In this document: positions 1 to 36,049 of the stretch, piece after piece
Layout: the number at the start of each line of letters is the position of its first letter
Position numbering within the stretch: position 1 is the stretch's first letter
Assembly: GCA_026414705.1 (NCBI GenBank)
Contig: JAOAIM010000008.1
Coordinates: forward strand, 11,533-47,581
Source of the DNA: Verrucomicrobiia bacterium
Lineage (GTDB): Bacteria; Verrucomicrobiota; Verrucomicrobiia; Limisphaerales; JAOAIM01
Direction of reading: 5' to 3'
DNA length: 36,049 nt
The notes under the pieces: generated by a model
What the model saw: only the letters and a program-made list of their open reading frames with translations
Database searches by the model: none
Told to the model about the DNA's origin: nothing
Made by a program: the position numbers and the translations under genes

Positions 1-201
1 GCTGGCTTGCTTCGTTCTGGAAGGGCAAGGCGGTTTGGGTGACAGGGACTTTTGGCGCAATAGGAAGTTCCCAAGGATGAACTGGGCCCGGATCAAAAGC
101 ACCAACGGATGGAGTCCACCGTCGGTTGCCGTTGGGGATGAGGTGTTCGGAGTTTTCGGGCTTGCGTTTCGGGGGGTGCGTCGGGAGATTGGCGGGCCGT
201 T

Positions 202-933
202 ATGGAGCAGCACGAGGCGGGTTTGACGCTGTTTGAGCGCGCGTGGGCGTGGTTCGAGTTGAACCGCAAACGGGTGTTTTGGGGAGCGGGCCTGGTGCTC
301 GTGGCGTCTCTGGTGATTTCCTACTATTTCTGGGCCGACAGCCAGCGGGAGGTCAAAGCCAGCCTGGCGTTGTCGGAGGCAATGATTGCCAGTATGTCCG
401 GGGGCGCGGCGGCCGACGTGGCGGGGGCGTATCGGAAAGTGGCCGCGTCGCACCCGCGTACGACAGCCGGGGCGCGGGCGTTGTTGCTGGCGGCGGAGCG
501 ACTGTTCGAGGAGGGCAAATACGCGGAGGCGCAGGCGGAATTCCAACGTTGCCTGCGGGAGTTTCCCGACAATCCCTTTCGGGGTCAGGCGATGCTGGGG
601 GTGGCGGCGTCGCTGGAAGCCCAGGGCCAGCGGGAGGCGGCGTTGCAAGCCTATCAGGAGCTGGTGCGGCGGTTGCCGCATGACGTGGCGACGCCGCAGG
701 CCAAGTTCGCCCTGGCGCGTCTGTATGAGGCGCAGGGCAAGTTCGACGAGGCGCGTGAGCTTTACGAGGAGTTGACCCGCACGCAGGCGCAAAGCTCGCT
801 GGGGAACGAAGCGGTGTTCCGATTGCACGAGTTGCGCAGCAAGCAGCCGGCCCCGGCCACGGCGTCCGCTGCGACCGGCGCCTCCCCCGCCGCTTCAGCC
901 GCGCCGGCAGACACCAAGCCGGCGCAGCCCTGA
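202..933 (+). CDS. TPR-containing inner-membrane protein, YfgM-like
   Basis: Predicted 243-residue membrane-anchored protein. A short cytoplasmic N-terminus is followed by one hydrophobic segment at about residues 26-44 and then helical repeats at about residues 50-210 with TPR spacing (Y..A...Y..L, for example around the FDEARELYEEL stretch). The tail from about 214 is rich in Ala, Pro and Thr and is probably disordered. This matches the architecture of YfgM/TPR_21 proteins, which in proteobacteria work beside the SecYEG translocon and periplasmic chaperones. That role is known from the family and not shown here. The ATG at 202 gives the membrane anchor directly. I see no recognisable gene in the first 201 bases at the contig edge. 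UDP-glucose dehydrogenase follows on the same strand after about 140 bases. A generic Tol/Pal-type TPR protein is the alternative. Confidence 0.72.
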   Translation: MEQHEAGLTLFERAWAWFELNRKRVFWGAGLVLVASLVISYYFWADSQREVKASLALSEAMIASMSGGAAADVAGAYRKVAASHPRTTAGARALLLAAERLFEEGKYAEAQAEFQRCLREFPDNPFRGQAMLGVAASLEAQGQREAALQAYQELVRRLPHDVATPQAKFALARLYEAQGKFDEARELYEELTRTQAQSSLGNEAVFRLHELRSKQPAPATASAATGASPAASAAPADTKPAQP

Positions 934-1074
934 CGCGCAGCCGTGGAACGGCGCAAAGGGCTCGTGACAGACCCGTGAGAGGCAGCCCGGTCGGGGTTTG
1001 CTTTTCCCCGGCGGCAAGCAGGGGCGCGCTGAGCCGGTGCGGGGCGGGATTGAGCTAGTTTTCGGTGTGGATTT

Positions 1075-2364
1075 ATGCGGCTGAGCATCATTGGAACGGG
1101 TTACGTGGGACTGACGACGGGGGCGTGCTTCGCCGAGGTCGGGCATCATGTCGTGTGCGTGGACAACGACGAGGCGAAGGTGCGGTTGTTGCGCGCCGGT
1201 GGGATTCCGATTTACGAGCCGGGGCTGGAGGAACTGGTGCACGCGAACGTGGCGGCGGGTCGGCTGGAGTTCACCGATTCGATCGCCGAGGGGGTGGAGA
1301 AGTCGGACGTGGTGTTCATCGCGGTGCCGACGCCGCCGAACCCGGACGGGTCGGTGGATTTGAGTTTCATCGAGAAGGTGGCGCGGGAAATCGCCGGCGC
1401 AATGACGAGCTACAAGATCGTTGTGGACAAGAGCACCGTGCCGGTGAAGACGGGTGAGAAGGTGGCCGAGACGATCAAACGATACTGCCGTGCGGCGGTG
1501 GAATTTGACGTGGTCAGCAACCCGGAGTTTCTGCGCGAGGGGTTTGCGGTGCAGGACCTGATGAAGCCCGACCGGATTGTGATTGGTGTGCGGTCGCAGC
1601 GGCCGGTCGCCGCCATGAAGGAGATATACGCGCCGTTCAACGCGCCGATCATCGTCACGGACATCAACTCGGCGGAGCTGATCAAGCACGCGTCGAACTC
1701 GTTTCTGGCGCTGAAGATTTCCTACATCAACGCGATTTCGATTTTGTGCGAGGCGACGGGTGCGAACGTGGTGGAGGTGGCCAACGGGATGGGGATGGAC
1801 TCGCGCATCGGTCGGCGGTTTTTGGACGCGGGGCTGGGGTTTGGCGGGAGTTGTTTCCCGAAGGACCTGAGCGCGTTCATCAAGATTGCCGAGCAACTGG
1901 GTTACGATTTCCGCCTGCTCAAGGAGGTGCAGCGCATCAACGCCGAGCAAATGGACCGCTTCGTAAAAAAAATCAGCGACACGCTCTGGGTGCTCAAGGA
2001 CAAGACGCTCGGCGTGCTGGGGCTGGCGTTCAAACAAAACACCGACGATGTGCGCAACTCGCCCGCGATCGAACTGTGTCAGCGGCTGTTGCGCGAGGGG
2101 GCAAAACTGCGCGTCCACGATCCCAAGGCGATGGAGAAAGCCAAAGCGGTGCTCCAGGGTGTGACGTATGTCGAGGACATGAACGCGGTGGCCGAAGGTT
2201 GCGACGCGCTGGTGATCGCGACCGAGTGGGAACAGTTCAAGCAGCTTGATCTGGAACGCGCCCGACGCGCCCTGACGCATCCGATCATGTTCGACGGGCG
2301 CAACCTGTTTGACCCGGCGGAAATGGAACGGGCCGGCTGGATTTACAAGAGCGTGGGGCGTTGA
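1075..2364 (+). CDS. ugd: UDP-glucose 6-dehydrogenase
   Basis: Cytosolic enzyme that oxidises UDP-glucose twice with NAD+ to UDP-glucuronate, a precursor for exopolysaccharide, LPS or other sugar nucleotides. The N-terminal Rossmann motif GTGYVGLTTG lies at residues 7-16. The central helical region contains SNPEFLREG at about 148-156. The catalytic cysteine is Cys260 in GFGGSCFPKD, and the C-terminal UDP-binding domain carries GLAFKQNTDDVRNSPA. Length (429 residues) and domain order are those of a complete UDP-glucose/GDP-mannose dehydrogenase. The active-site context favours UDP-glucose over GDP-mannose or UDP-ManNAc. The ATG at 1075 starts directly at the Rossmann strand. No partner polysaccharide genes are visible nearby. 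Confidence 0.95.
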   Translation: MRLSIIGTGYVGLTTGACFAEVGHHVVCVDNDEAKVRLLRAGGIPIYEPGLEELVHANVAAGRLEFTDSIAEGVEKSDVVFIAVPTPPNPDGSVDLSFIEKVAREIAGAMTSYKIVVDKSTVPVKTGEKVAETIKRYCRAAVEFDVVSNPEFLREGFAVQDLMKPDRIVIGVRSQRPVAAMKEIYAPFNAPIIVTDINSAELIKHASNSFLALKISYINAISILCEATGANVVEVANGMGMDSRIGRRFLDAGLGFGGSCFPKDLSAFIKIAEQLGYDFRLLKEVQRINAEQMDRFVKKISDTLWVLKDKTLGVLGLAFKQNTDDVRNSPAIELCQRLLREGAKLRVHDPKAMEKAKAVLQGVTYVEDMNAVAEGCDALVIATEWEQFKQLDLERARRALTHPIMFDGRNLFDPAEMERAGWIYKSVGR

Positions 2365-2433
2365 GGGCGGGCAGACGTGGAGCGTTGGAGCGTCAGAGCG
2401 GGGGGCAACGGTTAAAGGGGTTCGTTAATGAAT

Positions 2434-2477
2434 GGTTAAATGGTTAAATGGGTTAAATGGTTAAATGGGTTGAATGG
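2434..2477 (+). repeat. Tandem GGTTAAAT-type octamer/nonamer array
   Basis: Four near-perfect GGTTAAAT units start at 2434, 2442, 2451 and 2459, followed by a degenerate GGGTTGAATGGG unit. The array is strikingly AT-rich in a GC-rich contig and lies in the gap between ugd and the Nudix gene. Arrays of this kind are probably interspersed genomic repeats or replication-slippage products; no function is evident. Confidence 0.8.
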
Positions 2478-2630
2478 GAGCGTGTGTGCCAGGAGTGCGC
2501 GGGGGTCTTGATGCTGGATAACTTCTCGCCATGCCGCGCCAGCGCTCAGGGGTGCGAACGCTCTGCCGCATCGTCGCGTTGATGGATGAACGTATTGCCC
2601 ACTCCCGGCCCGCATGAGCGCCGAATCACT

Positions 2631-2645
2631 CTTCAACCATTTAAC
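2631..2645 (-). repeat. Inverted copy of the GGTTAAATGGTTGAA repeat
   Basis: CTTCAACCATTTAACC here is the reverse complement of the tandem units at 2434-2477, so the two bracket about 150 bases without a convincing gene. The pair could fold into a long-range stem or mark the ends of a MITE-like element. The intervening segment shows no recognisable protein or RNA. It lies just upstream of the GTG start of the Nudix gene at 2663. Confidence 0.55.
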
Positions 2646-2662
2646 CGATCACTCGTGCCATC

Positions 2663-3064
2663 GTGCAAACGATTGAGGTCAGCGCGGCGCTGATTTTCCG
2701 CCAGGGACGGCTGCTGATCACGCGACGGGACGCGGCGGCGCACCTGGGCGGGCTGTGGGAGTTTCCGGGGGGCAAGCGCGAGCCGGGTGAGAGTTTTGAG
2801 GAGTGCCTGGCGCGCGAGTTACGCGAGGAGTTGGGCGTGGAGGTCACGGTGGACGAGGAGGTTGAGACGGTTGAGCACGCGTATCCGGAGCGGCGGGTGC
2901 GGATCAAATTTTTCCGGTGCCGTTTGATCGCGGGCGAACCGCAGCCGCTGGGATGCGCGGCGATCCGGTGGGTCAGGGCGGATGAACTGGCGCAACACGC
3001 ATTCCCGGCAGCCGACGCGCGGTTGCTGGAACGATTGCGCGAGCGGGCAGAGTTGTGGGAGTGA
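2663..3064 (+). CDS. mutT: MutT-type Nudix hydrolase (8-oxo-dGTP diphosphatase-like)
   Basis: A 133-residue Nudix protein of the size of MutT. The full Nudix box GX5EX7REUXEEXGU runs from Gly37 to Val59 (GKREPGE ... RELREELGV), with the usual EFPGGK lead-in. MutT-type enzymes hydrolyse 8-oxo-dGTP to the monophosphate and keep oxidised guanine out of DNA; related members act on other nucleotides, so the substrate is inferred. The start is GTG at 2663 (QTIEVSAALIF follows); no in-frame ATG would keep the first beta strand. It stands alone, after the repeat-containing gap and convergent with the NDP kinase gene. Confidence 0.85.
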   Translation: MQTIEVSAALIFRQGRLLITRRDAAAHLGGLWEFPGGKREPGESFEECLARELREELGVEVTVDEEVETVEHAYPERRVRIKFFRCRLIAGEPQPLGCAAIRWVRADELAQHAFPAADARLLERLRERAELWE

Positions 3065-3109
3065 AACCCGCGGTCTGGTGACGGCGCGTCCGCCGGTGCC
3101 CAGCGGTGA

Positions 3110-4279
3110 TCAAAGCCCGCCGTAAAAGGCCTCCACTTCGCGGCGGAAATTGTTTTCGCCGACGTTGACGATGGCCATTTCGCGCCGGGCGCTTTCGGGC
3201 GAATCGCTCGCGTGGGCGGCGTTGACCATGATGTTGGAGCCGAACTCGCGTCGGATCGAGCCGGGCGGGGCTTTGGAAGGGTCGGTTGGGCCGAGGACGT
3301 CGCGGATTTTGGCGACGGCGTTGAGGCCCTCGTAGATGAGGGCGATGCACTTCTCCGTGCCGGGCTGCCGCAACTGGTCGGGGGGACATTCCGAGGGGGC
3401 GCGCCCGGACATGAAGCGGACGATGCTGGCGAACTGGCTTTCGCCGAAGCCCGGCCCCAGCAGCTCGCCCAGGGCGCGCTCTTCGTCGCTGGAAAGGGTG
3501 AAACCGAACTCTTTTTCGAGGGCGGCTTTGGCGCGGGCGGCGACGACGCCTTTGAGTTTGGAGCGGAGAACTTCCCGCACGGGCGCGTAAAATTCCATGG
3601 CCTCGGCCACGCTCATGCGATGGACCTTGATTCCGACGATGAACAGGCCGGTGCGCGAGAAGAAGTCAATGACGTTGCCGGGTCGGCCGGTGGGGAAACG
3701 GAAATTGTCCGGCTTGATGAGCACCAGCGTGCGCTCAGGGCTGGCGTCCGGCGGGTAGGCGATGACGTTTTCAAGCCCCCCGCCGTCGGTGTCGGAGTAA
3801 CGGGCCCAGAGTTTGAGCTTGGCTTCGGCTTCGTCGGGCGTGGGCGCGGCGAGCACGGCCGGCTCGAAGTAGCGCACCTTGCCGTCTTCCATGATCAGGT
3901 CGCCGTAGGTGTCGCGGATGGTTTCGCCGACGAGCCGGTCAGGGCTGAGGTTGCCGATGACGGAGCGGATTTTGCGGACGGCGTCCTCGCCCCTGAACAG
4001 GAGCATCATGACGCGACGGCGGCGCCCGGTTTTGGGGTCGGGCATGAAATTCTTGAGCACGTAATCGCGCAGGAGTTCCTGGATGAATTTGTCCTGCGGG
4101 TCGTTGGGCGAGACGATGGCGTCGGCGTATTTTTGGGTCAATTCCGGGCCGGGCGCGAACATGCGGGCGGCGACCAGTTCCAGGCCGGTGCGGGAGATCA
4201 AGCGGCTGATGATGCCTCCCGTGCGGGATTTGTGCAGGGAGTAGGGCGTGATGATGACGTAAGCGAGTTGTTGGGACAT
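3110..4279 (-). CDS. Double-domain nucleoside-diphosphate kinase with a degenerate N-terminal copy
   Basis: A 389-residue protein made of two NDP-kinase-like domains. The C-terminal domain (about 182-375) has the ATP/phosphate lysine region VLIKPDN (Lys189), YEGLNAVAKIRDVLGPTDP, the loop APPGSIRREFG, and the catalytic histidine His356 in the signature NAAHASDSPESA. The N-terminal domain (about 4-165) keeps the strand YVIITPYSLHKSRTGG and the repeated IRSVIGNLSPDR region, but has no histidine at the equivalent position (VRYFEPAVLAAPTPDEAE). The active domain carries an insertion of about 60 residues (243-308). Usual bacterial Ndk is about 140 residues. The upstream zinc-ribbon gene is 2 bases away, so they are co-transcribed. 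NTP/NDP phosphate transfer is expected; the N-terminal copy may be structural or regulatory. Confidence 0.85.
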   Translation of the reverse strand: MSQQLAYVIITPYSLHKSRTGGIISRLISRTGLELVAARMFAPGPELTQKYADAIVSPNDPQDKFIQELLRDYVLKNFMPDPKTGRRRRVMMLLFRGEDAVRKIRSVIGNLSPDRLVGETIRDTYGDLIMEDGKVRYFEPAVLAAPTPDEAEAKLKLWARYSDTDGGGLENVIAYPPDASPERTLVLIKPDNFRFPTGRPGNVIDFFSRTGLFIVGIKVHRMSVAEAMEFYAPVREVLRSKLKGVVAARAKAALEKEFGFTLSSDEERALGELLGPGFGESQFASIVRFMSGRAPSECPPDQLRQPGTEKCIALIYEGLNAVAKIRDVLGPTDPSKAPPGSIRREFGSNIMVNAAHASDSPESARREMAIVNVGENNFRREVEAFYGGL

Positions 4280-4281
4280 GG

Positions 4282-4485
4282 TCAGGACGCAGCCGGGGTC
4301 GGAGGCGCAGCGGGGTTATCGGGTGTGGTTGCGGTAGCGACCTTCCCGCCCAGGATTTTGAACATCACCGCGCCGCAGGTCGGACACTTGCCCTTGATGG
4401 CCTTGCGCCCGTTTTTCATGGTTTCTTCAACGGCGTCGGCGATCTCTTTCCTGGCCTTGCATTTAACGCAATAACCCTGAGCCAT
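4282..4485 (-). CDS. DUF5679-type zinc-ribbon protein
   Basis: Small 67-residue protein. I start it at the ATG at 4485 (MAQGYCVKCKARKEI) and not at the longer in-frame start at 4530, because the zinc-binding CxxC lies right after this Met and the extra 15 residues look random. Two CxxC knuckles (YCVKCKA and GKCPTCGAV) flank a basic middle that reads TMKNGRKAIKG, the pattern I associate with DUF5679, a family without known function. The C-terminus is Thr/Ala/Pro-rich. It ends 2 bases before the NDP kinase start, so the two are translationally linked. A nucleic-acid or ribosome association is possible but only a guess. Confidence 0.8.
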   Translation of the reverse strand: MAQGYCVKCKARKEIADAVEETMKNGRKAIKGKCPTCGAVMFKILGGKVATATTPDNPAAPPTPAAS

Positions 4486-4682
4486 AAAATCGTCCCGCCC
4501 CAACGCACCACGCGCCGGGGCGGTTCGCAACGGTAGGTTAGGGGTGCGGAAATGCCGGCGTCAACCCGATTTCCGGCCGTCGCGCGGGGTGGAGCATCGC
4601 CGCAAGCTGTTGAGGCGAAACAACTTGGAAACGGAAGGCTCTTTGGGACAGACCGGATGTGGGCGTGGCGGGCGGCGGTGGC

Positions 4683-5915
4683 TCAAGCCGCCAGCAGCGG
4701 GCGGATGTCAATGCCGCGCAGTTCGCAAAGCCGACGGATCACGTCTTCGATGAGGTTGTTGGGGCAGGAGGCCCCGGCGGTGATGCCGACAATGACGTGG
4801 CCCGGCGGCAACCAATCGCGAGTTTCGACCTCCTGCTTCAAGTGAAGGTTGTAGTGCCGGATGAGCCGGTCGGAAACCATTTTGGAGGCGTTTTTGATGA
4901 AGTAGGTCGGGAGGCGCGCTTCGCCCATCTCGGCCAGGTGCGAGGTGTTGGAAGAGTTGTAGCCGCCGATGACGATGAGCAGGTCGAGCGGTTCCGCCAG
5001 GAGTTTTTGGAGGGCGTCCTGGCGGTCCTGCGTGGCGCCGCAAATTGTGTCGAAATACCGGAAGTGTTTGGGCAGCTCCGCCTCGCCGTATTTGCGGATC
5101 ATGGCGTCGCGCAGGCGGCGTTGGACCTCTTCGGTTTCGCCGCGGAGCATGGTGGTTTGGTTGGCGACACCGATGGCCTGGAGGTGAACGTCGGGGTCGA
5201 AGCCGGGCGAATACGCGCCTTTGAATTTCTGGAGGAACTCCTGCTTGTTGCCGCCTTCGAGGATGTAGCGGCAGACGTAATCGGTTTCCTCGAGATTATA
5301 CACGACCAGGTAATGGCCGTTGCCGTAGGCGGTGGCCTGGGAGGTGGTGGCCTTGGTTTCCTCGTGGTGCGCCTTGCCGTGGATGATGCTGGTGACCGAC
5401 TCGCGCGAATACTGGCGCACGCGCTTCCAGACGCTCATCACGTCGCCGCAGGTCGTGTCCACCAGGATGCAGCCCTTCTCTTCGAGTTTGCGCCGGGTGG
5501 CGACCTCGGTGCCGAAAGCCGGGATGATCACGACGTCGTCAGGGCGCAGGCGATTGATCTCTTCGTCGGTGGGCCGGTTGGAAATCATTGTGATGCCGAG
5601 GTTGCGGATTTGGTCGTTGACCTCGGGGTTGTGGATGATTTCGCCCAACAGGTAGATGGGCGTTTCGGGCGGAAACGACTTGCGCGCGGCGTAGGCCAGG
5701 TCAATGGCGCGCTCGACGCCATAGCAGAAGCCGAATTCCTTGGCGAGTTTGATGGTGAGGGTGTCGGTGCGGAGCACGTGGCCGTTGGCCCGCAGCCGCT
5801 CGACCAGTTCGCTGCGGTAGTGTGAAAGCACCTGGGCTTGCACCGCCGCCATGATGTCGGGTCGGCGGAGGTTGAGCTTTCGAGGTGCGCTGGTGGCCGA
5901 ATCGGTGGTTATCAC
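4683..5915 (-). CDS. ispH: 4-hydroxy-3-methylbut-2-enyl diphosphate reductase
   Basis: Last enzyme of the MEP isoprenoid pathway; it reduces HMBPP to IPP and DMAPP using a [4Fe-4S] cluster. The three cluster cysteines are visible in FGFCYGVERA (Cys64), DTTCGDVMSVW and ASCPNNLIED. The substrate histidines appear in GEIIHNPEVN and IIHGKAHHEETKATTS. The last motif and the length of about 410 residues fit the long plant/cyanobacterial-like IspH type, not the roughly 315-residue E. coli type. I chose the GTG at 5915 (reading MITTDSATSAP); an ATG at 5852 or a longer start at 5954 are alternatives. It is monocistronic as far as can be seen. Confidence 0.93.
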   Translation of the reverse strand: MITTDSATSAPRKLNLRRPDIMAAVQAQVLSHYRSELVERLRANGHVLRTDTLTIKLAKEFGFCYGVERAIDLAYAARKSFPPETPIYLLGEIIHNPEVNDQIRNLGITMISNRPTDEEINRLRPDDVVIIPAFGTEVATRRKLEEKGCILVDTTCGDVMSVWKRVRQYSRESVTSIIHGKAHHEETKATTSQATAYGNGHYLVVYNLEETDYVCRYILEGGNKQEFLQKFKGAYSPGFDPDVHLQAIGVANQTTMLRGETEEVQRRLRDAMIRKYGEAELPKHFRYFDTICGATQDRQDALQKLLAEPLDLLIVIGGYNSSNTSHLAEMGEARLPTYFIKNASKMVSDRLIRHYNLHLKQEVETRDWLPPGHVIVGITAGASCPNNLIEDVIRRLCELRGIDIRPLLAA

Positions 5916-6423
5916 AGCGGCATTGTAGCATGGTCGGGCGTGGAGTCGAGCCAAGTGCTGTTTGTTTTGGCCTCAGGGACAGCGTCGCGCAACGGCATGG
6001 GCAGGAGGCGCTTGAGAGCGGCCGCCTTTGCGGGCGACCACGTTGCCGATTCCAATCCCGCACCGGCAATCCGTCGGCCCGCGCCGGGCGAGGGCGCTAT
6101 TGGTTGAGGTGTCGCCGGGGATGATCGGGCCGTTGCTGAGGTTGCTGACCTGGCCCGCCCGAAAACACCCGAAGCCCTGCCGGAGCCGTCAGTGCTGAGC
6201 AGGACAGGCCGTTTGCCTGTGCTCGTCAACTTGATGGACGCTGCCAGGGCCATCGGGATCAGAATCGTAAACGCGTGGGCGCGTGAGTGGGCCAGGTCGT
6301 GGAGGTCGCGGCGCCGCCAAGCGACGTCCCGCGTTCCAATTAAAGGGGCTCGACACGCCGCCCTTGTAGGGGCAAAGGTTGCACCGTAGGATTTCGGGTG
6401 TGACCAGATAAAACCGTCAAACC
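5916..6423. other. Intergenic region without a recognisable gene
   Basis: About 500 bases between the divergent ispH and methyltransferase genes. Short open frames on both strands have arbitrary composition and no motif. I find no tRNA, repeat or clear promoter. It must contain promoters for both flanking genes. Confidence 0.6.
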
Positions 6424-7284
6424 ATGCGCATCACGACAGCGGAGATCAAACACGGCGATTGTCTGGACGTGCTGCGAGAATACGCGGACAACACGTTCGA
6501 TCTGATTGTCACCTCACCGCCCTACGCTGACCGCCGGAAGCACACTTATGGCGGCGTGCCCCCGGAGAAATACGTGGATTGGTTTTTGCCCCGAAGCGAG
6601 CAGTTCCTGCGGGTGCTCAAGCCGACCGGCACGTTCATCTTGAACATCAAGGAAAAGGCCGAGAACGGGGAGCGCCACACTTTCGTGATCGAGTTGATCC
6701 TGGCGCTGCGACGTCAGGGATGGCTTTGGACCGAGGAGTTCATCTGGCACAAAAAAAATTGTTATCCGGGCAAATGGCCGAATCGCTTTCGGGATGCATG
6801 GGAACGTTGCCTCCAGTTCAACAAGACCCGCCGATTCAAAATGCGGCAGGAAGCGGTCATGGTGCCGATGGGCGATTGGAAGGAGACGCGGATGAAGTCG
6901 CTCGGCAAAAACGATGTGATTCGATTCAACTCCCAGGTCGGCAGTGGTTTTGGCAAGAACATCGCCAACTGGTTGTATCGGGAGATGGCGTATCCGACCA
7001 ACGTCTTGCACCTGGCCACCGAATGCAGCAACAAGCGCCATAGCGCCGCTTTTCCCGAAGCCCTGCCGGAGTGGTTTATCAAGCTTTTTACCGACGAAGG
7101 CGACTGGGTTCTGGATCCGTTTGTCGGATCGGGGACGACCTGCGCTGTGGCTTTGCGGTTGGGGCGCAATTCCGTGGGCATCGAGTTGGTCAGAGAATAC
7201 GTCGAACTGGCCCGACAGAGCATCGAACCGGCAACAGCCACCCTTTTTGAAACGCCCACGAACCATGCACCCGATCAGCGCTGA
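6424..7284 (+). CDS. Site-specific DNA methyltransferase, beta class (probably N4-cytosine)
   Basis: Modification enzyme of a type II restriction-modification pair. The catalytic motif IV, TSPPY, is at residues 30-34 and the AdoMet-binding motif I, DPFVGSGTT, is near the C-terminus at 231-239. That order (IV before I) defines the beta class, and SPPY favours N4-methylcytosine, though N6-adenine enzymes can share it. The middle (about 95-215) would hold target recognition. It is complete at 286 residues. The downstream nuclease starts 20 bases before this gene ends, in another frame, so translation is coupled. The recognition sequence cannot be read from the protein. The isolated pair suggests horizontal gain. 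Confidence 0.9.
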   Translation: MRITTAEIKHGDCLDVLREYADNTFDLIVTSPPYADRRKHTYGGVPPEKYVDWFLPRSEQFLRVLKPTGTFILNIKEKAENGERHTFVIELILALRRQGWLWTEEFIWHKKNCYPGKWPNRFRDAWERCLQFNKTRRFKMRQEAVMVPMGDWKETRMKSLGKNDVIRFNSQVGSGFGKNIANWLYREMAYPTNVLHLATECSNKRHSAAFPEALPEWFIKLFTDEGDWVLDPFVGSGTTCAVALRLGRNSVGIELVREYVELARQSIEPATATLFETPTNHAPDQR

Positions 7285-8038
7285 GGAAATCGCCCGATAC
7301 GTCGAGGACCATATCCCGCAGTTCCATCAACGTCGGCTCGAAAGCCTTTCGCGTTTGCAGCTCCGTCGAGTCCTGAAGCGCAAGAATCCTTACCTGTTCA
7401 AAGCCAAGCACATCACGGTGGCCGGAGACCTGGTCAAAGGGATTCTCGACGCGCACCTTTCGTCTCAGGAGGAAACGCTGTTTGGCGGTTTTTTGGAGGG
7501 TCTTGCGGTGTTTGTATGTCAGAAGGCTTTCGGCGGCCGCAAATCTTCCGCTGAGGGTGTGGACCTGGAATTCGAACGGGACGGGGTCTGGTATCTGGTT
7601 TCCATCAAGTCCGGTCCGAATTGGGGCAACAGCGGCCAGATCAAGAAAATGGTTCAGAACTTTCGCAAGGCAAAACAGATCCTGCGCCGCAATGCGCCAG
7701 CGCGGAACGTCATCGCTGTCAATGGTTGCTGCTACGGAACTGAATCAGCGGAAGACAAGGGCGATTACCTCAAAAAGTGCGGCCAGAGCTTCTGGAGTTT
7801 CATTTCGGGCGACGAGAACCTTTACACGGCGATGATCGAACCCTTGGGATGCCGCGCCAAAGAGCGCAACGAGGCGTTCCAGAGGGAATACGCGAAGGTC
7901 ATCAACCGCTTCACCGAGCAGTTCATCAGGGAGTTTTGCCGAGACGACAAATCCATTGATTGGGAAAAGCTGGTCCGATTCGTCTCGGGGCGGGAGCAAA
8001 CGTCCGATGCACAAAATGGGGCGTTGAACGCCCCTTGA
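7265..8038 (+). CDS. Type II restriction endonuclease, PmeII-like
   Basis: A 257-residue nuclease that would cut DNA unprotected by the neighbouring methyltransferase. The ATG at 7265 is chosen because the open frame upstream lies inside the methyltransferase gene. The stretches VLKRKNPYLFKAK (36-48), EETLFGGFLEGLAVFV (69-84), SSAEGVDLEF (94-103) and YLVSIKSGPNWGN (110-122) match what I recall of PmeII-family restriction enzymes. Asp100 followed by the SIK motif with Lys115 fits a PD-(D/E)xK core. It overlaps the methyltransferase by 20 bases. The last codons and the stop lie inside a hairpin that looks like a terminator for asd on the opposite strand. Confidence 0.85.
   Translation: MHPISAEEIARYVEDHIPQFHQRRLESLSRLQLRRVLKRKNPYLFKAKHITVAGDLVKGILDAHLSSQEETLFGGFLEGLAVFVCQKAFGGRKSSAEGVDLEFERDGVWYLVSIKSGPNWGNSGQIKKMVQNFRKAKQILRRNAPARNVIAVNGCCYGTESAEDKGDYLKKCGQSFWSFISGDENLYTAMIEPLGCRAKERNEAFQREYAKVINRFTEQFIREFCRDDKSIDWEKLVRFVSGREQTSDAQNGALNAP
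8013..8034 (-). terminator. Probable terminator of asd inside the 3' end of the nuclease gene
   Basis: GGGGCG (8018-8023), loop TTGAA, CGCCCC (8029-8034). Read on the minus strand, the stem is followed by ATTTT, which gives a short U tract suitable for the asd transcript that ends at 8061. On the plus strand no T run follows. The nuclease stop codon TGA lies just after the stem. Confidence 0.6.
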
Positions 8039-8060
8039 AGCCTGCGTCCGGTTTTCGCGC

Positions 8061-9068
8061 TCAGCTTTTGAGCAGCTCCTCCGCAATCTGCACAGCGTTG
8101 AGCGCCGCGCCCTTGAGCAGTTGATCGCCGCTGACCCAGAACGCCAGCCCGTTGTCGAACGCACAGTCCTTTCGCAACCGGCCCACTTCGCAATTGTCCT
8201 TCTCGGACGTGAACAACGGCATCGGATAGCGACTCTTCTCCGGTTCGTCCACCACGTCCAGCCCCGGCGCCTTGCGCAACACCTCGCGCGCCGCCTCCAC
8301 GCTCACCGGCTTCTCGAACTCGGCGCTCACCGCCACCGAATGCGACCGATACACCGGCACCCGCACGCACGTGACGCTCGCCCGAAACGTCGGATGATGC
8401 ATGATCTTGCGGCCTTCGTTCTCCATCTTCATCTCCTCCTTCGTGTAACCGGTCGGCAGGAACGAGTCCACCTGCGGCAACACGTTGAAGGCGATCTGAT
8501 GCGGATACACCTGGCGCGTAATCGGTTCGCCCCGGACGATTTGTTCCACCTGCTGTTTCAACTCGGCGATGGCCTTGGCGCCCGTGCCCGAAACAGCCTG
8601 ATAACTGGCCGCAAAAATTCGCTTGCAGAAAAACGCCGCGTGCAACGGATACAACGCCATGAGCGTGATCGCCGTCGTGCAATTCGGATTGGCAATGATG
8701 CCCTTGTGCCACTTCACGTCGGCGGCGTTGATCTCCGGGATGACCAGCGGCACGGTCTCGTCCATCCGAAAGGCGCTGGAGTTGTCCACCACCACGCAGC
8801 CATCCCGCGCGGCAATCGGCGCAAACTCCCTGGAAATCCCGCTCCCGGCGCTGAACAACGCAAGGTCCACGCCCTTGAACGAATCCTTCGTCAGTTCCCG
8901 AACCGGGATATCCTCGCCCCGGAAGCGCAGCGTCTTGCCGACCGAACGCGCCGAAGCCAGCAACGTGAGCCGGCTCACCGGGAAATTCCGGCGCTCCAGC
9001 GTCTTGACCATCTCCACCCCAACGGCGCCCGTCGCGCCCACCACGGCCACATGCGGTCTTGCATTCAT
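8061..9068 (-). CDS. asd: Aspartate-semialdehyde dehydrogenase
   Basis: NADPH-dependent enzyme that reduces L-aspartyl phosphate to aspartate semialdehyde, the branch point to lysine/diaminopimelate, threonine and methionine. The cofactor motif GATGAVG is at residues 11-17, followed by SAGSGISREFAP. The catalytic nucleophile is Cys130 in NPNCTT, and the substrate region is VPVYRSHS with the active-site histidine. Length (335) is typical of the shorter Gram-positive-like/archaeal-bacterial group. The ATG at 9068 places the Rossmann strand correctly. It is monocistronic and convergent with the restriction gene. It supplies the pathway used by the threonine-synthase-like gene at 31.8 kb. Confidence 0.95.
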   Translation of the reverse strand: MNARPHVAVVGATGAVGVEMVKTLERRNFPVSRLTLLASARSVGKTLRFRGEDIPVRELTKDSFKGVDLALFSAGSGISREFAPIAARDGCVVVDNSSAFRMDETVPLVIPEINAADVKWHKGIIANPNCTTAITLMALYPLHAAFFCKRIFAASYQAVSGTGAKAIAELKQQVEQIVRGEPITRQVYPHQIAFNVLPQVDSFLPTGYTKEEMKMENEGRKIMHHPTFRASVTCVRVPVYRSHSVAVSAEFEKPVSVEAAREVLRKAPGLDVVDEPEKSRYPMPLFTSEKDNCEVGRLRKDCAFDNGLAFWVSGDQLLKGAALNAVQIAEELLKS

Positions 9069-9168
9069 AAAAGGGCGGGCAGTCTAGCCACCAGCGCGGC
9101 GCTGTCAATTGAGCGCCCCCCGGCCAGCCGGCGCAGCAAGCGTCAGACAGCGCGAGCGCGACGCCGCC

Positions 9169-9603
9169 TCACACGTCAATCGTCGGGCCGTCGTTGGATT
9201 CCGGCGGGCGCGGGCGGTGTCGGAAGGTCACGCGGGCGCGGCTCGTGCCCGTGAGCAGGTTGAGCGCAACCGAAACCACACTGATGATGAGCGAACCCAA
9301 AAAGGCCGACCAGAAACTCTCCACCTCGAAATAGTCGCCCAAAATCAGCCCCACCAGATAAAGCAGCAGCGCGTTGATCACGAGCGTGAACAGGCCGAGC
9401 GTGAAAATCACCAATGGCAGCGCAAAAAACATCAGCACCGGCCGAATGAACGCATTGAGAATGCCCAACACCAGCGACGTTACAAACGGCGTCCAAAGGC
9501 TGCTGCGATCGAAATCAATGCCCGGCACGACATACACCGCCACCAGCACGGCCAGTGTCGTGATCAGCCAGTTTTGGATGAATCGTTTTAGCCCTGCGTC
9601 CAT
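9169..9603 (-). CDS. YvlD/phage holin 4_2-family membrane protein
   Basis: A 144-residue integral membrane protein. Hydrophobic segments lie at about residues 11-27, 36-57, 59-86 and 97-118, with the family-type pattern ILNAFIRPVLMFFALPLVIFTLGLF between the second and third. It ends in a basic Arg/Pro-rich tail. The family is named after phage holins but is widespread in chromosomes, where members such as YvlD are envelope-stress associated with unknown mechanism. No phage genes are nearby, so I do not read it as a lysis gene. It lies 100 bases upstream of asd on the same strand. Confidence 0.85.
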   Translation of the reverse strand: MDAGLKRFIQNWLITTLAVLVAVYVVPGIDFDRSSLWTPFVTSLVLGILNAFIRPVLMFFALPLVIFTLGLFTLVINALLLYLVGLILGDYFEVESFWSAFLGSLIISVVSVALNLLTGTSRARVTFRHRPRPPESNDGPTIDV

Positions 9604-10161
9604 CGTTGTGCCCGGCTCTCGCCTCGCGGCGCAACATGGGCTGGCCTGCGCCCAAACTCAAGCCGCAATGCCAGCGGGCTCGTGCCACGTGCCGTGATCG
9701 TGCCGGCGGCTTGAAACGCCACTTCTGAAACATTCAAAAGGGCCGTTCCCGGAGCTGGTGTTGCCAGGCTACGGATGGAACACGGATTCAAACCGGACCG
9801 TTTCGGCAGAGCCGCGTTCACCCGCACGGTGAATCGCCCTGCTGGCGCCTTGAGCCGGCAACTTTCTCGCCTTGCCTTTGCGCCGGCGAGAGGTCGGTGC
9901 GCATTCCAGGCCAATAAAGCGCCAATTCATCGGCAGCCGAGCGATGCAACCTCTTGATTCCGTTGGGCTTGTAGGCCGCGCTGTTTCGCGGTTCGAAACC
10001 TCTGGCGGATACAGAAGACGGCAAAGCGGCCTCCTGAATTTCTGTGCACGTTTGTAGAAATTTTCCGGAAGAATTTCAAAAACAAAGGCTTGCCCTCAGG
10101 CGCCGCACTGTGCAAACTGGCAGTGCTTGTAACCGAAACACAAACCCAAAACCCTTCGAAA
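9604..10161. other. Intergenic region with one stem-loop, no gene recognised
   Basis: About 560 bases between divergent genes. Short open frames lack motifs. The only structure I can support is an imperfect palindrome at 9866-9890 (CTCGCC ... GGCGAG). The AT-richer stretch from about 10035 to 10090 probably holds the promoter of the OmcB-like gene. Confidence 0.55.
9866..9890. repeat. Small palindrome CTCGCC-n13-GGCGAG
   Basis: A six-base-pair stem with a 13-base spacer in the non-coding region. It resembles the short dispersed palindromes seen elsewhere in this contig, for example around 16.67 kb. No T run follows on either side, so a terminator role is doubtful. Confidence 0.4.
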
Positions 10162-11748
10162 ATGAAAAACAGAATACCACTGTGGCTAGCGATTTGTGTT
10201 GTTAGCGCCCTGACGCCGAGCAAGACCTGTTTGGCCAAGGGCCAGGCTGACCCGCAATTCGAGTGGAACCGACAATACCGTAGCGAATACGAAGTCCCGC
10301 GCGGCTTCTACACCGGCCGTTCTCCCTACATGAGTTCGCGAGAGCGGACGCCGCCTCCTCCGCCACCGGCACCAGCCCCCAAGCCGGCTCCGGCGCCGCC
10401 GCCTCCTCCCGCACCCAAGGTCACTTGCAGCGACCCGACCTGGGGCCTGATCCGCATGACCAAGAGCATGCCCGCTGAAGCGACGTTGGGCAGCGAGTTC
10501 ATGGCGGAGTTGAAGCTGACCGCCCAGGCGTGCGCCGCCAACGTCGTTGTCCGCGACGTGATTCCTGCTGGCGCCAGCTATGTGCGCAGCGAACCGGCAG
10601 CCACCGTGGAAGGCGACCGGTTGGTCTGGCGCATCGGCGACCTGGAGGCCGGTGAAACCCGCACCATCAAACTCTGGTTGAAGGCCGAGCAGGAGGGCAA
10701 AATTGTCAACTGCGCCTCCGTCAGCGCCGATCCGCGCACCTGCGCCGCCACGCTCGTGGGCAAACCGGTGCTCGCGATTGAGAAGACCGGCCCGGCCACC
10801 GCGCTCATCAACTCCGACGTCACCTACAACGTCGTGGTGCGCAACACCGGCAGCGCCGTCGCCAAGAACGTCGTGCTCACCGACCCGGTGCCGCAGGGCA
10901 TGGGCGGCCAGCCGGTGACGATCAACCTGGGCGACATCGGCCCCGGGCAGTCCAAGCCGGCCACCGTCACCTTCAAGGCCACGCAACGCGGTCGCTTCTG
11001 CAACGTCGCCACCGCCAGCAGCGCCAACGCCGGTCAGGTCAAGGCCGAAGCCTGCACCGTCGTGCAGCAGCCCGGTCTGAAGATCGAGAAATCCGGCACC
11101 AAGGAACAAATCCTGGGTCGCCACGCCGATTACCAGATCGTCGTCTCCAACACTGGTGACACCCAGCTCACCGACGTGGTCGTGACCGACACCGCCCCGG
11201 CGGGCACTTCCATCGTCGAAGCCCCGGGCGCGTCGGTCTCCGGCAACCGGGCCACCTGGACCATCACCCTCAAGCCGGGTGAAAAGAAGAACCTCAGCAT
11301 CAAGCTCACCTCCAACACGGCAGGCAATCATTGCAACAGCGTCACCGCTTCCGCCGCGGGCCTGAAGGACTCGGCCGAAGCCTGCACGCTTTGGAAGGGT
11401 ATCGCCGCCGTGCTGCTCGAGGTCGTGGACGATCCCGATCCGATTCAGGTCGGCGAGCAGACCACCTACACCATCAAGGTCACCAACCAGGGCTTCGCGC
11501 CCATCCACAACGTCAAGGTCGTGGCCAACTACGACGAGGAAGTTCAGCCCGTCAGCACGCCGCAGGGCAGCATCAGCGGTCAGACGGTCAACTTCCCGCC
11601 CGTCGCCAGCATCGCGCCCAAGCAGGCCGTCACCTACACCATCAAGATCAAAGGCGTCAAAGCCGGCGACTCCCGCAACCGCGTCACGCTCACCTGCGAT
11701 GAGCTGACGCGTCCGGTGGAAGAAACCGAAAGCACCACGGTTTACTAA
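10162..11748 (+). CDS. OmcB-like secreted DUF11-repeat envelope protein
   Basis: A 528-residue exported protein. The start at 10162 (MKNRIPLWLAICVV) gives a signal peptide; a Pro-rich stretch covers residues 64-85. Four DUF11-type immunoglobulin-like repeats follow (about 90-200, 205-300, 305-405, 410-528), each with DVxVxDxxPxG or a variant. The C-terminal part closely recalls the chlamydial large cysteine-rich protein OmcB: WKGIAA, EVQPVSTPQGSISG, KGVKAGDSRNRV, and a final ETESTTVY. In chlamydiae OmcB forms a disulfide-linked layer that replaces peptidoglycan strength. Here about nine cysteines remain in the mature part, roughly one or two per repeat, far fewer than in Chlamydia. It is monogenic, with a strong terminator behind it. 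A generic adhesin is the alternative. Confidence 0.83.
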   Translation: MKNRIPLWLAICVVSALTPSKTCLAKGQADPQFEWNRQYRSEYEVPRGFYTGRSPYMSSRERTPPPPPPAPAPKPAPAPPPPPAPKVTCSDPTWGLIRMTKSMPAEATLGSEFMAELKLTAQACAANVVVRDVIPAGASYVRSEPAATVEGDRLVWRIGDLEAGETRTIKLWLKAEQEGKIVNCASVSADPRTCAATLVGKPVLAIEKTGPATALINSDVTYNVVVRNTGSAVAKNVVLTDPVPQGMGGQPVTINLGDIGPGQSKPATVTFKATQRGRFCNVATASSANAGQVKAEACTVVQQPGLKIEKSGTKEQILGRHADYQIVVSNTGDTQLTDVVVTDTAPAGTSIVEAPGASVSGNRATWTITLKPGEKKNLSIKLTSNTAGNHCNSVTASAAGLKDSAEACTLWKGIAAVLLEVVDDPDPIQVGEQTTYTIKVTNQGFAPIHNVKVVANYDEEVQPVSTPQGSISGQTVNFPPVASIAPKQAVTYTIKIKGVKAGDSRNRVTLTCDELTRPVEETESTTVY

Positions 11749-11766
11749 CCGGAATTGCACAACCTC

Positions 11767-11801
11767 AAAGGCTGGCAGGTCGCAAGACCTGCCAGCCTTT
11801 T
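11767..11801 (+). terminator. Strong rho-independent terminator
   Basis: A perfect 14-base inverted repeat, AAAGGCTGGCAGGT (11767-11780) and ACCTGCCAGCCTTT (11787-11800), with the loop CGCAAG, ending in TTTT. It lies 19 bases after the stop of the OmcB-like gene. The symmetrical A and T runs would allow it to work in both directions. Confidence 0.9.
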
Positions 11802-11933
11802 CACCATCCACGGCCGACCGCTCCCGTCTCGAATGATCCTGCCCGTCGCCTCACGCCCTGACCCGTAGCGATTCCAACGAGAACTCTCCAAAACCCGAGC
11901 GACCTTGACCCCACCAAACCAAAACACCACGCC

Positions 11934-14168
11934 ATGAACACCAAAAACGCCCACACTTGGAGATTCTTCCGCGCCGGCGGCTTCGATCAGGTCAAACTCG
12001 ACACCGGCGCCGACCTCCAACACCTCGACCAGCTCGACCAAAAACTCTGGGTCGCCCTGGCCTGCCCCACCAGCAGCCTCGAATTCGATCCCAAAACCGC
12101 CGCGCTGGTGGACAGCGACGGCGATGGTCGCATCCGCGCCCCCGAACTGCTCGCCGCCGTCCGTTGGGCCTGCACCATGCTCAAAAATCCTGACGACCTG
12201 GTGCGCGGCGGCGACTCGCTGCCCCTGGCCGCCATCAACGATGCCACCCCCGAAGGCAAACAACTCCTCGCCTCAGCCCGCCAGATTTGCGCCAACCTCG
12301 GCAAGCCCGACGCCACCGCCATCACCCTCGCCGACGCCTGCGACGCCAACCGCACCTTCGCCAACACCACCTTCAACGGCGACGGCGTCATCATCCCCGA
12401 ATCCGCCTCCGACGACGAGACCCGCGCCGTTATCAACGACATCATCGCCTGCGTGGGCCCGGTCTCCGACCGCTCCGGCAAACCCGGCGTGGACGCCGCC
12501 AAGGTCGAAGCCTTTTTCACCGAGTGCGCCGCCTTCGACGCGTGGATGAAACAGGCCGAAGCCGACGCCAAGACCATTTTGCCCCTGGGCGAGGCCACCG
12601 CCGCCGCCAGCGCCGCCGTGCGCGCCATCAAATCCAAGCTTGACGATTACTTCGGCCGCTGCCGACTCGCCGCTTACGACCCGCGCGCCCTCACCGCACT
12701 CAACCGGCGCGAGGAGGAATACCTCGCCGTGGCTGCGCGCGACCTCAGCATCACGGTCGCCGAAATCGCCGGGTTTCCGCTCGCCCCCATCGCGCCGGGC
12801 AAACCGCTGCCCTTGAGCGGGCCGGTCAATCCCGCCCACGCCGCCGCCGTGGCCGCGTTGCGCGAGCAGGCCGTCAAGCCCCTCCTGGGCGACCGCACCG
12901 AGCTGACCGAAGCCGACTGGCTGGCTCTGCAGGCGCGCCTGGCGCCGTTTGACTCCTGGCAGACCACCAAACACGGCGCCGCCGTCGAAAAACTCGGCAT
13001 CGCACGCGTGCGTGCCATCCTGTCCAGCCCCGCCCGCAAGCGCATTGAGGAACTCATCGCCAAAGACAAGGCCCTCGAACCCGAAGCCACCGCCATCGCC
13101 AACGTCGAAAAGCTCTGTCGCTACGTCCGCGACCTGCACACCCTCTGCATCAACTTCGTCAACTTCCGCAACTTCTACGAGGGCCAGCGCCCGGCCATCT
13201 TCCAGTGCGGCTCGCTCTACCTGGATCAACGCTCCTGCGCCCTGTGCCTGCCCGTGGAGGATGCCGGACGCCACGCCGCCCTGGCCGGCCTGGCCGGTGC
13301 GTATCTGGCCTACTGCGACTGCACGCGCAAAGCCACCGGTGAAAAACGCTCCATCGTCGCCGTCTTCACCCAGGGCGATGACGACCACCTGCTGGTGGGG
13401 CGCAACGGCGTCTTCTACGACCGCCAGGGCCGCGATTGGGACGCCACCATCACCAAAATCGTTTCCAACCCGATCAGCCTCCGGCAGGCGTTTTGGATGC
13501 CCTACAAAAAACTCGTCCGCTTCATCGAGGAACAAATCGCCAAACGCGCCGCCGCCGCCGAGGCCGCCTCCACCGCCAAACTTGAAAGCACGGCGGCAAC
13601 CGTCGCCACGGCCGACAAGGCCAAGCCTGCCGAGGCCAAAAAGGTGGACGTGGGCACGGTGGCCGCCCTCGGCGTCGCCTTCGGCGCGCTGAGCACCGCC
13701 ATCGCCTACTTCATGGGCCTGTTCAAGGGCATCGCGCCCTGGCAATTCCCGCTGATTCTCATCGGTCTGATGCTCTTGATCTCCGGCCCTTCGCTCATCC
13801 TGGCCTACATGAAACTGCGCAAGCGCAACCTCGGGCCCATTCTCGACGCCAACGGCTGGGCCGTGAACGCCCGTGCCCGCATCAACGTGCCCTTCGGCGC
13901 CAGCCTCACCCGCATCGCCAAGCTGCCCCCCGGCGCGTCGGTTGACATGACCGACCGTTACGCCGAGAAATCCGCCCTCTGGCCCCGCGTGCTGCTGGTG
14001 ATCTTCCTGCTCTGGTGGATTCACTCCTACCTCTACGACCAGGGCTGGCTGCACCGGATCACCGGCGGCAGTTACGGTCGCCCGCCCGCTGAGTTGCGCG
14101 AATCGGGCGCCGCGCCGAAGGACGCCGCTGCCAAATCGCCCGCCGACGCACCCAAACCGCCCGAATAA
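11934..14168 (+). CDS. Uncharacterised EF-hand membrane protein
   Basis: A 744-residue protein that I cannot name. A perfect EF-hand loop, DSDGDGRIRAPE, occupies residues 60-71 with ligands Asp60, Asp62, Asp64 and Glu71, and a weaker FNGDGVI copy lies at about 147. The large soluble part has a cysteine-rich patch (about 425-465: CGSLYL, CALCLP, YCDCTR), preceded by VNFRNFYEG. An Ala/Lys-rich linker at about 540-570 leads to two close transmembrane helices (about 575-597 and 602-625), then KRNLGPILDANGWAVN, and a third helix at about 684-702. The tail is Pro/Ala-rich. I recall similar hypothetical proteins in other Gram-negative groups. Calcium binding is likely from the loop; the rest is open. 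It stands alone. Confidence 0.75.
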   Translation: MNTKNAHTWRFFRAGGFDQVKLDTGADLQHLDQLDQKLWVALACPTSSLEFDPKTAALVDSDGDGRIRAPELLAAVRWACTMLKNPDDLVRGGDSLPLAAINDATPEGKQLLASARQICANLGKPDATAITLADACDANRTFANTTFNGDGVIIPESASDDETRAVINDIIACVGPVSDRSGKPGVDAAKVEAFFTECAAFDAWMKQAEADAKTILPLGEATAAASAAVRAIKSKLDDYFGRCRLAAYDPRALTALNRREEEYLAVAARDLSITVAEIAGFPLAPIAPGKPLPLSGPVNPAHAAAVAALREQAVKPLLGDRTELTEADWLALQARLAPFDSWQTTKHGAAVEKLGIARVRAILSSPARKRIEELIAKDKALEPEATAIANVEKLCRYVRDLHTLCINFVNFRNFYEGQRPAIFQCGSLYLDQRSCALCLPVEDAGRHAALAGLAGAYLAYCDCTRKATGEKRSIVAVFTQGDDDHLLVGRNGVFYDRQGRDWDATITKIVSNPISLRQAFWMPYKKLVRFIEEQIAKRAAAAEAASTAKLESTAATVATADKAKPAEAKKVDVGTVAALGVAFGALSTAIAYFMGLFKGIAPWQFPLILIGLMLLISGPSLILAYMKLRKRNLGPILDANGWAVNARARINVPFGASLTRIAKLPPGASVDMTDRYAEKSALWPRVLLVIFLLWWIHSYLYDQGWLHRITGGSYGRPPAELRESGAAPKDAAAKSPADAPKPPE

Positions 14169-14275
14169 ACGCGAAATACGCGGCGCGCTCTCTTACGAGC
14201 AATCCTCAAATCGTCCGTGCGGTCGGCGTGGCGAGCGTCTCGGCCCTCTATTGTCGGGCCGGGATCGGTTTGACT

Positions 14276-15790
14276 TCAGCGTTGTGGCGCTGGACTCGCA
14301 CTCACCCTGAAGCCCGTCCCGACCCTGCGATCCGATCCCGTTGGAAGTGCCGCCAGAAATCCTGCCGCTTTCGCCAGCGTCTCCTCGTATTCCGCTTCCG
14401 GCACCGAATCGGCCACGATGCCCGCGCCGACGTGGAAATGCGCCATCCCTCCCTGACAAATCGCCGTGCGAATCGTGATGCTGAGCTGGCTTTCGCGATT
14501 GAACCCCAGATACCCGTGACAGCCGCAATACGGCCCGCGCGTCACCGGTTCGAGTTCGTCAATGATCTCCATCGCGCGGAACTTCGGCGCGCCGGTGATG
14601 CTGCCACCCGGAAAACACGCCGCGAGTGCCGCGAAATGCGTCACCTCCGGCCGCAGCCGCCCCTCAACCGTCGAAACCAGATGCTGCACCTGCGGATACC
14701 GCTCCAGCCGCGCCAAGTCGGGCACCTGCACCGACCCGAATTCGCACACCTTGCCCAGATCGTTGCGCAACAGGTCGGTGATCATGACCAGTTCGGCCAG
14801 TTCCTTCGGACTGGTTTGGAGTTCCCACGCCAGTTGCGCGTCCCGCACCGGGTCGGGCGAGCGCGGGCGCGTGCCCTTGATCGGGCGCGTCAGCACGTGC
14901 GCGCCGCTCAAGCGCAAAAATTGCTCCGGCGAGGACGACGCGATCTCGAAATCTCCGCAGTCCAAATACGCTGCAAACGGCGCGGGCGAGGCGGCCAGCA
15001 GCCGCAAAAATAATTCCCGCCCGGTCATCGCGCAGGGCGCGCTCAACCGCTGCGAGAGATTGACCTGGTAAATGTCGCCCGAGCGGATGTAACGCTGCGC
15101 ACGCTCGACGGCGACGAGAAACTGGTCACGAGTCAGGTTGGAGCGAACCTCCGCAGGCGTGGCCGTGCCGGCGTCGTCGGAGGCCGTTGACGCGGACACC
15201 GACACGCCGGGGCTTTCGGATTCCGAACCCGCGCGCTCGACCACCGCCTGCCAAAACGCCGCCTGCTCCCGCGCCCGCGCCGCGCTGCGCGAGCCGTCCG
15301 CCGCCAGCCCTGTCGCCACAATCCAGGCGCGGCCCAGCCGGTGATCAAACACGACCAGGCTGTCGTAAAAGCCCAGATGGCAGTCGGGCAGTTCCAGATC
15401 GTTGAGCGCGCGACGGCGCAGTTTCGGCTCGACGAAATTTTTCAGGTCGTAGCCCCAATAACCGAAACAGCCGCCGAGCGGAAACGGCAGGTCGGCTTCC
15501 TCGAGCAACTCGTAGCGGCCCATGAGCGCATCCAGCACCTGCCAGGGATTGCCAAAGTGCGCTTCCTGACGCGTCGGCGCGCCCGGCCAACCGGCATACG
15601 CCAGCTCGCAGCGCGAGCCGAAGGAACGAAACCGCAAAAACGGCCGGGCGGTCAGCAACGAGTAGCGGGCATGCGGCGACTCAAACAGCGCGCTGCGGAG
15701 CAATACGACGCCCGGTTGCCCGCGCAGCGCTTCGAGCAACGCCTCGGGCGCGGGCGGCGCGGCGATTTCCCGGATCACCAGTCCGTTCAC
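14276..15790 (-). CDS. pabB: Aminodeoxychorismate synthase component I
   Basis: Chorismate-utilising enzyme that adds ammonia to chorismate to give 4-amino-4-deoxychorismate for folate synthesis. The chorismate-binding domain (about 220-490) contains PIKGTRPR with Lys305, the lysine typical of PabB where TrpE has alanine. MITDLLRNDLGKVC, FPGGSITGAPK and the final VGAGIVADS motifs follow. The N-terminal domain (1-180) is the usual PabB/TrpE type; residues 187-215 form a Ser/Ala/Thr-rich linker. The start is GTG at 15790, overlapping the stop of the upstream LOG gene by four bases (GTGA), so translation is coupled. No glutaminase (PabA) or lyase (PabC) is adjacent. Anthranilate synthase is less likely. 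Confidence 0.9.
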   Translation of the reverse strand: MNGLVIREIAAPPAPEALLEALRGQPGVVLLRSALFESPHARYSLLTARPFLRFRSFGSRCELAYAGWPGAPTRQEAHFGNPWQVLDALMGRYELLEEADLPFPLGGCFGYWGYDLKNFVEPKLRRRALNDLELPDCHLGFYDSLVVFDHRLGRAWIVATGLAADGSRSAARAREQAAFWQAVVERAGSESESPGVSVSASTASDDAGTATPAEVRSNLTRDQFLVAVERAQRYIRSGDIYQVNLSQRLSAPCAMTGRELFLRLLAASPAPFAAYLDCGDFEIASSSPEQFLRLSGAHVLTRPIKGTRPRSPDPVRDAQLAWELQTSPKELAELVMITDLLRNDLGKVCEFGSVQVPDLARLERYPQVQHLVSTVEGRLRPEVTHFAALAACFPGGSITGAPKFRAMEIIDELEPVTRGPYCGCHGYLGFNRESQLSITIRTAICQGGMAHFHVGAGIVADSVPEAEYEETLAKAAGFLAALPTGSDRRVGTGFRVSASPAPQR

Positions 15791-16467
15791 GTGAAGGCCA
15801 TCGGCACGGTTTCCGGCGCGCCCACCTCCCGCTCGTAATCGAGGATGATTTTGACCGCCCTGGCGGTGTCATCGGTCACATGCACCAGTTCGAGGTCTTC
15901 CGGCGAGATGTAACCCGGACGCGCCATTTGGTTTTTCATCCAGCGCAACGCGCCGCTCCAGAAACTGCGCCCGAACAGGATGAGCGGGAATTTCGGAATC
16001 CGCTGCGTCTGCACCAGCGTGATGATTTCGGCGAACTCATCGAGCGTGCCGTAGCCGCCGGGCATGAAAATGAACGCGATGCTGTATTTGGCGAAACAGA
16101 CCTTGCGCGCGAAGAAGTAGTGAAAGTGGATGGGAATGTTCACGTAACGGTTGCATTCCTGCTCGTTGGGCAGCTCGATGTTCAGGCCCACGGATTTGCC
16201 GCCCGCTCGCGCGGCGCCCTTGTTGGCCGCCTCCATGATGCCCGGCCCGCCGCCGGTGATCACCGCCAGATTGTTGCGCGCCAGCTCGTAACCGAGCGTC
16301 TCGGCGGCCCGATACCACGGACTGCGCCGCGGCATCCGCGCCGAGCCAAAGATCGTCACCGCCGGGCTCACGCGCGACAGAATCTCAAACGAGTCCACAA
16401 ACTCGGCCATGATGCGGAAAATCCGCCACGGGTCTTCCTTGATGAAACCGGCGCGCTGATTGTTCAT
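15787..16467 (-). CDS. LOG-family nucleoside 5'-monophosphate phosphoribohydrolase (TIGR00730 type)
   Basis: A 226-residue Rossmann-fold protein. Both LOG signatures are present: GGGPGIMEAANKG (72-84) and PGGYGTLDEFAE (136-147), with the catalytic Arg/Glu region. Family members release the base from cytokinin ribotides or from AMP/purine monophosphates, and many bacterial ones were mislabelled lysine decarboxylases. The substrate here is not evident. I use the ATG at 16467 (MNNQRAGFIKEDPW); the longer frame reaching 16629 runs into repeat-rich, non-conserved sequence. It forms a two-gene unit with pabB. The biological link to folate synthesis is unclear. Confidence 0.88.
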   Translation of the reverse strand: MNNQRAGFIKEDPWRIFRIMAEFVDSFEILSRVSPAVTIFGSARMPRRSPWYRAAETLGYELARNNLAVITGGGPGIMEAANKGAARAGGKSVGLNIELPNEQECNRYVNIPIHFHYFFARKVCFAKYSIAFIFMPGGYGTLDEFAEIITLVQTQRIPKFPLILFGRSFWSGALRWMKNQMARPGYISPEDLELVHVTDDTARAVKIILDYEREVGAPETVPMAFT

Positions 16468-16658
16468 GGCGCGGAGTATGGTCGGCCGAACAGCCCGGTT
16501 GAAGCCGGAAAACACGCCGCACCGCAAGGCGTGCCACGCAGCGGCTGTCGCAGGGCGCGTAGAGGCGTGGGGCGTAGCGCCGGCTTCCAGTCGGCAAATC
16601 GAACGCGGCGATAAGCCGCCGCACTCCAAAATGCTCTCGCGCAGGCGAAGCGCGGTGC

Positions 16659-16842
16659 GGGAATTCCCTCTCCCTCAAGGGAGAGGGTCAGGGTGAGGGT
16701 GAGACTCCGCAAACATTTGGATGGCTTGGTGCCCACGAGGCGTTCTCCCTCACCCCAACCCTCTCCCGCTGGGAGAGGGAGAGCGCACCGCCGACGGCGC
16801 GCAACATCGAACAACGAACAGCCAACATCGAACATCGAATGA
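16659..16842 (+). repeat. Composite intergenic repeat, copy A
   Basis: About 184 bases. It opens with the palindrome CCCTCTCCCTC-AAG-GGAGAGGG and GGGTGAGGGTGA, has a variable middle, then CTCCCTCACCCCAACCCTC with the hairpin CTCTCCCGCTGGGAGAG. It closes with CGCAACATCGAACAACGAACA and a run of ACATCGAA units. Copy B lies about 345 bases downstream in the same orientation. Confidence 0.9.
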
Positions 16843-17002
16843 GGCGGGGAGCGCGCGCGTCTCGCGTGCCGTTTCCGGCATTCCACCGAAAACATCGTTT
16901 AACCCACCGCTGTTAGCGCCGAAGGCGCGACCAGAACGTTAGCCCTTTGAACCGGGCCCGCAGGGGCGCTTGGGCCAGACGCTGGCCAAGGGCAGCCGCT
17001 TG

Positions 17003-17187
17003 GGGAATGCCCTCTCCCTCGAGGGAGAGGGCAAAGGGTGAGGGTGAAACTTCGCCAGCACAGGAACACCTGCCTCCCAACGACGCGTTCTCCCTCACCC
17101 CAACCCTCTCCCGCTGGGAGAGGGAGAGCGCTCCGCCGACGGCGCGCAACATCGAACAACGAACAGCCAACATCGAACATCGAATGA
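17003..17187 (+). repeat. Composite intergenic repeat, copy B
   Basis: The same order of modules as copy A. The first palindrome is perfect here (CCCTCTCCCTCGAGGGAGAGGG). The two outer modules are almost identical to copy A, while the middle (about 17050-17085) differs, as expected if the outer modules recombine or are conserved as structured elements. It ends about 25 bases before the stop of the DHH gene. Confidence 0.9.
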
Positions 17188-17213
17188 ACGAAGCGGGGCG
17201 GCGCCGGCGTTGG

Positions 17214-18158
17214 TCAGGTCTTGGAGGATGATTCGATCTGGGCAAAGAGGTTCTCCAAGCTGTTGAGCGGCGCGCCGCGCTTGGGGTTGAGCACCAGGCG
17301 CAGATACTCGATGGCGTCGTCAATCTGCCGGATGGATTTGGGGAGCAGGGCGCCGGCGGCGTTGGCATGGCCGCCGCCCTGAAATTTTTCGGCCACTTTG
17401 AGGGCCTCCCCGTTGCGACTGCGGAAGCTGGCGATGATGAGGTTGTTGGCCCGCCGGAACAGCGTCACCAGCACCGGGTAGGGGGTCGCGCGTCGCTCCA
17501 GCAACTGGTGCACGATCAGGTTGTTGTTGCCGATGACCGTGTCCACGAAGCCGACGGTGGGACTGATCTCGATGACGTTGGCGCGACTCCATTCGTAGCC
17601 GAGGGGGTTTTCGACGCGGCGCTTGACCTCCATGACCTCCAGGAGCGGATGGTCGAGCAGCCGTTCGATCTGGCCGTTGAGCAGCGCGTGCAAGTTCCAA
17701 AACTGGTAGTGCTTGACCAGGCTGGCGTAATCGCACGCCAGCAGGAAATCGGGGTCGTCCTCCAGGAACAAATCCGCGACGTTGTTCAGGTGCACGAGCC
17801 GGTCGAGTTGAGGCGAAGCCAGCCCGTGCTGCCGGCACAACTCGTAGCACAGCAGGGCGGCGGATTTGTTCAGGTCATGGATCAAAAGCGCGTGTTCGGG
17901 GGGAGCCGCCTCGGTGACGTGATGGTCCACCACGAGCCAGTTGGGCCGATCCAGGCGCGCCTCGAACGTAAAATCGGCAACCCACGCGGCCTTTTCGCGC
18001 AACTCGCGCTGGCGCCACTGGTTGTAATGGTAAGCTTCCAGGGGCACGTCGGCCCCGAACAGCTTCCGGGCCAGCCGCTGCAACAGCACGCCGGAGAGCA
18101 ATCCGTCCAGGTCGCTCTCGTGGGTGAAAATCACATCCGGGCGCGGCAGTGCTGTCAT
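17214..18158 (-). CDS. DHH/DHHA1-family phosphoesterase
   Basis: A 314-residue cytosolic protein of the DHH superfamily, which includes nanoRNase NrnA, c-di-AMP phosphodiesterases and RecJ. The metal-binding motifs are visible: THESDLDGLLSG (Asp16, Asp18), VVDHHVTE (Asp78, His79, His80), and the DHHA1 substrate motif GGGHANAAG at 261-269. The first motif reads HESDLDG, not the usual HxxPDxDA, so it belongs to a divergent subgroup. Length is close to NrnA (about 315-325). Expected chemistry is hydrolysis of a short nucleotide or oligonucleotide phosphodiester; the substrate is not known. The ATG at 18158 is the natural start. Its 3' end abuts the repeat region. Confidence 0.8.
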   Translation of the reverse strand: MTALPRPDVIFTHESDLDGLLSGVLLQRLARKLFGADVPLEAYHYNQWRQRELREKAAWVADFTFEARLDRPNWLVVDHHVTEAAPPEHALLIHDLNKSAALLCYELCRQHGLASPQLDRLVHLNNVADLFLEDDPDFLLACDYASLVKHYQFWNLHALLNGQIERLLDHPLLEVMEVKRRVENPLGYEWSRANVIEISPTVGFVDTVIGNNNLIVHQLLERRATPYPVLVTLFRRANNLIIASFRSRNGEALKVAEKFQGGGHANAAGALLPKSIRQIDDAIEYLRLVLNPKRGAPLNSLENLFAQIESSSKT

Positions 18159-18392
18159 GCCCGGACACTAACCGCCCGTGAGATTTTTTTCGAGGAGAGT
18201 TTGCAACGGCGCCGGAGGTTGCCGGCCGCGTGCGCGGCGTGCGCTCTCCGGGCCACGCGCGGGCACGGCGGATTTGCGCGCACGGCTTCGGTCCGGCAGC
18301 ACCGGCGCGATCGGACCGGCGGTGCTTTTCGGAGCGCCGGCCGGGAATGCTCGCCGGGTGGGGAAATCAGTTGGGGCAGCCTCGACGGGCGG

Positions 18393-19328
18393 TCAGTGGG
18401 CGGATTCGATTGAGGCGAGATAGCGCTCGGCGTCAATGGCGGCCGCGCAGCCCATGCCGGCTGCGGTGACGGCCTGCCGATAGACGCGGTCGGCGCAATC
18501 ACCCGCCACAAATACGCCCGGCACGCTGGTCATCGTGCCGCGTTCGGGCAGGATGTAACCGGCCTCGTCCATTTTCACCTGGCCCCTGAACAGGCCCGTG
18601 TTGGGCACGTGGCCGATGGCGATGAAGACCCCGGCGCAGGGGAGCGTTTCTTCCGCGCCGGTCTTCACGTTCCGGAGTCGCACGCCCGTGACCTTGCCGG
18701 CCTCCGGGTCGAGAATGTCCGCAACGACGGCGTTCCAGACGGGTTTGATTTTCGGATGCGACAGCGCGCGATCAGCCATGATTTTGGACGCGCGCAAGGC
18801 GTCGCGCCGGTGCACCAGATACACAATGGAGCCGAACCGGGTCAGGTAAAGCGCCTCTTCGCACGCGGAGTCGCCACCGCCGACCACGACCAGCGGCTGG
18901 TTGCGGAAGATGGGCAACGCGCCGTCGCACGTGGCGCAATAGGTCACGCCGCGGGTCTCGAGCTTCGCCTCGCTTTCCAGGCCGAGTCGGCGGTGACTTG
19001 CGCCGGTGGCAATGATGACCGCCTGCGCCTCGAGCGGTTCGCCGTCCACGGTGAGTCGGAACGGCCGGCGCGAGAAGTCCACGGCTTCGACCGTGGCGAA
19101 ACGGGTTTGAGCGCCGAAGCGTTCGGCCTGCTTTTGCATGCGGGTCATCAACTCGTAGCCGTCCACGCCTTCGGGGAAGCCGGGGTAGTTTTCGACGATC
19201 GTGGTGGTAGTGAGCAGGCCGCCGGGCTGCGCCCCGGTGAGCACCAGCGGGCGCAGGTTGGCGCGCGCGGCGTAAATGGCCGCCGTCCAGCCCGCGCAGC
19301 CGGAGCCGATGATGACGATTTTTTCCAT
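18393..19328 (-). CDS. trxB: Thioredoxin reductase
   Basis: FAD/NADPH enzyme that reduces thioredoxin. The FAD motif GSGCAGWTAAIYAAR begins at residue 8, the NADPH motif is VVGGGDSACEEALYL, and the redox pair is Cys131/Cys134 in YCATCDGALP. The C-terminal GVFVAGDCADRVYRQ closes the FAD domain. The start is the ATG at 19328 (MEKIVIIGSG); the longer frame upstream adds 23 residues without family character. Length (311) is standard. GSGCAGW replaces the more common GSGPAG, a small variation in the FAD loop. It lies between a methyltransferase and the DHH gene on one strand, with gaps of about 90 and 230 bases. Confidence 0.94.
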   Translation of the reverse strand: MEKIVIIGSGCAGWTAAIYAARANLRPLVLTGAQPGGLLTTTTIVENYPGFPEGVDGYELMTRMQKQAERFGAQTRFATVEAVDFSRRPFRLTVDGEPLEAQAVIIATGASHRRLGLESEAKLETRGVTYCATCDGALPIFRNQPLVVVGGGDSACEEALYLTRFGSIVYLVHRRDALRASKIMADRALSHPKIKPVWNAVVADILDPEAGKVTGVRLRNVKTGAEETLPCAGVFIAIGHVPNTGLFRGQVKMDEAGYILPERGTMTSVPGVFVAGDCADRVYRQAVTAAGMGCAAAIDAERYLASIESAH

Positions 19329-19422
19329 AAGCGCGCGCAAGGTAGGGCGCAGGTTCGGTGCTGGCAATTGGCGAGTTGGCCGATTGCGTGACGACACACC
19401 GCCGGCGCGAACAGCGGCTGGC

Positions 19423-20100
19423 TCAAGTCACCTGAACCCGGCCAAACACAATCAGATGCCGGTTGCCGATGGGCTCGACCTTCAGGACGGTCAATCCCGC
19501 AGCGCGCAACTGGGCACGCACTTCGTCCGGCGTGAACGCCGCCAGCAGGGAGTTGAAAAAGTCGCGTTGCAGAACGGTCGGCTCGCCGGCGGCGTAACGG
19601 CGCGTCAGCACGCGCGCCCGCGCGCGACTGGTTGGGCGGCGCAGGTCGGCGATGAAGACGCACGCTCCGGCGCGGCCGCAGCGCCGGATTGTTTGCCAGA
19701 GCACCTGCGGGTCGTGGAGGTGATGCAGAAAACTGCTGGCCAGAATTACGTCATACGCGCGGGCCGGCAGGCGCACAGCGGGGACGCGGCCACGAATGAG
19801 CCGGATGCGGCGGGCGACTTCGGGTTCGCGGGCCAGTGCGATGCGGGCGTAACGAAGCATCGCGGCGGAACCGTCCACGGCATCGAAGCGCCAGCCCGGA
19901 TAAGCGCGCGCGAAGCGCAAGGTCACATCGCAGGGGCCGCAGCCCAGGTCGAGCACGCGCGCGCGGGCGGGCGCGTTGGGAAATCGTTGGGCGAAGAGCC
20001 TCGGGTAGGCGCTGTGGGCGGATTCAAAGTCGGCGTGCGCGTAGGCGCGGGCCTGAGCGGCGGCGCGCATCAGTTCGGGTTCGGGAACGCGGCGCAACAT
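19423..20100 (-). CDS. Class I SAM-dependent methyltransferase
   Basis: A 225-residue enzyme of unknown substrate. The AdoMet-binding motif VLDLGCGP is at residues 49-56, the acidic loop FDAVDGSAAML follows, and the post-motif region ILASSFLHHLHDP has the double histidine often seen in methyltransferase type 11/12 proteins. The chosen start is the ATG at 20100 (MLRRVPEPELM); the long upstream extension is Pro/Ala-rich and overlaps the end of the next gene, so it is not real coding sequence. It lies 85 bases downstream of the B12 protein and may be read through from that operon, though no specific link is visible. Confidence 0.8.
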   Translation of the reverse strand: MLRRVPEPELMRAAAQARAYAHADFESAHSAYPRLFAQRFPNAPARARVLDLGCGPCDVTLRFARAYPGWRFDAVDGSAAMLRYARIALAREPEVARRIRLIRGRVPAVRLPARAYDVILASSFLHHLHDPQVLWQTIRRCGRAGACVFIADLRRPTSRARARVLTRRYAAGEPTVLQRDFFNSLLAAFTPDEVRAQLRAAGLTVLKVEPIGNRHLIVFGRVQVT

Positions 20101-20185
20101 GACGGCAATTTTGACAGGGGCGGTAGCGGGTCGAGGTCCTGGCGGGCCGGATGGAGACGGGCCAGGGCGGGGTGCGGTCGTTGGC

Positions 20186-22114
20186 TCACGCGCAACGGCG
20201 TGCGGGTTTGGTGGCGCGGAGCAGCATGCTCTGGCGCGCGGGTCGTTTGCGCGCAGCCGCAGCGCGGCAGGCGCGGGCGGTGCTGGCAGCGGGGGCGGCT
20301 TCGACGATAACCGAGTTTCGGCCCGCGCGGCCCGGATACACACCATCTTCGCGGTCGCCGAGCAGGCCGCCGTAAAGGGCTTCAACAAATGACGGCGCGT
20401 CGGCGACGGCTTTGAGGGTGCGATTGATCTGTTCGACGAGTTGTTCGGTCCATTCTTTCACGCGCGCGCTGGGGGCGATGTCGGTCTGGCCGAAGAAGCG
20501 GAAAGTTTCGGCGATGCCGTCGAGGGCGGAGGCGCGGGCGGCGGCGGTGATGGGGCCGCGCGAGAAGGCTTCGTCGGTCGAGGCGACGGTGACGGCGTCC
20601 ACGCCCAGCGAGGCGCACAGGGCGGCGTGGAGGGCGGTGGTGGCGGCGGAGCGAACTTTTTCCTCGTCGTGGGTCATGAAGCCGATGGGTTCACCGGGCC
20701 AGATGGGGAAATCGGCGACGGCCTGGAGGGCGCGGATTTTGGCGCAGTTGTAGTCCACGTAGTTCTGCTCCATCCAGCCCTGAACGAGGATGTGCGGGCC
20801 GTGGCACAGGAGCGGTTTGAGGATGGGTTTGGCGCCGAGGCGGCGGCCGAGTTGGGCCATGATCAACATGCCGGCGAAGGCCTTGTGCGGCGGCACGCCG
20901 GCGAGTTCCTCGTTGGTGGGGATGTCGAAGGGCATTCCGAATCGCGCGGCCAGGCGCACGGCTTCGACGCCGTCCACGGTGAGCCGGGCGGGGTCGGTGC
21001 CGCCGCAAAGCGAGCCGTAGGGGATGTTGATCTTGGTCAGGTCGGCGCCGAGATAGGCGGCGAGCACGACGATTTCGGGCGTGTTGAGGCCGCGATGGGC
21101 GCGCACGCTCCAGAGCGTGGCACGGTCGAGGGAGCGTTTGATGAGGGCGAGGTTGGCGTAGGTGACGGGTGTGCCGTCTTCGGCGTTGGTGAGGTAGCCG
21201 TCGAGCAGGCCCTCAGTGCGCGCGCCCCAGGCCGGGTCAAAGTGCAGCACTCCGTCGGCACCGCGGCTTTCGGCAACCTTGATGTGCAGGCCGTCCATCA
21301 TCGGGCAACCGGTGCCGTATTGGATGAACACGAGCGGTTGCTTGCGATCATGCTGGAGGACGCGCGGGTGGAACTGTTGTTGGGCCTGTTCGATGCGCCG
21401 GAAGTAGGCGGCGATTTCGTCCTGGGACAGTTGCCGGACGGTGGGTGGGCAGATGTTCTTCTGGAAGAAGTCCACCACGACCGGGTCGCAAAGTGCGAGG
21501 TATTCGCGGGTGAACGGCAACGCGGTGTAATCCTCGACCGAGCCTTTGACCTCGCGGAGTTGGGCCTCGGTAATGCGGGCGCGGCGGATGCCGGGGGAGG
21601 TTTTGCCCTCGGTCCATTCGAGGATGTTGTCCACGATGCGGTCGAGGTAACGGCGCGTTTCGGCGAGCTTGACGCGGTAATCGTGGCGGAAGGGGAAGGC
21701 GGGTTTGTGTTTGACCGGGTGCGTGACGTGGCGGGCCAGCTCCGGATTGCGTTCGATGAGGGCGTGGATTTCCTCGATGGTCGTGTGGGGGCCGTAGCCG
21801 CCCTCGAAGCCGAGGCGTTTGGCCAGTTCGTCGGTCACGGCCATGCCGCCAATGGCGACGCGGATTTTGCCGAAGACGCCCTGGCGTGTGAGCACGTCGC
21901 GCACGCGCTGGAAAAGCTGCTCGACGCCGTAGCCGACGGTGCGCCCGATGAAGATCATGTCCACCTGCTCGCGCAGGGCGGCCTCGCCGATTTCCTCCAC
22001 CGTGATGTCCGGGGGCAGGAGCACGCAGGTGTAACCGAGGGCTTCGAGCCGACGGCGGATGAGCTTGAGTCCCGCGTCGTGCACCGGGTCGAGGGGAGCG
22101 AGCAGGATTTTCAT
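20186..22114 (-). CDS. Cobalamin-binding protein fused to a lysine-5,6-aminomutase-like TIM barrel
   Basis: A 642-residue putative B12-dependent mutase. Residues 1-135 form a B12-binding Rossmann domain with PVHDAG (His12 as presumed cobalt ligand) and GGMAVTDELAKRLGFEGGYGP, which recalls the KamE subunit. Residues about 235-610 form a barrel resembling KamD (PLVFIQYGTG, ARTEGLLDGY, and a C-terminal region ending VEALYGGLLGD). In KamE the PLP-binding lysine is 11 residues after the ligand histidine (His133, Lys144); here that position is Leu23. The last 35 residues are basic and variable. The start at 22114 overlaps the 82-residue gene by four bases (ATGA). The reaction is unknown: a carbon-skeleton or amino-group shift is expected from the fold. 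Confidence 0.72.
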   Translation of the reverse strand: MKILLAPLDPVHDAGLKLIRRRLEALGYTCVLLPPDITVEEIGEAALREQVDMIFIGRTVGYGVEQLFQRVRDVLTRQGVFGKIRVAIGGMAVTDELAKRLGFEGGYGPHTTIEEIHALIERNPELARHVTHPVKHKPAFPFRHDYRVKLAETRRYLDRIVDNILEWTEGKTSPGIRRARITEAQLREVKGSVEDYTALPFTREYLALCDPVVVDFFQKNICPPTVRQLSQDEIAAYFRRIEQAQQQFHPRVLQHDRKQPLVFIQYGTGCPMMDGLHIKVAESRGADGVLHFDPAWGARTEGLLDGYLTNAEDGTPVTYANLALIKRSLDRATLWSVRAHRGLNTPEIVVLAAYLGADLTKINIPYGSLCGGTDPARLTVDGVEAVRLAARFGMPFDIPTNEELAGVPPHKAFAGMLIMAQLGRRLGAKPILKPLLCHGPHILVQGWMEQNYVDYNCAKIRALQAVADFPIWPGEPIGFMTHDEEKVRSAATTALHAALCASLGVDAVTVASTDEAFSRGPITAAARASALDGIAETFRFFGQTDIAPSARVKEWTEQLVEQINRTLKAVADAPSFVEALYGGLLGDREDGVYPGRAGRNSVIVEAAPAASTARACRAAAARKRPARQSMLLRATKPARRCA

Positions 22115-22359
22115 GGGCGCAGCCAGGTGTAACGGTCGCCGGGTTTGTTGACGTAACCGCGCGCGCGGAAGTGCGCGCCCGGCCCGTTGAAGTCCAGGGA
22201 CACGATCACGTGCCGGTCGAAGCCCATTGCGGCCATGAGTTGGCCGATGACCTCGCGCGCCTCGCGTTCGCTCTCGCACAGCACGAAGCTTTCCACGTCC
22301 ACCGCGTCCACGATGCGGTCGCGGGGGTTGACCGGGGCGGTTTCAGGCGACGCCGGCAT
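22111..22359 (-). CDS. 82-residue protein of unknown function in the B12 cluster
   Basis: A small acidic-to-neutral protein that I do not recognise. It has no membrane segment or cysteine cluster (one Cys at about residue 28). The pattern VESFVLCESEREAREVIGQL followed by HVIVSLDFNGPGAHFRARGY suggests a compact alpha/beta fold. It overlaps the PLP-enzyme gene by 17 bases at its 5' end and the B12 gene by four bases at its 3' end, so translation of all three is coupled and roughly equal amounts of protein are likely. By position it could be a small subunit or chaperone of the mutase; it does not look like OraS of ornithine aminomutase as I recall it. Confidence 0.75.
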   Translation of the reverse strand: MPASPETAPVNPRDRIVDAVDVESFVLCESEREAREVIGQLMAAMGFDRHVIVSLDFNGPGAHFRARGYVNKPGDRYTWLRP

Positions 22360-23803
22360 GTTTGCAGGTGATGTTGATCAGACCCACCAACGCCCGAATT
22401 ATCAACCGCGTTTCGGTTTCGAGCAAGTGGCCGTCCGGGTCGAGCGTGCCCAGGCCGGGCGAAATGAAAATGTTCGCGTCGTAGGCGATGGTCGGGATGA
22501 TGCCCATTTGCGCCATGCCGCTCTGGAAGAGGTTTGTGCCCGCATACATGTCCTCGATGGTGAAGATGGGGATGCCGGGGCGGTCGGCCTTCCAGGTGTT
22601 CTCGTAATTGATCTCGATGGCGAGGGAATTGAGGCTTTTGCAGATGCGCAGGTCGGGTTGGAAATGTTGGGGCAGGGCGCGAAACTCCTCCTGCACGATG
22701 GCGAACAGCCGGTCCAGCGGCGCGGTCATCATCTGCGGGCGATCGCGCAAGATTTTCAGCGCGGCAATCAGGCCCACGAGCGCCTCCTTGCCCGGATCGT
22801 TGGTGACGTAGGCCGCCTTGCCGTAGGAAAAGCCCGCCCCGGAGCGATCGGAGTGATAGCCCAGCGCGCGGCGAATCGGCACAAGCACGTCCTCGCGTCC
22901 GATGATCAACCCCACGGTCGGCGCGCCGGCGGCCTTGTCCATCGAATACACCATCACGTCGGCGCCGAGTTTGCGGGGGTCGGCGCCGATGAAGGGCACG
23001 CCCCAGGCGTTGTCCACGATGTAGGGCACGCCGTAATCGCGCGCGAGCCGGGCCAGGCCCTTTTGCAGCAGCGGCGTGCCGTCGGCGTCGCGCTCGCCGT
23101 ATCCGTAGCCGGGCGTGTCGTAGCCCAGGGAGGTGACCGCGGTCAGGAACGGCGCGTGACGGGCGGCGGTTTGTTCGAGGCGGGCGAGGGTTTCCGCCGC
23201 GTCCACGCCGCCCAGCAGCACGGCGGGATGTTGTTTGATGCCGTGGATTTCGTAGCGTGCGCCTTCCATGGGCACGAACACGGCGTCGGTGTTTTCAAGG
23301 CGTTTGCCCGAAAAGCCCAGTTCGCCCGCCGTCACGCCCCGGTCGGCGAACAAATCTTTGAACCGCGGCGGAAAGGGGCGTCCGTAACCGCCCTGGTGAT
23401 GGAGATGGCGCTCCAGCGGCGCGAGGTAACGGGCGCGATAGCTCGGGCCGCGCCCGGCAAGCGGCGGGGTCACCAGCGTGTCGAAGCTCACCCACAACGC
23501 CGCTTCGCAGGTGTTGATCGGCGCGGCGTCGAAACCGTCCCCATAGACGTCTTTGACCAGTTCGCGGATTTCCTCCACGAGGAATTTGTTTTCGATGACC
23601 TTGCGCGAGGCGGTCTCGATGGCGCGAGCGACCTCGGCGCTCAGGAGCGCGTGGCAACTGGACACCGCGCCGGTCAGGCCGATGTTGCCGCGCAAGGCGG
23701 CGGGCAGGCCGATTTCGTCGGCGAACTTTTTGGCCTCGGCGTAGATGGCCGGGGCGCTCTTGTGCAATTGCTTGTAGAACTGGAAGCGGTATTTCGGCGG
23801 CAT
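22343..23803 (-). CDS. Fold-type I PLP-dependent enzyme, SelA-like
   Basis: A 486-residue PLP enzyme. The cofactor aspartate is Asp264 in YIVDNAWG and the Schiff-base lysine is Lys290 in YSMDKAAGAPTVG, a pattern close to the SGDK region of SelA-like proteins. TGAVSSCHALLSA (44-56) and YGDGFDAAPINTCEAAL (87-103) would contact the PLP phosphate and substrate. I start it at the ATG at 23803 (MPPKYRFQF); the 16 residues upstream look random. It overlaps the next gene by 17 bases and follows the small unknown gene by 50 bases. No tRNA(Sec), selD or selB lies nearby, so a selenocysteine role is not supported. A racemase, lyase or transaldimination partner for the B12 enzyme is possible. Confidence 0.78.
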   Translation of the reverse strand: MPPKYRFQFYKQLHKSAPAIYAEAKKFADEIGLPAALRGNIGLTGAVSSCHALLSAEVARAIETASRKVIENKFLVEEIRELVKDVYGDGFDAAPINTCEAALWVSFDTLVTPPLAGRGPSYRARYLAPLERHLHHQGGYGRPFPPRFKDLFADRGVTAGELGFSGKRLENTDAVFVPMEGARYEIHGIKQHPAVLLGGVDAAETLARLEQTAARHAPFLTAVTSLGYDTPGYGYGERDADGTPLLQKGLARLARDYGVPYIVDNAWGVPFIGADPRKLGADVMVYSMDKAAGAPTVGLIIGREDVLVPIRRALGYHSDRSGAGFSYGKAAYVTNDPGKEALVGLIAALKILRDRPQMMTAPLDRLFAIVQEEFRALPQHFQPDLRICKSLNSLAIEINYENTWKADRPGIPIFTIEDMYAGTNLFQSGMAQMGIIPTIAYDANIFISPGLGTLDPDGHLLETETRLIIRALVGLINITCKHAGVA

Positions 23804-23853
23804 GGCGTTAACGGTTGGGGCGCGGTTGGCCCATGATCGAATCCCCGGCACGC

Positions 23854-24288
23854 TCAGCGGCGCTCGAACCGGATTTTGCGGCCCGGGGCAAAGTGCAACT
23901 CGCGTCCGGTGCGGCGCTGCGCGACACCGACGATGATGTTGAGGTGATTCGGCTCGTGCGTTTCGTCAAAGCCCAGCACCTTGCCGATCGGTTCGCCGTC
24001 GAGCAGCAACGTCTCGCCCACCAACACGCAGCCTCCGCGCGCGACCTCGAAGAACGCCAGATACGCGATGCGGTCGGCGGTTTGGCCGGGCTGCTTGTCG
24101 GTTTCGTCGGTGGCGATCAACTCATGGATGGAGTGTTGCGGCAGCGCGCGCGAATAGGTGGGCATGAGCTTGAGGCCGCGCGCGTCGTGCATCGAGTCGA
24201 GCACGGTGACGACCTCGCCCTCGACCGGTCGGTTGGCCGCGTAGGTGGCGAGGGTGACGAAGCGCGTGGTGGCGATGGGCGAGGACAT
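23854..24288 (-). CDS. Conserved small protein of unknown function (possibly DUF6917)
   Basis: A 144-residue soluble protein. It shows beta-rich stretches (FVTLATYAANRPVEGEVVTVL, GGCVLVGETLLLDGEPIGKVLGF) and the motif DETHEPNHLNIIV near the C-terminus. I have a weak memory of this pattern as DUF6917, a family without function. A metal site from the cluster of His/Glu/Asp (DETHEPNH) is possible but not shown. It lies 36 bases below the probable lipoprotein and 50 bases above the PLP enzyme on the same strand, so it belongs to the B12 cluster by spacing. Confidence 0.6.
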   Translation of the reverse strand: MSSPIATTRFVTLATYAANRPVEGEVVTVLDSMHDARGLKLMPTYSRALPQHSIHELIATDETDKQPGQTADRIAYLAFFEVARGGCVLVGETLLLDGEPIGKVLGFDETHEPNHLNIIVGVAQRRTGRELHFAPGRKIRFERR

Positions 24289-24324
24289 GCAGTGCGCGGG
24301 TGGACGGTGGCCGGTCGCGTCGAG

Positions 24325-24696
24325 TCAGGGTTCGGCCAGAATCCGGGCGCGTTCGCGGTGGTATTCTTCGGGCGTGATCTGGTCGGCCTTGTATTTGCGC
24401 AGCAATTCGTCGAGCTGGGCCTGCTTGGCGGGCGGAATCGGCGGCGCCGGCGTTTCGAGGGTTGGAAGTTGCACGGCAGCCGCGGCGGGCTTTTGCGGTT
24501 CGGATGAGGCTTTCTCGCGCTCGGCTTTTCCGGGGGGCCTGGCCTTCCGGGCTTTGGCGGGTTTGTCCTTTTTGGACTTGGGCTTCACGACCTCCGTCAC
24601 CGCCCCGGCCTCGGCGGCATCGGACGCGGGCAGGGCTGTGGGGATGCAACACGCAGCGATGAGGCAAATCGGCAAAACCCACTTCCGCAAGTTCAT
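24325..24696 (-). CDS. Probable lipoprotein with a C-terminal SHOCT-like motif
   Basis: A 123-residue exported protein. The N-terminus MNLRKWVLPICLIAACC has a charged start, a hydrophobic core and a lipobox-like IAAC (Cys16). The middle (about 28-85) is a Lys/Ala/Pro-rich low-complexity stretch. The last 30 residues (LDELLRKYKADQITPEEYHRERARIL) have the pattern of a SHOCT-like short C-terminal domain. It is the first gene of the minus-strand run that leads to the B12 cluster, 36 bases upstream of the next gene, but nothing in it points to that chemistry. It is divergent from the NfeD gene. Confidence 0.65.
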   Translation of the reverse strand: MNLRKWVLPICLIAACCIPTALPASDAAEAGAVTEVVKPKSKKDKPAKARKARPPGKAEREKASSEPQKPAAAAVQLPTLETPAPPIPPAKQAQLDELLRKYKADQITPEEYHRERARILAEP

Positions 24697-24822
24697 GGCG
24701 TTTTCTTACGCCAACGAACGGGGCGGTGCAACAGCATTCCCGATGTCGGCGCGCGCGTTGGGCGGGAAATGCCTTTGCGGGCGGGGACGCCTTTGCTAAG
24801 TTGGCTTGTGACGAGGGATTCA

Positions 24823-26157
24823 ATGCTGCGCGGGTTCACAATCGTTTTTGCGACTCTGGCGCTGGTGTCGGCGCGCGCGGCGTCGGATTCCGGCGCAGAG
24901 GCGGAGGTGGAGCGGGACGCGACGTCGGCGCGGGCGCCGCAGGTGGGACTGATTCGCATCGAGGGCGCGATCGGGCCGGCGACGGCCAGTTACATTTCGC
25001 GCGCGATTGACCTGTCCGGGGAGCGCGAAGACGAGTGCCTCGTCATTGAGCTCGACACGCCGGGCGGGCTGCTCGATTCGACCAAGGTGATCGTGCAGAA
25101 GTTCCTGGCCTCGAAAGTGCCGGTGGTGGTGTATGTGGCGCCGCCGGGCGCGCACGCGGGCAGCGCCGGGTGTTTCATCACGCTGGCGGCCGACATTGCG
25201 GCCATGGCGCCCACCACCAGCATCGGCGCGGCCCATCCGGTTTCCATCGGCAGCCCCGCCGGCGGCGACGAGAAACCTGACGAGACGATGAAGCAAAAGC
25301 TGGCCAACTTTGCGGCCAGTTACATCGAGACGATCGCGGCCCGGCGCAAGCGCAACGTGGAGTGGGCGCGCTCGGCGGTGAAGGAAAGCGCCGCCATCAG
25401 CGAGGAAAAGGCGCTGGAGCTCAACGTCATTGACCTCATTGCCAAAGACCTGCCCGATCTGCTCCGGCAAATTGACGGGCGCGAAATCAATGACAAGACC
25501 CTCCGCACGGCCAACGCGAAGGTGGCGGAGATTCCGATGGTGCTGCGCGAGCGGATTTTTCAAGTGCTCTGGCGGCCGGAGGTGATGTTTTTGCTCATGC
25601 TGATTGCGATCTACGGGATCATCGGCGAGTTGAGCAATCCGGGCGCGATCATTCCCGGTGTGGTGGGCGCGATTGCGTTGATCCTGGCGCTGTATATGGC
25701 GGCGATTCTGCCGGTGAACGTGGCCGGGCTGGCGCTCATCGTTCTGGCAATCCTGCTTTTCATTGCGGACATTTACGCGGCGTCGCACGGCGTGTTGACC
25801 GCCGGGGGCGTCATTGCGTTTCTGCTGGGCGCGGTGATGCTCTTCAACAAGGCCGAGCCGGGTTTTCGCCTGGCCCTCACCTACATCATCCCCGGCGTCG
25901 TGATCACGGCCCTGTTTTTCATCTTCGTGGTCGGCGCGGGTCTGCGGGCGCAACTCTGGCCGGTGCGCGCCGGGCGGGAGGCGATGATTGGCGAGACGGG
26001 GCGGGCGATTTCGCGGATTGACGCCGGCGGCGGAAAAGTGTTTGTGGAGGGCGAGTATTGGAACGCGGTGAGCGACACCCCGATTGAAAGCGGGCAACCG
26101 GTGGAAATCGTCGCCGTCACCGGCCTGTTGTTGAAAGTCAAACCCAAGACAAGCTGA
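24823..26157 (+). CDS. NfeD-family membrane-bound ClpP-class protease
   Basis: A 444-residue protein with a signal peptide (1-19), an extracytoplasmic ClpP-like serine protease domain (about 40-235), four or five membrane helices (about 245-390) and a C-terminal OB-fold NfeD domain (about 395-444: [24 protein letters not shown]). The catalytic serine is probably Ser114 in HAGSAGCF, and the general-base lysine lies in MKQKLANF (about 157-159). Long NfeD proteins of this kind, such as archaeal PH1510, cleave the C-terminus of stomatin. The slipin gene follows after 10 bases, as expected. The ATG at 24823 is preferred; a GTG at 24808 is also possible. Promoters lie in the divergent gap with the lipoprotein gene. 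Confidence 0.9.
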
Positions 26158-26167
26158 GGAGAAGCCT

Positions 26168-26944
26168 ATGCCTGTTCCTGAAACCCTGGTGGGACTGTTT
26201 CGGCTGGCGCCGTGGATCGTCGCCATTTTCATCCTCGCCAGCATCGTGTTGCCGCAGATGGTGCGCATCCTGCGCGAATACGAGCGCGGGGTCATCTTCC
26301 GTCTGGGCAAACTGCTCGGCGCCAAAGGTCCGGGCCTGATCTTCCTCATCCCCCTGGTGGACCGGATGGTGAAAATGGACCTGCGCGTCGTGACCATTGA
26401 CGTGTCCAAGCAGGAGGTCATGACGCGCGACAACGTGCCGGTGACCGTGGACGCGGTGGTGTATTTCCGGGTCATTGACCCGGTCTCCGCCGTCGTGAAG
26501 GTCGAGAACTACTGGAAGGCGACCTCGTTGATCGCGCAAACGACGCTGCGGAGCGTGCTCGGTCAGGCGGAAATGGACGACCTGCTGGCGCACCGCGAAA
26601 AAATCAACCAGACGTTGCAGGAAATCATTGACCGGCAGACCGATCCCTGGGGCGTCAAGGTGACCGCTGTCGAGGTCAAGGATGTGACGTTGCCCGACGG
26701 CATGAAGCGGGCGATGGCCAAACAGGCCGAGGCCGAACGCGAACGCCGCGCCAAGATCGTCAACGCCGAGGGCGAATATCAGGCCGCCGAGAAAATGGTG
26801 CAGGCCGCGCAGATGATCGCCCGCGAACCGATCGCGCTCCAGTTGCGCTTCCTCCAGACGATGCGCGAAATCTCCAGCGAGCACAACACGACCACCTTTG
26901 TGCCCGTGCCGATTGATCTGTTCGCGCCGTTCATGAAGAAGTAG
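26168..26944 (+). CDS. Slipin (SPFH/band 7 protein), NfeD partner
   Basis: A 258-residue membrane-associated protein. One hydrophobic segment at about 13-31 anchors it. The SPFH domain follows, with [41 protein letters not shown] and [12 protein letters not shown]. Then comes the coiled-coil region [26 protein letters not shown] (about 179-205). It is a typical prokaryotic stomatin-like slipin that forms oligomeric membrane scaffolds. The ATG at 26168 is preceded by AGGAGA, one of the few strong ribosome-binding sites in the window. It lies 10 bases after nfeD, so the two form an operon. Substrate relationship with the protease is known in archaea and inferred here. Confidence 0.93.
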
Positions 26945-27130
26945 GCGCCCGCCGCGCACGGAGAAAAACGTGACTGCGGCGACGCTCCGGCGACAGTGGA
27001 ACAAGCATTCCGAGGGCGCTTTCAACCGGGAATCGCACCAAAGAAACGAAAAAACCCGGTTTATAACGACGGGCGATTCGCTCTTGGACGTGTGTCCGCC
27101 AGACCTCGGACCCGTAATCTGCCGAGGCCC

Positions 27131-27167
27131 TTTTCACCCTTCGTGTGTTTCGTGTCTTTCGTGGTTG
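27131..27167 (+). repeat. TTCGTGTGTTTCGTG-type interspersed repeat
   Basis: A run of TTTCACCCTTCGTGTGTTTC and CGTGTCTTTCGTGG units in the non-coding gap after the slipin gene. The reverse complement (CCACGAAAGACACGAAACAC) is a pattern I recall from many environmental Planctomycetes/Verrucomicrobia genomes. The rest of 26945-27193 shows no gene. Confidence 0.7.
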
Positions 27168-27193
27168 CTCAACTCGATTCATCCGGTCGTTGA

Positions 27194-27352
27194 ATGTGCG
27201 TGGTGGTCACGGGCGCGTTCGGTTTTTCAGGTCGCCATATTGCTGTGCGGCTGCTGGCTGCCGGCCACGAAATCCTCACGCTCACCAACGCGGGGCATCA
27301 CGCGAGCCCCTTCGGCGCGCAGGCCCCGTTTTTTTGGGCGTCCAGGCCGTAG
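27194..27352 (+). pseudogene. Remnant of an NAD(P)-dependent epimerase-like gene
   Basis: An ATG at 27194 opens 52 codons. The first 30 read as a Rossmann dinucleotide-binding start, VVTGAFGFSGRHIAVRLLAA, with the TGxxGxxG motif, followed by GHEILTLTN and SPFG as in atypical short-chain dehydrogenases/NmrA-like proteins (usually about 280-330 residues). The frame ends at TAG (27350-27352). The next about 400 bases give no recognisable continuation in any frame, so the catalytic part is missing. No similar full gene is in the window. Decay after loss of the 3' part, possibly helped by the nearby repeat, is the simplest reading. A short functional protein is unlikely. Confidence 0.7.
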
Positions 27353-27754
27353 GAGGTGGTGTCGGCGCTCGAGCCGAGCGGTGTCAAAATTTTCGCGCGC
27401 GGCGGGCGGCCATCCGGGCGCATTTGACCTTGCTGCGCGGCAGGAACACATCATCAATCCGGCGGCTGAATCCGGGCAGAAAAGTCCACATTCCCGGCTG
27501 CGCGCATAAACACCGGTTGTTCTGTCGGATTGCTCTGCCCTTGGGCTGAAGTCCGAATCGGTCGCGAGCCCTTGCCGACCGATGAGGATCGGCTTGATCC
27601 GTGGTTCAAATGCTTTTTTCAAGGCCGGCCGCTCAGCCTGAACGCGGTCTCGAAAGCCGGACGACGTCCGCGAGCGGCGACTCGCGGTTGCCCGGCATCC
27701 CGAACGAGGGCGGGGTGCAAGCGCTGCTTGGAGGATGAAACAGCGGCAGGAGCG
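27353..27754. other. Non-coding region after the epimerase remnant
   Basis: About 400 bases without a convincing gene. The inverted pair GCCGACC ... GGATCGGC at about 27573-27593, followed a little later by a run of T (27612-27617), could form a weak hairpin. Open frames here extend from antisense shadows of the phosphatase gene. Confidence 0.5.
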
Positions 27755-29068
27755 TCAGTTGGCAGCGGCAGTTGGGGGAACGCTGCGCTTGCCGAGGGGC
27801 AGGGTCTGGTAATAGGCCTCGGCTTCTGCGGCGCCACGCGCGGTGGGCGGATACACATCGAAGACGCGTCCGTCCAGATCGTAGGCGCGGTATTCGACGC
27901 CCCGACGGTTGATGTCCACGCACCAGAAATGTTCCAGGCTGGCAGCTTTGACCAGATACCATCGCAACTGCGGCTCCACGGAGCGCGCCGGCATGCCGAG
28001 GCAACCGTCGCCAAGATAAAGTGTTCCCTGCGGATCGGGCTGGTTGTGCCGCAGCAGGTGCGTGCGTTTGAAGGTGTGGTCGTGGTGTTCAAACGCCGTG
28101 GTGAGGCGATACCGGTCGAACAGGGGCAGCCAGACGTCGCGACCTTTGACCGAGCCGGCGCCGTCGTAAGCGCGGTGGCTCGGATAAAGCGGCACATGAT
28201 AAACCGCCATGCGATACGGGACGTGCCGGTGCCGGGCGAGCTGATCCTCAAGCCAGGCGGCTTGAGGGCCGTCGTGCGCTGCGGCGTGGCCGCTGTCGAG
28301 GATCAACACAACGAGGTTGCGCCCAAAGGTCAGGCTGCGGTAGCTGCGGTGACGGTCCTGCGCGAAATAACCAAAGAAAAAAGGCGCGTTGGTGGGCGAG
28401 AGGTTCGTCGCGCCACGGCGGATTTCATGATTGCCAATGGCCAGGACCATCGGAATGGTCAGCCCCGAGGGCGTGATCATGTTCGTTTGCCAGTGGTCGA
28501 GCCACGCGTCCCAGCGCGGGTAGTTGGTGAGCATGCCGTTGGCGTAGGCCAGATCGCCGCCCACCACGCAGAAGTCGGGCGCCAGCCGCGCCGCATGTTG
28601 GAGCAGTTTGGGCACGTTCGCGCCCACGCCCATGTCGCCGCCCACAATGAAGCGCAGCGGCGCGCGCCCCGACGGCACGGTGCGAAACTGACGTTCGGCG
28701 CTGAATCCATTCCGAGGGTCGCCGGCGATGAAGTAATAGGTGCGTCCCGGCTTCAACCCGGTTAGCTCCACCCAATGAATCCAGCGCCCGTCCTCAAGGC
28801 CCGGGATTTGATGCGCGCTGCCTTGCGCACGATAACGGTAGGCCTCGGGCCGTCCACCGCGGGGTCGAACGTCGTAATAGACCGAGCTGGCTTCCCCACG
28901 CTCCCAAGTCTGGTAGTTCACTGTCATCGTTCGGCTTGGGTCACCCTGCCAGGTCAAATAGACGTGGCGCGGCGCGGCCCCCGCCGACAGGGTCAAAGCC
29001 AGGATCGCCACAGACCACCAGCGGGCAGACGCCCCCGCAGAACGGCAAACGGTTACAAAAGGCTTCAT
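27755..29068 (-). CDS. Secreted purple-acid-phosphatase-like metallophosphoesterase
   Basis: A 437-residue exported phosphoesterase. A signal peptide covers about 1-31 (long basic start, then VAILALTLSAGAA). A fibronectin-III-like purple acid phosphatase N-domain follows (about 35-130), then the dimetal domain: GGDMG (Asp145), GGDLAYAN (Asp172, Tyr175), IGNHE (Asn213, His214), VYHVPLYPSH, and FEHHDHTFKRT. The last motif replaces the normal GHxHxYxR with EHHDHTFKR: the key histidines are kept but the glycine is Glu. Expected activity is hydrolysis of phosphomonoesters outside the cytoplasm, perhaps for phosphate acquisition; no Pho box was identified. It stands alone. Confidence 0.87.
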   Translation of the reverse strand: MKPFVTVCRSAGASARWWSVAILALTLSAGAAPRHVYLTWQGDPSRTMTVNYQTWERGEASSVYYDVRPRGGRPEAYRYRAQGSAHQIPGLEDGRWIHWVELTGLKPGRTYYFIAGDPRNGFSAERQFRTVPSGRAPLRFIVGGDMGVGANVPKLLQHAARLAPDFCVVGGDLAYANGMLTNYPRWDAWLDHWQTNMITPSGLTIPMVLAIGNHEIRRGATNLSPTNAPFFFGYFAQDRHRSYRSLTFGRNLVVLILDSGHAAAHDGPQAAWLEDQLARHRHVPYRMAVYHVPLYPSHRAYDGAGSVKGRDVWLPLFDRYRLTTAFEHHDHTFKRTHLLRHNQPDPQGTLYLGDGCLGMPARSVEPQLRWYLVKAASLEHFWCVDINRRGVEYRAYDLDGRVFDVYPPTARGAAEAEAYYQTLPLGKRSVPPTAAAN

Positions 29069-29479
29069 GGTGAATCTCTTGTGAGCCTGATCGCAAACTG
29101 ACCTCGCAGCAAGAAAAACGGACGCTCCTCAAACGCCCGGTCTGCGCGCGAGTCGCCCATCGTCCCCGGCTTGCTGACCTTTGAAGCTCCCGGCCATGAC
29201 GAGCGTTGAACGGAGGCACTGCGCGGCGCGTGGACGCGGTGTTTCAGGTTTTGATGCCCGCCACGGCGTGCACGCCGGCCAACAGGGCGCACGCGACACC
29301 AAAAGCGGTTCGGCTGGCACAAGGACTCGCCGCCGGGGTTTCCAATCCCCGGCTTGACGAGCGCAAAAGGCTTGACCAAGCTGGCGCAAATTGGCCCGGC
29401 CCGAAGTTCACGAGACCGTCCAGCGTGGTGCCGAGGCGGCCCGCGCTGGCGTCCGTCGGGCAAGCATCACAGCACGTGC
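29069..29479. other. Intergenic region between divergent phosphatase and DUF4914 genes
   Basis: About 410 bases without a gene that I can support. The palindrome CCGGGG (29333-29338), loop, CCCCGG (29347-29352) is the only clear structure. Promoters for both neighbours should be here; no strong -10/-35 pair stands out. Confidence 0.5.
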
Positions 29480-31387
29480 ATGATTGTAACGGCAGAAGTT
29501 GAACCGAAGTTGCGACCGGAACTGAAGCGCTTCAACGCGCCGCCGGAGGCGATCGAGATTTTCACCCGGTGCCGGAGTGTTGTCGTTCCGCACAGCATTC
29601 AGGAACTGGTGGACATGGCCTGCGGGGGGCCGGACCGGGACTACTACGAGGTGGCGTATGACGTGCCCGGTCGCGGTCGTTTTGTGGAGGCGACTGTCGC
29701 GCGGGTGCGCAACGGTGTGGTGGCCAACTACACCGAGCCGTATATGCGGCGGCGCGACCCGGACTGCCTGGTGATCGGTGACGATCAACCCACCAACAAG
29801 CCCACCTTTCAGCAGCGGTTTGGCCGGCCATTTGAGCCGGTGCGACTCGAAACCTTCCGGTGGTTGCAGGAGCAGGACCTGGCGGCGTTTGCGTTTGTGG
29901 CCGGCGGCGTGGGGCTGGGATTGGACGCGCTGGTGGTGGCGCCGGCCAACGCCGGATTTTTCGCCCTGGGGCTGGCCCTGCTTCAGGGCATGGTGCCGCC
30001 CGAACAGTTGCCACCCAACTTCACCCCGCGCGCGATCATTTACGTCGCGCCCGTTTTCCGGCATACCCATTTCAACGGCAAACAGGTGGTGGTGCATCGC
30101 CGCTGCGACGGGTTGCACGAGTTGTTTTCCTACAATTTGTATCCGGGCCCCAGCGCCAAGAAGGGCGTCTATGGCGTGCTCATCGGGCTGGGCGAGCGCG
30201 AGGGCTGGGTCACGAACCATTGCTCCACCGTCCAGGTCATCACCCCTTACGACAACGTGGTCACGATCATGCACGAGGGCGCAAGCGGCGGCGGCAAAAG
30301 CGAGATGCTCGAAAGCGCGCACCGCGAACCGGACGGTCGGCTTTTGCTCGGCGAAAACATCATCAGCGGTGAGCGCCGTTACCTGCAAATTCCCCGCTCG
30401 TGCGATCTGCGCCCGGTGACCGATGACATGGCGCTGTGCCATCCATCCTTGCAGGAGGGCAGCGGCAAGCTCACGCTCGTTGATGCCGAAAGCGCGTGGT
30501 TCGTGCGCGTCAACCACATCCAGCATTACGGCACGGACATTTACCTGGAAAAGCTCACCGCCGAACCGCCCGAACCGTTGCTGTTTTTGAACATTGACGC
30601 CGTGCCGCGCAGCCGCGCGCTCATCTGGGAACACACCCAGGACGCGCCCGGCAAACCGTGTCCCAACCCGCGCGTCATCATCCCGCGCCGGGTGTATCCG
30701 GGGGTGGTTGAAGGGCCGGTGGTGGTGGACATCCGCAGCTTTGGCGTGCGCACGCCGCCGTGTACGCGCGAAAAACCCACCTACGGCATCATCGGGTTGT
30801 TTCATCTGCTGCCCCCGGCGCTGGCGTGGCTCTGGCGACTGGTCTCCCCGCGCGGGCACGACAATCCCAGCATCGTCGAAACCGAGGGCATGAGCAGCGA
30901 AGGTGTCGGTTCCTACTGGCCCTTTGCGACGGGTCGGCGGGTGGACCAGGCCAACCTGCTGTTGCGCCAGTTCGCCGAGAGCACCCGCATGCGCCAGATT
31001 CTTTGCCCCAATCAATACGTCGGCGCCTGGCGCGTGGGCTTCATGCCGCAATGGATCGCTCGTGAATACCTGGCCCGACGCGGCGTCGCGCGTTTCCGTC
31101 CCGATCAGTTGCGCCCGGCCCGCTGTCCGTTGCTCGGTTACACGATGCACCAGTTGCAGGTCGAGGGCAGCTTCATCGCCCGCTGGTTTTTGCAGGTGGA
31201 AACGCAGCCCGAGGTCGGCGAGGAAGGCTACGACCAGGGGGCCGCGATTCTGCGGAGGTTTTTCCACCGCTGCGTGAAAGATTTTCTGGAGCCCGATCTC
31301 GACCCGCTCGGTCGGGAAATCATCACCTGCTGTCTGGACGACGGCACGGTGCACGACTACGAACGGCTGTTGCCCGGCGGCGAGTGA
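29480..31387 (+). CDS. DUF4914 family protein (PEPCK-like P-loop)
   Basis: A 635-residue cytosolic protein matching DUF4914 as I know it: [24 protein letters not shown] (57-80), [20 protein letters not shown] (83-102) and the nucleotide-binding loop [12 protein letters not shown] (265-276). The loop and its place in the fold recall ATP-dependent PEP carboxykinase, whose superfamily DUF4914 is thought to join; it lacks known substrate data. Further conserved-looking parts are [15 protein letters not shown] and [21 protein letters not shown] use the ATG at 29480 because the 42 residues upstream are Arg/Ser-rich without family character. It is upstream of the SAM riboswitch but has its own transcription unit. 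A phosphotransferase on a small acid is the likely chemistry, by inference. Confidence 0.82.
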
Positions 31388-31491
31388 GCGCGGCCGCCGG
31401 TGGCCGCGACCTCGGCGCAGCCTTCGACTGCCGGGTTTCAGACGGCATTTGGGGAGGAAAAAACCTTCCGCCCGGCGGGCCAAAAAAATTT

Positions 31492-31497
31492 TTGACA
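31492..31497 (+). promoter_or_regulatory. Possible -35 element of the riboswitch operon
   Basis: A consensus TTGACA hexamer in an AT-rich stretch about 50 bases before the aptamer. A -10 box is unclear: the position 17 bases downstream reads CAATCT, and a TATAAC at 31536-31541 lies too close to the aptamer start for its P1 stem to be transcribed whole. Confidence 0.4.
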
Positions 31498-31543
31498 AGG
31501 TGGTGTCCCCAAATCAATCTATCCGCATCCGTTGATATAACGG

Positions 31544-31659
31544 TCTCATGTAGAGTGGCTGAGGGACTGGCCCGATGACGCCACGGCAACCGGTTGAAGG
31601 CGCAGCTTCAACGTCCAGGTGCCAATTCCAGCCCCGGCGGGTGCCGGGGAAAAATGAGA
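31544..31659 (+). promoter_or_regulatory. SAM-I (S-box) riboswitch aptamer
   Basis: All S-box landmarks are present. P1 pairs TCTCAT (31544-31549) with ATGAGA (31654-31659). The core reads GAGGGACTGGCCCGATGA (31561-31578), followed by CGGCAACC. P3 pairs GTTGAAG (31593-31599) with CTTCAAC (31606-31612). The joining element is GGTGCCAATTCC, and P4 pairs CCCCGGC (31632-31638) with GCCGGGG (31643-31649). It binds S-adenosylmethionine and normally turns off genes of methionine synthesis or uptake when SAM is high. The gene it controls here is annotated by homology as threonine synthase, which is the surprise. Confidence 0.95.
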
Positions 31660-31677
31660 AGCGTGCGCAAATCGTGC

Positions 31678-31708
31678 AGCCCCTTCTCTCCATGAGGCGG
31701 GGCTTTTT
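31678..31708 (+). terminator. Riboswitch expression-platform terminator
   Basis: AGCCCC (31678-31683) pairs with GGGGCT (31699-31704), with an inner CTC/GAG pair, followed by TTTTT. An alternative pairing is available: GAGAAG (31656-31661, the 3' side of P1) with CTTCTC (31683-31688), which would break both P1 and the terminator. SAM binding therefore stabilises P1, frees the terminator and stops transcription about 60 bases before the ATG. Confidence 0.88.
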
Positions 31709-31767
31709 GTTTGCCCCGCGCCGGAGGGCTGCGTCGGGGGTGAAGCGATTTGCGAAAAAGTCGAGCT

Positions 31768-33027
31768 ATGGAAAAACACGATGGTTTCATGAGGGCACTC
31801 AAGTGCCGCGAGTGCGGGCGGGAATACCCGCTGACCGCGACGCATGTGTGCGAGTTTGATTTCGGGCCGCTGGAGGTGGCCTACGATTACGAGCGGATCA
31901 AGCGCGTGCTCACGCGCGCCGCGATTCAGTCCCGGCCCAAGTCCATGTGGCGTTACCGTGAATTGCTGCCGGTGGCGCACGAGCCAACCGTGGGCCTGCA
32001 GGTGGGCTTCACGCCGTTGATCCGGGCTGACCGGCTCGCCAAAAAACTCGGCATCCGCGAAGCGTGGATCAAAAATGACGCGGTCAATTTCCCCACGCTC
32101 TCGTTCAAGGACCGCGTGGTGAGCGTGGCGTTGAGCCGCGCGCGCGAGCTGGGCTTTGATACCGTGGCGTGCGCCTCCACGGGCAACCTGGCCAACGCGG
32201 TCGCCGCCAACGCCGCCGCCGCCGGCTTGAAAGCCTACGTCTTCATCCCGGCGGACCTCGAACAGGGCAAGATTCTCAACTCGCTCATTTACGGCGCGCA
32301 CGTCATCGGCATCAAGGGCCATTACGACGAGGTCAACCGGCTCTGCGCCGAGATCGCGGGCAAGTTCGGCTGGGCGTTTGTGAACGTGAACATGCGGCCC
32401 TACTACGCCGAAGGCTCGAAGAGCTTCGCCTTCGAGGTCGTCGAGCAACTTGGCTGGCGCGTGCCGCAACACACCGTCGTGCCGATGGCCTCCGGCTCGT
32501 TGCTCACCAAAATTCACAAAGGCTACCAGGAATGCATCAAGCTGGGCCTGGCGCCCGAAACGCCCTACCGCGTCCACGGCGCGCAGGCCACCGGCTGCTC
32601 GCCCATCTCCACCGCGCACAAGGCGGGGCTGGACTTTTTCAAGCCCGTCAAGCCCGACACCATCGCCAAGTCGCTGGCCATCGGCACGCCGGCCGACGGC
32701 TTCTACGCGCTGCGCGCCATCAAGGAAACCGGCGGCGCGGCCGATGACGTGACCGACGACGAAATCCGCGACGCGATGCGGTTGCTGGCCGAGACCGAAG
32801 GGATTTTCACCGAGACCGCCGGCGGCGTGACCGTGGGCGTGACGCGCAAACTCATCGCCTCGGGCAAAATCGCGCCCCAGGATTCGGTCGTGATCTGCAT
32901 CACCGGCAACGGCCTCAAGACTCTCGACGCGGTCAACGGTTACCTGGGCAAACCGCGCGAAATCCGGCCCAGCCTCAGAGAATTTGAAGCGCTCATGGCG
33001 CAGGAGGAAAAGGCGTTGAAAAGTTGA
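31768..33027 (+). CDS. Threonine-synthase-like PLP enzyme under SAM control (possible homocysteine synthase)
   Basis: A 419-residue fold-type II PLP enzyme. The Schiff-base lysine is Lys114 in TLSFKDR, the phosphate/substrate loop is ACASTGNLANAVA, and MASGSLLTKIHKG and ITGNGLKTLD follow. The N-terminal zinc-ribbon-like region has Cys13, Cys16 and Cys28, but the fourth position is Asp (CEFDFGPLE). Threonine synthase converts O-phosphohomoserine to threonine. A SAM-I riboswitch and the two genes behind it, a sulfur carrier and a NIL protein, fit methionine synthesis better, so I infer that this paralogue may replace the phosphate of O-phosphohomoserine with sulfur to give homocysteine. The ATG at 31768 is chosen over a TTG at 31750. 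Ordinary threonine synthase remains possible. Confidence 0.85.
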   Translation: MEKHDGFMRALKCRECGREYPLTATHVCEFDFGPLEVAYDYERIKRVLTRAAIQSRPKSMWRYRELLPVAHEPTVGLQVGFTPLIRADRLAKKLGIREAWIKNDAVNFPTLSFKDRVVSVALSRARELGFDTVACASTGNLANAVAANAAAAGLKAYVFIPADLEQGKILNSLIYGAHVIGIKGHYDEVNRLCAEIAGKFGWAFVNVNMRPYYAEGSKSFAFEVVEQLGWRVPQHTVVPMASGSLLTKIHKGYQECIKLGLAPETPYRVHGAQATGCSPISTAHKAGLDFFKPVKPDTIAKSLAIGTPADGFYALRAIKETGGAADDVTDDEIRDAMRLLAETEGIFTETAGGVTVGVTRKLIASGKIAPQDSVVICITGNGLKTLDAVNGYLGKPREIRPSLREFEALMAQEEKALKS

Positions 33028-33098
33028 ATCGGTCGCGGTCCGCGCGCGGGCCGTTTGCGCTCCGACGCGCCGCCAACCCCCGAAAGGATTCCAGCACT

Positions 33099-33374
33099 AT
33101 GGCCAAAACCGTTCGCATTCCGACACCGTTGCGAAAGCTCACCAACAACCAGGAACTGGTCGAGGTCAACGGCTCGACCGTCGGCGAAGCGCTCGCCGAG
33201 TTGCAACAGCGTTTCCCCGGCATCCAGGAGCGGCTGCTCGATGAGAAGGGCGAGGTGCGCCGTTTCGTCAATGTCTACGTCAACGAGGAGGACATCCGCT
33301 TCCTCCAGAACCAGCAAACGCCGCTCAAGGACGGCGACGAAATCAGCATCATCCCCGCCATCGCCGGCGGTTGA
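33099..33374 (+). CDS. ThiS/MoaD-like sulfur-carrier protein with C-terminal Gly-Gly
   Basis: A 91-residue beta-grasp protein. It starts at the ATG at 33099 (MAKTVRIPTPLRKLTN), preceded by GAAAGGA at a suitable distance. GSTVGEALAELQQRFPGI (about 25-42), FVNVYVNEEDIRF and the tail GDEISIIPAIAGG are typical of MoaD/ThiS proteins, whose terminal glycine is activated as an adenylate and then made a thiocarboxylate that donates sulfur. It ends exactly at Gly-Gly, so no protease is needed to expose it. No E1-like activating enzyme (MoeB/ThiF) is adjacent; one must come from elsewhere. It lies 71 bases after the threonine-synthase-like gene, in the SAM-riboswitch unit, which points to a sulfur donor for homocysteine and not to thiamin or molybdopterin. 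Confidence 0.9.
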   Translation: MAKTVRIPTPLRKLTNNQELVEVNGSTVGEALAELQQRFPGIQERLLDEKGEVRRFVNVYVNEEDIRFLQNQQTPLKDGDEISIIPAIAGG

Positions 33375-33427
33375 GCGCGCACCAGCGCGACATTGACGCG
33401 GCGGCCAAACCCTGAATCCTTGAAGCG

Positions 33428-33715
33428 ATGCAACGCGCCGCCAAAAAACCCAAACCGACCGACCCGAACCAACCCGAACGGATGCGGTTGTGGCTGATGT
33501 ATCCGCAACGGCTCATCCAAAAACCGCTCATCTGGGAGGTCGGCCACCGCTTCAAGGTCGTCACCAACATCCGCCAGGCCAGCGTCACCGACGAAATCGG
33601 CCTGGTGTGCCTGGAACTCGACGGCCCGCGCGCGGAAGTCAAAGCCGCCATCAAGTGGCTCGAAAAAACCGGCGTCAAGGTCGAGCCCGTCGAAATTAAC
33701 GTCATCGAAAGCTGA
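33428..33715 (+). CDS. NIL-domain protein
   Basis: A 95-residue protein with one NIL domain (about 18-92). LMYPQRLIQKPLIWEVGHRFKVV is followed by TNIRQASVTDEIGLVCLELDGP and AAIKWLEKTGVKVEPVEI, the small ferredoxin-like fold found at the end of methionine-importer ATPases (MetN), where it senses methionine, and in proteins of homocysteine formation in anaerobes. The N-terminal 15 residues are Lys/Pro-rich. It is the third gene of the SAM-riboswitch unit, 53 bases after the sulfur carrier. No ferredoxin domain is fused here, so an electron-transfer role is not supported; a binding or regulatory role in methionine/homocysteine synthesis is inferred. Confidence 0.88.
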   Translation: MQRAAKKPKPTDPNQPERMRLWLMYPQRLIQKPLIWEVGHRFKVVTNIRQASVTDEIGLVCLELDGPRAEVKAAIKWLEKTGVKVEPVEINVIES

Positions 33716-33738
33716 GGTTTCCCGGTCGCCGGGCTTTC
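33707..33738 (+). terminator. Possible terminator after the NIL gene
   Basis: A compound hairpin: outer GAAAGC (33707-33712) with GCTTTC (33733-33738), inner CCCGG (33721-33725) with CCGGG (33729-33733). It begins at the stop codon. The T run is short, so the strength is uncertain. Confidence 0.4.
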
Positions 33739-33938
33739 ATCTGGCAGGACACCGCGCGCGCACGGCCACGCGACTCGTTTCGCACAGTTGGCGCGAGGCA
33801 AAACCCCCTCACTCCACGCCCACGCGCAGCGACGCTCGGACGTTCCAACATTTCAGCAGTTTCGCGACTCAGCCGCCCGCGCGTGCTCCGTCCATGGCCA
33901 GACCTCGGTGCTGGGTCGGCCGGCCAAATCGCGCCGGC

Positions 33939-35336
33939 TCAATACTGCGGCGGGGCGGGCTGCAGACCCGCACGATGCTTTTCGACTTCGCGCGCGATCT
34001 CCGCAAGGACCTCCGGGTGTTCGTGCGCCACGTCAAATTGCTCGGACGGATCGCGCCCCAGGTGAAACAACAACGGCGGATCGTGTCTCTCGAACACGGG
34101 TGCGCGTCCACCCGACCCGTAACCGGGCGCGGGGATGAAGTGCGCCTTGAACGGCCCCTTGCGCACCGCGAACAGCTCATCCCCGCGATAGTAGAACATC
34201 ACCTCGCGCAAACTCTTGCCGTTGTCGAACAACACCGGCGAAAGGTCCACGCCGTCCAGGATACGGTCGCCGGGAATCGCCGTGCCGGCCAGTTTCAGGC
34301 TGGTGTTGAACAGGTCCATGGCACACGCCAGCTCGCGCGTGACGACGCCGGGTGGAATTTTTCCCGGCCACCATGCAATCCCTGGCACGCGCATCCCGCC
34401 CTCCCAGGTGCTGCCCTTGCCCTCGCGTAGCAGGCCGGCCGAGCCGCCGTCGAGTTTGCGCTGCAACCACGGGCCGTTGTCGCTGGTGAAAAACACCAAG
34501 GTATTTTTGTCCAGCCGCTCGCGTCGCAACGCTTCCAGCACCTGGCCGACGCTCCAATCAAGTTCCTCCACCACGTCGCCGTAAAGCCCGCGCGGGCTTT
34601 GGCCCTGGAACCGCGCCGTCGCGAATAACGGCGTGTGCGGATACGTATGCGCCAGGTAGAGGAGAAACGGCCGTCTTTTGTGCGCGCGGATGAAGCGGAC
34701 GGCTTCCTGGGTGTAACGGGCGGTGAGCGTGCGGATGTCGGTGGGCTGCTCGAGGATGGTTTCGTCGCGCAGTAGCGCGCAGTTCCACCAGAGCGGGTCA
34801 TCGCGCGTGCGACCGGCTTCGTCGGGGCTTTTCTTGCCGCCGGCTTCCATGTCGTTGGACCAGCGCAAGCCGTAAAAGGCGTCAAACCCGTGTCGCGTGG
34901 GCAGGGCATCGGGCGTGCCGCCGGCCAAATGCCACTTGCCGATGCACATCGTGGCGTAACCGCGCGCGCGGAGGGCGCGCGCGATGGTGATTTCGCTTTG
35001 CGGCAGTCCGCCAGTGTGACGGCTGCCAATCACGCGCGTGCTGTGCGAGCCGGCCATGCCGTTGCGGATGGGCAACCGCCCGGTCAGCAGCGCCGCCCGA
35101 CTGGGCGTGCACACGCAACCGGCCATGTAAAAGTCCGTGAAACGCATCCCCTCGGCGGCCATGCGGTCGAGGTTCGGCGTGCGGATCGTCGGATGCCCGT
35201 AGCAGCCCAGGTCGCCGTAACCGAGATCGTCGGCAAGAATGATCACAATGTTCGGCGGGCGCGCCGTGGCTTGGAGAACCCCCGCCATGCCGCTGAGGGC
35301 CAAACACAGGAAGCGCGAGACCAAGGAATTGTTCAT
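33939..35336 (-). CDS. Secreted formylglycine-dependent sulfatase
   Basis: A 465-residue type I sulfatase. The start at 35336 (MNNSLVSRFLCLAL) gives a signal peptide with likely cleavage after ATA at about residue 25. The metal-binding aspartates are in ILADDLGYGD (Asp36, Asp37). The formylglycine signature CTPSRAALLTGR starts at Cys76, the residue oxidised by a sulfatase-maturing enzyme. GKWHLAG, TSDNGPW and LREGKGSTWEGGMRVP follow as in arylsulfatase A-type enzymes (S1 family). It would remove sulfate esters from external glycans or aryl sulfates, common in aquatic Verrucomicrobia; the substrate cannot be told. No maturase or glycan gene is in the window. It stands alone. Confidence 0.92.
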   Translation of the reverse strand: MNNSLVSRFLCLALSGMAGVLQATARPPNIVIILADDLGYGDLGCYGHPTIRTPNLDRMAAEGMRFTDFYMAGCVCTPSRAALLTGRLPIRNGMAGSHSTRVIGSRHTGGLPQSEITIARALRARGYATMCIGKWHLAGGTPDALPTRHGFDAFYGLRWSNDMEAGGKKSPDEAGRTRDDPLWWNCALLRDETILEQPTDIRTLTARYTQEAVRFIRAHKRRPFLLYLAHTYPHTPLFATARFQGQSPRGLYGDVVEELDWSVGQVLEALRRERLDKNTLVFFTSDNGPWLQRKLDGGSAGLLREGKGSTWEGGMRVPGIAWWPGKIPPGVVTRELACAMDLFNTSLKLAGTAIPGDRILDGVDLSPVLFDNGKSLREVMFYYRGDELFAVRKGPFKAHFIPAPGYGSGGRAPVFERHDPPLLFHLGRDPSEQFDVAHEHPEVLAEIAREVEKHRAGLQPAPPQY

Positions 35337-35503
35337 GCGGGCATCTGTGACCCAAGGGATGGCGCGCCGCCAGAAAAATGTGTTCACACCCCGGCCCAGC
35401 AGACCTAACCGCACGATGCGCCGTTTGCTTGCCCACCCCGCGGCCTTTGTCCCATTTGGAACTCAGAAAAGCCGGAAAACGGCGGAGGTTGGGAAGGGCG
35501 AAC

Positions 35504-35574
35504 GGATGAATTCAAGAATCAGCATCGGCTCAAAAAATGTTCCCAACTCTTCCTGAGTTCATGAGTTCATCCTT
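35504..35574 (+). repeat. Palindromic ATGAACTCA repeat, copy 1
   Basis: About 71 bases, GGATGAATTCAAGAATC ... CTTCCTGAGTTCATGAGTTC ... ATCCTT. Left arm shorter and more diverged than in copy 2 (TGAATTCA for TGAACTCA). Shares the inner CGGCTCAAAAAA with copy 2. Confidence 0.85.
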
Positions 35575-35666
35575 CAATCCGGTGCGCCGGGGCAGGTTTG
35601 GTCGTTCCTGATTACCCGAGTTCCAAATTGAAACTGCTGGGCGGCTGGCAGGCCTCAAAGACCATC

Positions 35667-35749
35667 AAGGATGAACTCAGAAACTCAAGAATCGGCTTCG
35701 GCTCAAAAAAACTGTCGCCAAATCTTCCTGAGTTCATGAGTTCATCCTT
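35667..35749 (+). repeat. Palindromic ATGAACTCA repeat, copy 2 with perfect 13-base ends
   Basis: 83 bases with a perfect terminal inverted repeat, AAGGATGAACTCA (35667-35679) and TGAGTTCATCCTT (35737-35749). The inner part includes CGGCTTCGGCTCAAAAAA and CTTCCTGAGTTCATGAG. The size and ends suit a small non-autonomous element or an RNA hairpin; no transposase is near. Confidence 0.88.
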
Positions 35750-35883
35750 GGTTTTACGCTTGAGTTCGTTCTTCAGCCTTTTGGACGCCGCTCCGAATCG
35801 GCCGTGGACAAAGTGCCCCTCAATCGGATTCGGGGCGACAGCGCCATTCGCCGTTCGGTGCGTTCACGACGCGGCTGACTTGG

Positions 35884-35911
35884 ACAGGATGAACAGGATT
35901 TTCAGGATTTT
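35884..35911 (+). repeat. ACAGGATGAACAGGATTTTCAGG-type interspersed repeat
   Basis: Three staggered AGGAT units (ACAGGATGAACAGGATTTTC, then AGGATTTT). I recall related AACAGGATTTACAGGAT strings from non-coding DNA of many environmental bacteria. No function is evident. Confidence 0.65.
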
Positions 35912-36036
35912 CTCCCGGACACCTTCCGGGATGTGGCGCGTTCGGGACGCAGACCCGTTTGGAAAGCAGGAACTCAGGAACGGCGGAATGTCAGAAGCCG
36001 CGGGGCCCACAGCCGGGGCTCCGCACAGTACCGCAG

Positions 36037-36049
36037 CTGTCTCTTATAC
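36037..36049. other. Residual Nextera/Tn5 mosaic-end adapter at the contig end
   Basis: The final bases CTGTCTCTTATAC are identical to the start of the transposase adapter CTGTCTCTTATACACATCT used in Nextera libraries. It sits exactly at the sequence end, so it is best read as an untrimmed sequencing artefact. Confidence 0.92.

Follow-up and report, generated by a model that had tools for sequence, protein, structure and literature searches.

A conserved gene cluster encoding a rearranged, probably PLP-independent relative of lysine 5,6-/ornithine 4,5-aminomutase and a PLP enzyme paired with DUF6917

The window, a 36,049-nucleotide stretch of DNA from a Verrucomicrobiia bacterium, carries four co-directional genes on its minus strand, which encode a DUF6917 protein, a PLP enzyme, an 82-residue protein (P82) and a B12 protein (MUT). 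Taken together, P82 and MUT represent a rearranged form of lysine 5,6-/ornithine 4,5-aminomutase (KamDE/OraSE), the B12 enzymes by which lysine and ornithine are fermented. Their homology, domain make-up and adjacency are observed directly, and the two very probably act as an AdoCbl radical mutase of this superfamily. On balance, the evidence leans slightly towards a new pathway of amino-acid degradation with a third member of the superfamily at its centre. The fuller proposal, which we put forward tentatively, is that a radical mutase derived from the two-vitamin aminomutases, with its domains permuted and its PLP site discarded, may catalyse a novel amino-acid rearrangement and, together with a dedicated PLP lyase and its new-fold partner DUF6917, which would cleave the product, constitute a new amino-acid fermentation pathway found in at least six phyla. 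The genes are as follows.

Positions 23854..24288, minus strand: DUF6917 protein (PF21891), 144 aa (Pfam 3.8e-43, 41-homolog alignment, AF2 model)
Positions 22343..23806, minus strand: fold-type-I PLP enzyme, 487 aa, ATG start at 23806 (Pfam Aminotran_5, 3.5e-6)
Positions 22111..22359, minus strand: P82, 82 aa (PF16554, below cut-off, and KamE dimerisation-domain profile)
Positions 20186..22114, minus strand: MUT, 642 aa, ATG start at 22114 (hhalign, AF2, Foldseek)

An earlier note, made from the sequence alone, had described these four minus-strand genes, and its description is borne out: each open reading frame has 38-54 BLAST homologs in one common set of loci, which, together with the Pfam assignments, indicates that the frames are real and not due to chance. 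Of the spacings given there (50, -17 and -4), the overlaps of 17 nt between the PLP enzyme and P82 and of 4 nt between P82 and MUT (ATGA) are correct, whereas the gap between the DUF6917 and PLP genes is 47 nt on recounting. A GTG at 23851 could serve as an alternative start of the PLP enzyme, adding 15 residues, but the homologs begin at the ATG; the GTG at 22279 merely opens the longest open frame around MUT.

The same note had regarded MUT as a B12-mutase-like protein, but it missed that P82 and MUT correspond to KamDE/OraSE with the parts rearranged. In the single chain of MUT, a B12 domain is joined to an OraS-like helix and a TIM barrel of the KamD type.

Positions 21740..22114, minus strand: B12-binding domain of MUT, residues 1-125 (profile match and hhalign)
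Positions 22079..22081, minus strand: codon of His12, presumed to be the lower axial ligand of cobalt (lines up with the His of the KamE/OraE DxHxxG motif)
Positions 21554..21664, minus strand: helical segment resembling OraS and the KamD N-terminus, residues 151-187, with the KTSPGVER motif (hhalign alignment)
Positions 20492..21343, minus strand: TIM barrel of MUT, residues 258-541 (alignments and AF2 model)
Positions 20186..20290, minus strand: C-terminal tail of MUT, residues 609-642 (unconserved, pLDDT below 50, past the last conserved alignment column)

Profiles of KamE (1e-17) and KamD (2.7e-4) match MUT, as does the Pfam B12-binding family (3e-7, slightly below its cut-off), and hhalign aligns MUT with the KamE B12 domain (prob 98.7) and, over 317 columns, with KamD (prob 92, E 6e-7). 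In a Foldseek search, the AF2 model (pLDDT 85) retrieved lysine 5,6-aminomutase alpha first (8t0v_A/1xrs_A, 8e-17), with OraE (2.5e-11) and GlmE of glutamate mutase (6h9e_B, 1.7e-8) also matching. His12, invariant in all 36 MUT homologs, lies in the sequence D9-P-V-H12-D-A-G15, with the Asp at -3 instead of -2, and the KTSPGVER segment aligns to 'HTTTTIERTVAR' of KamD and 'THTSPSIERS' of OraS. Thus, three of the superfamily hallmarks are found here: a B12 Rossmann domain with the axial His, a homologous TIM barrel and, beside the B12 domain, a dimerisation domain, here a separate frame. Judged by profile comparison, the latter, P82, is a putative small mutase subunit, namely a detached dimerisation domain of the KamE/OraE type (OAM_dimer-like); PF16554 matches 11 of 39 P82 homologs under its curated cut-off (best 8.7e-5), and with a KamE dimerisation-domain profile P82 frames were the top 8 among 4,436.

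The residues that form the PLP site of the aminomutases, including K144/K629, which forms the PLP imine, are taken from previous work (PMC3958899). K144/K629 is invariant in KamE/OraE sequences and replaced in 36/36 MUT proteins, whose B12 (Rossmann) domain contains no invariant Lys; the PLP-anchoring lysine loop is deleted, being 4 residues shorter than in OraE and 9 shorter than in KamE. Likewise, R184, S189, S238 and R268, the residues that bind the phosphate and pyridine of PLP, which are invariant in 12 KamD sequences and have invariant equivalents in 6 OraE sequences, have become D/N/C, Ala, Arg and Gly/Ala, respectively, in 36/36 MUT proteins. The mapping rests on profile alignments at about 15% identity, and the PLP-site columns agree between the OraE-based and KamD-based alignments. 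With the loop gone and these four residues replaced, it is probable, as far as the sequences tell, that MUT is a PLP-independent AdoCbl mutase. The PLP-stacking Tyr263 alone is retained, as Y366, among barrel residues that also include D293, A298, R338, H340, R341, K361, N363, E403, D514 and E515. Glutamate mutase, which uses no PLP, presumably has a Tyr at the equivalent place, and retention of this residue is therefore not diagnostic.

The PLP enzyme is a distant relative of the DgaE/SelA, Cys/Met-metabolism and aminotransferase class V groups. The earlier label "SelA-like" describes it only weakly, and SelA membership was rejected (PF03841, E 0.12, below cut-off; TIGR00474, 15.8 vs 267.9 bits). 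The top NCBIfam match is the DgaE ammonia-lyase family (selA_rel/DgaE, TIGR01437; 4e-7, and 1.7e-11 in a homolog), although 29.2 bits, or 43.6 in the best homolog tried, fall short of its cut-off of 385.3. The fold-type-I pattern suggests a catalytic role for one lysine.

Positions 22934..22936, minus strand: codon of Lys291 (YSMDK), presumed PLP Schiff-base lysine (invariant in 52 sequences)

The DUF6917 gene travels with the PLP-enzyme gene. Its product scores 146.7 bits against a family cut-off of 27 and has the invariant residues R37, R47, E56, D108 and H111-x-P113-N114-H115-x-N117; its AF2 model is all-beta (pLDDT 93, pTM 0.88) and has no relatives in the PDB (best match E 0.78). No literature on DUF6917 was found. 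In 16 loci a RidA gene lies close to that of the PLP enzyme, directly adjoining it in two (L038 and L040), and in most Bacillota cases it stands between the DUF6917 and PLP genes. Because of this association, and with the DgaE match counting in the same direction, the PLP enzyme is fairly likely to be an enamine/imine-forming lyase. In the plasmid collection, one homolog of the PLP enzyme was found (in Variovorax, alongside RidA and an ABC transporter) and no MUT.

Conservation across genomes, which the earlier note had proposed to survey, is considerable: the full set of four genes sits together at 35 of 54 loci, representing at least six phyla, and the cluster is carried by many anaerobes. 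P82 adjoins MUT in 38/38 loci, within 60 nt in 33 and overlapping in 20, whereas the overlap of 17 nt between the PLP enzyme and P82 recurs in 0/38 other loci, where the gaps range from 5 to 3902 nt, often with intervening genes. The translational coupling suggested in the note thus holds for P82 and MUT, which look like co-translated subunits, but not for the PLP enzyme, which need not be stoichiometric, and the argument that the proteins are made in equal amounts finds no support. The idea of a two-cofactor pathway is upheld in part, having the conserved set and the combination of a B12 mutase-type protein with a separate PLP enzyme in its favour. An obligate complex of all four proteins is unlikely, since Proteobacteria possess the PLP enzyme and DUF6917 without any MUT in the genome. 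In six further genomes carrying the PLP enzyme, MUT is located elsewhere, and in loci L090 and L042 the DUF6917, PLP and MUT genes are spread out. The MUT tree mostly follows phyla. Of 48 genomes searched, 18 have KamD and OraE genes of their own in addition to the cluster, and some Bacillota possess KamDE or OraSE besides it; therefore, the cluster represents a further pathway, distinct from Kam, Ora and glutamate mutase. In agreement with the note, no characterised operon matching this set was found, and a literature search for aminomutases with these parts returned KamDE/OraSE work only.

Compared with the known systems, the cluster shares with KamDE and KamB the TIM barrel, the B12 Rossmann domain, the dimerisation domain, the stacking Tyr and, in most lineages, the P-loop reactivase of the KamB type. 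However, its dimerisation domain is a separate frame and its B12 domain is fused to the N-terminal side of the barrel; it has lost both the lysine loop for PLP and the residues contacting the PLP phosphate and pyridine, it encodes a PLP lyase-like enzyme as a separate protein, and it lacks the MutS-like KamC. A FAD protein beside the cluster in Bacillota was considered as KamC and dismissed, as the third gene of kam loci looks MutS-like on inspection. OraSE belongs to the same superfamily, and in Ignavibacteria the genes run dehydrogenase, small beta protein, PLP enzyme, small subunit and mutase, an arrangement parallel to that of the ornithine operon (ord-ortA-ortB-oraS-oraE); nonetheless, OraE has the order TIM-dimer-B12 and keeps its PLP site. 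The operon order hinted at an OrtAB-type 2-amino-4-oxopentanoate thiolase, which hhalign did not support for DUF6917 and the PLP enzyme (prob 0.2 for OrtA and 0.15 for OrtB). Glutamate mutase (GlmES, MutE/MutS) resembles MUT in its TIM barrel and B12 domain, the lack of a PLP site and a conserved Arg/His on an active-site strand, but GlmS is separate and the reactivase is of the MutL rather than the KamB type; orthology of MUT to GlmE is not supported by sequence (hhalign prob 3.7; no PF06368 match in the genome of the window). DgaE/SelA-type ammonia-lyases such as D-glucosaminate-6-phosphate ammonia lyase share with the PLP enzyme fold type I and an enamine chemistry fitting RidA, whereas the PLP enzyme falls far short of the family cut-offs, exceeds those lyases by about 120 residues and is paired with DUF6917.

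In the proposed pathway, P82 would provide dimerisation, and the N-terminal Rossmann domain of MUT would hold base-off, His-on cobalamin and cap the TIM barrel. The former PLP site is refilled with invariant charged residues (D/N293, R338, H340, R341, K361 and E403), which suggests that the substrate is probably bound directly through its carboxylate and amino groups, by analogy with glutamate mutase, and that the reaction is probably a carbon-skeleton or similar 1,2-shift without PLP. Judging from the neighbouring genes, the PLP enzyme with DUF6917 would then eliminate ammonia from the rearranged amino acid, and RidA would hydrolyse the resulting enamine/imine to a 2-oxoacid. In some Verrucomicrobia the 2-oxoacid would probably pass to a 2-oxoacid dehydrogenase of the E1 type, encoded beside the cluster in three of them, and in one genome to 2-methylcitrate enzymes (PrpC/PrpD). 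That the mutase precedes the lyase in a single pathway is an evenly balanced proposition. The occurrence of the PLP enzyme without the mutase in Proteobacteria indicates that the two reactions are separable. A KamB-type reactivase, which would repair the mutase in most lineages, is encoded directly after MUT in Bacillota, Ignavibacteria and others (NF052386, 1e-73, above cut-off) and is present in 36 of 48 genomes overall. The Verrucomicrobia/UBP4 genomes searched yielded no such gene, and neither it nor E1 turned up in the genome of the window itself (90% complete), where these two steps may therefore differ from the proposal. GntR/FCD regulators, carboxylate-type transporters and peptide ABC transporters near the loci fit catabolism. 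A riboswitch scan of 28 loci, all outside the window, gave no consistent substrate clue: the finds were one lysine riboswitch, 6 kb away and upstream of a gene resembling lysA, and a single cobalamin riboswitch.

It could be argued that MUT remains a PLP-dependent 1,2-aminomutase acting on a diamino acid, with PLP bound anew, for example by Lys361 or Lys17, and that the PLP enzyme catalyses an unrelated later step. The fold and reactivase are of the KamDE type, the stacking Tyr is kept, K361 is invariant and K17 is present in 35/36 homologs; moreover, a 1,2-amino shift without PLP is described as chemically hard in this family (PMC9105233). Nonetheless, with all four PLP-site residues replaced, the lysine loop deleted, a Tyr that is not diagnostic and K17 replaced by Arg in one homolog, this reading appears unlikely. 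MUT has lost precisely the site that a partner could supply, which raises the possibility of a two-protein aminomutase, a single complex in which the PLP enzyme would deliver the substrate, bound to PLP as an adduct, to MUT's radical site. Such an arrangement would account for the strong co-conservation (35/54 loci) and for a MUT-PLP distance correlation of 0.84, a value uncorrected for species phylogeny, but it is very improbable given that the PLP enzyme owns the invariant fold-type-I lysine K291, occurs without MUT in Proteobacteria and does not conserve its coupling to P82.

The two halves, DUF6917-PLP and P82-MUT, might instead be separate catabolic modules for different compounds under a common regulator, as the independent occurrence of the first in Proteobacteria and the scattered genes of the six genomes and two loci mentioned above would allow; since most genomes, from at least six phyla, have both halves in one place, this is rather improbable. 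Much the same probability attaches to the breakdown of diaminopimelate or another amino acid of the lysine family or derived from peptidoglycan. A member of the DAP dehydrogenase family lies upstream in six Ignavibacteriota/Bacteroidota loci and beside the PLP gene in an Anaerolineaceae locus, LysA directly follows MUT in three Verrucomicrobia, and an S66 LD-carboxypeptidase or D-Ala-D-Ala carboxypeptidase occurs in some loci. However, none of these genes is next door in the window, the genomes in question have just one DAP dehydrogenase, whose role may be in lysine synthesis, and, counted as independent events, such neighbours may by our estimate not exceed the background expected for about 750 neighbouring genes; diaminopimelate is thus retained merely as a weak lead.

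To our knowledge, few AdoCbl-dependent isomerases of amino acids have been described. If the preferred reading of MUT as a PLP-free mutase is true, it adds a family built like the lysine/ornithine aminomutases but devoid of their PLP site, which would open a comparison of PLP-assisted and PLP-free radical rearrangements. The cluster also supplies DUF6917 with a testable context, and it probably marks a catabolic pathway, captured by no annotation, in thermophilic Bacillota, Ignavibacteria, Verrucomicrobia and termite-gut spirochaetes.

The four minus-strand genes described in the earlier note were found where it had placed them, with intergenic distances of 47, -17 and -4 nt:

24288-23854, minus strand: DUF6917 protein (PF21891)
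23806-22343, minus strand: PLP enzyme
22359-22111, minus strand: P82, the 82-residue protein
22114-20186, minus strand: MUT, the B12 protein

No link to the cluster is apparent for the flanking genes, which encode a methyltransferase and a thioredoxin reductase on the downstream side and a small uncharacterised protein on the upstream side. By inspection, 24769-26157 and 26168-26944 (plus strand) hold adjoining NfeD-type membrane protease-like and SPFH/stomatin-like genes, a frequent pair in bacteria. The genome is Verrucomicrobia-type (3.94 Mb, 390 contigs, 90% complete).

The PLP enzyme as query yielded 53 loci (42-81% identity) in one scan across species genomes, and a plasmid search added one; L019, from the same genome as L041 (identical places), was left out of this 54-locus set. 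The neighbourhood survey suggested in the earlier note bears out the grouping, as the PLP enzyme is encoded in all 54 loci together with DUF6917 in 43, P82 in 38 and MUT in 38, and the complete four-gene set is kept in 35. These loci belong to Verrucomicrobiota, Bacillota, Ignavibacteriota, Bacteroidota, Spirochaetota, Sumerlaeota and unplaced lineages; within the window's own order, a close PLP enzyme homolog occurs in one other genome of 196, i.e., the family is rare there. MUT adjoins P82 in 38 of 38 loci (at most 60 nt apart in 33, overlapping in 20), whereas the PLP-P82 distance elsewhere ranges from 5 to 3902 nt, and the overlap seen in the window recurs in no other locus. In six further genomes, MUT is encoded away from the PLP locus. 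The MUT tree mostly tracks phyla, with the window among other Verrucomicrobia, and pairwise distances among the four proteins correlate at 0.74-0.84, uncorrected for species phylogeny. In L019/L041 (a single MAG, entered as both G171 and G342), an in-frame TGA, adjoining a stretch missing relative to homologs, interrupts the PLP gene and represents a sequencing error or a pseudogene.

Single-sequence searches with MUT detected the B12-binding domain alone. A profile of 36 homologs gave two separate matches in lysine 5,6-aminomutase (5,6-LAM), one to the B12 domain of KamE (1e-17) and one to the barrel of KamD (2.7e-4). Alignment with KamD from the same genomes (hhalign) covers 317 columns (prob 92, E 6e-7), beginning in a helix with the 'TSPGVER' motif common to OraS and the KamD N-terminus. 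In the PDB, the AlphaFold model (pLDDT 85, pTM 0.81) has its best match in lysine 5,6-aminomutase alpha (8e-17), followed by ornithine aminomutase and glutamate mutase. Eleven of 39 P82 homologs match the aminomutase dimerisation domain PF16554 (best 8.7e-5, under the curated cut-off), and when the KamE dimerisation-domain profile was run against 4,436 ORFs, 39 of them P82, the top eight matches were all P82. On these grounds, P82 followed by MUT reads as [dimer][B12-OraS helix-TIM], whereas the Kam order is [TIM][dimer-B12] and the Ora order is [OraS][TIM-dimer-B12].

In 5,6-LAM, PLP is contacted by Lys144 (imine), Ser238 (pyridine N) and Tyr263 (stacking), among others, and its phosphate by Arg184, Arg268 and Ser189; these contacts are kept in ornithine 4,5-aminomutase (PMC3958899). 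The corresponding positions do not vary among the KamD, KamE and OraE genes gathered for this analysis, and the site is lost in MUT: the lysine-carrying loop is deleted, 36 MUT sequences carry D/N/C (293), Ala (298), Arg (341) and Gly/Ala (371), and Tyr366 is the sole contact kept. Column matches agree between the MUT-KamD and an independent MUT-OraE alignment. Invariant in MUT instead are R338, H340, R341, K361, N363 and E403, and we infer that MUT binds a charged substrate directly, as glutamate mutase does. The invariant motifs resemble those we take to be characteristic of the glutamate mutase subunit GlmE, a likeness that also rests on the fold match; sequence comparison of MUT with GlmE found no match. 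A KamB-family (reactivase) gene lies directly 3' of MUT in most Bacillota, Ignavibacteria and others, above the family cut-off (1e-73 in L048), which supports the predicted radical AdoCbl catalysis; none was found in the window's genome or close relatives. Several Bacillota genomes with the cluster also carry a second uncharacterised family (553-583 aa ORFs; L123, L124, L127, L128), in which an N-terminal B12 domain is fused to a barrel with a weak MutE match (PF06368, ~1e-4, under cut-off).

The PLP enzyme is of fold type I, with Lys291 invariant, and best matches the DgaE ammonia-lyase group, far under the cut-off. RidA hydrolyses enamines and imines. Across several phyla, 16 loci encode RidA close to the PLP enzyme, which favours a lyase; the RidA gene immediately follows the PLP gene in L038 and L040, and in most Bacillota cases it sits between DUF6917 and PLP. 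The DUF6917 model is very confident (pLDDT 93) and has no relative in the PDB (best E 0.78); its FDxTHMPNHxN motif may be catalytic or bind metal.

Neighbours in Bacillota and Anaerolineaceae include FCD-type GntR regulators, a GidA/FAD_oxidored-type FAD protein and a DctM-like transporter. A cluster-linked transporter family (L043 14547-15959, L062 10997-12442, L150 14899-16290) is named by no Pfam or NCBIfam model, its DctM-like match being weak at best. Seven loci encode a member of the DAP-dehydrogenase family, single-copy in each case. In Verrucomicrobia, an E1-type 2-oxoacid dehydrogenase is found in L042, L041 and L090 (none found in the window's genome), PrpC/PrpD in L042, and LysA in L039, L042 and L090. 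L042 carries 2-methylcitrate synthase, 2-methylcitrate dehydratase and an AceE-like E1 between its DUF6917 and PLP genes (1726-6720), hinting at propionyl-CoA as an end product in that genome. In L049 (Thermovorax), a lysine riboswitch (1094-1284, E 3e-37) precedes a lysA-like gene, ~6 kb upstream of the cluster.

Glutamate mutase catalyses the first step of the 3-methylaspartate route of glutamate fermentation, and ammonia is eliminated next (PMC8473912). The comparisons above establish homology, conservation, gene order and the absence of the PLP site. In the pathway that we infer, including its substrate, direction and every reaction, the cluster would follow this model: P82-MUT most likely uses a 5'-deoxyadenosyl radical, and no PLP, to rearrange an amino acid; the PLP enzyme, together with DUF6917, most likely eliminates ammonia from the product; and the resulting imine is most likely hydrolysed to a 2-oxoacid, then oxidised to an acyl-CoA. 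The two-cofactor pathway proposed in the earlier note is supported in part. MUT was absent from the Proteobacteria searched, which carry the PLP enzyme; those with DUF6917 and the PLP enzyme alone would import the lyase substrate directly. Separate KamD- or OraE-type genes coexist in 18 of 48 genomes searched, which argues that the cluster is a further pathway and not a replacement.

Follow-up and report, generated by a model that had tools for sequence, protein, structure and literature searches.

A predicted B12-dependent mutase with a KamD-like barrel that lacks the canonical pyridoxal phosphate anchor

In both KamDE and OraE, pyridoxal phosphate (PLP) is tethered to a mobile B12 domain, and release of the tether accompanies the domain swing. 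The locus described here raises the question of whether a mutase assembled from the same kinds of domain can work without that tether and, if so, whether it still uses PLP. The window, a stretch of 36,049 nucleotides from a Verrucomicrobiia bacterium, carries on its minus strand a gene for a predicted B12-dependent mutase of 642 residues (20186..22114, with the ATG at 22114 and the stop codon at 20186). The protein comprises an N-terminal B12 domain, a linker, a C-terminal KamD-like barrel and a tail rich in Lys, Arg and Ala; within the family alignment this tail is confined to the four Verrucomicrobia. The original prediction described a fused KamD/KamE-like mutase of reversed domain order that lacks the PLP lysine, and proposed that it might be independent of PLP, take PLP from another site or work with the PLP protein next door.

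Residues 1–126 (21737..22114, minus strand) form the B12 (Rossmann) domain, which contains the motif D9-x-x-H12-x-x-G15. The Pfam scan of the window mutase yielded PF02310 at residues 10–109 with an E value of 2.7e-7, slightly under the curated cut-off, and no second domain at E 1. Two NCBIfam models scored, both within the B12 domain and at 22.5 bits for NF040743 (cut-off 800) and 23.7 bits for NF052385 (cut-off 280), and NF052384 was absent from the matches at E 1. The mutase family is real and well conserved, and it lies beyond the existing family models. By profile comparison its B12 domain is nearest to those of KamE and OraE: the B12 part of a 6-sequence profile searched against the Protein Data Bank (PDB) matched KamE chains best (E 1.6e-11), followed by OraE (5.4e-9). 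By fold, KamE comes first but is tied with other B12 proteins. The B12 domain of the mutase model aligns with 8t0v_D of lysine 5,6-aminomutase (LAM) with a Z score of 17.9 and an RMSD of 2.6 over 125 aligned residues, a first rank that is tied within 1 Z with 4r3u, 1y80, OraE and others.

The assignment of His12, in PVHDAG, to the position of the cobalt-ligand histidine was confirmed, and this residue is kept in 23/23 family sequences. The canonical PLP lysine lies at His+11, as seen in KamE (His133 and Lys144) and, by a sequence check, likewise in OraE. In the window this position is occupied by Leu23, as had been pointed out, and leucine is found there in all 23 sequences containing the region (one alignment row is without it). 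The sole invariant lysine of the B12 domain is Lys17, at His+5, which is judged to be generic because the B12 mutase 2yxb has the same lysine.

The barrel spans residues 258–601 (20312..21343, minus strand) and is, judged by profile comparisons, distantly related to KamD. The barrel part of the 6-sequence profile matched KamD in the PDB at E 2.9e-4, and with a barrel-only profile the matches below E 0.1 were three KamD chains only (8.1e-4, 8.2e-4 and 0.0098), two further PDB matches lying at E 0.51 and 1. The Pfam model of the KamD barrel, PF09043, was without a match in the window mutase itself and matched 14/24 family members at E ≤ 1, the best at 7.8e-4. The hhalign comparison of 13 family members with two KamD and one OraE sequences gave a probability of 94.4% and an E value of 8.7e-8 over residues 258–601. 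As a control, 78 ORFs taken from six loci were scored; some are surely non-genes, and three are members of the family itself. The two KamD reached 50.7 and 47.8, OraE 30.6 and the top of the 72 others 28.4. The barrel assignment depends on KamD, because OraE alone barely exceeds the best of these others. Taken together, the profile, hhalign and PF09043 matches support a fused mutase with the B12 domain at the N-terminus and the barrel at the C-terminus.

The AlphaFold model of the mutase, computed from six sequences, is poor, with a mean pLDDT of 51. Its low-confidence barrel (residues 269–594), which was used as support only, aligns with OraE (3kp0_A) with a Z score of 14.1 and an RMSD of 4.6 over 241 aligned residues. 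Structure superposition had been proposed as a check, and it lends some support with two reservations, namely the tie in the B12 domain and the low confidence of the barrel. Amino acid sequence identity of the barrel to KamD and OraE is 16–19%, so the mapping of single residues is uncertain.

The residues that contact PLP in KamD are described in PMC3958899: Arg184, Ser189 and Arg268 are phosphate ligands, Ser238 is the ligand of the pyridine nitrogen, Tyr263 stacks on the PLP ring and Asn299 binds the phenolic oxygen (O3'). None of Arg184, Ser189, Arg268 and Ser238 is retained in any of the 24 aligned family members. Arg184 is replaced by Asp or Asn (4 and 20 members, respectively) and Arg268 by Gly or Ala (again 4 and 20). 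The KamD segment G187-Q188-S189 becomes W-(G/E)-A, with Gly187 changed to Trp and Ser189 to Ala in 24/24 members. The loop carrying KamD Tyr236 and Ser238 is deleted according to MAFFT, and Ser238 faces Arg341 according to hhalign. According to PMC9105233, 5,6-LAM can do almost without Ser238, so the loss of this residue alone would prove little. The original prediction was thus right about the missing lysine, and the disappearance of four further PLP-binding side chains goes beyond what it had claimed. Loss of the canonical PLP anchor, together with the B12-barrel architecture, is well supported by these alignments.

Other active-site positions appear to be kept. The counterpart of KamD Tyr263 is Tyr366, present in 24/24 members, and KamD Asn299 pairs with the invariant Asn401 (24/24) in hhalign, one column off in MAFFT, so that equivalents of Tyr263 and, probably, of Asn299 would be retained. 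Further invariant barrel residues include Lys361, Gly372 and Thr373 (24/24) and Glu515 (23/23). Glu515 pairs with the Glu of TPDEGRN in the OraE of Acetoanaerobium noterae (locus L056). PMC4413051 reports that OraE Glu338 promotes Co–C cleavage; this residue was located via the TPDEGRN encoded by a primer given there, the same TPDEGRN being present in the L056 protein, where published OraE residue numbers are 3 ahead in the later part of the chain. Both Glu338 and Tyr187 of OraE have counterparts in the family. With His12 and Glu515 conserved and the PLP ligands lost, the Co–C machinery seems to be kept and the canonical PLP anchor not.

The original prediction had suggested looking close to the mouth of the barrel for a lysine that could stand in for the missing one. 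Besides Lys17, the lysines conserved in 90% or more of the members are 137, 279, 361, 411, 433 and 459, and the best candidate is Lys361, which is invariant, lies away from the KamE position and stands five residues ahead of Tyr366. It aligns with OraE His182, an active-site contact to the substrate carboxylate according to PMC3958899. One alternative to a PLP-free enzyme follows from this arrangement, in which PLP has been re-sited inside the mutase: the aldimine lysine would have moved to the barrel, most likely as Lys361, the phosphate would sit on the G371-G372-T373 loop, and the protein would still be a genuine B12/PLP aminomutase, acting on a new substrate. The invariance of Lys361, Tyr366, Asn401, Gly372 and Thr373 and the placement of Lys361 opposite His182 fit this proposal, and the Gly371-Gly372-Thr373 segment, which could be a new phosphate loop, counts against a PLP-free enzyme. 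However, the side chains that bind the phosphate in KamD are all missing, Lys361 might equally bind the substrate carboxylate as His182 does, and its orientation would have to be taken from the poor mutase model (pLDDT 51). We favour a radical mutase free of PLP and leave re-sited PLP a sizeable minority share of the probability.

Immediately upstream of the mutase gene lies a gene for an 82-residue protein (22111..22359, minus strand), whose stop codon overlaps the mutase ATG as ATGA. From its fold model we predict a stand-alone dimerisation domain of the KamE/OraE type. The AlphaFold model has a pLDDT of 81. In VIA-align, six LAM and ornithine aminomutase (OAM) entries lead with Z scores of 6.3–6.9, the next being an unrelated protein at 5.7; fold Z scores below 8 can reflect common arrangements. 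The matched stretches are KamE 11–89 (33–84 in 1xrs) and OraE 489–578, the regions that Pfam calls OAM_dimer (22–97 and 21–97 in canonical KamE, 507–583 in OraE). Foldseek placed LAM/OAM chains at ranks 1–6 and 8 with E values of 0.03–0.07, none significant at 0.001. In sequence comparisons, PF16554 (OAM_dimer) matched one of the 13 members scanned, at a non-significant E of 0.22–0.23, and in another member an unrelated Pfam family scores better (E 0.0016). Comparison with OraE and KamE by hhalign was non-significant, the best local match falling in the dimer domain both times, and a PDB sequence search with the 82-residue protein gave no LAM/OAM match. Because LAM/OAM dimer domains rank consistently across the fold searches despite the low Z scores, the protein is probably the missing KamE/OraE dimerisation subunit.

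This assignment bears on the domain order. OraE (NF040743; 3kow) contains the same three types of domain in one chain, in the order barrel (Pfam 66–446), dimerisation (507–583) and B12 (604–720), so that B12 domain and barrel are indeed arranged oppositely in the window mutase. If the separate 82-residue protein that precedes the B12-barrel chain is a dimer domain, the layout would be dimer followed by B12-barrel, as against barrel followed by dimer-B12 in the two chains of KamD and KamE, and the enzyme would be circularly permuted across a gene boundary. "Reversed" would then be better replaced by "circularly permuted".

The B12 domain also resembles methyltransferase corrinoid proteins, MtgC and 1y80 among them, in sequence and, at tied Z, in fold, which would suit a corrinoid (methyl-transfer) protein or another non-mutase that has borrowed the fold. 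This we consider very improbable: the nearest B12 domain by family profile is that of KamE, the barrel is KamD-like, the predicted fold of the 82-residue protein resembles the KamE/OraE dimer domain, the residue corresponding to Glu338 does not vary, and in Bacteroidota a KamB-like gene is co-encoded.

The mutase belongs to a conserved four-gene unit, read on the minus strand of the window in the order DUF6917 protein, fold type I PLP enzyme, predicted dimerisation subunit and mutase. The PLP enzyme (22343..23803, about 486 residues) has a gene whose 3' end overlaps the start of the 82-residue gene, and it matches Aminotran_5 in Pfam over the cut-off (E 3.4e-6). Its Asp265 and Lys291 (numbered from the codon at 23806) are invariant in 12/12 aligned sequences, and from fold type I enzymes we take them to be the pyridine-nitrogen aspartate and the Schiff-base lysine. 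The DUF6917 protein (PF21891; 23854..24288, 144 residues) accompanies the mutase throughout the sampled genomes; a PDB search with it gave nothing at E 10, and no paper on it was found in the open-licence literature. The operon sample contains 25 distinct loci (L051 duplicates L027), counted by tblastn matches of which some are truncated by contig ends. Where the contig reaches the gene, the PLP enzyme is present in 24/24 loci, the small protein in 24/24 and the DUF6917 protein in 23/23.

The PLP protein next door is therefore a constant partner, and one could suppose that the two form a complex in which the substrate aldimine used by the mutase is given by, or shared with, this protein, PLP residing in the partner. 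The PLP gene lies upstream of the mutase in all 24 loci reaching it, and among 217 genomes of one class it occurs in 16, of which 15 are mutase-positive; in the remaining one (G870) it lies 391 bases from a contig end on the downstream side. However, such fixed pairing is equally expected from consecutive steps of a pathway, a buried fold type I pocket would hardly present an aldimine to the B12 domain, and the protein has an ordinary fold type I appearance. Since it possesses invariant Asp265 and Lys291 of its own, it looks like a separate pathway enzyme, and we regard the sharing of an aldimine as improbable.

In Bacteroidota (21 loci) the unit is extended. Where the contig reaches the gene, a diaminopimelate (DAP)-type dehydrogenase is found in 19/19 loci, with its frame interrupted in L086, and a KamB-like gene in 19/19, always downstream of the mutase and in one locus behind two inserted genes. 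The dehydrogenase scores 296–325 bits against TIGR01921 (meso-DAP dehydrogenase, cut-off 180.6) in the five genomes checked, and its nearest PDB entry is 3wb9 (E 8e-141). The KamB-like proteins of five loci score 210.4, 188.0, 187.3, 183.3 and 174.3 bits against NF052386, the first barely over the cut-off of 210. The genomes of the four Verrucomicrobia, including that of the window (90% complete), gave no KamB match and no DAP dehydrogenase over the cut-off, with one weak partial match to the latter. The gene upstream of the dehydrogenase encodes a GntR/FCD regulator in both Bacteroidota loci scanned, and ORFs of similar size occupy this place in many other loci. A KamC match in L089 was rejected, being an ordinary MutS (1051.7 bits), and no cobalamin riboswitch was found at the gathering threshold in the window and six loci.

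The meso-DAP dehydrogenase family is specific for a D-centre. The substrate of OAM is D-ornithine, and LAM accepts D-lysine as well as L-beta-lysine (PMC3958899), so a dehydrogenase acting at a D-centre would fit a D-configured diamino acid.

The gene order resembles that of the ord-ortA-ortB-oraS-oraE operon, in which dehydrogenase, small protein, PLP enzyme, small subunit, mutase and reactivase follow one another as in the new operon. In A. noterae, ord, ortA, ortB and oraE were identified by NCBIfam, and the genes that we take to be oraS, a MutL-like gene and a racemase were placed by position. The DAP-type dehydrogenase matches Ord remotely (E 1e-6), and hhalign found no relation between DUF6917 and OrtA, between the PLP enzyme and OrtB or between the 82-residue protein and OraS. 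The resemblance is one of analogous pathway logic and not of homologous parts. The parallel with the OAM operon and the KamB-like reactivase gene both suit the proposal that PLP has been re-sited within the mutase. Against the explanation we favour, it can be observed that the operon order mirrors that of OAM, and that the genome of the window and three other Verrucomicrobia are without KamB and without a DAP dehydrogenase over the cut-off.

We put at about 50% the probability of the favoured explanation, in which the family forms a third lineage, so far uncharacterised, of adenosylcobalamin radical mutases of the KamDE/OraE type. On this reading the enzyme is split as well as circularly permuted, does not anchor PLP as KamDE does and is most likely free of it. 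It would consist of the 82-residue dimerisation subunit and the B12-barrel subunit. Binding of the substrate would close the barrel under the B12 domain and break the Co–C bond, and the deoxyadenosyl radical would drive a 1,2-rearrangement of the bound substrate. The latter may be held by the invariant Arg299, Arg338, His340, Arg341 and Lys361 beside Tyr366 and Asn401. PLP, if present at all, would lack the anchoring of the KamDE type, and most likely there is none. From the mutase the product would go on to the fold type I PLP enzyme and the DUF6917 protein encoded alongside it, and in Bacteroidota the operon, which is probably catabolic, would also include the DAP-type dehydrogenase and KamB-like reactivase.

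More tentatively, an enzyme of two vitamins, B12 and B6, may have evolved into a B12-only mutase on an aminomutase barrel, carrying out a rearrangement not yet described; the amino-acid pathway, likewise undescribed, would run via the fold type I PLP enzyme, DUF6917 and the amino-acid dehydrogenase. Both known members of the KamDE/OraE type need PLP for the amino shift, which weighs against a PLP-free mutase. Such a mutase is also odd in that the PLP-contacting Tyr263 and Asn299 have invariant counterparts, in the case of Asn401 by hhalign only.

B12 mutases without PLP include glutamate mutase (GM) and the methylmalonyl-CoA (MCM) and 2-hydroxyisobutyryl-CoA mutases. They share with the window protein the B12 fold, the His motif, a Lys at His+5 and the absence of a PLP lysine, but in the PDB sequence search the mutase barrel finds KamD and not them. 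In MCM and GM an active-site Glu aids turnover, as reported in PMC4413051. With KamD/KamE (NF052384/NF052385; 1xrs, 8t0v, 9q1a) the family has in common a KamD-like barrel, a KamE-like B12 domain, the cobalt-ligand His motif, by predicted fold the dimerisation domain in the 82-residue protein and, in Bacteroidota, the KamB-like gene. It differs in that it appears to be permuted and split otherwise, lacks the PLP lysine and the phosphate and pyridine ligands, and falls far under the NCBIfam cut-offs.

The family is sparsely distributed in the samples searched, which overlap. Full-length relatives occur in 2/58 genomes of the same order, that of the window counted. Among the matches listed for 387 genomes of the phylum, only the window's own is full-length; in the other 41 matching genomes the listed matches fall within the B12 domain, apart from one short stretch at residues 487–551. 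A scan of species genomes gave five loci in MAGs of Verrucomicrobia and Bacteroidetes, of which one is truncated at its contig end. The mutase was found in 8/395 Bacteroidota genomes, in 16/245 genomes of one class (some partial) and in 8/146 of one order. DUF6917 occurs in exactly the 8 mutase-bearing genomes among the 395. PF09043 gave one weak match and none over the cut-off in 118 Bacteroidota genomes, searches of plasmids with the mutase and of PHROGs gave no match, and none of the titles and opening abstract lines listed for aminomutases in the open-licence PMC literature describes the family.

Beyond the original prediction, the analysis adds the upstream 82-residue ORF, the loss of the KamD PLP ligands and the constant operon partners. 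A natural relative without the PLP tether makes the role of the tether directly testable, the mutase may use a novel mode of B12 radical chemistry, and DUF6917 gains a genomic context through the conserved four-gene unit.

Further genes accompany the unit in some of the Verrucomicrobia. In three of the four loci an AceE-like E1 gene lies between the DUF6917 and PLP genes, and one of the three has prpBCD too. The AceE-like E1 and prpBCD were rejected as core parts, the AceE-like gene being present in 3/4 Verrucomicrobia operons and the window's genome giving two short matches only. D-lysine, DAP and 2,4-diaminobutyrate were considered as substrates, as suggested by the DAP-type dehydrogenase, lysA and the methylcitrate genes, and the indications were too thin to choose among them. 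Two Verrucomicrobia carry lysA downstream; it neighbours the mutase in L026, where it passes the cut-off and methylcitrate genes are also found, and in L027, and lies near it in L046.

The operon of the candidate mutase includes, in three Verrucomicrobia loci (L025, L026 and L027), a gene encoding a divergent AceE-type E1, which in L026 scores 233.7 bits against an aceE cut-off of 859.9. It is accompanied within the L026 operon by prpB, prpC and prpD (region 429–10572), a combination hinting at a pathway that yields propionyl-CoA. A lysA gene lies directly downstream of the mutase gene in L026 (10807–12102) and L027 (12157–13452), and ~ 1 kb upstream of the dehydrogenase gene in the Bacteroidota locus L046 (4120–5367). 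The L026 and L046 lysA genes, the two that were scanned, exceed the lysA cut-off.

A CorA-type transporter gene is located between the small protein and mutase genes of L045 (10651–11565), and an open reading frame of similar size occupies the same place in L079 (10855–11781). In L089, MgtE-like and NRAMP genes (1824–4325) separate the mutase gene from the kamB-like gene for a putative reactivase. The transporters inserted in the L045 and L089 operons possibly supply cobalt or magnesium.

The window contains a SAM riboswitch (31543–31660, forward strand; Rfam RF00162, 84.4 bits) upstream of a gene at 31750–33027, which we take to be threonine-synthase-like and to be followed by small ThiS/MoaD-like and NIL-like open reading frames. 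The genes behind this riboswitch look like a methionine/homocysteine synthesis operon. Another SAM riboswitch, in locus L029 (5754–5866, reverse strand), has the mutase operon on one side and, on the other, a divergently oriented gene cluster, presumably made up of metY, metX, aspartate kinase and asd.

Among the records carrying kamDE, NZ_CP154629.1 (2.63 Mb) and NZ_CP084075.1 (2.11 Mb) are labelled plasmids in the collection. Both look like bacterial chromosomes, judging by their size and by the apparent identities of the genes surrounding kamDE.

Follow-up and report, generated by a model that had tools for sequence, protein, structure and literature searches.

Homocysteine is reportedly made in Wolinella by the HcyS/HcyF/HcyD/MetY thiocarboxylate pathway said to have been described by Krishnamoorthy and Begley in 2011. 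This pathway relies on a PF01053 enzyme, O-acetylhomoserine, and a JAMM peptidase. Cysteine is made in a carrier-based manner by the CysM/CysO/Mec+ system of M. tuberculosis. Operons combining ThiS, JAB, E1, and cysteine synthase genes are listed in the available part of Iyer 2006 (PMC1779556), with the M. tuberculosis system as operon class 4d; within that part, neither "methionine" nor "homocysteine" was found. According to the available sections of two further papers, the DUF39/HcyBio L-aspartate semialdehyde sulfurtransferase is accompanied by a NIL-ferredoxin protein, and NIL domains are reported to bind methionine (PMC5764234, PMC12068725). Price et al. 2018 also state, in the sections available, that one or more homocysteine pathways are still to be discovered, and name Aquifex, Pyrolobus, and Acidimicrobium (PMC5764234).

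Here, we describe a cassette at positions 31543–33715 of a Verrucomicrobiia contig stretch (the window, 36,049 nucleotides in total) that comprises a SAM-I riboswitch, a PLP enzyme of the threonine synthase family, a ThiS/MoaD carrier, and a free NIL domain. As in Wolinella, a small carrier ending in Gly-Gly is the proposed sulfur giver to a homoserine derivative, but the enzyme is a threonine synthase relative, and no MetX, full-length PF01053 enzyme (MetY), or Mec+-like JAMM (HcyD) was found in the source genome. The cassette resembles CysM/CysO/Mec+ in placing a PLP fold II enzyme beside a CysO-like carrier, and differs in that the enzyme is not of the cysteine synthase family and in the added riboswitch and NIL protein. 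With the DUF39/HcyBio system, it shares a NIL domain linked to homocysteine synthesis; however, its NIL protein has no ferredoxin part in profile scans, and the DUF39 route was rejected, as HcyBio (PF01837) was found in none of 97 genomes of the source's order. Comparative analysis indicates that the cassette probably encodes a homocysteine synthase that evolved from threonine synthase, acting on O-phosphohomoserine, probably with carrier sulfur, under feedback by SAM (through RNA) and methionine (through NIL).

Architecture of the cassette

The riboswitch and the three ORFs all lie on the + strand:

31543–31660, +, SAM-I (S-box) aptamer (RF00162, 84.4 bits, E 9.8e-19)
31656–31688, +, predicted antiterminator (31656–31661 pairs with 31683–31688; fold of 31650–31700, z −1.37)
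31678–31712, +, predicted intrinsic terminator (stem 31678–31704 plus U-tract, −16.9 kcal/mol, z −2.92)
31768–33027, +, ORF1, threonine-synthase-like PLP enzyme, proposed homocysteine synthase (TIGR00260 thrC, 288 bits, cut-off 167)
31789–31893, +, N-terminal segment of the enzyme with CxxC and an additional Cys, resembling a zinc ribbon on visual inspection
32107–32109, +, codon of the Schiff-base Lys of the enzyme (K107, common to cassette and ordinary enzymes)
33099–33374, +, ORF2, ThiS/MoaD-type carrier, 91 aa (PF02597 ThiS, E 4.7e-21)
33428–33715, +, ORF3, free-standing NIL domain protein of 95 aa, putative sensor of methionine (PF09383, E 1e-10)

The aptamer matched RF00162 over its full length (model positions 1–108; gathering score 44.4). 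Nothing else in the window scored above an Rfam gathering threshold, and RF00162 matched nowhere else in the source genome. Sharing bases, the antiterminator and terminator are predicted to be mutually exclusive, as in S-box platforms; a simple scan for terminators, which allowed loops of 3–8 only, did not report the stem at 31678–31704. This combination of aptamer and terminator is that of SAM-I riboswitch operons (RF00162), but in the literature searched we did not find the cassette as a target. The carrier ends in Ala-Gly-Gly (Gly-Gly codons 33366–33371), and both G90 and G91 are invariant among 24 aligned sequences. The NIL protein scored 41.8 bits against a gathering threshold of 24 for PF09383, and its best PDB match was the MetN domain 3dhx (E 8.6e-05). 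These profile matches and the terminator fold agree with the preliminary description, made from the sequence alone, which had read a full S-box aptamer with terminator, a PLP enzyme, a 91-residue ThiS/MoaD-like protein ending in Gly-Gly, and a NIL protein on one strand.

Methionine and threonine genes in the source genome

Profile searches of the source genome, which is 90% complete, revealed no MetX, MetA, HcyBio, or full-length MetB/C/Y-type gene; the two best PF01053 matches (best 38 bits, partial profile) are DegT/DnrJ sugar aminotransferases. This is in line with the bypass of MetX/MetY/MetB that had been suggested for the locus. The preliminary description had also held that a sole threonine synthase alongside a complete set of conventional met genes would refute its reading. 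No conventional met genes were found here, in its favor, and no second thrC was found, which counts against it. A search for hcyD, likewise proposed, was unsuccessful: the only JAMM match in this genome (Prok-JAB, 20.9 bits) is a RadC protein. A ThiF match was absent as well. The lack of ThiF, a Mec+-like JAMM, and a second thrC is perhaps due to the 90% completeness of the assembly.

Distribution in the order and exchange with MetX

Within the sample of 97 genomes from the order, which included the source genome, the cassette enzyme was present in 62, with a complete copy in 59. Of the 61 SAM-I riboswitches detected, 59 immediately precede this enzyme: 57 at a distance of 247–338 bases, and two, in genomes G026 and G063, recognized by reading the contigs; at two of the 59 complete copies no riboswitch was found. 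A NIL match occurred in every genome with a complete enzyme (59/59). At 20 ordinary thrC loci serving as controls, riboswitch, carrier, and NIL were each found in none, and no SAM-I riboswitch was found in the 24 genomes that have MetX and not the enzyme, under stricter filters that lose weak matches.

MetX (> 190 bits) was detected in 7 of the 62 genomes with the enzyme versus 24 of the 35 without it (Fisher P = 1.0e-8, phylogeny ignored). With one genome per family, the counts were 2/39 and 17/23 (P = 1.8e-8, phylogeny again ignored). Against the proposed reading stand the seven genomes in which enzyme and MetX coexist, seven further ones that combine the enzyme with a PF01053 gene above 100 bits, and the 11 of the 97 that have neither enzyme nor MetX. 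A 109-bit MetX-like match in an enzyme-bearing genome (G018) was not counted, as it scored 514 bits against a different family, PRK06489. MetA was found in none of the 97 genomes, and ThiF matched in 95, the source genome excepted. The MetX counts support the view that the cassette stands in for MetX. In agreement with this distribution and with the MetH neighbors described below, the earlier assignment of the cassette to methionine synthesis and its proposed association with the absence of metX were both upheld.

The cassette recurs in Verrucomicrobiota, Kiritimatiellota, a Nitrospira-titled genome, Mariprofundaceae, and delta-type lineages, with a riboswitch in 11 of the 14 more distant loci scanned. 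Dozens of genomes show the parts in this order, which is more than chance would give. MetH lies downstream on the same strand in one locus (L147) and divergently, on the opposite strand, in five more (L147 and L172 were checked). CysM-like and ThiF-like neighbors were present in 9 and 7 of 39 loci, respectively, a JAMM peptidase adjoins the cassette in L164 and L173, and L161 has a sulfite-reductase-like gene nearby. Outside the order, 7 of 27 genomes carry a full-length PF01053 gene, among them that of the isolate Mariprofundus micogutta, which again counts against the proposed reading.

The carrier as putative sulfur donor

The best PDB match of the carrier profile was 3DWG chain C, which we take to be M. 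tuberculosis CysO. By scripted count, a carrier gene lies downstream of the enzyme in 75 of 80 loci, and carrier and NIL are fused in L161, L164, and L173 (domain-scanned in L161 and L173). At several loci the carrier ORF seemed to be split; this was dismissed as an alternative-frame artefact, since the frames of 15 loci show intact carrier genes. In L134, L136, and L140, riboswitch and enzyme are intact, the carrier gene is interrupted, and a NIL match is absent.

These three loci are what might be seen if the enzyme made homocysteine from O-phosphohomoserine with free sulfide, carrier and NIL being dispensable helpers for low sulfide or regulation. Together with the RadC identity of the only JAMM match in the source genome, they count against the carrier step. 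Release of a carrier–homocysteine adduct within the order is also hard to account for: Prok-JAB passed its Pfam cut-off in 37 of 97 genomes, mostly in RadC-sized frames, and clear Mec+-like matches (> 60 bits) occurred in only five. The free-sulfide alternative further gains from the phosphohomoserine sulfhydrylase activity of plants mentioned in the available part of PMC5120207. However, the persistence of the carrier beside the enzyme, its fusion to NIL, its CysO-like character, and the ThiF and JAMM genes that accompany the cassette in other phyla all argue against it, and we regard this alternative as unlikely, if the most serious one. The balance of these comparisons tips toward the carrier as main sulfur donor, as a thiocarboxylate on its Gly-Gly end.

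The enzyme differs from ordinary threonine synthases

Two start codons are available to the enzyme, ATG 31768 and 31789, the latter favored by relatives. Residues C6, C9, and C21 are invariant (29 and 25 aligned members); a PF05810 NinF hit on this Cys-rich segment (27.6 bits, cut-off 27.5) was rejected as a chance match. The enzyme scored narrowly below the cut-off of a closer model, NF006050 (295.8 versus 303 bits), and reached only 40 bits with TIGR01138 cysM, against 288 for TIGR00260. It shares with threonine synthase (TIGR00260) its fold and the Schiff-base lysine motif, but the cassette enzymes form a clade separate from 20 ordinary thrC proteins (support 100, quick tree) and their substrate loop is rewritten. 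Throughout the comparison of 68 cassette with 20 ordinary enzymes, the ordinary loop NSxNPxRxEGQK is not kept, with Ser replaced by Asn201, Asn by Arg203, and Arg by Tyr206. This loop is presumably the substrate-phosphate binder known from work on Thermus threonine synthase. The ordinary GNAGN loop, which we assume binds the phosphate of PLP, reads ASGSL in the cassette enzyme.

A threonine synthase that SAM came to regulate so that the O-phosphohomoserine branch point stays balanced, its link to methionine being regulatory only, would fit the TIGR00260 score, the best structural match (SAM-bound Arabidopsis threonine synthase 2c2b, Z 47), and the source genome without a detected second thrC. 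In the order, however, another thrC-type match (> 171 bits) is present in 52 of the 59 genomes with a complete enzyme (41 of 43 high-quality ones), and therefore the enzyme is not simply the threonine synthase of these organisms. Its exchange with MetX, the sulfur carrier that travels with it, and the altered putative substrate-phosphate loop also weigh against such a role, which we judge improbable. Even less probable is the synthesis of cystathionine, with cysteine joined to O-phosphohomoserine, or of a different sulfur-containing amino acid such as a sulfonate, despite CapA2 being the first structural match not titled threonine synthase (Z 37.1) and cysteate synthase reportedly having arisen from threonine synthase (said to be from Graham 2009): the riboswitch and MetH neighbors point to methionine, and the cystathionine route was rejected mainly because the PF01053 lyase it needs is missing, with no match above 100 bits in the source genome or in 48 of the 62 genomes with the enzyme. 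We therefore return to homocysteine synthase as the quite likely function of the cassette enzyme, judged from its sequence and context.

Discussion

We propose that the cassette provides the committed step in methionine biosynthesis. The enzyme, as a descendant of threonine synthase, would take O-phosphohomoserine and eliminate phosphate as threonine synthase does, and would then add sulfur to the gamma carbon rather than water to the beta carbon, yielding homocysteine. The sulfur would most likely come from a thiocarboxylate formed on the C-terminal Gly-Gly of the CysO-like carrier. At high SAM, the riboswitch would favor the terminator and transcription would stop, and the NIL protein would probably bind methionine and damp enzyme or carrier activity. 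The parts, their conservation, the near-exclusive link to the riboswitch, the exchange with MetX, the other thrC-type genes, and the changed loop are the observed basis from which we infer substrate, product, sulfur donor, and the role of NIL. The preliminary description is supported in part, in the methionine role of the cassette, its replacement of MetX, and its distinctness from ordinary thrC, with O-phosphohomoserine as candidate substrate, homocysteine as candidate product, and the carrier as candidate sulfur donor; a second thrC was not found in the source genome.

A phosphorylated precursor shared by methionine and threonine is also found in plants; here, fold II chemistry would be used.

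The literature searched, which covered few subscription papers, contained no recognized description of the cassette, and no such step appears in the available parts of GapMind (PMC7311316), the riboswitch survey PMC12452182, or PMC4239095. We lean toward the view that the cassette represents a widespread and unrecognized homocysteine pathway from O-phosphohomoserine and a carrier thiocarboxylate, with one precursor for methionine and threonine and feedback by SAM and methionine. If so, it would fill a methionine gap in many Verrucomicrobiota and other lineages without detected MetX and MetB/MetY-type enzymes, extend amino acid synthesis from protein thiocarboxylates to phosphorylated homoserine, and represent the recruitment of a threonine synthase to sulfur chemistry. 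It would also correct annotation, as the cassette genes would now carry the names threonine synthase and SAMP1. Our sequence comparisons suggest that the cassette replaces the textbook homocysteine enzymes, and "threonine synthase" labels may therefore hide a widespread route to methionine.

The cassette and its surroundings

The window forms the terminal part of contig C379, which belongs to an assembly of 3.94 Mb in 390 contigs, rated 90% complete. Matches to Rfam, TIGR00260 and PF02597 bore out the one-strand set of the preliminary description (an S-box aptamer with terminator, a PLP enzyme, a Gly-Gly carrier and a NIL protein), which we found on the forward strand as follows:

31543-31660, +, SAM-I riboswitch (RF00162, 84.4 bits)
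31678-31704, +, terminator hairpin with U-tract, predicted by folding; a predicted antiterminator shares bases with it
ending at 33027, +, threonine-synthase-like PLP enzyme (TIGR00260, 288 bits)
33099-33374, +, ThiS-family carrier of 91 residues with C-terminal end AGG (PF02597)
33428-33715, +, NIL protein of 95 residues (NIL domain match)

A consensus scan of 31380-33900 returned no sigma-70-type site and a single terminator-like site, 3′ of the NIL gene. Upstream, the cassette adjoins a DUF4914 protein of unknown function on the same strand (29453-31387; PF16260, 1043 bits), and a sulfatase family protein (PF00884; 33939-35414, minus strand) is convergent with it. Imperfect direct repeats of 43-44 bases, with inverted arms and a spacing of ~174 bases, lie at 35494-35749, close to the contig end. 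The window ends with the contig, and its final 13 bases (36037-36049), which we take to be identical to the start of the Tn5/Nextera mosaic end, are a possible adapter remnant; the 19-base form has no match in the window because the sequence runs out after 13 bases.

Methionine and threonine genes in the source genome

The preliminary description had proposed a route that bypasses the conventional homocysteine enzymes and had suggested searching the rest of the genome (GCA_026414705.1) for a second thrC. In line with such a route, MetX and MetA had no match in this genome; neither had HcyBio. PF01053 gave seven weak matches (the best of 38 bits over a partial profile, above the Pfam cut-off of 27), of which the two best were rejected as MetB/C/Y-type enzymes, being DegT/DnrJ sugar aminotransferases. 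No second threonine synthase was found among the six PALP proteins of this 90% complete genome. Besides the window enzyme, these are a cysteine synthase A (TIGR01139, 440 bits), a CysM-like protein, a TrpB-like protein, TrpB and one fragment, nearest to hydroxyaspartate/threonine dehydratases. TIGR00260 has three matches, and among the matches listed (cut 171 bits) there was only the window enzyme; RF00162 has one. ThiF also had no match in this 90% complete genome, which may reflect an assembly gap, since ThiF matches in 95 of 97 genomes of the order; the missing thrC may likewise be a gap. The sole JAMM match was rejected as a Mec+-type peptidase, since it is RadC.

Distribution within the order and exchange with MetX

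We surveyed 97 genomes, the source genome and 96 of the same order, and sorted TIGR00260 matches (cut 171 bits) by eye into three score classes, the cassette enzyme falling at ~265-290 bits. It was complete in 59 genomes, and the count reaches 62 with G026 (split over two frames), G054 (a fragment, locus L098) and G063 (a fragment at a contig end). A search with stricter filters found 61 SAM-I riboswitches in 60 genomes, 57 of them 247-338 bases upstream of the cassette enzyme and those of G026 and G063 likewise upstream of it. The riboswitch of G073 lies at a contig end, and one in G023 has no cassette enzyme beside it, the far end of its stretch (L211) having a metK-like gene (TIGR01034, 86.6 bits, below its cut-off). 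This second SAM-I riboswitch of G023 is at C57:5489-5602, on the minus strand, near an ATPase-like ORF. For two of the 59 complete enzyme copies (G079 and G092) no riboswitch was found. All 59 genomes with a complete enzyme have a NIL match, and 56 of the 67 NIL matches are located downstream of the enzyme at a distance of at most 3 kb.

MetX was counted above 190 bits, the curated cut-off of 500 being reached by no genome or control genome; a match of 109 bits in G018 belongs to another family and was not counted. The cassette enzyme was commoner in genomes lacking MetX, which was present in 7/62 genomes with the enzyme versus 24/35 without (Fisher p 1.0e-8, kinship ignored). The same held among high-quality genomes (4/44 versus 14/18; p 2.3e-7, kinship ignored), with one genome per family (2/39 versus 17/23; p 1.8e-8, kinship otherwise ignored), and for PF01053 above 100 bits (14/62 versus 23/35; p 6.2e-5, kinship ignored). 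Eleven genomes, four of high quality, lack both enzyme and MetX; among these, a NIL match occurs in G002 and in G032, and a riboswitch in G073. Of the 59 genomes with a complete cassette enzyme, 52 carry a further thrC-type match, as do 41 of the 43 rated high quality; of the 38 counted without a complete cassette enzyme, 31 have a thrC-type match. Together with the MetX counts, the further thrC-type genes therefore identify MetX, not ThrC, as the exchange partner of the cassette enzyme.

Distribution beyond the order

Scanning with a profile of a 29-member enzyme alignment gave at least 580 stretches encoding a relative, of which 80 loci were kept, from Verrucomicrobiota, Kiritimatiellae, Mariprofundaceae (including the isolate Mariprofundus micogutta), Dadabacteria, other delta-type lineages and a Nitrospira-titled genome. 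Downstream of the enzyme, the carrier was found in 75/80 and NIL in 54/80, the two forming a single protein in L161, L164 and L173. The riboswitch was found in 11 of 14 more distant loci scanned, and not in L164, L168 and L173. The 20 ordinary thrC loci of highest score served as a control and gave no Rfam match over gathering and no carrier or NIL hit.

Among loci L144-L182, neighbours included CysM-like enzymes (9/39) and ThiF-like proteins (7/39); JAMM peptidases occur in L164 and L173, and a nitrite/sulfite-reductase-like gene adjoins in L161. L164 and L173 also have an upstream ORF resembling an Rrf2-type regulator (named by recognition) and, downstream, the carrier-NIL fusion, ThiF, the JAMM peptidase and a CysM-like gene. 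MetH occurs in six loci, 3′ of NIL on the same strand in L147 (confirmed by scan) and on the opposite strand in L168, L171, L172, L175 and L176 (L172 confirmed). In the 27 genomes behind such loci, full-length PF01053 was present in seven, a 76-bit fragment in one (G111) and nothing above 40 bits in 19.

The carrier was not scored in five kept loci (L134, L136, L140, L141 and L158). The carrier gene has an in-frame stop in L134, a frame break in L136 and both in L140, all with intact enzyme and riboswitch, suggesting from the sequences that free sulfide or another carrier could serve the enzyme. The sequence of L158 stops 101 bases past the enzyme. L137, L139 and L141, which are related to L134, L136 and L140, encode intact, divergent carriers ending in PAFAGG, and none of the former three has a NIL match.

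Features of the three proteins

In a quick tree, 68 cassette enzymes split from 20 ordinary threonine synthases with support 100. Both share the lysine of SFKDR. In cassette enzymes, the ordinary NSxNPxRxEGQK is replaced by a NxNxRPxYxEGSK-like motif with invariant Arg203, GNAGN by ASGSL, and ASTGNT by ASTGNL. The altered residues align with Ser155, Asn157 and Arg160 of the Thermus threonine synthase, in a loop that presumably binds the substrate phosphate. Threonine synthases were the best structural matches of the AlphaFold model (pLDDT 88), led by 2c2b (Z 47.0, 2.7 A over 402 residues) and including Thermus 1uim (Z 39.1); the first match under another title was a CapA2 structure (Z 37.1).

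The best PDB match of the carrier profile, ahead of MoaD and SAMP proteins, was 3DWG chain C (100 bits), a protein that bears the title 9.5 kDa culture filtrate antigen and that we take to be CysO; the NCBIfam name for the window carrier is SAMP1 (64.5 bits). JAMM scores exceed 60 bits in 5/97 genomes, and 37/97 pass the low Pfam cut-off, mostly with RadC-sized frames. In L215 (G019), away from the cassette, a JAMM-like ORF (64 bits) lies directly 3′ of a cysteine-synthase-like ORF (by recognition), which suggests that a few members of the order have a CysM/Mec+ system distinct from the cassette. The cassette NIL protein is like the NIL domain of MetN. According to PMC12068725, a NIL domain of the methanogen homocysteine enzyme binds methionine and regulates activity.

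Proposed mechanism

Independent genomic evidence supports homocysteine well as the product of the cassette. O-phosphohomoserine is the likely substrate, since MetX is absent in 55/62 genomes with the enzyme and MetA in 97/97. In PLP chemistry, threonine synthase eliminates the gamma phosphate, and cystathionine gamma-synthase adds sulfur at the gamma carbon of a beta,gamma-unsaturated intermediate. By analogy, we infer that O-phosphohomoserine would form an external aldimine on PLP, phosphate would depart from the gamma carbon, and the unsaturated intermediate would take up sulfur there. The nucleophile would probably be the carrier thiocarboxylate, sulfur supply by the carrier being a plausible hypothesis. 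As JAMM exceeds 60 bits in so few genomes, homocysteine release would need hydrolysis or thiol exchange. SAM would close the riboswitch, and methionine may act via NIL. We recognised no account of this cassette in the literature searched; we regard it as a probable variant of protein-thiocarboxylate amino acid synthesis that rests on a new enzyme clade.
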